Shown piece after piece: positions 1-64,000 of a stretch of 64,000 nucleotides of DNA (the stretch's first letter is position 1; each line of letters begins with the position of its first letter). Origin of the DNA: Tetragonia tetragonoides (taxonomy: Eukaryota; Streptophyta; Magnoliopsida; Caryophyllales; Aizoaceae); NCBI GenBank assembly GCA_038025085.1, contig CM076144.1, forward strand, positions 37,730,501 to 37,794,500. Direction: 5' to 3'. The translations under genes were made by a program, and so were the position numbers. Under the pieces are notes generated by a model. The model was not told the DNA's origin. It did no database searches and saw nothing but the letters and a program-made list of their open reading frames with translations.

Positions 1-3000
1 TCGGATTTCCAAACTCATAGAATACTTTAAGTATGATTCATAATCTCATATTGATTGGCAATGTATAATGATCATATGTGTAATTGGAGTTCGGGAGTGG
101 TCGGGACGTGTCTATTGAATAAAGTCGTTACATGTGATAATAGTGTGATTCGCAGATGATCATGATATTGGATTTCCGAACTCATAGAAGAATTTAAATA
201 TGATTCATAATCTCACATTGATTGCCAAATTATAATGATGATGTGTGTAGTTGGAGTCCGGGAGTGGTCGGGACCTGTCTATTGAAAGGAGTCGTTACAT
301 GTGATAATAGAGTGATTAGCATATGATCATGAAATCGGATTTCCGAACTCATAGGATACTTTAAATATGATTCATAATCTCATCTTGGTTGCCAATTTAT
401 AATAATCATGTGTGTAATTGAAGTCCGGGAGTGGTCGGGACGTGTGTATTGAATAAAGTCGTTACATATGATGATAATAGACTGATTAGCATATGATCAT
501 AATATTGGATTTCCGAACTCATTGAAGACTTTAAATATGATTCATAATCTCATATTGATTGCCAATTTATAATGATGATGTGTGTAATTGGAGCCCGGGA
601 GTGGTCGGGACCTGTCTATTGAAAGGAGTTGTTACATGTGATATTAGAGTGATTAACATATGATCATGAAATTGGATTTCCGAACTCAGAATAGTTTAAA
701 TATGATTTATAGTCTCATATTGATTGCCAATTTTTAATGATAATGTGTGTAATTGGTGTCCAGGAGAGGTCGGGACGTTTCTATTGAAAGGAGTCGTTAC
801 ATGTGATAATAGAGTGATTAACATATGATCACGATATTGGATTTATGAACTCACAGAAGACTTTAAATATGATTCATAATCTCATATTGATTGCCAATTT
901 ATAATGATGATGTAGGTAATTGGAGTCTGGGAGTGGTCAGGACCTGTCTGTTGAAAGGAGTCGTTACATGTGATAATAGAGTGATTAGCATATGATCATG
1001 AAATTGGATTTCCGAACTCAAAATACTTTAAATATGATTCATAATCTCATATTAATTGCAAATTTATAATGATCATGTGTGTAATTGGTGTCCGGGAGTG
1101 GTCGGGACGTGTCTATTGAAAGGAGTCGTTACATGTGATAGTAGAGTGATTAGTATATGATCATGAAATTGGATTTCCCAACTCTTAGAATACTTTAAAT
1201 ATGATTCATAATCTCATATTGATTTCCAAGTTATAATGATGATGTGTGTAATTGGAGTCCGGGAATGGTCGGGACCTGTCTATTGAAAGGAGTCGTTACA
1301 TGTGATAATAGAGTGAGTAGCATATGATGATGAAAATGGATTTCCGAACTCATAGAATACTTTAAGTATGATTCATAATCTCATATACGTATTGATTGCC
1401 AATTTATAATGATCATATGTGTAATTGGAGTCCGCGAGTGGTCGGGACATATCTAATAAATAAAGTCGTTATATGTGATAATAGAGTGATTAGCATATGA
1501 TCATGATATTGGATTTCCAAACTCATGGAAGACTTTAAATCTGATTCATAATCTCATATTGATTGCCAATTTATAATGATGATGTGTGTAATTGGAGTCC
1601 GGGAGTGGTCGGGTCATGTCTATTGAAAGGAGTCGTTAAATGTGATAATAGAGTGATTAGCATATGATCATGAAATTGGATTTCCGAACTCATAGAGTAC
1701 TTTAAATATGATTCATAATCTCATCTTGATTGCCAATTTATAATGATCATGTGTGTAGTTGGAGTCCGGGAGTGGTCGTGACATGTCTATTGAATAAAGT
1801 CGTAACATATGATGATAATAGACTGATTAGCGAATGATCATGATATTGGATTTCCGAACTCATAGAAGACTTTAAATATGATTCATAATCTCATATTGAT
1901 TGCCATTTCCTAATGATGATGGGTTTAATTCGAGTCCCAGAGTGGTCGGGACCTGTCTATTCCAAGGAGTCGTTACATGTGATAATAGAGTGATTAGCAT
2001 ATAATAATGAAATTAGATTTCCGAACTCAGAATACATTAAATATGATTCATAATCTCATATTGATTGCCAATTTATAATGGTCATGTGTGTAATTGGTGT
2101 CTTGGACTGGTTGGGACGTGTCTATTGAAAGGAGTCGTTACATGTGATAGTAGAGTGATTAGCATATGATCATGAAATTGGATTTCTGAACTCTTAGAAT
2201 TCCTTAAATATGATTCATAATCTCATATTGATTGCCAAGTTATAATTATGATGTGTGTAATTGGAGTCCGGGAGTGGTCGGGACCTGTCTTTTGAAAGGA
2301 GTCGTTACATGTGATAATAGAGTGATTAGCATATGATCATGAAATTAGATTTTCGAACTCATAGAATACTTTAAATATGATTCATAATCTCATATTGATT
2401 GCCAATTTATAATGATGATGTGTGTAATTGGAGTCCGGGAGTGGTCGGGACCTGTCTATTGAAAGGAGTCGTTACATGTGATAATAGAGTGATTAGCATA
2501 TGATCATGAAATTGGATTTCCGAACTCATAGAATACTTTAAATATAATTCATAATCTCATATTGATTTTCAATTTATAACGATGATGTGGGTAATTGGAG
2601 TCCGGGAGTGGTCAAGACCTGTCTATTGAAAGGAGCCGTTACATGTGATAATAGAGTGATTAGCATATGATCATGAAATTGGATTTCTGAACTCATAGAA
2701 TACTTATAATATGATTCATAATCACATATTGATTGCCAATTTATAATGATCATATGTGTAATTGGAGTCCGGAAGTGGTCGGGACGTGTCTAATTAATAA
2801 AGTCGTTACATGTGATAATAGATTGATTAGCATTTGATCATGATATTGGATTTCCGAACTCATAGAAGAAGTTAAAAATGATTTATAATCTCATATTAAT
2901 TGCCAATTTATAATGATGATGTGTGTAATTGGAGTCCGTGAGGGGTCGGGGCCTGTCTACTGAAAACATGTGATAATAGAGTGATTAGCATATGATCATG

Positions 3001-6000
3001 AAATTGGATTTCCGAACTCATAGAAGAATTTAAAAATGATTCATAATCTCATATTGATTGCCAATTTATAATGATGGTGTGTGTAATTGGAATCCGGGAG
3101 TGGTCGGGACCTGTCTATTGAAAGGAGTCGTTACATGTGATAGTAAAGTGATTAGCATATGATCATGAAATTGGATTTCCGAACTCATAGAATACTTTAA
3201 ATATGATTCATAATCTCATATTTATTGCCAATTTATAATAATCATGTGCGTAATTAGTGTCCGGGAGTGGTCGGGACGTGTCTATTGAAAGGAGTCGTTA
3301 CATGTGATAATAGCGTGATTACCATATGATCAAGATATTGGATTTCCGAACTCATAGAATACGTTCAATATGATTCATAATCTCTTATTGATTGCCAATT
3401 TATATTGTTCATGTGTGTAATTGGTGTCCGGGTGTGATTAGGACGTGTATATTGAAAGGAGTCGATACAAGTGATAGTAGAGTGATTAGCATATGATCAT
3501 GAAATGGGATTTCCGAACTCATAGAATACTTTAAATATGATTCATAATCACATATTGATTGCAAAGTTAAAATGATGATGTGTGTAATTGGAGTCCGGGA
3601 GTGGTCGGGACCTGTCTATTGAAAGGAGTCGTTACATGTGATAATAAAGTGATTAGCATATGATCATGAAATTGGATTTCCGAACTCATAGAATACTTTA
3701 AATATGACTCATAATCTCATATTGATTGCCAATTTATAATGATGATGTGTGTAATTGGAGTCCGGGAGTGGTCGGGACCTGTCTATTGAAAGGAGTCGTT
3801 ACATGTGATAATAGAGTGATTAGCATATGATCATGAAATTGGATTTCCGAACTCATAGAAAACTAAATATGATTCATAGTCTTATATTGATTGCCAATTT
3901 ATAATGATCATATGTGTAATTAGAGTCTGGGAGTGGTCGGGACGTGTCTAATTAATAAAGTCGTTATATGTGATAATAGAGTGATACGCATATGATCATG
4001 ATATTGGATTTCTGAACACAATGAAGAATTTAAAAATGATTCATAATATCATATTGATTGCCAATTAATGATGATGTGTGTAATTGGAGTCCGAAGGTGG
4101 TCGGGGCCTGTCTATTGAAAACATGTGATAATAGAGTGATTAGCATATGATCATGATATTGGATTTCTGAACACAATGAAGACTTTAAATATGATTCATA
4201 ATATCATATTGATTGCCAATTTATATTGATGATGCGTGTATTTGGAGTCCGGGAGTGGTCGTGACGTGTCCATTGAAAGGAGTCATTACATGTGATAGTA
4301 GAGTAATTAGCATATGATCATGAAATGGGATTTCCGAATTCATAGAATACTTTAAATATGATTCATAATCTCATATTGATTGCCAAGTTATAATGATCAT
4401 GTGTGTAATTGGAGTCCAGGAGTGGTCGGGACCTGTCTATTGAAAGGGGTCGTTACATGTGATAATAGAGTGATTAGCAAATGATCATGAAATTTGATTT
4501 TCGAACTCATAGAATACTTTAAATATGATTAATAATCTCATATTGATTGCCGATTTATAATGATGATGTGTGTAATTGGAGTCCGGGAGTGATCGGGACC
4601 TGTCTATTGAAAGGAATCGTTACGTGTCATAATAGAGTGATTAGCATATGATCATGAAATTGGATTTCTGAACTCATAGAATACTTTAAATATGATTCAT
4701 AATGTCATATTGATTGCCAATTTATAAAGATCATATGTGTAATTGGAGTCTGGGAGTGGTCGGGATGTGTCTAATTAATAAAGTCGTTACATGTGATAAT
4801 AGAGTGAGTAGCATATGATCATGATATTGGATTTCTGAACACAATGAAGACTTTAAATATTATTCATAATCTCATATTGATTTCCAATTTATAATGATGA
4901 TGTGTGTATTTGGAGTCCGGGAGTCGTCGTGACGTGTCCATTGAAAGGAGTCATTACATGTGATAGTAGAGTAATTAGCATATGATCATGAAATGGGATT
5001 TCCGAATTCATAGAATACTTTAAATTTGATTCATAATCTCATATTGATTGCCAAGTTATAATGATCATGTGTGTAATTGGAGTCCAGGAGTGGTCGGGAC
5101 CTGTCTATTGAAAGGAGTCGTTACATGTGATAATAGAGTGATTAGCATATGATCATGAAATTGGACTTCTGAACTCATAAAATGCTTTAAATGTGATTCA
5201 TAATCTCATATTGATTACCAATTTATAATGATGATGTGTGTAATTTGAGTTCGGGAGTGATCGGGACTTGTCTATTGAAAGGAGTCGATACATGTGATAG
5301 TAGAGTGATTAGCATATGATCATGAAATGGGATTTCCGAACTCATAGAATACTTTAAATATGATTTGTAATCTCATATTGATTGCCAAGTTATAAAGATG
5401 ATGTGTGTAATTGGAGTCCGGGAGTGGTCGGGACCTGTCTATTGAAAGGAGTCGTTACATGTGATAATAGAGTGATTAGCATATGGTCATGAAATTGGAT
5501 TTCCGAACACATAGAAGACTTTAAATATGATTCATAATCTCATATTGATTGCCAATTTATAATGATGATGTATGTAATTGGAGTCCGGGAGTGGTCGAGC
5601 CTGTCTATTGAAAGGACTCGTTACATGTGATAATAGAGTGATTACCATATGATCATGAAACTAGATTTCCGAACTCATAGAAAACTTTAAATATGATTCA
5701 TAATCTCATATTGATTGCCAATTTATAATGATCATATGTGTAATTGGAGTCTGGGAGTGGTCGGGACGTGTCTAATTAATAAAGTCGTTACATGTGATAA
5801 TAGAGTGATTTATATGATCATGATTTTGGATTTCAGTATACAATGAAGACTTTAAATATGATTCATAGTCTCATATTGATTGCCAATTTATGATGGTGAT
5901 GTGTGTAATTGGAGTCCGGGAGTGGTCGGGACCTGTCATTTGAAAGGATTCGTTACATGTGATAATAGAGTGATTAGCATATGATCATGAATTTGGATTT

Positions 6001-6814
6001 CTGAACTCATAAAAAACTTTAAATATGATTCATAATCTCATATTGATTGCCAATTTATAATGATCATGTGTGTAATTGGAGTCCGGGAATGGTCGAGACG
6101 TGTCTAATGAATGAAGTCGTTACATGTGATAATAGAGTGATTAACATATGATCATGAAATTAGATTTCCGAACTCATAGAATACTTTAAATATGATTCAT
6201 AATCTCATATTGATTGCCAATTTATAATGATGATGTGTGTAATTGGAGTCCGGGAGTGGTCGGGGCCTGTCTATTGAAAACATGTGATAATAGAGTGATT
6301 AGCATATGATCATGAAATTGGATTTCTGAACTCATAGAAGAATTTAAAAATGATTCATAATCTCATATTGATTGCCAATTTATAATGATCATGTGTGTAA
6401 TTGGAGTCCGGGAATGGTCGAGACGTGTCTAATGAATAAAGTCGTTACATGTGATAATAGAGTGATTAGCATATGATCATGATATCAGATTTCCGAACTC
6501 ATATAAGACTTTAAATATGATTCATAATCTCATATTGATTGCCAATTTATAATGATGATGTGTGTAATTGGTGTCCGGAAGTGGTCGGGACCTATCTAAT
6601 GAAATGAGTCGTTACATGTGATAATAGAGTGATTAGCATATGATCATGAAATTGGATTTCCGAACTCATAAAATACTTTAAATATGATTCATAATCTCAT
6701 CTTGATTGCCAATTTATAATGATCATGTGTGTAATTGGAGTCCGAGAGTGGTCGGGACGTGTATATTGAATAAAGTCGTTACATGTGATAATAGTGTGAT
6801 TAGGATATGATCAT
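1..6814. repeat. Satellite array block A, ~167-bp monomers
   Basis: About 41 head-to-tail AT-rich monomers. Successive GGATTTCC starts lie at 3, 170, 337 and 507, giving a period of 167 bp with small indels. Conserved landmarks in order are GGATTTCCGAACTCATAG, TATGATTCATAATCTCATA, TTGATTGCCAATTTATAATG, GGAGTCCGGGAGTGGTCGGG, GTCGTTACATGTGATAATAG and AGCATATGATCATGA. Two monomer types alternate along much of the block (see findings). The block begins before the window and is cut at its right end by element 1. No gene is present; the short open frames here are chance readings of the repeat. The length is in the usual range for plant centromeric satellites, but a centromere location is inferred only. 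Confidence 0.97.
6810..6814. repeat. Left target-site duplication of element 1
   Basis: The satellite bases ATCAT lie directly left of the element's terminal TG. The matching copy at 15756-15760 reads ATCAC, one base different. Removing the element and one copy restores a normal satellite monomer. Confidence 0.75.
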
Positions 6815-9197
6815 TGTGGGGCCGGATTCTCGGGTTTTCTGGATTAGGATCCGTGAATCGTCGCGTTATTCGCAAAGGGGCGCATCCCATGGAAATCGAC
6901 TGATTGAAGGGGTCAATTGTCAAGGAATCATCGTAAGATTCGAAACCGCCACTTTGTTAAAATGAAATATAAATAAGGGTTCGAAGTCGCCACCTTGTTA
7001 TGACCCAAACAAGGACGGGTTCCAAAAGGAAAGGGTTTTATAAAAGATTTAAAAGAAAATCATTTAAGAAACCCAAAATTGACTCCATTGCGATAAGACA
7101 CGAAATTTCTTGTGATTGGTCTACATTACAAAGATTTGGGTTCGGTGTCTAGGTTAGAAGGTGCGGACGTCCTCGGACCCATCTCCTCCTCCGTACTAAG
7201 TACGGGCTCTTTACTAATACGTTAAATCCTTTTGAAAGCTTCGAATTTGGTTACATTATGTCTAAAAATGAAAACACATAAGTTGACATTGTCACACAAC
7301 ATGCTTGCACGCAAATCGAGGCAAATGCCTTAAAAATCGATATATTCACATATGTACAACGGGCTTGGATACACTTATACTGCACTACGTACCAATCATC
7401 GTAAGACTTGAATCTACTCATAGATCAAAGCCCTAATCGTAGTTCTTGAACGGGAAATCCCGTCATTAGACTCTTGGGTGCCACTAAGGCGGGTGTGTTC
7501 GTTCTTTCCCGTTTAGAGGGATATAATCGAGAAACTTATAAGATGACTCGCTACTAGAGTCGAATTGATCCGAGAAACCTCCTACTCCCCTGACATGGAG
7601 CGAGAAATGGTTCGAAATGGGATGATTTGCCTACTCCTTCGAGGCGTTCAACCCAACAACATCTGGTGATATACGGGGATCAACCCAATTCTTAGCTTTG
7701 AGTATAAGTATTAGACTTCTCGAAAATATCCGTCTTCATTGGGGAATAACGTTCACTGGGGTTGGATAAATGGATGATTTAAGTAGAGTTTGGTTATGGG
7801 TTTGGTGAATAGTGGTTCGAAAGATTCTTAGATAGAATTCCCCGAGATGGCCCAAAGCCAAATAAGAGGGGACGATCAATTATTCATTTACATTCGATCA
7901 TAGGTATTCCACCGGTAAAAGAGGTTTTCGGTCGTGGGATAGTCCAATAAGGATTCACGCCACTGGGGAAATATCCACTGGGGATTGATGAGTGAAGTTG
8001 GTTTTGAATAGTGGTAGGTGAAATACCCATGATCGCGTATAAGTGAACAAGTGATTCAAACCTCGAATTAGAGTTTGGGCAGGTTTTGTACATAAGTGAA
8101 TATACCGGTCTTTATCAACAATAATTGTATAAGTATGAAAACACTCATGGTTAAGTCCAACAACATTTTTTATTATGGTGAGTTAAATTATTTAGTGGAA
8201 ATATGCATACGCAAATATGTACACGAACGAATTTATAATAGCCTTAGGGAGACGAATTACATCATTGGAAAATGTGTACATCAAAATGATACAAATATGT
8301 ACAAGTCCTACAAAAATAAAATATCACTCGGTCTTGATATCCATTGTTGCTCCGGGGCTCGGGATTGGGTCCCGTCTTCGAAAGATCAGAAAATCGATGT
8401 TGAAATCATTATTTTCAATGAATTAATCTAAAAATTGATTATTTACAGCGCACTCTCACGAATTTGGACAAGGAAACTATCCAAATGGATCTTTTAATTC
8501 ATGAAATTATTTTTAAAATAAACTAGACTCACTAAAGAGCTATACTGGAGAGTTTCATATTTTTATCTTTTCGTTTGATAATTAAACAAAAATCCTCAAA
8601 TGAGGAAAGAAAAACTGTTTTTGTGCAAGTCTGGACAGAACTTCGAAAAATCATAACTACGTCTTAGAGTAAGAAAATGGAGTGATTCCAAACCCTAACC
8701 TGTGTCATTTTATGTCCTCTTTCTACTGTAAACATATGGAGTTGATACACTTTGTTAGTAGGACATTATTGTCAAATTACAAGCTTCTGGAATATAAATT
8801 AAGACCTGCAGTTTTCGATTTAACTGGAATTAATTACAAGGAATGAGTGTCCAATATTTACATACATTAAGCTAGGTCGGTTTTTGATTATGTACACAAA
8901 TTATCGAGAAATATGGTTGACGTTAAGACAATTAACGAAATTAAACAAAAGTCGAGCACTTCGTTCATGATGACAATGTTGACAGAAACGATTCTTTCTT
9001 GACAGATTATTGTTTGGTTTTGTTTAATTCGTCAAAAATACATTAGAAGTCCAAATAGAGTAATTTTAAAGTCCAAAATGGTCCACATTGAGTCTAGTAT
9101 CCAGTCCAATAGTCACTTTGCATTGAGATGGAAGATGAGGAAATAACTTAGGAAAATTCACTAAGGAAAGGCCCCTTGTTAGTGGGAACATGAGATG

Positions 9198-9205
9198 TAT
9201 TTATA
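9198..9205 (-). promoter_or_regulatory. Candidate TATA box in element 1 LTR
   Basis: TATAAATA on the minus strand, about 780 bp inside the LTR from its minus-strand start. It is the best TATA match I saw in the correct orientation and would put the transcription start near 9170. The placement is inferred from sequence only. Confidence 0.4.
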
Positions 9206-9548
9206 GTCAAATGTAAGGATGGGGGATTAGGATTGAGGGTTTTAAAAAATCAGAATTTTAAGGTAATAAAAACTAATTATAAAAGTTAAAAGAAATAAAA
9301 AAAAATAGATTGTTAGGGGGCAAGTTTAGGAGTCAACCTTAGGAGGGTGGAAGATGTAATAAAAAGAAAGTAAAAAAATAAGATTCTAAAAGAGGTTTGT
9401 TCAAATGGGGTAAAAATGAGACAAACTAGATATTTTGTGATTTTGTAAGAGTAAAACAAAATTAAAGATAAAATAAATACTAATTAAGAAAAAGAAAGAA
9501 AGAGAGAGAAAAAAAAGAGTTGGTTTGCTAAATGCTAAGGGAAACCGG

Positions 9549-9550
<2 letters not shown>

Positions 9551-9591
<41 letters not shown>
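9551..9591. repeat. (AG)20 microsatellite
   Basis: An uninterrupted run of 20 AG units plus one A within the element 1 LTR, flanked by A-rich purine tracts. Confidence 0.95.
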
Positions 9592-9594
<3 letters not shown>

Positions 9595-10084
9595 TGAAAT
9601 GAAAAACAAAAGGGAAAAAGAAAGTAAAATAAAAAAAAAGGGAAAGGGGGTAACTTACGGGGGAATGTGGATTTTTTCGTTTTGTTTCTTTTTTTTTTTT
9701 TAATTTCGATGGGGTCCTTTACTGAGACAAAATCAGATTTTTGTTTTTTTTTTGTTTTCTTTTTTTTTCTACTTTGCTATGAGTTTTGGTTTGGGTGATT
9801 ATAAATTAAAAGTGTCACTTATTACATTAAAGTGATTCTTATGTACACTAAAAATGACCCCTTAAATAAAAAATGACCCACATTTAAATTATGGTGACCC
9901 ATATTTTTTGTTAAACAAAACAAAAACAAAAACAATAAAAAAATAATAGTAATTAAAACTGAGTCAAAATTTCAGCGTCTACAAATGCCTCTTATTGGTT
10001 GAGTTTCGTAGAAACGATGACCAATGACAAAAGGACGCTAAATTTTGACTCGGGGTAGTAAAAATCGAATACAGAACGATTCTT

Positions 10085-10450
10085 GACGTAGCTGTACAAA
10101 GCTGTTGCCATCGGTTTGTGTGACTGTCTAAAGTCTCAACCGATAAGTCGTGGTGTAACCTGTTTAACAGTTTTAACCGATTGAGTCTGAGCGTAGCTAT
10201 TTAAGGCCTTAGCTAATAGGTCGCGGCGTAACTACTAAGAGTCTTAACTGATTGAGTCCGTGCAAGTGTTACCGTAGCTCCTGTGAAGCCGTAACCCAAT
10301 AAATCCTCCGTGCAGCGTAACTATCTAATAGTCTTTACCGAAAGGACCTGTGCAATTCTTGGCGTAGCTTAACGAAGCCTTAACCGACTTTTTTTTTTGT
10401 GCATATGTTGGTGGCGTAGCTCTCATAAAACTGCAATCGAAAATCTAAGG
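10085..10450. repeat. Degenerate tandem repeats in element 1 3' UTR
   Basis: A string of roughly 35-45-bp units, each starting CGTAGCT or CGTAACT and containing a TTAACCGA-like segment followed by a GAGTCCGTGC-like segment. Clear unit starts lie near 10192, 10227, 10271 and 10316, with weaker ones on either side. They sit between the antisense ORF and the 3' LTR, the position where Tat-group elements are known to carry variable 3'-UTR tandem repeats. Confidence 0.7.
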
Positions 10451-11060
10451 TCACAAATTTAAATTTTGCCTCACCTTTTTTTAGGATAATAAAGTTCATT
10501 TTCTCTCTCCTCTTTTTTTTTCTTTGATGAATTTTTTTTTTATTAAAAATGTATGTTTGCATGCATGCAATATGAGGAAACTAGTTTTTTGAAAAGTCCC
10601 TCTAGAACTTAAAATTCATTTTCAACATCAAAGTCGGTTTTTTTATTTATTTATTTTTAATTCGGGAATTTTTTTTTACCTCTTTGATTGATTGTTTTTT
10701 TTTTTTTTTTTTTTTTTTGAAATCTCTCACAAATAATGTGATATCATCACTTCTTGAGTTAAACCTTCATGAAGAAATAATAATATATTCTCCAAAAGGG
10801 TTAATCACACTACTAATCCATGTTTGAATTTAAACACGCGGAGACAAGTTGTCATTCAAAGGATAAAAAAGGAATGGATGAGTATTTGGTTTTGAACATG
10901 AGCTTTAACCAAATTGGGAAATTGATGATGGTTTTGTGAAGTTGAACACTGCATCTTCTTCTTTAAATGGAGTAGATTGCAAGAGTGTAACTCACACCTT
11001 TCATTCTTCATCTTCTTCATCTTTCTTTATTTCCTTAGCCAAATTTCAAGCTTCAACATC

Positions 11061-12547
11061 ATGTTTCCAAGTAATGATATTGATTCCAATTTCAAAACTC
11101 TACTTAGACATGTTGTTACTCAAGCCAAACCCAAAGAAACCAATCATTCTTCTCTTTTTCTTAACTCACTTATTCCTTTCATAAGGTTTCCCATAAATTG
11201 GGACCTTATAAAATCATCCCTCAAATATTGGGACAAAGAGGATCATGTCTTTAGGTTTGAGAGGGGGGAGCTTTGTCATCTTGTTGAGGAAATTGAAGAG
11301 CTTCTTGGTTTAAACAAGAAAGGTTTTCTCATAGCTCCAAGCACAAATAGGGCTTATGAAGATAGCTTAAACACCCTCCTAGGTTTACCCTCTAGTATCT
11401 CCAAATATCTTCTATTAGGGGATAGTGTTCTTCTTCATCACGTGGTTAAAAGATTCGAACCCGAGAAGCCCGATTTCCAAATGAGTGGGAGAGTTTCTTA
11501 CAACCAAGCTAGACTTGATGCAAGTATCTTGTCCATGTTAGGTCTTTTTCTTTTAAGGGAGGATAATTCATTATGTAGTGCAAGATGTATAAATCTTGTC
11601 AACCTCATATTCTTGGAGAGACCTTACTTGGTCTTGACAACCTTAAGGATAATCCCAACTCCTTCGTGAGAGGTTGTCCTTTAGTCTTATACATTTGGTT
11701 GTGTGAGAAATTCCAACTCATGAAACCTCCTATAACCAAATTTAGGCCAGAGAGTACCTTTGAAAGAGGCAAATCCACAAAATACAAGATTCATGAGGTG
11801 AGTGGGGCTTGGGATGAAGTCTTTTGTGGGAAAATTGATTGGGTTCAAAGTTTCTTTAACCTTGGCAAAGTGGTTTATTCCACCGAGGGCTACAAAGGCG
11901 TACTCCTACCGAGTATAGCTCATGTCACATTCCACCCTCCTTGGCGGTGCCTTCGCGAAATCGGCCTCAAGCAAGTCATGCCAAATCTCCCTTCACAAAT
12001 TTGCTACTCAAAACCGGCTGGGTACTCCGATTTTCGACACATGGCAATTTGGGGTCGTCCTTTGGTTTTCCAAGCTTCTCCGATACTTTATGATGATATT
12101 CCCGAAGCCGGGTACGAAGCATGGTTGCTCGATCACTTGTCAAAGGCGGAAAAACTCGAAATGGGTAAAAAAGAGCTAACGGGCCAACTTGGGCCTGTTG
12201 AAGGTAGATTTGGGCTGATTTGGCCCGTTGATGGGCCAAAGCTGGCCGGGTCAGGTGGTTGGGTGGGTCCCTTGGACCAAGGGGAGGCTTCGGGCAGCGG
12301 TGACGGACCCTACAGTGGGATGGAGATGGGTGGTCGGTCTACTGGGCTGAGGCTGGGTGGTGATGTTGGGTCATTGAGTGGTATTGAATCGTGGGCTAGA
12401 GGTAATGAAATGGGAAGGGAGGTGTTGATGGGTGAGGGTAGTAGTGATTGGGTTGAGAGGAGAGAGGTGAGTGAGAGTGAGATTGAAGGAAGGTGGGCTG
12501 GTGGGGGTATTTGGGCTGAAAATGAAGAGGTTGGCAATGGTTTATGA
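11061..12547 (+). pseudogene. Antisense DUF7745/PMD-like ORF of element 1, frameshifted
   Basis: I cannot assign a biochemical role; DUF7745 is a plant-specific domain often carried by retrotransposons and related to the plant mobile domain. I chose the ATG at 11061 because the upstream extension is low-complexity. The first frame, from 11061 to about 11610, contains KYWDKEDHVFRF and a following acidic HLVEEIEELL. The second frame, from about 11611 to the stop at 12547, contains GCPLVLYIWLCEKFQL. The antisense protein of element 2 at 27266-28600 has the same two motifs in the same order and spacing, so one frameshift near 11605-11620 splits a single ancestral ORF. The last ~120 codons are Gly/Glu/Ser-rich low complexity. 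It lies antisense to pol, between integrase and the 3' LTR. Confidence 0.7.
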
Positions 12548-13363
12548 ATGAGGGGGTGGTAATGAGTGTGGGAGTTTGGGTTGTGGTCTTGTGGGTTGGA
12601 CGGTAAGGTCATGGGGCTCCAAAAAAAAATTTGATGGGCTAAAGGGTTAGGCGTGATTTGGGTTGGGGTTTGGGTAGGAGATGTTTTTTTTGTTTGTTTT
12701 TTTTTGGCTTTTGGTGTTTTTCGGTTATGTTGTTTTGTCTTTTTTCTTTCTTTCTTTTTTACTGTTTGTTTTTATTTTATATTTTTTTTACTTTTCTTAT
12801 AAAAGAACTAAAACGGAACTAATGTATCAATGCTCTAAGGTTGATGAGAGGAAAAAAAAATTGTACTTTTTTCTCATTTTCTAATTTTGTAATGAAAGCC
12901 TAATTATTAAAGAAAGGTATTATTTGTGGTGAAACCATGTCTCTCAATATATTTCGTACAAAAATATGATTATGATTATGAATGCATCACAAATGACAAA
13001 CCAATGCATAAAACATTTATATCACCAATTTAGAGTCCAAATCCAATATTAAACCACTAATTTTTTACATTGGCAAAAAAAATAAGTAAAAGAAAATAAG
13101 AAATCCTTTCATTTTTGAACTCTCCTTTTTCTTTATCTCTCTCTTTTCTACTCATTTTTTTTGAACTCTCCTTTTTCTTTATCTCTCCTTTTTCCTACTC
13201 ATTTTTTTTTTTTGTTTTGTTTTTTTCTTTGCATTCTAACTGTCACTAAAAGACAAATATACTATATTTTGACCGAATCCTTGCGGACTGCCTACATATC
13301 TCATATTGAGAATCAGGTCGAGCGTAGTTGAGGCTTGCTCCGAAGGTCCTTGATTTTGACGAC

Positions 13364-13404
<41 letters not shown>

Positions 13405-13452
13405 GTCTTCGTAAAATAAGACTATTACATCAGTTGATTGTAAAAATAAACT
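12548..13452. other. Noncoding stretch between the antisense ORF and integrase, element 1
   Basis: T-rich DNA with pyrimidine tracts near 12675-12790 and 13105-13230, a poly-T run at about 13366-13400, and a conserved post-integrase box at 13261-13335. The open frame at 12681-12884 translates to Phe/Leu homopolymer and is not a gene. The two convergent reading frames of the element end on either side of this segment. Confidence 0.6.
13261..13335 (-). other. Conserved post-integrase box, element 1
   Basis: On the minus strand, just after the integrase stop, CAACTACGC is followed by GACCTGATTC, then GATATGTAGGCAGT and CGGTCAAAAT. The same ordered blocks occur after the integrase stop of element 2 (27014-27070). 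CTACG and its complement CGTAG (here changed to TGTAG) could pair as a stem. The function is unknown. Confidence 0.6.
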
Positions 13453-15510
13453 TTAAGCATAAAACTTCTTCAGCTGATCCAAGTTCGTGAAACTGGAAAA
13501 TTCATTTCCATCGAGGTCAGCTAACTTGACTGCTCCGGCAGGGGTGAGCTCCTTAACATAAAATGGGCCTGACCAATTAGCGCGAAACTTGCCCCTAGGG
13601 TCGTGCATAGGCGCCCTGTTTTCTTTCAGTACCAAATCTCCGGTCTAAATGTCCCGGTCTCTAACGCTTTTATTAAATGCTCTGGCAATTCGACGCTGAT
13701 AGGTCTGAATGTTATTGAGAGCTGCAAGTCTCCTTTCATCGGTGAACGTCAGTTCTTCGTATCGAGCTCTATGCCATCATTCTTCTGAGATACCGCTCTC
13801 AACAACTACTGTTAATGACTCCACCTCAGTTTCGATCAGGAGCATAGGTTCCATACCGTAAACCAGTGAGTACAGTGTGGCCCTGGTTGGTTTACGGATC
13901 GAGGATCTGAAACCCCAAAGAGCATAAGGAAGCTTCTCCGGCCATTCCTTCGATTTTTCAATCATCTTGGAGAGGATCGACTTGATCGTTTTATTAGCAG
14001 CTTCTACGGCTCCATTAGTCTGGGGCCTATAAGGCGATGATTGGTGTTGTTTCACCTTATATTTCAGAAGAGTGTCTTTCAGATGCCCCTTGAATTGTGG
14101 ACCATTATCTGAGATCATCTCAAAAGGCATGCCGTACCGACAAATAATGTTATTAATTACGAACTTCGATACTTGTTTTGCCCCGAGTTGTGAGAACGAA
14201 GCCGCTTCTACCCATTTCGAGAAGTAATCTATCGCCACCAAAATGTACTGGTGCTTATTGGAAGCTTTCGGGTGAATTTGACCAATAATGTCAATTTCCC
14301 AAGTAGAGAAAGGCCATGGCGAGGTGAGGTTGTGTAGCTCTACCGAAGGCATATGATTCAAATTTGCAAATATCTGGCATTTCTTACAAGCTCGTACAAA
14401 TTTGTGGCAATCAAACTCCATTGTCGTCCAATAATAGCCCGTTCGCAGAATTTTCTTGGCCAACATTTTTCCGCTCATATGGGGACCACACTCTCCACCA
14501 TGTACATCCATCATAATTTTTCGTGCTTCGACGGAGTCAACACATCGTTGAAGGGCACCGTCCAATCCTTTATGGTACAGTTTAGCCATATACAGAGAAA
14601 ATTGAGCAGCGAGACGACGAATAGCCAATTGATCCTTTCGAGAGCTTCCTAGTGGGTAGGAGTAATCATGGAGGTATTTCTTGATATCAGTGTACCAAGG
14701 CTCGTTTTCAGGGTCTGAAATGAGATTGATATAGTCACACCCAATAGCAGGCTCTCGCCATTTTTCAAGAGTTATCGACTGTGCACGAATGCCGCCTTCC
14801 CACACCAATGTGGTTGCCAAGTTAACAAGAGCATCTGTGAAGGTGTTCTGTTCTCGAGGCAGATGTCGGAATGTTATATCATCGAAGCAAGGGATAAATT
14901 GCTTCAAACACTCGGTGTACAGTTGTAGACGTTCGTCTAGAACTCTCCATGCCCCAAAGATCTGTGAGATTATGAGGTTCGAATCCCCATGTACAGTAAG
15001 ATATCGTGCCCCTGCTGCCAGAGCAGCTTTAACACCGTAGATGCATGCCTCATATTCCGCAGTGTTGTTCGTGGTGGGGAAGTCTAGTTTCACTGAAAAA
15101 GGTACATGCAAACCCTCGGGGCTAATTAACAAAACTCCCACTCCGTTGCCTCTACGGTTGGAGGCCCCGTCAAAATACATCCTCCATCGATCCTCTCAAA
15201 TTGCATGAATATGCTCATCCGGAAATATGTCATCGCATTCTTCCTCGACCATAGGTCCGTCAGCGAGAATATCGGCCATTGCTCGTCCCTTCACTGATTT
15301 CTGATTCAGACATTGAATGTCGAATTCTGACACAAGTGCATTGCACTGAGCAATTCTTTCACTCGTGATTGGCTTATCGAACAGATACTTAATAGGATCC
15401 AATCTCGAGACAAGATATGTAGTGTGAGCTTGGAGGTAATGCTTTAATTTTCTCGTTGCGTAAACCAGAGATATACAGGTCTTCTCGAGCGGGCGGTAGC
15501 GAGTTTCACA
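13453..15510 (-). pseudogene. pol: Element 1 pol remnant: RNase H tail, second RNase H, integrase
   Basis: One minus-strand reading frame broken by three stops: TGA at 15198-15196, TGA at 13779-13777 and TAG at 13647-13645. It starts at the breakpoint (15510) inside the RT-linked RNase H, with CETRYRPLEKTC and SRLDPIKYLFDKP. The second (archaeal-type) RNase H begins near 15180 with YFDGASN. Counting from its Met, the catalytic set is Asp4, Glu42 (NNTAEY), Asp66 (HGDSN) and Asp116. Integrase follows: the H-H-C-C zinc site (VHGGECGPH, CKKCQ), the core motifs WEIDIIG, ISDNGPQF and GAVEAANK, and the GDLVLKENR to LDQLKKFYA end. The normal Gly before the first core Asp is Glu here. Gag, protease and RT are deleted. 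Confidence 0.93.
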
Positions 15511-15755
15511 TTTTTTTTTATGTTTTTTGTTTGTTTTCTTTTCTCTTTTTTTTTTTCTACTTTGTTATGAGTTTTGATTTAGGTGATTATAAATTAAAAG
15601 TGCCATTTATTCCATTAAAGTGATCCTTATGTACACTTAAAATGACCCCTTGAATAAAAAATGACCCACATTTAAATTATGGTGACCCATATTTTTTGTT
15701 AAACAAAAAAAAAAAAAAAAAAAATTAAAACTGAGTCAAAATTTCAGCGTCTACA
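15511..15755 (-). repeat. Element 1 5' LTR remnant (~245 bp)
   Basis: Matches the last ~245 bp of the left LTR and ends with the same GTCTACA. The match stops abruptly in a T-rich run at 15511, where RNase H coding sequence begins. A deletion therefore removed about 2.9 kb of LTR together with PBS, gag, protease and most of RT. The T-rich tracts at the breakpoint may have favoured the event. Confidence 0.88.
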
Positions 15756-18700
15756 ATCACGATATTGGATTTCCGAACTCATAGAAGACTTTAAATATGA
15801 TTCATAATGTCATATTGATTGCCAATTTATAATGATGATGTGTGTAATTGGAGTTCGGGAGTGGTCGGGACCTATCTATTGAAAGGAGTGTTACATGTGA
15901 TAATAGAGTGATTAGCATATGATCATGAACTTGGATTTCCGAACTCATAGAATACCTTAAATATGATTCATAATCTCATATTGATTGCCGACTTATAATG
16001 ATGATGTGTGTAATTGGAGTCCGGGAGTGGTCGGGACCTGTTTATTGAAAGGAGTCGTTACATGTGATAATAGAGTGATTAGCATATGATAATGAAATTG
16101 GATTTCCGAACTCATAGAATACTTTAAAAATGATTCATAATCTCATATTGATTGCCAGTTTATAATGATGATGTGTGTAATTGGAGTCCGGGAGTGGTCG
16201 GGACCTGTCTATTGAAAGGAGTCGTTACATGTGATAATAGAGTGATTAGCATATGATCATGAAATTAGATTTCCGAACTCATGGAATACTTTAAATATGA
16301 TTCATAATCTTATATTGATTGCCAAGTTATAATGATGATGTGTGTAATAAAAGTCCGGGAGTGGTCGGGAGCTGTCTATTGAAAGGAGTCGTTACAGTAC
16401 ATGTGATAAAAGAGTGATTAGCATATGATCATGAAATTGGATTTCCGAACTCAAAGAATACTTTAGATATGATTCATAATCTCATCTTGATTGCCAATTA
16501 ATAATGATCATGTGTGTAATTGGAGTCCGGGAGTGGTCGGGACGGGTATATTGAATAAAGTCGTTCTTACAAGTGATAATAGAGTGATTAGCATATGATC
16601 ATGATATTGGATTTTCGAACTCATAAAAGAATTTAGATATGATTCATAATCTTATATTGATTGCCAATTTATAATGATGATGTGTGTAACTGGAGTCCAG
16701 GAGTTGTCGGGACTTGTCTATTGAAAGGAGTCGTTACATGTGATAATAGAGTGATTAGCATATGATCATGAAATTGGATTTCTTAACTCATAGAATACTT
16801 TAAATATGATTCATAAACTCATATTGATTGCCAATTTATAATGATCATGTTCGTAATTGGTGTCCGGGAGTTTTTGGGACGTGTCTATTGAAAGGAGTCG
16901 TTCCATGTGATAATAGAGTGATTAACATATGATCAAGATATTAGATTTTCGAACTCATAGAATACTTTCAATATGATTCATAATCTCATATTGATTGCCA
17001 ATTTATAATGATCATGTGTGTAATTGGTGTCCGGGAGTGGTCGGGACGTGTCTATTGAAAGTAGTCGCTACATGTGATAGTAGAGTGATTAGCTTATGAT
17101 CATGAAATGGGATTTCCGAAATCATAGAATACTTTAAATATGATTAATAATCTCATATAGATTTCCAAGTTATAATGATGATGTGTGTAATTGGAGTCCT
17201 GGAGTGGTCGGGACCTGTCCATTGAAAGGAGTAGTTACAAGTGATAATAGAGTGATTAGCATATGATCATGAAATTGGATTTCCGAACTCATAGAACACT
17301 TTACATATGATTCATAATCTTATATTGATTGCCAATTTATAATGATGATGTGTGTAAATGGAGTCCGGGAGAGGTCGGGACCTGTCTATTGAAAGGAGTC
17401 GTTACATTTGATAATAGAGATATTAGCATATGATCATGAAATTCGATTTCCGAACTCATAGAATTCTTTAAATATGATTTATAATCTCATATTGATTGCT
17501 TATTTATAATGATCATATGTGTAATTGGAGTCTGGGAGTGGTCGGGACGTGGCTAATTAATAAAGTCGTTACATGTGATAATAGAGTGATTAGCATATGA
17601 TCATGATATTGGATTTCTGAAAACAATGAAGAATTTAAATATGATTCATAATCTCTTATTGATTGTCAATTTATAATGATGATGTGTGTAATTGGAGTTC
17701 GGGAGTGTTCGTGACCTGTCCATTGAAAGCAGTCGTTACATGTGATTATAGAGTGATTAGCACATGATCATGAAAATGGATTTCTGAACTCATAAAATAC
17801 TTTAAATAAGGTTCATAATTTCATATTGATTTCCAATTTATAAAGATCATATGTGTAATTGGAGTCCAGGAGTGGACGGGACGTGTCTATTGAATAATGT
17901 CGTTACATGTGATAATAGAGTGATTAGCATGTGATGATATTATTGGATTTCCGAACTCATGGAAGACTTTGAATATGATTCATAATCTCATATTGATTGC
18001 CCATTTATAATGATGATGTGTGTAATTGGAGTCCGGAAGTGGTCGGGACCTGTCTAATGAAAGGAGTCGTTACATGTGATAATAGAGTGATTAGCATATG
18101 ATCATGAAATTGGATTTCCGAACTCATAGAATACTTTAGATATGATTCATAATCTCATCTTGATTGCCAATTTATAATGATCAAGTGTGTAATTAAAGTC
18201 CGGGAGTGGTCGGGACGTGTATATTGAATAAAGTCGTTACATGTGATAATAGAGTGATTAGCATATGATCATGATATTGGATTTCTGAACTCATAGAAGA
18301 CTTTAAATATGATTCTTAATGTCATATTGGTTGCCAATTTATAATGATGATGCGTGTAATTGGAGTCTGGGAGTGGTCGGGCCTGTCTATTTAAAGGAGT
18401 TGTTACATGTGATAGTAGACTGATTAGCATATGATCATGAAATTGGATTTTCGAACTCATAGAATACTTTAAACATGATTCATAATCTCATATTGATTGC
18501 TAATTTATAATGATTATGTGTGTAATTAGAGTCCGGGAGTGGTTGGGACGTGTCTATTGAATAAAGTCGATGCATGTGATAATAGAGTGATTAACATATG
18601 ATCATGATATTGGATTTCCGAACTCATAGAATACTTTAAATATGATTCATAATCTCATATTGATTTCCAATTTATAATGATGATGTGTGTAATTGGAGTC

Positions 18701-19889
18701 CGGGAGTGGTCGGGAGTTGTCTATTGAAAGGAGTCGTTACATGTGATAATATAGTGATTAGCATATGATCATGAAATTAGATTTCCGAAGTCATAGAACA
18801 CTTTAAATATGATTCATAATCTCATATTGATTGCCAATTTATAATGATCATGTTTGTAATTGGTGTCCGGGAGTGGTCGCAACGTGTCTATTGAAAGGAG
18901 TCGTTACATGTGATAATAGAGTGATTAGCATATGATCATGATATTGGATTTCCGAACTCATAGCATACTTTCAATATGATTCATAATCTCATATTGATTG
19001 CCAATTTATAATGATCATGTGTGTAATTGGTGTCCGAGAGTGGTCGGGATGTGTCTATTGAAAGGAGTCGTTACATGAGGTAGTAGAGTGATTAGCATAT
19101 GATCATGAAATGGGATTTTCGAACTCATAGAATACTTTAAATATGAATCATAATCTCAAATTGATTGCGAAGTTATAATGATGATGTGTGTAATTGGCGT
19201 CCGAGAGTGGTCTGGACCTGTCTATTGAATGGAGTCGTTACATGTGATAATAGAGTGATTAGCATATGATCATGAAAATGGATTTCCGAAGTCGCTCATA
19301 GAATACTCTAGATATGATTCATAATCTCATAGTGATTGCCAATTTATAATGATCATATGTGTAATTGGAGTACGGGAGTGGTCGGGTCGTGTCTATCGAA
19401 TAAAGCCGTTACATGTGATAATAGAGTGATTAGCATATGATCATGATATTGGATTTCCGAACTCGCTCATAGAATACTTTAAATATGATTCATAATCTCA
19501 TATTGATTTCCAATTTATAATGATGATGTGTGTAATTGGAGTCGGGGAGTGGTCGGGACCTGTCTATTAAAGGAGTCTTTACATGTGATAATAGAGTGAT
19601 TAGCATATGATCATGAAATTGGATTTCTGAACTCATAAAATACTTTAAATATGATTCATAATCTCATATTGATTGCCAATTTATAATGATCATGTGTGTA
19701 ATTGGAGCACGGGAGTGGTCGGGACGTGTCTAATGAATAAAGTCGTTACATGTGATAATAGAGTGATTAGCATATGATCATGATATTGGATTTCCGAACT
19801 CATAGAAGACTTTAAATATGATTCATAATCTCATATTGATTACCAATTTATAATGATGATGTGTGTAATTGGAGTCCGGGAGTGGTCAG
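15756..19889. repeat. Satellite array block B, ~167-bp monomers
   Basis: About 25 monomers of the same satellite and orientation as block A, starting with the right target duplication of element 1 (15756-15760). Some monomers at the right end (near 19290 and 19463) carry a 4-bp GCTC insertion after GAACTC. The block ends inside GAGTGGTC, where element 2 has inserted. Confidence 0.96.
19885..19889. repeat. Left target-site duplication of element 2
   Basis: GTCAG precedes the terminal TG of the 5' LTR. The right copy at 34596-34600 reads GTCGG. Removing the element restores the normal GAGTGGTCGGGACC of the satellite. Confidence 0.8.
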
Positions 19890-20208
19890 TGTAAACGCCA
19901 AAAAAGCGTCTTCAGATTTCTCCGCAAAAGCCCGATGATGAAAGGAGTAATTTTTAAGCTTGAACTGCTTTTTTGCTTTAATAGTTAAGATAAGGTCTTA
20001 GGTTTTTCCCTCCAAACACCCCTTCATTATATTCCATTCAGAAGCCCCGTTCAAGAGCTTTCCAACGACACGTCTCAGCCTCATTCCGACTCTCGATCGC
20101 CAAGTTGCGATTTAAGGGTAAAATCGACTTTTACCGTTCAAGGGTAAAACGGTCTTTTCATGTGTTTCAAAATATTTAAAATCCCCCGGAAAATTAAAAT
20201 GGGCTGGA

Positions 20209-20320
20209 TGACGTTGTTATGACGTCATCTGCTGGCTGCTGACAACCGTCAGCGGCCCTGGGGAAAGTCTCAGGGCCACTAGCGGCGCTGACCAATTTCC
20301 CAGGGCCGCTAGCGGCGCTG
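20209..20320 (+). promoter_or_regulatory. Element 2 5' LTR U3 enhancer-like module
   Basis: Contains one perfect TGACGTCA (20220-20227) and a half-site TGACGTTG (20209-20216), the bZIP (TGA/CRE) type. Three GC blocks follow: AGCGGCCCTGG, then GGGCCACTAGCGGCGCTG, then GGGCCGCTAGCGGCGCTG, the latter two separated by ACCAATTTCCCA. The module ends 84 bp before the TATA box. Binding is inferred from the motifs. Confidence 0.55.
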
Positions 20321-20403
20321 ATTTCCCTTCGGGCCCGGCTCATTTTCCATGTCCGTCTCATTTTCAGCTCAAATTTGATCGTACAACCCTACTTTTCCAC
20401 GCC

Positions 20404-20411
20404 TATATAAA
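20404..20411 (+). promoter_or_regulatory. TATA box of element 2 5' LTR
   Basis: TATATAAA, conserved exactly in the 3' LTR (33812-33819) and followed by the pyrimidine-rich CAACCCTTCACCCTCAG, a plausible start region about 30 bp downstream. Confidence 0.75.
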
Positions 20412-21191
20412 CAACCCTTCACCCTCAGTTCAAAACACACAGTCTACAGTTTACAACCTCTATTCTCAGGAGTATTAACACTGACCTTCCCCATCTTTCT
20501 TCCAAACTTGAGATCTATTTTTTATTATTCTTGTCAAATATAGCCTACAGTTCAGGTACAAATTCCTGAGGGCTTAAATTAAATTATTTGCTTAATTGTT
20601 TATTTTCTAAGTAGTCATAATGTAGATATCATGCTAAGTCACGTTTTTATTGCTTCCTAAATATTGTCTGTATAATCGTTATGCTGCCCAACTTGTCAAT
20701 CGAATGCATGTCTAAAAAAGTGTTAAAAATAAATATTGTGATGCTTGTGATAAACCAATTACTAGTCTAAGGCTCTAGGTTGTTAATCCGGTTTTGCATG
20801 AAAATTATGTCTTTAAATTATTAAGCAAACTTGAGTTAGTAGAGGCCGTCATAAACGGGCGAGTTGGGTGCCTAATACCTTCCCACCTCGTAACTTCGCC
20901 CCCGAACTCTTTATTCTTGGGTACTTATATGTTTTATATAAGCGGGAGTCTTTCTAAAAACACGATTAGTTCTCTTATCGCGCTATTGGGTTGTCCATTC
21001 GGTTTGTCCCTTCGATAAAACGCCGATAGCAGATTTGTGACCTTTTTCATGGCTTTTATTCAATTCAAGTCTTTACAAAAGCTTTTCTAACTCGAGGGTC
21101 CCTTGAACTTATCTAAGCCTCCAACTGACAAATTTTCTATAAGGACGCACTCCGTGAAAACAAGGATTGGAAAAGTCCCGGGTCCTTACAG

Positions 21192-21210
21192 TGGCGACTC
21201 TGCTGGGGAC
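21192..21210 (+). other. Primer binding site of element 2
   Basis: TGGCGACTCTGCTGGGGAC, one base after the LTR terminus. The leading TGG pairs with the CCA end of a tRNA. The sequence resembles the tRNA-Arg primer site used by Ogre/Tat elements; the exact tRNA was not checked. Confidence 0.8.
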
Positions 21211-22198
21211 TTATTTAAGAGGGTGAGACTCGAAAGTCAAGTTTGCTTAATTTTTTAATAATATGTTCCATATTTTTGCATCATTTGCATGTGCCTTGGC
21301 ACAACCTTTTGAGCCTTATCGACCCTCGAGGAAGTTTGTGTCGCAACTCGTAGACAACCCGTATATCTAAAGGAATATACAGTTGTCCTATCGTGCAAAT
21401 CGACGCTTCCTCACCCATGACTCATCAATCCTTGTTGATGAAAAGAATTACAATCGATGTGTCGACCATCCGCCGAACGGAAATTGTAATTTGTTGTGGT
21501 ATCCTCACAGGAGCCAAAAGCCTCTAACCCACATTCGTGCATCCGCTTGCTTGTTGTGCATGTGTCGTTGTAATGCCCGTCTGATCACATGTTTGCCTGT
21601 AAACTAAGTTGTTATTGTGCTTGCATGAATGCATGATTATCGTGATTATGTGCCAACATGTACTTACGGGCCAGGAGTCGTTTTTTTTAGCTAGTTTCTT
21701 ATGCCCCAAAGATGGTGCGAGAATTCAAATTCAATGAACACTCATCATTTTCCCAATGATATATTCTAAAAGTCATGGACAGTTTCTAGGATCTTTTTAG
21801 TAAAAAAAGAGTCAGTCTTTCAATTTTCCCTCTCCCTTTTTCTTATTTCTATATTTTCTTTTTTCTTTTGATGTAATTCAGATTCGGTCAAAAAAAAAAA
21901 AATCAACGAAGTAGAAATAAAAAAAATGGCAAAAACAAAAAATGCCGAAAAATCAAAAAAATAAATAAAAAAAGGGGATCGAAATTTCATTTTATTTTAT
22001 TTTATCCCATTTTTCATTTTCTTTGAGTCTAAAAAAAAAAAAAAGTTAGGATAGTCATCTTTTTTTATTTTTCTTATTTTCGTTCACTGGCTTTGTTTTC
22101 CTTGAATATTAGGGAAATATTTGGGCATTTAGACTTAAGGACTTTCTGTTCCCTTTTAGGACAATGTGCTTTCTATGTGTGGGTCAATTTTTCATTAG
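21211..22198 (+). other. Untranslated leader of element 2 with inverted repeats
   Basis: About 1 kb with no convincing gene before gag. It holds a 9-bp perfect inverted repeat (AATTACAAT at 21446-21454, ATTGTAATT at 21483-21491) whose loop contains the palindrome GTCGAC (21461-21466), with a smaller ATCAA/TTGAT hairpin just upstream. From about 21780 to 22080 it is A/T homopolymer-rich. The 74-codon frame at 21383-21607 has no recognisable domain. Confidence 0.5.
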
Positions 22199-23884
22199 AT
22201 GAGAGTTTCGTGGTTTTTGTTACTAAGTGCTCCGTGCTTCCTATTCAGGATAGGGGGTCCAAAGAAGAAAGGAAATCTTGAGAAAAGTTGGGCTCGGCCT
22301 TCGGCGAGGCTGGTTCGTTTGCAACCGTCTACACCACCAGGTCCTCGTTTACCTACACCACAAACAGATTCACCATCAATAAATTCACTGTCACTACATA
22401 CCTTCTTCTCCACACCAATCACCCCTCCCAACTTCACAAGGCCTAAGACCATGGATGAAAGATTTGATGACCTCATGAGCGAGTTAGAAATAGTTCGACT
22501 CAAAGTTGGAGATATAGAAAGAAAAAGAGAAGAAGAAGCAAGGGTCCCTTCCAATTCCGATTCTGAGGAAGAAGGGTCAGATGCCATGCTGGCTAAGATC
22601 ACTTCTGTGCTCAAGAGTAGCGGCTTGATCTCCAACTATAGTGCCAACGTAGGAAAGTTTGACACTAAGATGAAGGGTAAGCTTCCGGCCACATTCTCTA
22701 TGCCTGAAGTACCCACCTTCACGGGAGTTGACAACCCGCAGGATCACCTGAAATCCTTCACTACTGCTATGGCTCTAAGGGGAATCAACAAGAAACTCTA
22801 TGCCCATCTGTTTCCCCAGACCCTTGATACACATGCTCGACGATGGTTTTACTCCCTAGACCTAGAAAGCTACCCAACTTCGTCTGGTTTTACCACGGTC
22901 TTCCTGGCTCGATACAAGGACAACGCTACTCTCCCCATCACTTTGAGGGAGCTTGAAATTACCACCCAAGACAGGAATGAGGGATTCATTAAATTCCTCC
23001 GTCGATGGAAGTCCAAGATAGCTGAAATGGTGGAAAAACCTTCCGTAACTGAGCAGATCAGGCACTTCATTAAGAACCTGCAACCGGCTTATAAGAGTCA
23101 CCTTCAGTATCAGGCTATTGACTCATATCAGCGTCTATATGACGTTGGCATCCTCATTGAAGATGATATCAACAAAAATAAGGACCAGGCCACCCCTAAG
23201 CCCTTCACTTATGGGAAAGACAAAAGGGCAACTGCCGGAACCTCTTCTGGTGCTCAGGTCAATGAGGTCGCTGCTGTGAATACCTTTGCCGAAAGAAAGC
23301 CACAAAGAGAATTCACCCCTCTTGGAATGACTCTGTCACATGCTCTTGAAAGAATGATCAAAAATAATTTGCTGCAGCCCATTGGACCTACCCCGGAACC
23401 ATCCGTTAAGAGCCGCAACTGGAAAGAAGGCGAATACTGCAAATACCATCAAGGAAAGGGGCACGACACCGACAACTGTTGGGCTCTCAAACATGCTATC
23501 CAGGATAGAATTGAGAACGGTACCATACCCTTACCAAAACCTGGACAAGGACCCAACAACTCGAATAACCCTTTGGGTGCCGTTCTGCACATAAGTGTTG
23601 AGGATGCCTTAGGATTTGAAATTGCTGGAATATGGGACAGCGATGAAGAAGATGTATGGGAGATCCAAACCAGATCGCCTGTAGGAGTGGCCCACTTGAC
23701 ACGCTCCGGTCGTCATTATAGGCCACCAAACATCTATAATGACAGAATCCAACCTCCAGCTGAAGAAGAAGTGGAAGAAGTCCCCGCAAAAGATAAAGAG
23801 TCTCCCATCACAGGGCAACTCAAGAGAATCAAAGCCGATATTTCTATTTGGCAACTCTTAGCCTCATCCTACGAACATCGCTAG
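22199..23884 (+). pseudogene. gag: Element 2 gag
   Basis: 561 codons encoding the capsid/nucleocapsid protein that packages element RNA. The open frame starts at ATG 22199; the ATG at 22451 (codon 85, context ACCATGG) before DERFDDLMSEL is a better translation start, as the first 84 codons are Pro/Ser-rich. A Glu/Arg-rich coiled segment is followed by the plant gag core (PEVPTFTGVDNPQDHLKSF, ARRWFYSLDLESYPTS). The zinc knuckle is C-x2-H-x4-H-x4-C: Cys414, His417, His422 and Cys427. It ends at a TAG (23882-23884) beyond which the same frame continues into protease. Related Tat proteins usually have Gln at this EHR-stop position, so a CAG-to-TAG mutation is likely. Confidence 0.9.
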
Positions 23885-24631
23885 GGCATTTTGGAACCCT
23901 TATCAAAAGTTTCGGTATCACCGGATATGACACCTGATGAACTGGTCAATTTCTTGGTAGGAGATAAAACTCAGCCATCCATCACCTTCTCTGACAATGA
24001 GTTACCTCCAGAAGGGTTTTCACACAATAATGCTTTATACTTGACTGTATTCGCCATGGGCAAGTATGTGCCCATGACCCTAGTGGACAATGGCTCGGCC
24101 GTAAATGTATGCCCATTGAGAACCACAGCAAAACTGGGCATCGATATCAACAATTTGGCTCACTCAGTACAAGGCTTGCGCGCTTATGACAATTCCAGTC
24201 GAAAGGTTTTAGGCACCATAACCATGAATGTCACCTCTGGGGCTATACAGAAAACGGTCCAGTTTTATGTGATGGATATTCCAGCTACTTTCAACTTGTT
24301 GTTAGGGCGACCTTGGCTCCATGGTTTAAATGTTGTAGCCTCTACCCTGCACCAGAAGGTCAAGATGATGTTGGAAGGAGAAATTGTGGAAATTGAAGCT
24401 AACCCCATCAAGGCAACTATTGACAAGACTCCTGTCTTGAAGATAGAACACGATAGTGAAGACATTGAGCTGTGGGGATTCTCCCCTGAAGAGGTAGCCC
24501 TCATAGAAGAAGACACTAAATCTCACAACTCAGACAGTACTAGGGAATTCGAGATCTATCCTTCTGAAGAAATAGGAGAACCGGATGAGTTTGAGGAAGT
24601 AAAGGAAACTATCGAGGGAATGTCCATCTAG
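23885..24631 (+). pseudogene. pro: Element 2 aspartic protease domain
   Basis: The same frame as gag continues directly after the TAG, for about 248 codons. The protease matures the element's polyprotein. The active-site motif is LVDNGSAVNV with the catalytic Asp codon at 24086-24088; DNGS in place of DTGA/DSGS is common in Tat-group elements. FNLLLGRPWLHGL is the flap-distal ILG-type motif of retropepsins. The C-terminal part is acidic (Glu/Asp-rich). The frame stops at TAG 24629-24631 and then continues open, again consistent with loss of a Gln codon. No Met codon opens this segment, so it was made as a fusion with gag. Confidence 0.88.
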
Positions 24632-25231
24632 GTGGCATACCACCACCATGCAATTCAGCGGATGAAAGAAAAAATTGCCTCGTTGGAACAACCCACAGAA
24701 TGCAATATCATTCTGGCCAAAGGAGAATCTTGCTTCCAACAAGATGAAATGTTCAGCAAGATGGTCAAGTATGGATATGCCCATCCAAGGAGGCCTACCC
24801 TTCGCATACTTCCCAGGGACGGAAACCCCTATCTTCGATGCAAGTACTGTGAAGCTAATGGGCATCACACCAACCAATGCAAGCGTCTGAAGAGGGTAAT
24901 CACCACTTTCATTGATCATGGAACCATGTGGTTGCCTAGCTCTTGGGCTATAAAAGGATGGCACCGCTTTGACCAAAAGCAGTATACGCAGCTGAACTTC
25001 CCCATCGGCAACGTCATGAACACCCTCATATGAAGAGGAGACCTTAAATCAACAACTCCCGCTGACAATCTCCAGGAGGTGAATAGAGATCAAGACTCTT
25101 ACTGTCGCTATCACCAGATTTTTGTCCACTACACGGATGACTGCACTCGCCTGAAAGATGACATACAGAAGATCATAGATAGTGGGGAAGTACCACCGCC
25201 TCTGAAGGAAGAAGAGGAACCCTGGAACTGA
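24632..25231 (+). pseudogene. Zinc-knuckle region downstream of protease, element 2
   Basis: Same frame as gag and protease, interrupted by TGA at 25031-25033 and closed by TGA at 25229-25231. It encodes two further nucleic-acid-binding motifs. The first is a canonical C-x2-C-x4-H-x4-C knuckle (24839-24880, CKYCEANGHHTNQC). The second (25103-25144, CRYHQIFVHYTDDC) has the C-x2-H-x4-H-x4-C pattern of the gag knuckle followed by a similar RLKDDIQKIIDSGEV helix. I do not know these from the standard gag-pro-pol order. They may be a captured or duplicated nucleocapsid piece. The protein is uncharacterised; gag to here forms one frame of about 1010 codons with three internal stops. Confidence 0.72.
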
Positions 25232-25662
25232 TTGGTTACTTGCAGGAGCTAGAGGAGTCGAGTCTGAGTCTCCAAGGTTTTGTCGAGTTAGGGTCCTAGC
25301 TAAATCTTTAGGTTGAGTCTTGAATAAGGGGTGTCCCCCTTTTATTTTCCTTCTAAGTCTAGTTTCTTTTTTACGGGTATTAAAGACCCCCCTTCTCTAA
25401 AGTCATGTGTGCCTATCTATTTTTGCAAATCAATAAAAATTCTCTTGCTCATTTCTTTCTTTGTTTAACTATTGACAAATCCAATGAATACAAAGTTGCA
25501 CAAATCATTAACTAATTAATTTAAGCAATGTAAGTAAACTTCGCAAAAGCAAGAATACAGATTCTCACTTTTACAGGAATGTGAGTAGCTGAACTCCCTC
25601 AACGATGCCACTCCAAAAAAAAAGGAAGCGAACCAGCCTTTTGCAACAACCTCGACACAGAA
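25232..25662 (+). other. Spacer replacing RT and RNase H in element 2
   Basis: About 430 bp where RT, RNase H and the second RNase H should lie; none of their motifs is visible in any frame. The segment is T-rich with acceptor-like TTGCAG (25250) and TTTTACAG (25571-25578). Just before integrase a short open stretch in the gag-protease frame (about 25589-25666) ends in a TGA that overlaps the integrase ATG as ATGA. A run of nine A (25615-25623) may be the site of a frame change. It could be remnant Ogre-type intron sequence or simply a deletion scar. Confidence 0.6.
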
Positions 25663-26937
25663 ATGACTTTGGCTCCGATCGAAGAAGATCCTTGGTACCA
25701 AGACGTCTTCAACTACATCACCAAAGGAGTATACCCTCAAAATGCACCACTAAGAGCTCAACGGGCCATCCGTCTCTTAGAGGCGCAGTACATAGAATAC
25801 AAAGGGGTTCTGTATAAGAAATGTCACAACGGGGTTAACCTCAGATGTGTGAACGCCGAAGAAGCTGCAGAGATTATGGACGAGGTACATAATAGGGTGT
25901 GCGGACCACACATGAACGGGCGAATGCTCTCCAAGAAGGTTCTACGACTAGGATACTACTGGACTACTATGGAAAAGGATTGTTATGACTACGTTAAGAA
26001 GTGTAAGAAGTGTCAGATATATGCCAACCTGCAGCATATGCCACCCTCGATGCTCTATAACTTCACCTCTCCTTGGCCATTTTCTGCATGGGGAATAGAC
26101 ATCATTGGAAAGATCACCCCGAAGGGCTCGGGAGGACATGAATACATCCTAGTAGCCATAGATTATTTTACCAAGTGGGTTGAAGCCCAGTCCTATGCCA
26201 TCCTTACCTCCAAACAAGTGTCCAAATTCATAAGGAACAACATCCTTTGCCGATATGGTGTTCCACATGAAATCATAAGTGACCATGGATCCCACTTCAA
26301 AGCCGAAATAGCCACCCTTCTCAAAAGCTACAAAATCCAGCACCACAAATCATCCCCTTACCGTCCCCAAACCAATGGCGCAGTAGAGGCCGCCAACAAA
26401 AACCTCAAAACTATAATTGAAAAGATGATAGAAAACTACAAAGATTGGCCCATAAAACTCCCATTTGCACGTTGGGGGTATAGGACATCCATAAGATCCT
26501 CTACGGGAGCAACACCTTACTCCCTAGTCTATGGAATGGAAGCAGTTCTACCCATAGAAGTCCAACTACCCTCCATGCGCATAGCCTTAGAAGGAGACAT
26601 TCCTGAAACCCAATGGTTGCAAGCCCGCTATGAAGAGCTCATGTTCACAGATGAAAGACGCCTACGGACCCTAGACCATTCCCACATGTATCAACAACGC
26701 ATGGCAAGAGCGTTCAACAAAAAGGTTCGTCCTCGAAAATTAAAGGAAGGGGACTTAGTTTGGAAAGAATTACGAGCCCCAGTAACCGACCCCAGAGACA
26801 AATTTCGACCAAACTGGTCCGGACCATTCATCATCAAAGACATCCTATCAGGAGGCGCCGTCAGACTCATGGATATTGATGGCATCGAGTTCAGCCAGCT
26901 CACCAATATGGATCAACTAAAGAAGTGTTACGTCTAA
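25663..26937 (+). CDS. int: Element 2 integrase
   Basis: 424 codons, uninterrupted; inserts the cDNA into the genome in the nucleus. The N-terminal zinc site is His76, His83, Cys114 and Cys117 (CKKCQ). The catalytic core is Asp146 (WGIDIIG), Asp207 (ISDHGSHF) and Glu242 (GAVEAANK), giving the D,D-35-E spacing. The usual Asn after the second Asp is His here. The C-terminal GDLVWKELRAP, NWSGPFIIKDIL and MDQLKKCYV blocks match the end of element 1 pol. The ATG at 25663 may not be the natural start, because integrase is normally cleaved from a polyprotein. It is the best preserved retroelement gene in the window. Confidence 0.93.
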   Translation: MTLAPIEEDPWYQDVFNYITKGVYPQNAPLRAQRAIRLLEAQYIEYKGVLYKKCHNGVNLRCVNAEEAAEIMDEVHNRVCGPHMNGRMLSKKVLRLGYYWTTMEKDCYDYVKKCKKCQIYANLQHMPPSMLYNFTSPWPFSAWGIDIIGKITPKGSGGHEYILVAIDYFTKWVEAQSYAILTSKQVSKFIRNNILCRYGVPHEIISDHGSHFKAEIATLLKSYKIQHHKSSPYRPQTNGAVEAANKNLKTIIEKMIENYKDWPIKLPFARWGYRTSIRSSTGATPYSLVYGMEAVLPIEVQLPSMRIALEGDIPETQWLQARYEELMFTDERRLRTLDHSHMYQQRMARAFNKKVRPRKLKEGDLVWKELRAPVTDPRDKFRPNWSGPFIIKDILSGGAVRLMDIDGIEFSQLTNMDQLKKCYV

Positions 26938-27013
26938 AAAAAAATAATAATAAAATTTCGCAAACTTAAAAAAAGAAAGAAAGAAAGAAAAAAAAGACGT
27001 ACAGTATTTGAAC

Positions 27014-27070
27014 GAACTACGCAGGCCTGATTCCACACTGGATACGTAGGTAACCCTTTAAAAAGGGCCC
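27014..27070 (+). other. Conserved post-integrase box, element 2
   Basis: About 75 bp after the integrase stop: GAACTACGCAGGCCTGATTC, then GATACGTAGGTAACC, then a CCCTTT/AAAGGG inverted repeat and CCGACCAAAAT. CTACG (27017-27021) and CGTAG (27045-27049) can pair. The same ordered blocks are present in element 1 at 13261-13335. Confidence 0.65.
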
Positions 27071-27265
27071 GACCAAAATCAATCCAAAAATTCCTTTCAA
27101 CTCATTCAAAAAAAGAGACAATCTTTATTCAAACTGAACGAATAAGCTTACATTGCAAGAATCAAAACTTCCTAAGGAAATAATGCAACTATGAGGGTTT
27201 AAGCTAAACAAATTCCTATTATTATTTTCCTTTGAAAACTAGACTTGGTTTCCTAGAAAACTACT

Positions 27266-28600
27266 TTAATCCTTCTTCCCTTTAGAAGGCATCGTTGAAG
27301 AGTTCTTCTTTGAAGGACCCTGGCTTGAGGACGACCTATGATCACTTCCTTGAGCTGGGGGCTTGCCTCTCTTCAGTACGTGATAGTCTTCCATTTGAGA
27401 CAGTTCCTTTCTTTTCTTGCCTCCTGTTTGTGAGTCATATCTAGGCTTTAGTTGGTCCCACTCCTCATAACGAAGGGCTCGTCTCACTTCTCCATCACTG
27501 CAAGAAAGCCAGTTTAGGTAGATCGCAGAGACCTGAGTTGGGGCAATCACCCGAGGTACAGTCCAGCGATGCCGGCTACGCCAATACTTTCCCCACTCCG
27601 CAGCAAATTCAGTGGTTAAGGCTATGACAATTGGTCTCGTAGTCTCCTGACAGGGGATCACCTGCTTCAAATCGTATTGCCTCATGACCCTAGAGGGAAA
27701 GAAGAAAGTGGTCCTGTACAAACCTAGTACGGTAGTATGAAGGATCAAGTCATCACAAGCCACTAAAGAAGTCAAGCTCCACCAGGGCACATGCCAACGG
27801 ATGATAGGTTGGAAAAAGGCATCCCATTCAGCAAGGGACTTTTCAGAATATAGCCTTTTCCTATCCAGAAAGCTAGCAGCATTATAGGTTTTCTTTGACC
27901 AGGTCCGAGGAACACAAATAATCAGATTATCTGGTGACTCTATCAACCTCAGATGCTCACATAACCAGATCTGAAGCAGCAGGGGGCTGCCCGAGAAAGA
28001 TTGGTTGGGAGATGTTTTCAACCTGTCAAGCCCAATAATGGTTTCCCCTACGACCAGATGTAAGGGAGAATGTCCTTCAACCATTTGATTAACCACTCGC
28101 AGCAACGAGGCTCTACCCAAGTTGGAAGATTCTGCATTAACAAACAACAGGCGGTTTAACAGTACAAAAGCCTGTCGACAGCAACGCCTGAATATGGCAT
28201 CTTTTTCAGAAGAATTAGCGAAATTTTTGCAAAGTTGAACCAAGTCCACATCGACAGCAAGCACCATCTTTTTGGCTTCTGCAGATGACAAACCCAGGGA
28301 TTTCCTGTATTGATCCCTAAAACCATCCCTCACATAAGGCACAGCTGGGGGAAGAACATCAGGAATATTAGTGATCGCAGCAAATTCCTCAACCAAAGGG
28401 CATAGTTCGGAATTACCAAAACGGAAAACATGCAGGTCAGGATCCCAATAATTCAAAGCAGATCGAAGAAGGGGCCACAGTATTTTGGTTGGTTTTAAAG
28501 TCAGCAAGGTAGAAATGTGAAACGGGGCTAGTTCAAGCTTATCTTCTACGGTCAAATTTTTGCACTAGGCATCGAACAGATTTTCAAAGGATTTCACCAT
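27266..28600 (-). pseudogene. Antisense DUF7745-domain gene of element 2
   Basis: 444 codons on the minus strand from ATG 28600-28598 to the stop at 27268-27266, with a single in-frame TAG at codon 12 (28567-28565) where CAG would encode Gln. It encodes a plant-specific DUF7745 protein of unknown function. Visible blocks are NYWDPDLHVFRFGNSELCPLV, GSPLLLQIWLCEHLRL, EWDAFFQPIIRWHVPWW and LYRTTFFFPSRVMRQYDLKQV. The Lys/Ser-rich tail (KKRKELSQ, GPSKKNSS, PSKGKKD) could act as a nuclear signal. It is antisense to gag-pol, lies between integrase and the PMD gene, and is homologous to the antisense ORF of element 1. A TATA box lies 78 bp upstream of the ATG. Confidence 0.82.
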
Positions 28601-28677
28601 GGCAGAAAATTGAGAAGTTTGGGAGAGCTAAGGTATACAAAAAAAAAGTGGTACAACATCAAGCATCCCGAAAATCC

Positions 28678-28766
28678 TACTTATAGACAGGAACGCGGGT
28701 TGAAAAAGCCAGAAATCCGCAAAAAAGAACTGTCAACAGCAATGGTCAGTGCCGCTAGTGGCCCAG
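28678..28766 (-). promoter_or_regulatory. Promoter of the antisense DUF7745 gene
   Basis: On the minus strand, TATAAGTA (28685-28678) lies 78 bp before the ATG at 28600. Some 60-80 bp further upstream (about 28766-28744) lies GGGCCACTAGCGGCACTGAC, nearly identical to the GGGCCACTAGCGGCGCTGAC of the element's LTR U3. This is a motif match only, without expression evidence. Confidence 0.55.
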
Positions 28767-29175
28767 ACCCTGGCCCGGTCCGAATTTCCCTTTTGCTCCA
28801 CTTCGCGCTTTTGATCACGACGACCCGATTTCGGCCCAGTTTTAATACCTGCGTGGAATTACAAAGCCCGAGACTCTCTTAGATTTATCTTTTTTCATTT
28901 TGTTTTTCTTTTTTTCTTTTTCATTTTTTTAGGGGGTATAATATGTGTAATTTTTGCTTTCTCCTTTGCATTTTTTTTTACCTTTTTCTTTTTTATTGTT
29001 ATTATTCCCTAAATTATGGCTTTGGCCTACTGCATAACACGTTGCATAATTAGATCAGACGAGCATAATTGAGTCATCATAGCATATCATACATATCAAA
29101 AAAAAAAATGTGTTGCACCAAAAACAGGAGTTCGAAATTCCAAGGCCAATGTTTACAAAAGCGGCCCAACATTGT

Positions 29176-31942
29176 TCAACTGGAATCGTTACTGTCAGCC
29201 TCATTATCAATGGACGGCCCCTGACCATAGTTTCCGGTCGAATAGTGGAGAGAAGGGCTATATATGGGCCTGCTATTCTCAGGCCTCATGTCCCGTCCAT
29301 CATATGCTGGGGCTCGCATAGGGGTACCTGCCGAAAACCCCGAGGCAAAGAAGTTCGCCGTGGCCTGACTGGTGAAATCCATAGCCACATCCTGATAAGA
29401 AGGCCCAGCATATGACATATCCCATCCAGGGGCGTTCGCCCAACCTCCAGCCAAGGGCGTACCAACAGGCAGCCTATCAAGAGAAGGCCGGAAATCAGCA
29501 GGAGAGAACATCTCAGGAACATACGGGACAGAAGCCTCGGGCGCCTCATCAACAGGAGGCCTGGTCACCATCACAGGAGGAGAACGAGCAATAGATGGTC
29601 TGCTCGCCGAGGAAGCCCTCGCAGCAGAAGAGTGGTGTGGTCCTACCGAAGATGAAGACTGAGACATCTGCAGATAATCAAAGTAAAAATGTTAAGTTAA
29701 GCACTTCACTTAGCTAAATAAAAAAAGAGAGAAGAGAGTTTGCTTACATCAACGGTCTTAGACCGAGAACTCTTTCCCTTGCCCATCACTCGACCGTAGC
29801 CTTTCTTCAACAAATGGATGAGCTTGAAGACTTGAGCGATCTGCTCCCGGTTCAGCTACAAAAGAGAGAGAGAGAGCCACATAATCAAGTCAACACTCGA
29901 AAGCAAACACAAGTACAAAAGAGAGAGAGAGAGAGAGAGAGAGAAGAAAGCTTACCCCCGTGCAACCATCAGGCAAGGGCAAGCCCTCCACCGCCTCTCC
30001 ATCAGCAATATGGAGGGGGAACTCCTCCACTATGCGTCCCCCACTCTCCCCAATGTACCTCACCTCATTGGTCGGCAAGGTCACACTTGGAGGCTGACCC
30101 CGAGAAGCTCTGGAATGAGACCTCCTAGGACTCGGAGGAGCTAGACGATCCGCCTACAAGACACAAGGAGTCAGTATATCACGCGTACAGTTAAAAGATG
30201 CAGATAAGTTTCTTACCTCAGAAGTGAGGTCTGGCATCAAGCAGTCCAAGCAATAGGCCAGGTACAGGGCGGTCTGGTCTAAGCCAACGACCTCCGGCAC
30301 GATAAACTCCTGCGCCGCCCTACCATGGATCACGACCCCCAGGTCCCGCACACTCAGACCACGCAGGTAAAACATGGTCAAAGGAGGATCCTCCGGAACC
30401 AGATGAGTACCCAGGGAGGGATAGACCAAATGAGTCAAACGATCCCCTAAGTACCATACAAAGCTGAATGGCCCCTCGAAGACCACTCGTAGAGAAGATA
30501 CCCTAAAAGACTCTAGGGTAATGTGGGTAGGAACCCCAGGAACATCATCAAAAGCGGACCACAACACCTGCAGATTACCAATTCAAAATTCATTCACACA
30601 GAATGAACAAAAGGGAATGCACAAGTCAACAACCACGTACCGTAGACGCAGCATGACTCTCGAAGGTGGCCCGGAAATGCTCCAGAGAGGAAAACGGATG
30701 GGCATCCCTACCAACCCATCGTGAACCTAAAGGGAACATTCTCAAACCAGGACAATGAGGACCAAAAGCTGGAAAATACTCAAAGAACCACAGCTGCCAC
30801 ATAAGCAAACACAAAAAATGATTTCCACAATTGAAGACATAGGCAAAAAAAATAGTAAAAAAAAGAAGCCTACCTCTAGTATCCTCCATGGGCCCATGAT
30901 AGATTTCCTCTCACTCGTCTCCTTAGGCCTACAGGCCCGATGGCACCACTTCACCAAAGAAGCATAAGCAGCAGCACCAAGGTTGTACTCACACACCTTG
31001 GTCAAATCCTCCAAGCATGTTAAGAAACCGACTTGACACACGCTCTTCTTTTGAGCAAAGATCGTCGACCCCAGCAAACAAGCCAGGAAAATACGAGCCC
31101 TCTGCTCCTCGGTAAGCCCCTGCGCAGATACGGCCTCCCACAACCGCGCCAAGGGAACCCGATCCTTATCAAAGTGGATAGATACGGGCCCGTAAAGATC
31201 CAACAAGGTGTCACTCCGTCGCCAATAGCTCGCGTCGTACTGAATACGACGCCCTCTAAAGGATAACCCCATCAGCACAACAAACTGATAAGGGGTAGGA
31301 AACATCTCTCCCACAGGTGTATGGAAAGTGTTTGTAGAATCCCAAAACCTCTCCAGTAACCCCCGGGCAACAATCCTAGAATCCCCCGAGTGACAAGCAA
31401 GTATAACAGTCAAAAAATCAGCGAGACCCGAGTCCAGTACCAAATTCCTGGCCTCCTCCGAAAAGGTCCCCAACATCATAGCCCAGTGGGAAGTAGTCCC
31501 ATGAGCCTGCAGCAGAACCCCGATACCCTAGCCAACCAACAAAATTTTCTCAATACCCCATATAACACAAATACAACTAAAATAAATTCCACACAAATTA
31601 TATACAGCTGACCACCAATCCAGTACAAGTCCCAGTTTGTTCGTGTGCCGAAGCACTAACAGTTCCCAGTTTCAGTTTGAATATACTGAACAGAAAAAAG
31701 AATAGCAGAAAACATACCAGCCTCAAGTCAGACAAATGACTCCGTCTATCCGGCAACAATACACTGCGGTTCCAAACTCCAGGAGGGCGCCAATCCAACC
31801 TCATAAAAGAATCCGGGTACAGTCGAACCCCATCCGCGTGACCGGTCGGAGGCCCTCGGGTAGAAGGTAACCCGGTGCGAAAAAGGCTCCGGTCATATTA
31901 CTCGTCACTCATAGGACGCTTCCCTTTGTGTACGGGAGCCAT
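29176..31942 (-). pseudogene. Antisense seven-exon plant mobile domain (PMD) gene of element 2
   Basis: Minus-strand exons by GT-AG rules: 31942-31718, 31527-30874, 30793-30641, 30567-30217, 30153-29956, 29855-29748 and 29667-29176. All six introns are phase 0 with good donors (GTATGT, GTAGGC, GTACGT, GTAAGA, GTAAGC, GTAAGC), and the exons join to 726 codons ending TGA. PMD-family signatures (MAIN/MAIL and PP7-long-form relatives) are ERFWDSTNTFHTPVGEM and VLMGLSFRGRRI (about residues 134-170), and LWFFEYFPAF at the start of exon 3, where PMD proteins have an LWxxEYF block. Exon 5 encodes a basic Ser/Arg/Pro segment and exon 7 a Ser/Pro/Gly-rich tail. One in-frame TAA (31900-31898, codon 15) breaks it. 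PMD proteins are nuclear in plants; the role inside an element is unknown. Confidence 0.82.
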
Positions 31943-32258
31943 GGGAACACAATGGAACTTTCTCTCTCTACAAGTGGGAAAAAAAAAGTTTCAGATTCGC
32001 AAGAAACAAGCACCCATTCAACAATGCAACCCAAAATTCAGCAACTAGGCGGAAAAATAATCAAGTTCAAGACAAAAACCAAAGCAAACGGACAAGAATC
32101 GACTTACCTCAAGTGGAGTGAAGCACTCAACATTGGAGGAACTTGCTCTCGACAATGGCTCGCTGAGGAAGAAGACCCATAACGCGAAAAGAAGAGAGAG
32201 AAAGCGCCGAAGCGCTTTTTATTTGGCTCAAGCCCTGGGCCTGGGCCGCTAGCGGCCC
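31943..32258 (-). promoter_or_regulatory. 5' flank, promoter and 5'-UTR intron of the PMD gene
   Basis: Minus strand: the perfect 16-bp palindrome GGGCCGCTAGCGGCCC (32258-32243) matches the LTR GC module. About 20 bp on is an AT-rich TATA-like ATAAAAAG (about 32223-32216). A 5'-UTR exon then ends at GAG followed by GTAAGT (donor 32107), and the acceptor TTGTAG (31969-31968) lies 26 bp before the ATG. This gives a 140-bp 5'-UTR intron. The module's presence upstream of both antisense genes suggests a shared promoter origin. Confidence 0.5.
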
Positions 32259-32554
32259 TGCAGACCTGCAGCACGGGCCCCACTGCTGACCCATGACCCC
32301 TTTTTCCAGTCCAGAGTTCGTTTTTACAGTTCATTTTGAGGCAATATCACTACCAAGCGCGCGGGAGCGAAGCCCCTGGCCCACAGATTCAAGTTTGACA
32401 GTTGGCCCATTTTACGGTACCAACTATTTACAGGTAAAACTAACCCGTTTATTTTTGCAGGTCCCAAATACTGAAACCCGGATCTACACTGCGACGACTC
32501 TCACCGCCCTGAGCGCACAAGTTATTTATCGGCACTTGCTAAGCAACACAACAA

Positions 32555-32865
32555 TACAAATTTTGGTCCAGTCACTGATCGCTTAAGAAATTGCAGTTAA
32601 ACTGTCCTTCTGCGAAACTACAAATTTTGGGCCAGTCACTGATCGCTTAAGCTATTGCGGTTAAACTGTCCTTCTGCGGAATTACAAATTTTTGGGGTTA
32701 GTCAATGATCGCTTAAGGTATTGCGATTAAACTATCCTTCTACGAGGTTACTATTTTTTGTGTCGGTCAATGATTGCTTAAACTGTTGCAGTTATACTGT
32801 CCATTATTTTTATATGTTTCAGTTAATGATTGCTTAAACTATTGCATTTAAACTGTTCATATGTC
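32555..32865 (+). repeat. 64-66-bp tandem repeats in element 2 3' UTR
   Basis: Five copies with GATCGCTTAA or GATTGCTTAA at about 32577, 32641, 32707, 32772 and 32828, followed by ATTGCAGTTAAACTGTCC-like sequence. Spacing is 64, 66, 65 and 56 bp. Copies become more divergent to the right. They lie between the PMD gene and the 3' LTR, as the tandem repeats of element 1 do. Confidence 0.85.
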
Positions 32866-33271
32866 CTAACCACTTTACGACCGATTATTTTTAATCGCGC
32901 TGTCTCGTTGACTTTTTCGTTTCTCGTACAGGGACGGAATCTCGATATCCGCCGAGTGGTGTTTCGTCACTGTTTGTCGAAGCACTCTACATTGATCATT
33001 CTCAAAGTATTGCTAACTTTTTTATTCACTTTGAATACAGGTCTCCAGCAGACGTTTAGATCATCTACGGACGGTGTTCTATCCTGCTACTATAACCTTT
33101 GTTTTCTCTTGTGTTCACAGGGATTAAATCTTAGCACCCTACTAGCGTGTTCCAACTCAGGTTTGTCTTCATATGCATACATATTGTACACTCTCACACA
33201 CCATGTGCACATCAGCATCCTGCATGTCGCCTTCGGAGTAATTTGATCTTGGCTTTTACTCAAGCTCGATC
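32866..33271 (+). other. Remaining 3' UTR of element 2
   Basis: About 400 bp without a recognisable gene; the 138-codon frame at 32830-33246 is Leu/Ser/Thr-rich and has no domain I know. Several acceptor-like TTNCAG strings are present (e.g. TCGTACAGG, GTTCACAGG). Nothing else is visible. Confidence 0.4.
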
Positions 33272-33285
33272 AAAGTGGGGGCTTC
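33272..33285 (+). other. Polypurine tract of element 2
   Basis: AAAGTGGGGGCTTC directly before the TG of the 3' LTR. This is the purine-rich primer for plus-strand synthesis; the same AAAGTGGGGG-type tract is common in Tat and Athila elements. It fixes the element's orientation as plus. Confidence 0.88.
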
Positions 33286-33605
33286 TGTAGACGGCAAAAA
33301 AGCGTCTTCAGATTTCTCCGCAAAAGCCCGATGATGAAAGGAGTAATTTTTAAGCTTGAACTGCTATTTTGCTTTAATAGTTAAGATAAGGTCTCAGGTT
33401 TTTCACTCCAAACACTCCTTCATTCCATTCTATTCAGAAGCCCCGTTCAAGAGCTTTCCAAAGACACGTCTCATGCCTCATTCCGACTCTCGGTCGCCAA
33501 GTTGCGATTTAAGGGTAAAACCGTCTTTTACCGTTTAGGGGTAAAACGGTGTTTTCATGTTTTTCAGAATATTTAAAATCTTCCGGAAAATGAAAATGGG
33601 CTGGA

Positions 33606-33731
33606 TGACGTCATTATGACGTCAAATGACGTCATCCAGCTGGCTGCTCACAGCCGTCAGCGGCCCTGGAGAAAGTCCCAGGGCCGCTAGCGGCGCTGAC
33701 CAATTTCCCAGGGCCGCTAGCGGCGCTGACT
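33606..33731 (+). promoter_or_regulatory. U3 module of 3' LTR with three TGACGTCA sites
   Basis: Perfect 8-bp TGACGTCA sites at 33606-33613, 33617-33624 and 33627-33634, 10-11 bp apart start to start, so on about the same helix face. GC blocks with GGGCCGCTAGCGGCGCTGAC (twice) follow. TGACGTCA is the core of plant TGA/CRE-type bZIP sites. The 5' LTR has only one perfect copy. Confidence 0.6.
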
Positions 33732-33811
33732 TCCCTTCGGGCCCGGCTCATTTTTCAAGTCCGTCTCATTTTCAGCTCAAATTTGATCGTACAACCCTAC
33801 TTTTCCACGCC

Positions 33812-33819
33812 TATATAAA
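33812..33819 (+). promoter_or_regulatory. TATA box of element 2 3' LTR
   Basis: TATATAAA in the same context as in the 5' LTR. In this copy it could drive read-out transcription into satellite block C. Confidence 0.7.
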
Positions 33820-34595
33820 CAACCCTTCACCCTCAGTTCAAAACACACAGTCTATAGTTGACAACCTCTATTCTCAGGAGTATTAACACTGAGCTTCCCC
33901 CTCTTTCTTCCAAACTTGAGATCTATTTTTACTATTCTTATCAAATATGGCCTACAGTTCAGGTACAAATTCCTGAGGGCTCAAATTAAATTAATTGTTT
34001 AATTGTTTATTTTCTAAGTAGTCATAATGTAGATATCATGATAGGTCACGTTTTTATTGTTTCCTAAATATTGTCTGTATAATCGTTGTGCTGCCCAACT
34101 TGTCAATCGAATGCATGTCTAAAAAAGGGTTAAAAATAAATGTTGTGATGCTTGTGATAAACCAATTAATAGTCTATGTCTAGGTTGTTAATCCGGTTTT
34201 GCATGGGAATTATGTCTTTAAATTATTAAGCAAACTTGAGTTAGTAGAGGCCGTCATAAACGAGCGAGTTGGGTGCCTAACACCTTCCCACCTCGTACCT
34301 TCGCCCCCGAACCCTTTATTCTTGGGTACTTATATGTTTTATATAAGCGGGAGTCTTTCTAAAAACATGATTAGTTCACTTATCGCGATATTGGGTTGTC
34401 CCTTTGGTTTGTCCCTTCGATAAAACGCCGATAGCAGATTTGTGACCTCTTTCATGGTTTTTATTCAATTCAAATCTTTACAAAAGCTTTTCTAACTCGA
34501 GGGTCCCATGAACTTATTTAAGCCCCCAACTGACAAATTTTCTATAAGGACGCACTCCGTGGAAACAAGGATTAAAAAAATCCCGGGTCCTTACA

Positions 34596-37500
34596 GTCGG
34601 GACCTGTCTATTGAAAAGAGTAGTTACATGTGATAATAGAGTGATTAACATATGATCATGAAATTGGATTTCCGAACTCATAGAATAATTTAAATATGAT
34701 TCATAATCTTATATTTATTGCCAATTTATAATGATCATATGTGTAATTGGAGTCCAGAAGTGGTCGGGACGTGTCCATTGAATAATGTCGCTACATGCGA
34801 TAATAGAGTGATTAGCATGTGACCATGAAATTGGATTTCTGAAATCATAGAATACATTAAATATGATTCATAATCTCATATTGATTGCCAAGTTATAATG
34901 ATGATGTGTATAACTGGAGTCCGGGAGTGGTCGGGAGCTGTCCATTGAAAGGAGTCGTTACATGTGATAATAGAGTAATTAGCATATGATCATAAAATGG
35001 GTTTTTCGAACTCATAGAATACTTTCAAAATGATTCATAATCTCATATTGATTGCAAGTTATAATGATGATGTGTGTAATTGGAGTCCGGGAGTGGTCGG
35101 GACCTGTCCATTGAACGGAGTCGTTACATGTGATAATAGAGTGAATAGCATATGATCATAAAATGGGAATTCCGAACTCATAGAATACTTTTAAAATGAT
35201 TCATAATCTCAAATTGATTGCCAAGGTATAATAATGATGTGTGTTTTTGGAGTCCGGGAGTGGTCGGGACCTATCTATTGAAAGGAGTGGTCACATGTGA
35301 TAATACAGTGATTAGCATATGATCATGAAATTAAATTTCCGAACTCAGAGAATACTTTAAATATGATTCATAATCTCATCTTGATTACCAATTTATAATG
35401 ATCATGTGTGTAATTGGGGTCTGGGAGTTGTCGGGACCTGTCTATTGAAAGGAGATGTTACATGTGATAATAGAGTGATTAGCATATGATCATGATATTG
35501 GATTTCCGAACTCATATAAAAATTTAAATATGATTCATAATCTCATATTGATTGCCAATTTATAATGATGATGTGTGTAATTGGAGTCCGGGAGTGGTCG
35601 GGACCTGTCTATTGAAAGGAGTCGTTACATGTGATAATAGAGTGATTAGCATATGATCATGAAATTGGATTTCTGAACTCATAGAATACTTTAAATACGA
35701 TTCATAATCTCATATTGATTGCTAATTTATAATGATCATGTGCGTAATTGGTGTCTGGGATATGCCGGGACGTGTCTATTGAAAGGAGTCGTTACATGTG
35801 ATAATAGAGTGATTAGCATATGATCAAGATATTGAATTTCCGAATTCATAGAATACTTTCAATATGATTCATATTCTCATATTGATTGCCAATTTATAAT
35901 GATGATGTGTGTAGTTGGGGTCCAGGAGTTGTCGGGATCAGTCTATTGAAAGGAGTTGTTACATGTGATAATAGAGTGATTAGCATATGATAAAGATATT
36001 GGATTTCCGAATTCAAAGAATACTTTCAATATGATTCATAATCTCATATTGATTGCCAATTTATAATGATAATGTGTGTAATTGGGTCCAGGAGTGGTCG
36101 GGACCATTCTATTGAAAGGAGTTGTTACATGTTATAATAGAGTGATTAGCATATGATCATAAAATGGGATTTCCGAACTCATAGAATACTTTTAAAATTT
36201 TTCATAATCTCAAATTGATTGCCAAGGTATAATAATGATGTGTGTTTTTGGAGTCCGGGAGTGGTCGGGACCTGTCTATTGAAAGGAGTGGTTACATGTG
36301 ATAATACAGTGATTAGCATATGATCATGAAAATAAATTTCCGAACTCAGAGAATACTTTAAATATGATTCATAATCTCATCTTGATTGCCAATTTATAAT
36401 GATCATGTGTGTAATTGGGGTCCGGGAGTTGTCGGCACCTATCTATTGAAAGGAGATGTTACATGTGATAATAGAGTGATTAGCATATGATCATGATATT
36501 GGATTTCCGAACCCATACAAAAATTTAAATATGATTCATCTCATATTGATTGCCAATTTATAATGATCATGTTCGTAATTGGTGTCCCGGAGTTGTTGGG
36601 ACGTGTCTATTGAAAGGAGTCGTTACATGTGATAATATAGTGATTAGCATATGATCATGAGATTAGATTTCCGAAGTCATAGAACACTTTAAATATGATT
36701 CATAATCTCATATTGATTGCCAATTTATAATGATCATGTGTGTAATTGGAGTCCAGGAGTGGTCGGGACGTGTCTAAAGAATAAAGTCGTTACAAGTGAT
36801 GATAGAGTGATTAGCATATGATCATGATAATGGATTTCTGAGCTCATAGTAGACTTTAAATATGATTTATAATCTCATATTGATTGCCAATTTATAATGA
36901 TGATGTGTGTAATTGGAGTCCGGGAGGTATCAGGACCTATATATTGAAAAGAATCGATACATGTGATAATAGAGTGATTTAACATATGATCATGAAATTG
37001 GATTTCCGAACTCATAGAATACTTTAAATATGATTCTTAATTTTATATTTATTGCCAATTTATAATGATCATATGTGTAATTGGAGTCCAGGGAGTGGTC
37101 GGGACGTGTCTATTGAATAATGTCGTTACATGTGATAATAGAGTGATTTGCATGTGATCATGAAATTGGATTTCCAAACTCATAGAATACTTTAAATATG
37201 ATTTATAATTTCATATTGCTTTCCAAGTTATAATGATGATGTGTGTAATTGGAGTCCGGGAGTGGTCAGGGCCTGTCTATTGAAAGGAGTCGTTACATGT
37301 GATAATAGAGTGATTAGCATATGATCATGAAATTGGATTTCCGAACTCATAAAATACTTTAAAAATGATTCATTATCATATATTGATTGCAAGTTTATAA
37401 CGATGGTGTGTGTAATTGGAGTCCTGGAGTGGTGGGGACCTGTCTATTGAAAGGAGTCGTTACTTGTGATAATAGAGTGATTAGCATATGATCATGAAAT

Positions 37501-40500
37501 TAGATTTTCGAACTCATAGAATACTTTAAATATGATTCATAATCTCATATTGATTGCCAAGTTATAATGTTGATGTGTGTAATTGGAGTCCGGGAGTAGT
37601 CGGGACCTGTCTATTGAAAGGAGTGGTTACATGTGATAATAGAGTGATTAGCATATGATCCTGAAATTGGATTTCCGAATTCGCGAAATGCTTTAAATAT
37701 GATTCATAATCTTATCTTGATTGCCAATTTATAATGATGATGTGTGTAATTGGTGTCCGGGAGTGGTCGGGACGTGTATATCGAATAAAGTCGTTACATG
37801 TGATAATAGAGTGATTAGCATATGATCATGATATTGGATTTCCGAACTCATATTAGAATTAAATATGATTCATAATCTCACATTGATTGCCAAGTTATAA
37901 TGATGATGTGTGTAATTGGAGTCCGGGAGTGGTCGGGACCTGTCCATTGAAAGGAGTCGTTACATGTGATAATAGAGTGATTAGCATATGATCATAAAAT
38001 GGGATTTCCGAACTCATAGAATACTTTAAAAATGATTCATAATCTTATATTGATTGCAAGTTATAATGATGATGTGTGTAATTGGAGTTCGGGAGTGATC
38101 GGGACCTTTCTATTGAAAGGAGTCGTTACATGTGATAATAGAGTGATTAGCATATGATCATAAAATGGGATTTCCGAACACATAGAATACTTTTAAAATG
38201 ATTCATAATCTCAAATTGATTGCCAATGTATAATAATGATGTGTGTAACTGGAGTCCGGGAGTGGTCGGGACCTGTCTATTGAAAGGAGTGGTTGCATGT
38301 GATAATACAGTGATTAGCATATGATCATGAAATTGAATTTCCGAACTCAGAGAATACTTTAAATATGATTCATAATCTCATCTTTATTACCAATTTATAT
38401 TGATCATGTGTGTAATTGGAGTCCGGGAGTGGTCGGGACCTGTCTATTGAAAGGAGTCGTTACATGTGATAATAGAGTGATTAGCATATGATCATGAAAT
38501 TGGATTTCTGAACTCATAGAATACTTTAAATACGATTCATAATCTCATATTGATTCCTAATTTATAATGATCATGTGCGTAATTGGTGTCCGGGATATGT
38601 CGGGACGTATCTATTGAAAGGAATCGTTACATGTGATAATAGAGTGATTAGCATATGGTCAAGATATTGGATTTCCGAATTCATAGAATACTTTCAATAT
38701 GATTCATAATCTCATATTGATTGCCAATTTATAATGATGATGTGTGTAGTTGGGGTCCAGGTGTGGTCGGGACCAGTCTATTGAAAGGAGTTGTTACATG
38801 TGATAATAGAGTGATTAGCATATGATCAAGATATTGGATTTCCGAATTCAAAGAATACTTTCAATATGATTCATAATCTCATATTGATTGCCAATTTATA
38901 ATGATAATGTGTGTAATTGGGGTCCAGGAGTGGTCGGGACCAGTCTATTGAAAGGAGTTGTTACATGTGATAATAGAGTGATTAGCATATGATCATGATA
39001 TTGGATTTCGGAACTCGTAGAATAGTTTAAATATGATTCATAATCTCATATTGATTGCCAAGTTATAATGATGATGTGAGTATTTGGAGTCCGGGAGTGG
39101 TCGAGACCTGTCTATTGAAAGGAGTCGTTACATGTGATAATACAGTGATTAGCATATGATCATGAAATTGGATTTCCGAACTCATAAAATACTTTAAAAA
39201 TGATTCATTATCATATATTGATTGCAAGTTTATAATGATGATGTGTGTAATTGGAGTCCTGGAGGGGTGGGGACCTGTCTATTGAAAGGAGTCGTTACTT
39301 GTGATAATAGAGTGATTAGCATATGATCATGAAATTAGATTTTCGAACTCATAGAATACTTTAAATATGATTCATAATCTCATATTGATTGCCAAGTTAT
39401 AATGATGATGTGTGTAATTGGAGTCCGGGAGTAGTCCGGACCTGTCTATTGAAAGGAGTGGTTACATGTGATAATAGAGTGATTAGCATATGACCATGAA
39501 ATTGGATTTCCGAACTCACGGAATACTTTAAATATGATTGATAATCTTATCTTGATTGCCAATTTATAATGATGATGTGTGTAATTGGTGTCCGGGAGTT
39601 ATCGGCACGTGTATATCGAATAATGTCGTTACATGTGATAATAGAGTGATTAGCATATGATCATGATATTGGATTTCCGAACTCATTGAAGAATTTAAAT
39701 TTGATTCATAATCTCATATTGATTGCCAAGTTATAATGATGATGTGTGTAGTTGGGGTCCAGGAGTGGTCGGGACCAGTCTATTGTAAGGAGTTGTTACA
39801 TGTGATAATAGAGTGATTAGCATATGATCAAGATATTAGATTTTTGAATTCATAGAATACTTTCAATAAGATTCATAATCTAATATTTATTGCCAATTTA
39901 TAATGATGATGTGTGTAATTATGGTCCAGGAGTGGTCGGGACCAGTCTATTGAAAGGAGTTGTTACATGTGATAATAGAGTAATTAGCATATGATCATGA
40001 TATTGGATTTCCGAACACCTAGAATAGTTTAAATATGATTCATAATCTCATATTCATAACCAAGTTATAATGATGATGTGTGTAATTGGAGTCCGGGAGT
40101 GGTCGGGACCTGTCTATTGAAAGGAGTTGTTACATGTGATAATAGAGTGATTTTCATATGATCATGAAGTAGGATTCTGAACTCATAAAATACTTTAAAT
40201 ATGATTCATAATCTCATATTGATTGCCAATTATAATGATCATGTGTGTAATTGGAGTCCTGGAGTGGTGGGGACCTGTCTATTGAAAGGAGTCGTTACAT
40301 GTGATAATAGAGTGATTGGCATATGATCATGAAATTGAATTTCCGAACTTATGGAATACTTTAAATATGATTCATAATCTCATATTCATTGCCAATTTGT
40401 AATGATGATGTGTGTAATTGGAGTCCGGGAGTTATCGGGACATATCTATTGAAAAGAGTCGTTACACGTGATAATAGAGTGATTAAAATGTGATCATGAA

Positions 40501-43500
40501 ATTGGATTTCCGAACTCATAGAATACTTTAAATATGATTCGTAATCTTATATTTATTGCCAATTTATAATGATCATATGTGTAATTGGAGTCCAGGAGTG
40601 GTCGGGACGTGGCTATTGAATAATGTCGTTACATGTGATAATACAGTGATTAGCATATGATCAAGATATTGGATTTCCGATCTCATAGAATACTCTCAAT
40701 ATGTTCATGAAATTGGATTTCCGAACTCATAAAATACTTTAAAAATGATTCATTATCATATATTGATTGCAAGTTTATAATGATGATGTCTGTAATTGGA
40801 GTTCTGGAGTGGTGGGGACCCGTTTATTGAAAGGAGTCGTTACTTGTGATAATAGAGTGATTAGCATATGATCATGAAATTAGATTTCCGAACTCATAGA
40901 ATACTTTAAATATGATTCATAATCTCATATTGATTGCCAAGTTATAATGATGATGTGTGTAATTGGAGTCCGGGAGTAGTCGGGACCTGTCTATTGAAAG
41001 GAGTGGTTACATGTGATAATAGAGTGATTAGCATATGATCATGAAATTGGATTTCCGAAATCACGGAATTCTTTAAATATGATTCATAATCTTATCTTGA
41101 TTGCCAATTTATAATGATGATGTGTGTAATTGGTGTCCGGGAGTGCTGGGATGTGTATATTGAATAAAGTCGTTACATGTGACAATAGAGAAATTAGCAT
41201 ATGATCATGATATTGGATTTTCGAACTCATAGAAGAATTTAAATATGATTCATAATCTCATATTGATTGCCAATTTATCATGATGATGTGTGTAGTTGGG
41301 GTCCAGGAGTGGTCGGGACCAGTCTATTGTAAGGAGTTGTTACATGTGATAATAGAGTGATTAGCATATGATCAAGATATTAGATTTTCGAATTCATAGA
41401 ATACTTTCAATAAGATTCATAATCTAATATTTATTGCCAATTTATAATGATGATGTGTGTAATTATGGTCCAGGAGTGGTCGGGACCAGTCTATTGAAAG
41501 GAGTTGTTACATGTGATAATAGAGTAATTAGCATATGATCATGATATTGGATTTCCGAACACCTAGAATAGTTTAAATATGATTCATAATCTCATATTCA
41601 TAACCAAGTTATAATGATGATGTGTGTAATTGGAGTCCGGGAGTGGTCGGGACCTGTCTATTGAAAGGAGTCGTTACATGTGATAAAAGAGTGATTAGCA
41701 TATGATCATGAAATTGGATTTCTGAACTCATAGAATACTTTAATAATGATTCATAATCTCATATTGATTGCCAATTTATAATGATCATGTCCGTAATTGG
41801 TGTCCGGGAGTTGTCGGGACGTGTCTATTGAATGAAGTCGTTACATGTGATAATAGAGTGATTAGCATATGATCAAGATATTGGATTTCCAAACTCATAG
41901 AATACTCTTAATATGATTCATATTCTCATATTGATTGCTAATTTATAATGATCATGTATGTAATTGGTGTCAGGGAGTGGTCGAGACGTGTCTATTGAAA
42001 GGAGTCTTTACATGTGATAGGAGAGTGATTAGCATATGATCATGATATTGGATTTCCGAACTCATAAAATAATTTAAATATGATACATAATCTCATATTG
42101 ATTGCCAATTTATAATGATCATATGTGGAATTAAAGTCTGGGAGTGGACGGCAGGTGTCTATTGAAAGGCGTCGTTACATGTGATAATAGAGTGATTAGC
42201 ATATGATCATGAAATTGGATTTCCGAACTCATATAATACTTTAAATATGATTCTTAATCTCATATGGATTGCCAATTTATAGTGATGATGTGTGTAATTG
42301 GAATCCGGGAGTGGTCGGGACGTGTCTATTGAAAGGAGTCGTTACATGTGATAATAGAGTGATTAGCATATGATCATGAAATTGGATTTCCGAACTCATA
42401 CAATACTTTAAAGATGATTCATAATCTGATATTGATTGCCAAGTTATAATGATGATGTGTGTAATTGGAGTCCTGGAGTGGTGGGGACCTGTCTATTGAA
42501 AGGAGTCGTTACATGTGATAATAGAGTGATTGACAAATGATCATGAAATTGAATTTCCGAACTCATGGAATACTTTAAATATGATTCATAATCTCATATT
42601 CATTGCCAATTTATAATGATGATGTGTGTAATTTGAGTCCGGGAATGGTCGGGACCTGGCTATTGAAAGGAGTCGTTACATGTGATAATAGAGTGATTAG
42701 CATATGATCATGAAATTGGATTTCTGAACTTATAAAATACTTTAAATATGATTCATAACCTCATATTGATTACCAATTTATAATGATCATGTGTGTAATT
42801 GGAGTCCGGGAGTGGTCGGGACGTGTATAATGAATAAAGTCGTTACATGTGATAATAGAGTGATTAGCATGTGATCATAATATTGGATTTCCGAACTCAT
42901 AGAAGACTTTGTTTATGATTCATAATCTCATTGCCTATTTATAATGATGATGTGTGTAATTGGAGTCTGGAAGTGGTCGGGACCTGTCTAATGAAAGGGG
43001 TCGTTACATGTGATAATAGAGTGATTAGCATATGATCATGAAATTGGATTTCCACACTCATAGAATATTTTAATTATGATTCATAATCTCATCTTGATTA
43101 CCGAATTGTAATGATCATGTGTGTAATTGGAGTCCGGGAGTGGTCGGGACGTGTATATTGAATAAAGTCGTTACTTGTGATAATAGAGTGATTAGCATAT
43201 GATCATGATATTGGATTTCAGAACTCATAGAAGACTTTAAATATGATTCATAATCTCATATTGATTGCCAATTTATAATGATGATGTGCGTAATTGGAGT
43301 CCGGGAGTGGTCGGGACCTGTCTATTAAAAGGAGTCGTTACATGTGATAATAAAGTGATTAGCATATGATCATGAACTTGGATTTCCGAACTCATAGAAT
43401 ACTTTAAATACGATTCATAATCTCATATTGATTGCCAATTTATAATGATGATGTGTAGAATTGGGGTCCAGAAGTGGTCGGGACCAGTCTATTGAAATGA

Positions 43501-44112
43501 GTTGTTGCATGTGATAATAGAGTGATTAGCATATGATCTTGATATTGGATTTCCGAACTCCTAGAATAGTTTAAATATGATTCATAATCTCATATTGATT
43601 GCCAAGTAATAATGATGATGTGTGTAATTGGAGTCCGGGAGTGGTCGGGACCTGTCTATTGAAAAGAGTCGTTACATGTGATAATAGAATGATTAGCATA
43701 TGATCATGAAATTGGATTTCCGAACTCATAGAATACTTTAAATATGATTCATAATCTCATTTTGATTGCCAAATTATAATGATCATGTGTGTAATTGGAG
43801 TCAGGAAGTGGTCGGGACGTGTATATTGAATAAAGTCCTTACATGTGATAATAGAGTGATTAGCATATGATCATGATATTGGATTTCCCAACTCATAGAA
43901 GACTTTAAATATGATTCATAATCTCATATTGATTGCCAATTTATAATGATGATGTGTATAATTGGTGTCCGGGAGTGGTTGGGACCTGTCTATTGAAAGG
44001 AGTCATTACATGTGATAATAGAGTAATTAGCATGTGATCATGAAATTGGATTTCCGAACTCATAGAATACTTTTAATATGATTATAATCTCATATTGATT
44101 GCCAATTTAAAA
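34596..44112. repeat. Satellite array block C, ~167-bp monomers
   Basis: About 57 monomers in the same orientation as the other blocks, beginning with the right target duplication of element 2. Long-range internal copies are visible. The distinctive ATTCATTATCATATATTG with CCTGGAGTGGTGGGGACC monomer recurs at about 37326, 39161 and 40706. A three-monomer stretch near 39743-40080 recurs 1544 bp later near 41287-41624. One monomer is truncated at about 40702, where TCAATATG runs straight into TTCATGAAATTGG. No gene is seen. Confidence 0.97.
44105..44112. repeat. Left target-site duplication of the MULE
   Basis: ATTTAAAA, identical to 48878-48885. With one more base the copies differ (AATTTAAAA and CATTTAAAA), so an original 9-bp duplication with one change is also possible, as expected for Mutator-like elements. 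Confidence 0.8.
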
Positions 44113-44175
44113 GGGTGTTACTATTTACCGCCGTAAAATTACTTATCACCGCCCTTGGAAATTACAATATTGCCC
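44113..44175 (+). repeat. Left terminal inverted repeat of the MULE
   Basis: Starts GGGTGTTACTATTTACCGCC and ends ATATTGCCC. It pairs with the right end at 48816-48877 with about 15 mismatches and one gap. The C/T-rich leader of the transposase gene follows. Confidence 0.88.
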
Positions 44176-44305
44176 CCGCTCACATTTTTACCCTTCTTCC
44201 TCCCTTTCTCCCACTCCCCCTCTCCCTCTCTACCACACCCACCCACTCTCACACCCACCCACATTCACCAACATTCTCTCACCGGCAAGCAAGGAACGAC
44301 CGCAT

Positions 44306-46738
44306 ATGTCTTCCGGCGACCAAGAAGTGTCGTCGACGCCATCCGAGGTTATTTTTTCTTTTGCAGAAATTGGGTCGGGCGTCTGTAATTTTCGCCCGAC
44401 CCATGGTTCAGGCGTCTGAGATATCCGCCTGATCCATGGAACAGGCAGAAATCTCAGACTCCTATTCCATGGACCAGGCGAGAATCTCAGACGCCTGATC
44501 CATGGATCAGGCGAGAATCTCAGACGCCTGATCTATGGTCCGGACGGAAATTTCAGACGCCTGTTCCATGGAGCAGGCGGGGAATTGCAGACGCCTAGTC
44601 TATGGAATGAGCGTTTGATTTTGCCGTCTGTTCTTTGGTGTAAGCGAAAATAACGGACGCCTCCCCTTTGTTAAGGCGGAATTCGCAAAAGTCTAAGTGC
44701 GTTTGATTAACATTAATGTCGTTGATTTCATCAGGTTCCTTTGGAGCGGTTCGGTGGTGATGGTGTTGATTACAGTACGCATTTCGTGTTTGATGTGATG
44801 TTTGAAAGTGATACAGACGCAATTAATTGGGCAAAACAAATTGCCCTTCATATCGGGTTTGAGTTGATAATTTCCTCACACAAGAACAACGGAAGCGTGA
44901 AATTGTTAAGATGCAATCGAGGTGAACGCTACAGAGGGGAATTAAGAGACTTAGACGCTGCTGTTCGGAAGAACACGAAAACGAAGGCCTGCAAATGTAC
45001 GTTCCAGTTAAGGGCTGAACGTGTGTATGGGTGTAGTAGTTGGGTGATTGTCACATTGCCTGGGATCAGGGGTACGCACAACCATGGCTTTCTCGTGTTC
45101 CCTGAGGGATATCGTCAGTTGAGTGGTCTTAGTCCTGGGTCAAAAAAGATTGTTCGTGACATGACTTCGGCTCAATCAAAGCCATGTGCTATCTTGGCCT
45201 CCATTCAGGAAAAATTTCCTGAGGACATGGCAACTAGACGGCATGTTTACAACTACAGAGATCGTATCAGGAAACTTGATTTTGAAGATAGAGATGTCAT
45301 TGGTCAGTTTCATCATTTAGCTGTGGATAATAACTACGTACATTGGACAAGAGCCGACCCAGATACTAATGAGGTAACTCACGTGTTCATGGCACACCCA
45401 ACATCAATTCAGTTACTTCGGTCTTTTCCGTGGTTGATTGGCTTGGATTCCACGTACAAAACAAACAAGTACAAGATGCCGTTCCTTGAGATAGTGGGGA
45501 TGACTCCAACCAACAAGAACTTCCTCATCGCTTATGCAATTATGAAGGATGAGACTGAGGCAAGCTATGCGTGGGTGTTAGACAAGTTGAGAATGATCAT
45601 TGGATATGATGTACAGCCTACAGCTATTATGACCGATCGCGAGCTAGGGTTGATGACACCAATTAGAGAGATATTTCCCGAGAGTGCCCATTTGCTCTGT
45701 ACATGGCACATTAACAAAGTTGTTGAAGACAAGGTGTACAGACTTTGTGGAAAAGATAAGGCCATCGCGCAGAGGTTCAAGAATGGAAAATGGAAAGCTA
45801 TCATGGAAGCTTCAACAGAAGCTGATTACGATAGAGCAGTGCGTACGATGAAGGATAATTGGAGTTCTTTTCCTCACGTGATATCCTACGTAGAGGGGAC
45901 CTGGCTGAGATATAAAGAGATGTTTGTAGCTGCTTGGACGAACAAGGTGTTACATTTTGGCAACACTACGACGTGCAGAGTGGAGAGTGCACATGCCACG
46001 CTAAAACAGTGGTTGAACACCTCAACTGCAGCTCTCGACAATGTTTGGACCAAGGTAAACAAGGCAATCGATTCACAACTAACTCAGATCAGGTACACAC
46101 TTGAAGAGTGCAGAAGACGCAAAGCTGTGTTGTACTCGGGTTTCCCATTCAACTACCTGAGCGGGTATGTTTCTCATTACTGCTTAGGAATATTGTTGGG
46201 TGAGCTAAAGAGGATGAGAGACTTGAGTGACCAGGTGTATGATCGTTGCGGTTGTGTATTGAGATCCACTCATCAGATCCCGTGTGCGTGTGAGTTGAAA
46301 ACGGCCATAGACACGGCAATGCCAGTTAGTTTGGAAAGTGTCCACATTTTTTGGCGAACACTCGTCATTAGTGACCCAGTGGAGATACCTGCGATGGACG
46401 GGACTGAGCATCCATCTGAGGATCATAGGTATTTTCGCTCTCTCGTTGACGAGGTTAACTCTAGCGACCCGGCAGTTGTTCGCAGTATATCTATCCTAAT
46501 ACATGACCAGCTTCATCCTGATGAAGTAAGCTACGTTGAGCCTCCAGCGAACACGACAGTCAGAGGTCGACGGAGAGGGAGTTCCTCTACCAAACGTGAT
46601 CCTAGTTCATGGGAGTACAGCCAGAGCCGCCGTGGTCGAGCTAGGTCATCCAGTTCAAGCCGCGGGAGTGGTCGGAGCTCCTCCTCATCGAATAACGTCA
46701 TGCGGAGTACTAGTATGAATTCATTTCGTACGATGTAA
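44306..46738 (+). CDS. MULE transposase (Jittery/FAR1-like), two exons
   Basis: Catalyses excision and insertion of the element. Exon 1 (44306-44347) encodes 14 residues, MSSGDQEVSSTPSE, and ends GAG before GTTATT. The intron (44348-44734) ends TTCATCAG, and exon 2 (44735-46738) continues in phase 0; total 681 aa. The ORF without exon 1 has no ATG until codon 20 (44798). Numbering from Leu at 44741: a FAR1/WRKY-GCM-type zinc domain at about 25-115 (CKCTFQLRA, GTHNH); the MULE catalytic core with Asp236 (GLDSTYKT), Asp299 (MTDRELG) and Glu415 (CRVESAH), with CTWHIN between; a SWIM-like finger CGCVLRSTHQIPCACEL, in which Cys replaces the usual final His; and a Ser/Arg-rich tail. No stops or frameshifts. 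A further small exon at 46802-46986 is possible. Confidence 0.9.
44370..44695 (+). repeat. CCATGG-centred dyad array in the transposase intron
   Basis: Fills most of the first intron. Units of about 30-45 bp alternate AATCTCAGACGCCTG with its near-complement CAGGCGAGAATCTCAGA, with a palindrome centre CCATGG between them (five perfect centres, others as CTATGG). The best unit (44492-44513) is a perfect 22-bp palindrome with half-site CGCCTGATCCA. An 11-bp-loop hairpin with arms GGGTCGGGCG/CGCCCGACCC lies at 44372-44402. A related array is at 48213-48431. Confidence 0.85.
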
Positions 46739-47200
46739 TTAGTGTTCTTAAGTAGTTACTCATGTGCACTGTCAATGACTTTTTCATTCTTTGTCTTGCA
46801 GATGGATGCGGAATAGATGTCACTGAATTTCATCATGTTGACAAAATTCCGGGAATCATCCTACCATTCCCTGTTCCTCCGATATTGTCATTATGGTTTA
46901 GTTCCCGTTCTGATAGTGTCGTTGGTTGGGAGCAACTTTATGAGAGGCGGAGAGCACATTGGGATCGTTTAGCGGGTTTGATGTAATTTTTGAACCGTGT
47001 TTATTAATGGACCGATTATTAATGTAATTTTTGTTTTTCATATGCAGCGATTATTAATAGTGTCATTTGTAGTGTCTAAAATAATAATAAATTCAAATGA
47101 CAATATCATCACCAATATTGCATAAAAAATAACATAATGAATAATAATAATATCAACTATCATACAAACATAATGTATAAAACATAAACAATGTAATAAA
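46739..47200. other. Convergent intergenic region of the MULE, with a possible transposase exon 3
   Basis: TTGTCTTGCAG at 46791-46801 is a strong acceptor. A 60-codon open stretch follows (46802-46986, with DKIPGIILPFPVPPI and WEQLYERRRAHWDRLAGLM) and could be a terminal exon if a donor such as GTACGA near 46728 is used. Its function is unknown. The remainder to 47200 is AT-rich with ATAAT repeats and likely holds both polyadenylation regions. Confidence 0.4.
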
Positions 47201-48678
<1,478 letters not shown>

Positions 48679-48815
48679 TTCCGTTGTGATGGAGTGATGG
48701 TTTTGCCGGTGTGATCGTGATTATGTGAATTGAAGGGTGAGGAAGTAAGGGAGTGAGGAGAGTGAGGAAGTGAGGAAGAGAGGAAGGAGGAGGGTGAGGA
48801 ATGAGTTAGAGTGAA

Positions 48816-48877
48816 GGGCAAAATCGTAAATTCTAAGGGCGGTGGTGAGTATTTTTTGGCGGTAAATAGCAATTCAC
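48816..48877 (-). repeat. Right terminal inverted repeat of the MULE
   Basis: On the minus strand it starts GTGAATTGCTATTTACCGCC and ends GATTTTGCCC, complementary to the left end. The target duplication follows on the right (48878-48885). Confidence 0.88.
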
Positions 48878-51800
48878 ATTTAAAATGATCGAATGTGCAA
48901 TTGGATTCTGCCAGTGGTCGGGGCGTGTCCAATTAATAAAGTTGTTAGATGTGATAACAGAGTGATTAGCATATGATCATGATATTGGATTTCCAAACTC
49001 GCTCATAGAATACTTTAAATATGATTCATAATCTCATATTGATTGCAAATTTATAATGATGATGTGTGTAATTGGAGTCGGGGAGTGGTCGGGACCTGTC
49101 TATTGAAAGGAATCGTTACATGTGATAATAGAATGATTGGCATATGATCATGATATTGGATTTCCGAACTCATAGAATACTTTAAATATCATTCATAATC
49201 TCATATTGATTGCCAATTTATAATGATCATGTGTGTAATTTGGGTCCAAGGGTGGTCGGGACCAGTATATTGAATAAAGTCGTTACATGTGATAATAGAG
49301 TGATTAGCATATGATCATGATATTGGATTTTCGAACTCCTAGAATAGTTTAAATATGATTCATAATCTCATATTGATTGCCAATTTATAATGATGATGTG
49401 TGTAATTGGAGTCCGGGAGTGGTCGGGACCTGTCTATTGAAAAGAGTCGTTACATGTGATAATAGAGTGATTAGCATATGATCATAATATTGGATTTCCG
49501 AACTCATAGAATACTTTCAATATGCTTCATAATCTCATATTGATTGCCAATTTATAATGATCATGCGTGTAATTGGTGTCCGGGAGTGGTCGGGACGTGT
49601 CTATTGAAAGAAGTCGTTACATGTGTTAGTAGAGTGATTAGCATATGATCATGAAAATGGGATTTTCGAACTCATAGAATATTTTAAATATGAATCATAA
49701 TCTCATATTCATTGCCAATTTATAATGATCATGTGTGTAATTGGAGTCCGAGAGTGGTCTGGACCTGTGTATTGAAAAGAGTCGTTACATGTGATAATAG
49801 AGCGATTAGCATATGATCATGAAATTGGATTTCCGAACTCGCTCATAGAATACTGTAAATATGATTCATAATCTCATATTGATTGCCAATTTGTAATGAT
49901 CATATGTGTAATTGGAGTCCGGGAGTGGCCGGGACTTTTCTATTCAATAAAGTCTTTACATGTGATAATAGAGTGATTAGCATTTGATCATGAAATTGGA
50001 TTTCCGAACTCATAGAATACTTTAAATATGATTCATAATCTCATATTGATTGCCAATTTATAATGATCATATGTGTAATTGGAGTCTGCGAGTGGTCGAG
50101 ACTTGTCTAATTAATAAAGTTGTTACATGTGATAATAGAGTGATTAGCATATGATCATGATATTGGATTTCCGAACTCGCTCATAGAATACTTTAAATAT
50201 GATTCATAAGCTCATATTGCTTGCCAATTTATAATGATGATGTGTGTAGTTGGGGTCCAGGAGTGGTCGGGACCAGTCTATTGGAAGGAGTTGTGACATG
50301 TGATAATAGAGTAATTAGCATATGATCAAGATATTGGATTTCCGAATTCATAGAATACTTTCAATATGATTCATAATCTCATATTGATTGCCAATTTATA
50401 ATGATGATGTGTGTAATTGGGGTCCAGGAGTGGTCGGGACCAGCATATGATCATGATATTGGATTTCGGAACACCTAGAATAGTTTAAATATGATTCATA
50501 ATCTCATATTGATTACCAAGTTCTAATGATGATGTTTGTAATGTGAGTCCGGGAGTGGTCGGGACCTGTCTATTGAAAGGAGTCGTTACATGTGATAATA
50601 GAGTGATTTGCATATGATCATGAAATTGGACTTCTGAACTCATAAAATACTTTAAATATGATTCATAATCTCATATTGATTGCCAATTTATAATGATCAT
50701 GTGTTTAATTGGAGTTCGGGAGTGGTCGGGACGTGTCTAATGAATAAAGTCGTTACATTTGATAATAGAGTGATTAGCATATGATGATGATATTGGATTT
50801 CCGAACTCATAGAAGAATTTAAATATGATTTATAATCTCATATTGATTGCCAATTTATAATGATGATGTGTATAATTGGAGTCCGGGAGTGGTCGGGACC
50901 TGTCTATTGAAAAGAGTCATTACATGTGATAATAGAGTGATTAACATATGATCATGAAATTGGATTTCCAAACTCGTAGAATACTTTAAGCATGATTCAT
51001 AATCTTAAATTTATTGCCAATTTATAATGATCATATGTGTAATTGGAGTCCAGGAGTGGTCGGGACGTGTCTATTGAATAATGTCCTTACTTGTGATAAT
51101 AGAGTGATTAGCATGTGATCATGAGATTGGATTTCCGAACTCATAGAATACTTTAAATAAGATTCATAATCTCATATTTATTGCCAATTTATAATGATGA
51201 TGTGTGTAATTTGAGTCCCGGAGCGGTCGGGACTTGTCTATTGAAAGGAGTCGTTACATGTGATAATAGAGTGATTAGCATATGATCATGAAATTGGATT
51301 TCCGAACATATAGAATACTATAAAAATGATTCATTATCTCATATTGATTGCAAGTTTATAATGATGATCTGTGTAATTAGAGTCTTGGAGTGGTCGGGAC
51401 CTGTCTATTGAAAGGAGTCGTTACTTGTGATAATAGAGTGATTAGCATATGATCATGAAATTAGATTTCCGAACTCATTGAATACTTTAAATATAATTCA
51501 TAATCTCATATTGATTGCAAAGTTATAATGATTATGTGTGTAATTGGAGTTCGGGAGTAGTCGGGACCTGTCTATTAAGAGGAGTGGTTACATGTGATAA
51601 TAGAGTGATTAGCATATGATCATGAAATTAGATTTTCGAACTTACGGAATACTTTAAATATTATTTATAATCTTATCTTTATCTCCAATTTATAATGATG
51701 ATGTGTGTAATTGGTGTCCGGGATTGTTCGGGAAGCGTATATTAAATAAAGTCGTTACATGTGATAATAGAGTGATTAGCATATGATCACGATTTTGGAT

Positions 51801-54800
51801 TTCCAAACTCATAGAAGAATTAAAATATGATTCATAATCTCATATTGATTGCCAATTTATAATGATGATGTGTGTAATTGGAGTCGGGGAGTGGTCGGGG
51901 CCTGTCTATTGAAAGGAGTCGTTACATGTGATAATAGAGTGATTAGCATATGATCATGAAATTGGATTTCTGAACTCATAGAAAACTTTAAATATGATTC
52001 ATAATCTCATATTGATTGCCAATTTATAATGATCTTATGTGTAATAGGAGTCTGGGAGTGGTCGGGACCTGTCTAATTAATAAAGTTGTTACATGTGATA
52101 ATAGAGTGATTAGCATATGATCATGATATTGGATTTCCGAACTCGCTCATAGAATACTTTAAATATGATTCATAATCTCATATTGATTCCCAATTTATAA
52201 TGATGATGTGTTTAATTGGAATCGGGAGTGGTCGGGACCTGTCTATTGAAAGAAGTCGTTACATGTGATAATAGAGTGATTAGCATATGATCATGAAATT
52301 GGATTTCTGAACTCATAAAATAGTTCAAATATGATTCATAATCTCATATTGATTTCCAATTTGTAATGATCATGTGTGTACTTGGAGTCCACGAGTGGTC
52401 GGGACGTGTCTAATGAATAAAGTCGTTACATGTGATAATAGAGTGATTAGCAAATGATCATGATATTGGATTTCCGAACTCATAGACGACATTAAATATG
52501 ATTCATAATATCATTTTGTATGCCAATTTAACATGATGATGTGTGTAATTGGAGTCCGGTAGGGGTCGAGACCTGTCTATTGAAAAGAGTCGTTACATGT
52601 GATAATAGAGTGATTAACATGTGATCATGAAATTGGATTTCCGAACTCATAGAATACTTTAAATATGATTCATAATCTTATATTTATTGCTAATTTTTAA
52701 TGATCATATGTGTAATTGGAGTCTAGGAGTGGTCGGGACGTGTCTATTGAATAATGTCGATACATGTGATAATATAGTGATTAGCATCTGATCATGAAAT
52801 TGGATTTCCGAACTCATAGAATCCTTTAAATATGATTCATAATCTCATAATGATTTCTAATTTATAAGGATGATGTGTGTAATTGGAGTCCGTGAGTGGT
52901 CGGGACCTGTCTATTGAAAGGAGTCGTTACTTGTGATAATAGAGTGATTAGCATATGATCATGAAATTAGATTTCCGAATTCACAGAATACTTTAAAAAT
53001 GATTCATAATCTCCTATTGATTGCCAAGTTATAATGATGATGTGTGTAATTGGAGTCCGGGAGTGGTCGGGACTTTTCTATTGAAAGGAGTGGTACATGT
53101 GACAATAGAGTGATTAGCATATGATCATGAATTTGATTTCCGAACTGACAGAATACTTTAAATATGATTCATAATCTCATCTTGATTGCCAATTTATAAT
53201 GACCATGTGTGTAATTGGAGTCCGGGACTGGTCGGGACGTGTATATTGAATAAAGTCGTTACATGTGATAATTGAGTGATTAGCAGATGATCATGATATT
53301 GGATTTCCGAACTCATAGAAGAATTTAAATATGATTCATAATCTCATATTGATTGCCAGTTTATGATGATTATGTGTGTAATTGGAGTCCGGGAGTGGTC
53401 GAGACCTGTCTATTGAAAGGAGTCGTTACATGTGATAATAGAGTTATTAGCATATGATCATTAAATTGGATTTCTGAACTCATAAAATACTTTAAATATG
53501 ATTCATAATCTCATATTGATTGTCAATTTATAATGATCATCTGCGTAATTGGTGTCCGGGAGTTGTCGGGACGTGTCTATTAAAAGGAGTAGTCGTTACA
53601 TGTGATGATAGAGTGATTAGCATATAATCAAGATATTGGATTTCCGACTCATAGCATACTTTCAATATGATTCATAGTCTCATATTGATTCCCAATTTAT
53701 AATGATCATGTGTGTAATTGGTGTCAGGGAGTGGACGGGACGTGTCTATTGGAAGGAGTCGTTACATGTGATAGTAGAGTGATTAGCGTATGATCATGAA
53801 ATGGGATTTCCGAACTCATAGAATACTTTAAATATGATTCATAATCTCATATTGATTTCCAATTTATAATGATGATGTGTGTAATTGGGGTCCGGGAGTG
53901 GTCAGAACCTTTTCGATTGAAAAGAGTTGTTACATGTGATAATAGAGTGATTAGCATATGACCATGAAATTGGATTTCCGAACTCATAGAATACTTTAAT
54001 TATGATTCATAATCTCATATTGATTTCCAATGAATAATGATCGTATGTGTAATTGGAGTCAGGGAGTGGTCGGGACGTGTCTATTGAATAAAGTCGTTAC
54101 ATGTGATAATAAAGTGATTAGCATATGATCATGATATTGGATTTCTGAACTCTTAGAAGAATTTAAATATGATTCATAATCTCATATTGATTGCCAATTT
54201 ATAATGATGATGTATGTAATTGGAGTTCAGGAGTGATCGGGACTTGTCCATTGAAAGGAGTCGTTACATGTGATAGTAGAGTGATTAGCATATGATCATG
54301 AAATTGGATTTCTGAACTCATAGAATACTTTAAATATGATTCATAATCTCATATTGATTGTCAATTTATAATGATGATGTGTGAAACTGGAGTCCGGGAG
54401 TGGTCGGGACGTGTCTTTTGAATAAAGTCGTTACATGTGATAATAGATTGATTATCATATGATCATGATATTGGATTTCCGAACTCATAGAATACTTTAA
54501 ATATGATTCATAATCTCATATTGATTGCCAATTTATAATTATGATGTGTGTAATTAGGGTCCGGGAGTGGTCGGGACCTATCTATTAAAAGGAGTTGTTG
54601 CATTTGATAATAGAGTGCTAGCATATGATCATGATATTGGATTTCCGAACTCCTAGAATAGTTTAAATATGATTCATGATCGCATATTGATTGCCAATTT
54701 ATATTGATCATGTGTGTAATTGGAGTCCGGGAGTGGTCGGGACCTGTCCATTGAAAGGAGTCGTTACATGTGATAGTAGAGTGATTAGCGTATGATCATG

Positions 54801-57800
54801 AAATGGGATTTCCTTACTCATAGAATACTTTAAATATGATTCATAATCTCATATTGATTGCCAATTTATAATGATGATGTGTGTAATTGGAGTTCAGGAG
54901 TGATCGGGACCTGTCTATTGAAAGGAGTCGTTACAAGTGATAATAGAGTGATTAGCATATGTTCATGAAATTTTATTTCTGAACTGGTAGAATACTTTAA
55001 ATATGATTCATAATCTCATATTTATCGCCAATTTATAATGATGATGTCTGAAATTGGAGTCCGGGAGTGGTCGGGACGTGTCTATTGAATAAAATCGTTA
55101 CATGTGATAATAGAGTGATTAGCATATGATCATGATATTTTATCTCCGAACTCGCTCATAGAATACTTTAAATATGATTCATAATCTCATATTGATTTCC
55201 AATTTATAATGATCATGTGTGTAACTGGAGTCTGGGAGTGGTCGGGACCTTTCTATTGAAAGGGGTCGTTACATGTGATAATAGAGTGAATAGCATATGA
55301 TAATGAAATTGGATTTCCGAACTCCTAGATTACTTTAAATATGATTCATAATCTCATATTGATTGCCAATTTATGATGATCTTATGTGTAATTGGAGTCT
55401 GGGAATGGTCGGGACGTGTCTAATTAATAAAGTTGTTACATGTGATAAGAGAGTGATTAGCATATGATCATGATATTTGATTTCCGAACTCGCTCATAGA
55501 GTACTTCAATTATGATTCATAATCTCATATTGATTGCAAATTTATAATGATGATGTGTGTAATTGGAGTCGGGGAGTGGTCGGGACCTGTCTATTCAAAG
55601 GAGTCGTTACATGTGATAATAGAGTAATTAGCATATGATCATGAAATTGGATTTCCGAACTCATAGAATACTTTAAGTATGATTCGTAATCTCATTTTGA
55701 TTTCCATTTTATAATGATCGTATGTGTAATTTGAGTCATGGAGTGATCGGGACTTGTCGATTGAATAAAGTCGTTACATGTGATAATAGAGTGGTTAGCA
55801 TATGATCATGATATTGGATTTCCGAACTCTTAGAGGAATTTAAATATGATTTATAATCTCATATTGATCGCCAATTGATAATGATGATGTGTGTAATTAG
55901 AGTTCAGGATTGATCGGGACCTGTCTATTGAAAGGAGTCGTTACATGTGATAGTAGAGTGATTAGCATATGATCATGAAATTGTATTTGTAACCTCATAG
56001 AATAATTTAAATATGATTCATAATCTCATATTGATTGCCAATTTATAATGATGAAGTGTGAAATTGGAGTCCAAGAGTGGTCGGGACGTGTCTATTGAAT
56101 AAAGTCGTTACATGTGATAATAGAGTGATTAGCATATGATCATGATATTTGATTTCCGAACTCATAGAATACTTTAAATATGATTCATAATCTCATATTG
56201 ATTGCCAATTTATAATGATGATGTGTGTAATCGGGGTCCTAGAGTGGTCGAGACATGTCTATTGAAAAGAGTTGTTACATAAGATAATAGAGTGATTATC
56301 ATATGATCATGATATTGGATTTCCGAACTCCTAGAATAGTTTAAATATGATTCGTAATCTCATATTGATTGCCAATTTATGATGATCATGTGTGTAATTG
56401 GAGTCCGGGAGTGGTCGGGACATGTCCATTGAAAGGAGTCGTTACAGGTGATAGTAGAGTGATTAGCATATGATCATGAAATGGGATTTCCTAACTCATA
56501 GAATACTTTAAATATGATTCATAATTTCATATTGATTACAATGTTATAATGATGATGTGTGTAATTGGAGTCCGGGAGTGGTCGGGACCTGTCTATTGAA
56601 AGGAGTCGTTACAAGTGATAATAGAGTGATTAGCATATGATCATGAAATTAGATTTCCGAATTCATAGAATACTTTAAAAATGATTCATAATCTCATATT
56701 GATTGCCAAGTTATAATGATGATATGTGTAATTGGAGTCCGGGAGTGGTCGGGACTTTTGTATTGAAAGGAGTGGTACATGTGACAATAGAGTGATTAGC
56801 ATATGATCATGAATTTGATTTCCGAACTCACAGAATACTTTAAATATGATTCATAATCTCATCTTGATTGCCAATTTATAATGACCATGTGTGTAATTGG
56901 AGTCCGGGACTGGTCGAGACGTGTATATTGAATAATGTCGTTACATGTGATAATTGAGTGATTAGAATATGATCATGATATTGGATTTCCGAACTCATAG
57001 AAGAATTTAAATATGATTCATAATCTCATATTGATTGCCAATTTATAATGATGATGTGTTTAATTGGAGTCCGGGAGTGGTCGGGACCAGTCTATTGAAA
57101 GGAGTCGTTACATGTGATAATAGAGTGATTAGCATATGATAATGAAATTGAATTTCCGAACTCATAGAATACTTTAAATATGATTCATAATCTCATATTT
57201 ATTGTCAATTTATGATGATCATATGTGTAATTGGAGTCTGGGAGTGGTCGGGACGTATCTAATTAATAAAGTTGTTACATGTGATAAGAGAGTGATTAGC
57301 ATATGATCATGATATTAGATTTCCGAACTCGCTCATAGAGTACTTTAAATATGCTTCATAATCTCATATTGATTGCAATTTTATAATGATGATGTGTGTA
57401 ATTGGATTCGGGGAGTGGTCGGGACCTGTCTATTGAAAGGAGTCGTTACATGTGATAAAAGAGTGATTAGCATATGATCATGAAATTGGATTTCCGAACT
57501 CATAGAATACCTTAAGTATGATTCATAATCTCATATTAATTTCCAATTTATAATGATCGTATGTGTAATTGGAGTCAGGGAGTGGTCGGGACGTGTCTAT
57601 TAAATAAAGTCGTTACATGTGATAATAGAGTGATTAGCATATGATCATGATATTGGATTTCGGAACTCTTAGAAGAATTTAAATATGATTCATAATCTCA
57701 TATTGATTGCCAATTTATAATAATTATGTGTGAAACTAGAGTTCAAGAGTGATCGGGACCTGTCTATTGAAAGGAGTCGTTACATGTGATAGTAGAGTGA

Positions 57801-60800
57801 TTAGCATATGATCATGAAATTGGATTTCCGAACTCATAGAATACTTTAAATATGATTCATAATCTCATATTGATTGCCAATTTATAATGATGATGTGTGA
57901 AATTGGAGTCCGGGAGTGGTCGGGACGTGTCTATTGAATGAAGTCGTTACATGTGATAATAGAGTGATTAGCATATGATCATGATATTGGATTTCCGAAC
58001 TCATAGAATACTTTAAATATGATTCATAATCTCATATTGATTGCCAATTTATAATGATGATGTGTGTAATCGGGGTCCGGGAGTGGTCGGGACCTGTCTT
58101 TTGAAAGGAGTTGTTACATGTGATAATAGAGTGATTAGCATATGATCATGATATTCGATTTCCGAACTCCTAGAATAGTTTAAATATGATTCATAATCTC
58201 ATATTGGTTGCCAATTTATAATGATGATGTGTGTAATTGGAGTCCGGGAGTGGTCGGGTCCTGTCTATTGAAAGGATTCGTTACATGTGATAATAGAGTG
58301 ATTAGCATGTGATCATGATATTGGATTTCCGAACTCATAGAATACTTTAAATATGATTCATAATCTCATATTTATTGCCAATTTATAATGATGATGTGTG
58401 TAATTGGGGTCCGGGAGTGGTCGGGACCTGTCTTTTGAAAGGAGTTATTACATGTGATATTATAGTGATTAGCATATGATCATGATATTCGATTTCCGAA
58501 CTCCTAGAATAGGTTAAATATGATTCATAATTTAATATTGGTTGCCAATTTATAATGATGATGTGTGTAATTGGAGTCCAGGAGTGGTCGGGACTTGTCT
58601 ACTGAAAGGAGTCGTTACATGTGATAATAGAGTGATTAGCATATGATCATGATATTTGATTTCCGAAATCATAGAATATTTTCAATATGATTCATAATCT
58701 CATATTGATTGCCCATTTATAATGGTCATGTGTGTAATTGGTATCTGGGAGTGGTCGGGACGTGTCTATTGGAAGGAGTCGTTACATGTGATAATAGAGT
58801 GTTTAGCATATGATCATGAAATGGGATTTCCAAACTGATAGAATACTTTAAATATGATTCATAATCTCATATTTATTGCCAAGTTATAATGATGATGTGT
58901 GTAATTGGAGTCCGGGAGTGGTCGGGACCTGTCTATTGAAAGGAGTCGTTACATGTGATAATAGAGTGATTAGCATATGATAATTAAATTAAATTTCCGA
59001 ACTCATAGAATAATTTAAACATGATTCATAATCTCATATTGATTGCCAATTTATAATGATTATGTGTGTAATTGGAGTCCGAGAGTGGTCGGGACCTGTC
59101 TATTGAAAGGAGTCGTTACATGTGATAATAGAGTGATTAGCATATGATCATGAAATTGGATTTCCGAACTCATAGAATACTTTAAATATGATTCATAATC
59201 TCATATTGATTGCCAATTTATAATGATCATATGTGTAATTTGAGTCTGGGAGTGGTCGGGACCTGTCTATTGAAAAGAGTCGTTACATGTGATAATAGTG
59301 TGATTAGCATATGATCATGATATTGGATTTCTGAACACAATGAAGACTTTAGATATGATTAATAATCTTATATTGAATGTCAATTTATAATGATGATGTG
59401 TGTAATTTGAGTCCGGGAGTGGTCGGGACCTATCTATTGAAAGGAGTTGTTACATGTGATAATAGAGTGATTAGCATATGATCATGAAATTGGATTTTTG
59501 AACTCATAAAATACTTTAAATATGATTCATAATCTCTTATTGATTACCAATTTATAATGATCATGTGTATAATTGGAGTGCGGGAGTGGTCGGGACGTGT
59601 CTAATGAATAAAGTCGTTCCTTGTGATAATAGAGTGATTAGCAAATGATCATGATATTGGATTTCCGAACTCATAGAAGACTTTAAATATCATTCATAAT
59701 CTCATATTGATAGCCAATTTAAAATGATGATATGTGTAATTGGAGTTCGGGAGTGGTCGGGACCTGTCTACTAAAAAGTGTCGTTACATGTGATAGTAGA
59801 GTGATTAGCATATGATCATGAAATGGGATTTCCGAACTCATAGAATACTTTAAATATGATTCATAATCTCATATTGATTGCCAAGTTATAATGATGATGT
59901 GTGTAATTGGAGTCCGGGAGTGGTCGGACCTGTCTATTGAAAGGAGTCGTTACATGTGATAATAGAGTGATTAGCATATGATCATGAAATTGGATTTCTG
60001 AACATCTAAAATACTTTAAATATGATTCATAATCTCATATTGATTGCCAATTTATAATGATCATGTGTGTAATTGGAGTCCGGGAGTGGTCGGTACGTGT
60101 CTAATGAATAAAGCCGTTACATGTGATAATAGAGTGATGATCATATGATCATGATATTGGATTTCCAAACTCATAGAAGACTTTAAATATGATTAATAAT
60201 CTCATATTGATTGCCAATTTATAATAATGATGTGTCTAATTTGAGTCCGGGAGTGGTCGGGACCTGTCTATTGAAAGGAGTCGTTACATGTGATAATAGA
60301 GTGATTAGAGTATGATCATGAAATTTGATTTCTGAACTCATAAACTACTTTAAATATGATTCATAATCTTATATTGATTGCAAATTTATAATGATCATGT
60401 GTGTAATTGGAGTCCGGGTGTGGTCGGGACGTGTGTAATGAACAAAGTCGTTACATGTGATAATAGAGTAATTAGCATATGATCATGATATTGGATTTCC
60501 GAACTCATAGAAGACTTTAAAAATGATTCGTAATCTCATATTGATTGCCAATTTATACTGATGATGTGTGTAATTGGAGTTCGGGTGTGGTCGGGACCTG
60601 TCTATTGAAAAGAGTCGTTACATGTGATGGTAGAGTGATTAGCATATGATCATGAAATGGGATTTCCGAACTCATAGAATACTTTAAATATGATTCTTAA
60701 TCTCATATTGATTGCCAAGTTATAATGATGATGTGTGTAATTGGAGTCCGGGAGTGGTCGGGACCTGTCTATTGAAAGAAGTCGTTACATGTGATAATAG

Positions 60801-61003
60801 AGTGATTAGTAGATGATCATAAAATTGGATTTCCGAACTCATAGAATACTTTAAATATGATTCATAATCTCATAATTATTGCCAATTTATAATGATGATG
60901 TGTGTAATTGGAGTCCGGGAGTGGTCAGGACCTGTCTATTGAAAGGAGTCGTTACATGTGATAATAGAGTGATTAGCATATGATCATGAAATTGGATTTG
61001 CGA
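48878..61003. repeat. Satellite array block D, ~167-bp monomers
   Basis: About 72 monomers in the same orientation as before. Several carry the GCTC insertion after GAACTC (near 48998, 49837, 50176, 52141, 55152, 55487 and 57325). One monomer is truncated at about 50441, where GGGACC runs into AGCATATGATC. A rare variant pair with GGTACATGTGACAATAG and GACCATGTGTG recurs at about 53071 and 56753, 3682 bp apart (22 monomers). The block ends mid-monomer at GGATTTGCGA, where the fourth element begins. Confidence 0.97.
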
Positions 61004-61424
61004 TGTAATACCCCATAATTTTTATTCATTTTAGAATAATAATTACTGAAAAAGAAAATGCGACTTCATATTTAAAATAATTAAGTGGGCTCATAAATGT
61101 TTTTAAATGCCTAATTAATATTGCGTTTTAGTTTTGGACCTAATTAAATTAATTGGGCCAAATTAAAAGAAAGTAAATTGGGCTTAATTAATTCGGATTG
61201 GCCAAAAATAGTTAAGACTCAAATTGGACAATTATTTTCGGCCAAGAGTCGAAGATATGGGGCATCAAATCAGTTTTTCTTTTTCAAAATTTTGTTTCCT
61301 AAATATTTGGTAAGTGGAGGGAAGTTAGGAGAGTTTTTAGGAAAGAATAAGTTTAGTTAAGGAATGACTGTATTTGGGCTCCTAAATACACTCAGCTTCC
61401 TCACATAACTGATTCTTTACCAAA

Positions 61425-61459
<35 letters not shown>

Positions 61460-63889
61460 CGTCTCTCTCTCTCTTCACTCACACGGCCGAAATTCCTAGA
61501 GCAACAAAAAGGAGAAATTTCATCACTTTTCACAATCCATCTTGCTCAGTTTTAATCCCTTGAATTTTCAAGTAAGTGTTCTAAATTGGTTTCCTTTGTT
61601 TATTAAAAGCTTTTTGATTCAATTCAAGTATGATTTCATGAACCCTAGTTTTTGTATGATAAACCCTAAATTAATTTTATCCAGGGTTTGTTAGATTCTA
61701 TTAATTTTGCATGATAGGATCATGATTAGGGTTTGCTTTGTGGTTTTTATTGAATTGGATCAAGTTTGAATGAAAAAGGTTAGATCTTTGTAATCTAATT
61801 AAATCTGAAAATTTATTAAATTATGGATTTGATTAGATTAGGGTTTTATAAATTTGTTAAACAAAAAAAAAAAAAAAGAAAGAGAAACCGTGGGGCACAC
61901 GGCTGTGCCTTGCGCAGCACACGGCGGCGCCGTGCGCAGCCGATGTGCGGCTGTCGCGGCCGCCTGCCGTGGCTGCCGCCAGCGGCCAGCCACCAGCGGG
62001 TCTGCTAGTGGTGGGGCCCGCTAGTGCTGGTGATGGTGATGGTGTTTGATGTTGACTTGCTTTGAGTAGTTGACTTGTTTAGGGTTTTGGAAAGTTTCCT
62101 ATTTTGTTCTACGCAAATTCGTTTTTTGAAACTTTGAGCATGCATGAGTAACTGAAATTTCCAGCAACTTAATTAATTAAATTAAGGGTACTAAATCATC
62201 TTTAAAGTTTAATAAAGTGGTTTAGAAGTAAAGGTGTTGACTATTGTAATGTTGAGGATTTGTAAGGACACGTGGACCGCGCGTAAAGGTAAGGAGCTTA
62301 CGTTATTTGTTTGTCGTGATTGCCGTAGTTGGAAGGTAATTCATGTCTCTATGAATTATGTAATCTCTTTGTCATAATTCATATCGTTTGGGATTTGTAT
62401 TCATTTGTCTAGTATTGAATTAGGAATGTGAATTCATATTTGGACTTGTGAATATTTGAAAAGGGATAATTGATGTTTATTTCCTTGTGATAATTCGTAT
62501 AGAATTATATGTTAGTGATTGCATGTATAATGTTGGAAATTCACTTGTGTAGCCATGTCTACTTGATTAATATTCATGTGAGGAGATGCATGCTTTATTA
62601 TTGGTTATTGAACGAAAATTATGTTAATAATTGTTCAATTGGATATAGCTCGAAATTGCTATTTTTGTATCATGTTAGTAAGCATGTGGATTCATGTTAG
62701 AAGCATGTTACTTCAATAAGTTGAAATGAACTTTGACTATTGAATTAGGTGGTTTTGAATTGAGGCCTAGATGCCATTCATGTAAAATGGCGTCGGAAAT
62801 TGTAACCATATTGTGTTACTTGAGTGCCAAGATTATGTGTATTACTTGTTATGTGATCACCATATTAAATTGAATTGAGAGTTAAGACTTGTTTGGTAAT
62901 GGATCCACCGAAGGAGGCGAATGGGAATTTGTCATTTGGTATGTTGAGTGGTTCCATTGGTTATGGCCTCAATGTATTTAGTTAAAACTTGTATCATACA
63001 AAGAGCAATTGGGCAAGTGAAGTTTTGTGGATGAAACTGTTCTTCTTGTAAACCTAAGGGTTGAGAGAGGGTATGCATACTTAGGAACATCTAGAAGTAC
63101 TTCGGGAGTCATCTTACTCCGGGACGTTTGATCCCTCGTTTGCCACTGTGCACGGGACTAAGATCCTATTAAATCGACTGCGGTTGGTTTGACAATTCAT
63201 GCGATTCTCTTCTCTCTAATGGACTTGGCTATTGGATAATAATAAATAATGAGATTTATTATTTGATAGTTGTTGTGTCTTTACTTTTAAAGCATGTTGT
63301 CTTTATTTCTTAAAGCATGACTATCTTATTTGATTAAGCATGTGGACTTAATTTTGGAGATTGAAATGGATTATGTGGTTATGAATTACTCAGCATCGCT
63401 GATTAGTTGTTTTTCTTTTTACTTGTGTTTGTTGTCCATTTATCTTCAATGGTGGGTCTATGATGAACCTATATGGAATTTTTTCTATATGGGGGAGTAG
63501 ATTGACAGGATTGTAGCTCGAGGAGTTGAGCTAGGGAAGGGGTGCCAAGAAGATAGTATATCTTCTAAAAACATTTATTTTATTGTTTAGTTTGGAACTT
63601 CTATTATTGGGATTTTTATTATTGTAATGAGATTAATTATCTTGCATGAGAATTAATAAGTTTAATACTTTTACTTCAATTGGATTATCTGTTTTAAGTT
63701 AGTTGGGAGATAGTTATTATTTAATTATCTATTACTTTGTTTGGGGATTCTAGCATTTGTTTTTCTTTCTAGCCTTGTATTTGATTTGAACATTAAATAC
63801 GGCGGTAACGCTTCGGATTTCCAGAATTTTTCCGCTGCAACTCGTGATATTAAATAGTTTTAAATTGGACGGAAATTTGGGGTGTTACA
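61004..63889 (+). repeat. 5' LTR of element 4 (2886 bp), probable Ty3/gypsy chromovirus
   Basis: Starts TGTAATACCCCATAATTTTT at the satellite edge and ends GGGGTGTTACA, directly followed by a tRNA-Met primer site. The start and the primer are typical of plant chromoviruses such as Tekay/Del; the length favours that type, but no coding sequence is in the window to prove it. Inside are a poly-A run (about 61426-61458) followed by a CT run, and a GC-rich stretch (about 61886-62010) whose open frame (61823-62008) shows no domain. The left target duplication would be TGCGA (60999-61003); its partner lies outside. Confidence 0.82.
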
Positions 63890-63892
63890 AGT

Positions 63893-63904
63893 TGGTATCA
63901 GAGC
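63893..63904 (+). other. Primer binding site of element 4 (tRNA-iMet type)
   Basis: TGGTATCAGAGC, three bases after the LTR, is complementary to the 3' end of plant initiator tRNA-Met, the most common plant LTR-retrotransposon primer. Confidence 0.9.
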
Positions 63905-64000
63905 CTATGTTAGAAGCCTATGTTAGGAGTTTTGACCTAAGAGTATGAATGACATATTGGGAAAAGTATATCATTATGATGTGCTCATAGCCAAAAATTT
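63905..64000 (+). other. Start of the element 4 leader
   Basis: Untranslated leader cut by the window end. An 11-bp direct repeat, GCCTATGTTAG, occurs twice just after the primer site (63903-63913 and 63917-63927). No gene is visible. Confidence 0.6.

Follow-up and report, generated by a model that had tools for sequence, protein, structure and literature searches.

An antisense multi-exon PMD gene retains its introns in a Tat/Ogre-type LTR retrotransposon family of Tetragonia tetragonoides

Retroelements are expected to lose introns, yet the high-copy family described here keeps a multi-exon gene with constraint on its splice sites. How does such a gene persist in an LTR retrotransposon, and where do its introns come from? 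The copy that raises the question lies in the window, by which we mean the whole 64,000-nucleotide stretch of T. tetragonoides DNA that was analyzed. Arrays of a 167-bp satellite, possibly centromeric, make up roughly half of it (32.6 kb) and are interrupted by non-satellite DNA at 6815-15755, 19888-34595, 44113-48877, and from 61004 to the end of the window. The gene is carried by element B, which has the following parts.

19890-34595, plus strand: element B, a Tat-type Ty3/gypsy LTR retrotransposon inserted in the 167-bp satellite
19890-21190, plus strand: 5' LTR
22199-24631, plus strand: gag and protease-like ORFs (Pfam matches below the cut-off, Retrotrans_gag E=0.0078 and Asp_protease_2 E=0.032)
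25585-26937, plus strand: integrase ORF (rve E=1.8e-11, Integrase_H2C2 E=6.3e-9)
27266-28600, minus strand: PMD-1, an intronless antisense gene of ~444 codons, interrupted at codon 12 by a stop in the window copy
29176-31942, minus strand: PMD-2 coding region, seven exons and six phase-0 introns, TAA at codon 15
32555-32860, no strand assigned: tandem repeats with a unit of ~64 bp between PMD-2 and the 3' LTR (self-BLAST)
33286-34595, plus strand: 3' LTR

Element B displays the defining features of an LTR retrotransposon, i.e. two LTRs (93.4% identity over 1313 bp by self-BLAST, K2P 0.059), TG..CA ends (termini TGTA..TACA), and a 5-bp target-site duplication in which four of the five bases are alike (flanks GTCAG and GTCGG). 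A candidate primer-binding site, TGGCGACTCTGCTGGGGA, follows the 5' LTR and may resemble that of Ogre, which is complementary to tRNA-Arg. Reading of the frames between the gag/protease part and the integrase revealed no reverse transcriptase (RT) or RNase H. The first-pass annotation had rightly placed an antisense PMD gene in an LTR element, and the gene does run opposite to gag and integrase, but it overlooked the satellite surroundings, the missing RT and RNase H, and PMD-1, a second antisense PMD-like gene. Both PMD-related genes sit between the integrase and the 3' LTR.

The structure of PMD-2 in the window copy is as follows, all on the minus strand.

31942-31718, 31527-30874, 30793-30641, 30567-30217, 30153-29956, 29855-29748, and 29667-29176, minus strand: coding exons
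31968-32107, minus strand: 5'-UTR intron of 140 bp, GT..AG
32212-32223, minus strand: TATA-like motif upstream of the 5' UTR (motif match only)

The seven minus-strand exons and six phase-0 GT-AG introns that had been claimed were all found, as was the 5'-UTR intron (32107-31968, GT..AG). Each exon is a multiple of three, and the coding introns measure 190, 80, 73, 63, 100, and 80 bp, all in phase 0 with GT..AG ends. Splicing in silico yields 726 codons and a stop, with an in-frame TAA at codon 15. This stop had gone unreported, and the 726-codon frame is not open in the window copy. It was found in none of the 16 other copies checked for it. When the protein is read through, with X at the stop, residues 130-352 match the Pfam PMD profile (PF10536) with 79.4 bits and E=3.8e-22, well above the curated cut-off of 34.9 bits, which confirms the PMD assignment by a profile search; the exon-2 ORF alone reaches 57.7 bits, also above the cut-off. 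A sequence search for PDB relatives of exon 2 returned none (best E 0.52), and with a threshold of E=0.1 Transposase_28 (PF04195) was absent from PMD-2 and from the ten window ORFs scanned. The TATA-like motif is possibly part of a promoter belonging to PMD-2 itself.

Further copies were sought in the window's own 753-Mb assembly, the one genome searched. A DNA search with PMD-2 scored 40 places out of 2634 candidates, and when the exon-2 protein served as query, 150 out of 6458 were scored; these counts are lower bounds. Twenty-eight of the 40 places (the window's own included) cover the whole 3,025-bp query with spans of 2,986-3,038 bp. These spans exceed what would be expected were even the smallest intron (63 bp) missing. 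All 150 scored protein matches display at least 83% identity over at least 204 of the 218 exon-2 residues, and the copies compared are 83-96% alike at the DNA level. We fetched 32 copies and left out L069, which has an internal duplication; the remaining 31 and the window were aligned in 32 rows, including partial rows for L058 (deletion), L068 (3' end), and L070 (unrelated 5' end).

Clean loss of a coding intron was seen in none of the 31 other aligned copies, and the claim that this antisense multi-exon PMD gene keeps its introns thus holds beyond the window. The single shortened intron is intron 4 of L058, where the deletion also removes the end of exon 4. The 5'-UTR intron is found in 30 of the 31, L070 being unrelated over that stretch. 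Across the 32 rows, each coding intron has an intact GT in 30-32 and an intact AG in 28-32, and the 5'-UTR intron has GT in 31 and AG in 28. At the same time, every one of the 17 copies inspected for lesions (the window and 16 others) is damaged by one or more stops, frameshifts, or losses of a splice site. L033 has a frameshift in exon 2.

These lesions are what would be expected if PMD-2 were a chance series of antisense ORFs, or the dead remains of a host gene that ride along without serving the element. The substitutions say otherwise. In the main count, states present in at least three of the 32 rows were scored as shared and those present in one row as private. Shared codon differences have a nonsynonymous to synonymous (N:S) ratio of 139:276, as against 706:277 for private ones (Fisher p=1.5e-40). 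An earlier count on 17 rows, with shared defined as at least two rows, gave 92:116 versus 406:192 (p=3e-9). These two consensus-free counts pool transitions and transversions. In a majority-based count the trend to constraint was seen in transitions (p=2.5e-6), with no excess constraint in transversions (27:7 versus 197:59, p=0.83), few of which are shared. Stops behave in the same manner, shared ones being rare (2 pairs) and private ones common (39). In a six-frame control the coding frame had the lowest shared N/S, 0.50; one antisense frame was also low (0.69), since its third positions coincide with those of the coding frame.

Divergence between two PMD-2 subfamilies (7 and 8 rows picked of the 32) leads to the same result, with dN 0.084, dS 0.384, and dN/dS 0.22, and with per-exon dN/dS of 0.11-0.32 across all seven exons. 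The purifying selection on exons that had been predicted is therefore found, rather than neutral dN/dS in all copies. Within subfamilies, dN/dS is 0.24 in the second and 0.61 in the window's own, the latter because private decay after insertion dominates there. Intron divergence between the subfamilies is 0.21. The forecast of freely evolving introns is thus borne out in so far as introns diverge more than nonsynonymous sites (0.08), but they diverge less than synonymous sites (0.38) and are not simply free. Splice sites are constrained as well. Shared variation affects one of 28 splice-dinucleotide positions versus 239 of 617 intron-interior positions (p=3.5e-5), whereas private variants fall freely on splice sites (19 on 28 positions versus 214 on 489). 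Per site, shared variation is 0.31 and 0.24 at codon positions 1 and 2, 0.60 at third positions, 0.04 at splice dinucleotides, and 0.45 in intron interiors. For shared indels the counts are 5 over 2218 exon columns versus 53 over 838 intron columns; the five in exons occur in 2-3 rows each, and none is a multiple of three.

We read this as selection on PMD-2 during the spread of lineages, with every copy decaying near-neutrally after its insertion. The aligned copies demonstrate conservation of introns, splice sites, frame, and protein among lineages that were still moving, while single copies decay near-neutrally. The contrast between shared and private changes, the constraint on splice sites and on all seven exons, and the like behavior of PMD-1 (see below) rule out chance ORFs or a passenger fragment, a reading that we find hardly credible. 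A different possibility is that selection acts on the antisense RNA, or on a dsRNA formed with sense RNA, rather than on a protein. Convergent transcription would give dsRNA, as raised for antisense ORFs by Vicient and Casacuberta 2020 (PMC7264820, consulted in part), and the introns do diverge less than synonymous sites. Selection on RNA only is nevertheless disfavored by the codon-position pattern, shared variation being lowest at codon positions 1 and 2 and at splice dinucleotides, and it is highly improbable. PMD-2 is thus very probably a real accessory gene of a Tat/Ogre-type LTR family, built for splicing, selected, and with its introns retained, although broken in the window copy. Judging from its conservation, PMD-2 would be spliced.

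PMD-1 scores 33.5 bits against the Pfam PMD profile, slightly below the cut-off of 34.9, and is hence only "PMD-like"; it also matches DUF7745 (E=4.4e-4). It is at the expected place in all 14 copies fetched. Its codon changes have an N:S of 22:80 when shared versus 195:108 when private (p=4e-14), which is the same pattern as in PMD-2, i.e. constraint and then decay.

The absence of RT and RNase H extends to other copies. Six of nine pol pieces examined (window, L051, L052, L053, L085, and L086) are without both and share the same junction, L087 has both, and L050 (with a nested insert) and L054 are uninformative. In L087, whose element copy also has both antisense genes (as L066 and L083), the domain order is RVT_1, RT_RNaseH, RVT_3 (a second RNase H), and rve. 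A second RNase H (aRH) between RNase H and integrase marks Ogre and Retand elements according to the available parts of Neumann 2019 (PMC6317226), and this order places the family in the Tat clade; the marker is found in the relative L087, while the window copy itself is without RT and RNase H. In the PMD-2 tree, L066, from the RT-bearing element, is nested among RT-less copies. The idea that selection on PMD-2 outlasted a single loss of RT was dropped for this reason, and the placement possibly reflects recombination or repeated RT loss. Separately, the sense strand of the gag/protease part of L053, a copy on C5, encodes a G-patch domain (Pfam E=6.9e-6). One was also recognized by eye in L054, on C8, and was not seen in those frames in the window copy. 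The 5' parts of L053 and L054 look mosaic.

Where the introns come from was addressed by comparison with PMD genes of the host. A PMD profile search of the genome gave 129 matches (117 of 8472 candidates scored). Seven host-type PMD loci were looked at, two of which, L024 and L025, were aligned with PMD-2. In L024, phase-0 introns follow VWEGQ, LLQ, and LKPAD. In L025 they follow WCGQ and RDDQ; this second gene is without the middle intron and has an extra phase-2 intron. Two PMD-2 introns have exact counterparts.

30794-30873, minus strand: coding intron 2, position and phase as in host L024, not in L025
30568-30640, minus strand: coding intron 3, position and phase as in host L024 and L025

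Introns 2 and 3 were identical in column and phase to host introns in six of six alignments, and random placement produced two exact matches in 4 of 200,000 trials. Intron 1 lies within two columns of a host position in five of the six alignments and far off in one. For introns 4-6, in the C-terminal part, no counterpart was seen in L024 or L025. As the matching positions and phases imply inheritance, introns 2 and 3 survived the RNA stage of the element. The alignments establish that these two introns are homologous to host PMD introns and that PMD-2 descends from an intron-bearing PMD gene. Elsewhere in the genome there are two clusters of PMD genes (L001-L021), on C9 at ~42.07-42.32 Mb and on C15 at ~4.42-4.61 Mb. 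Nineteen of the 21 align in a single frame to 344 or more of the 347 profile positions, and hence have no introns in their PMD domain.

The introns might simply be recent, a host PMD gene having been captured shortly before the last burst, with little time for loss. The copies are 83-96% alike, and only one genome was searched, both of which leave room for this scenario. However, PMD-2 and L024 are identical at just 96 of 377 aligned residues, fewer than the 164 of 438 between L024 and L025, which points to an old split. The closest relative of PMD-2 among the 33 loci compared (30 of the 129 PMD matches and three more stretches) is only 28% identical, and the introns are found in both subfamilies, which are 0.38 apart in dS. 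In addition, the available parts of Ikeda 2017 (PMC5418596) describe PMD-A1 and PMD-A2 as Gypsy-only clades across angiosperms, distinct from host PMD-B/C. A recent capture is improbable.

The old introns bear on the direction of PMD transfer. In the parts available, Ikeda 2017 (PMC5418596) treats it as fully open which way this went, from Gypsy elements to the PMD silencing genes of hosts or from hosts to elements. The shared introns favor an ancestor with introns, and capture from the host would account for that more simply than domestication. Domestication of an antisense gene that already bore introns is an alternative, less simple route to the same pattern. On the capture scenario, the element would have acquired a PMD gene in the form of genomic DNA and in antisense. 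Its splice signals would be unreadable in the sense genomic RNA, since an antisense GT..AG is no splice signal there, and the introns would be copied intact in each round of reverse transcription. The protein would then come from an antisense RNA that has a separate promoter and is spliced in the nucleus, and so only from integrated copies. The argument from antisense retention put forward in the first-pass annotation gains strength from introns 2 and 3 being common to host PMD genes, but orientation is not sufficient. PMD-1 is antisense and yet intronless, so that orientation allows introns without forcing them, and the argument leaves the absence of introns in PMD-1 unexplained. The PMD-2 family offers a natural test of antisense protection, in which the elements' own sense genes can serve as the control.

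Two other inserts lie wholly within the satellite of the window.

6815-15755: element A, a Ty3/gypsy-like insert with unresolved ends, RNase H and integrase at 13777-15195 on the minus strand
44113-48877: element C, a MULE with an open 670-codon transposase ORF
47499-47212, minus strand: PMD remnant in the MULE
46756-46974: OTU-like fragments in the MULE (OTU being our reading by eye of an ORF in L031)
47535-48178: tandem repeats in the MULE

Element A bears a PMD-1-like gene on the plus strand (~11063-12547), antisense to pol, which scores 19.6 bits against PMD, under the cut-off, and is 32-36% identical to PMD-1. A search of element A (6815-15755) for PMD-2 gave no match, the PMD-1-like gene being the only one found. 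The MULE is of the same family as the PMD-carrying MULEs of this genome, with 84% identity to L031. All three inserts wholly within the satellite (A, B, and C) hence bear a PMD-related gene or remnant.

What the protein does is a separate matter, as the constraint on PMD-2 implies that it did something for the element without giving the nature of the role. In the host, silencing of transposable elements involves the PMD proteins MAIN and MAIL1, with PP7L, according to the available parts of PMC5418596 and PMC7156037. By analogy, the PMD-2 protein might act in the nucleus on the expression or silencing of the element, perhaps in competition with MAIN/MAIL1; this is the most conjectural step of the scenario. 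Silencing interference or mimicry is compatible with the data and at most a fair guess. A rival on function only is that PMD-2 serves the element's own cycle, e.g. import into the nucleus, the choice of where to insert (in satellite or heterochromatin, for instance), or control of its transcription. Maize Grande gene23, which is antisense, in the same place as PMD-2, nuclear, and with its own promoter (PMC7264820, in part), supports such a role, as do the three satellite inserts with their PMD-related genes or remnants, but three cases from a single window do not suffice to demonstrate an insertion preference. A role in the element's own cycle is a serious contender, if short of probable. The fullest reading joins capture and function: an intron-bearing host PMD gene would have been captured antisense as DNA, its host-type introns maintained by selection despite repeated reverse transcription and serving as a one-way lock (protein from integrated nuclear copies only, never from genomic RNA), with the protein an element-encoded modulator, or decoy, of host PMD silencing. 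We put this forward tentatively, as possible but rather unlikely in its entirety. If true, it would answer Ikeda's question in favor of PMD transfer from host to element.

Known systems share several of these traits. Steinbauerova and colleagues reportedly described PMD extra ORFs in Ogre (Tat) retrotransposons in 2011. In the parts available, Neumann 2019 reports PMD in 57% of Ogre elements and classes extra ORFs in reverse orientation (PMC6317226). Ogre thus likewise has PMD coding in a Tat-type Ty3/gypsy element, and an extra ORF with PMD is what element B carries. PMD in Ogre and antisense ORFs in Tat elements are already known, to judge from what is available of PMC6317226, PMC7264820, and PMC11963269. 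What appears to be new is a retrotransposon gene that is antisense, divided into several exons by host-type introns, and under selection; we found no description of one in the literature on introns in antisense or captured retrotransposon genes, covered mostly outside subscription journals.

The survey in PMC6317226, as far as available, used getorf to extract extra ORFs of at least 250 codons, whereas there are two adjacent PMD-related genes here, one with seven coding exons. This suggests that surveys based on single long ORFs can miss or shorten multi-exon accessory genes of retroelements. In the available text of PMC6317226, both mentions of "intron" concern an Ogre intron on the sense strand, located between protease and RT, which is removed from only part of the transcripts. 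That intron is likewise in a Tat element, whereas those of PMD-2 are antisense and unreadable in genomic RNA. PMD-2 resembles PMD-A1 and PMD-A2 in being a PMD gene of a Gypsy element; the main text of PMC5418596, in the parts available, contains neither "intron" nor "antisense". A beet LTR element is reported to have "unexpected introns" in its own ORFs (PMC2669250).

An antisense ORF with Transposase_28 (PF04195) is found in 97% of Retand clusters (Vicient 2025, PMC11963269, in part). In the available parts of PMC11963269 and PMC7264820, the antisense ORFs described for Retand, Grande, and RIRE2 specify Transposase_28, SMC-like, and further domains; they are single ORFs without PMD or introns, the word "intron" occurring 0 times in PMC7264820. 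As noted, no Transposase_28 match turned up in PMD-2 or the ten scanned ORFs of the window. In HTLV-1, HBZ is a spliced antisense regulatory gene with one splice into an LTR exon, encoding a different protein. PMD-2 would be similar to it as an antisense, nuclear, and spliced regulatory gene in a retroelement, and differs in being multi-exon and encoding a PMD protein. HBZ is described as antisense and nuclear in the available part of PMC11963269. Finally, group I introns in the rDNA of fungi and protists are reported to contain antisense homing endonuclease genes with spliceosomal introns (PMC9548176); these too are antisense, intron-holding genes in a mobile element, but they are not host-type genes in a retrotransposon.
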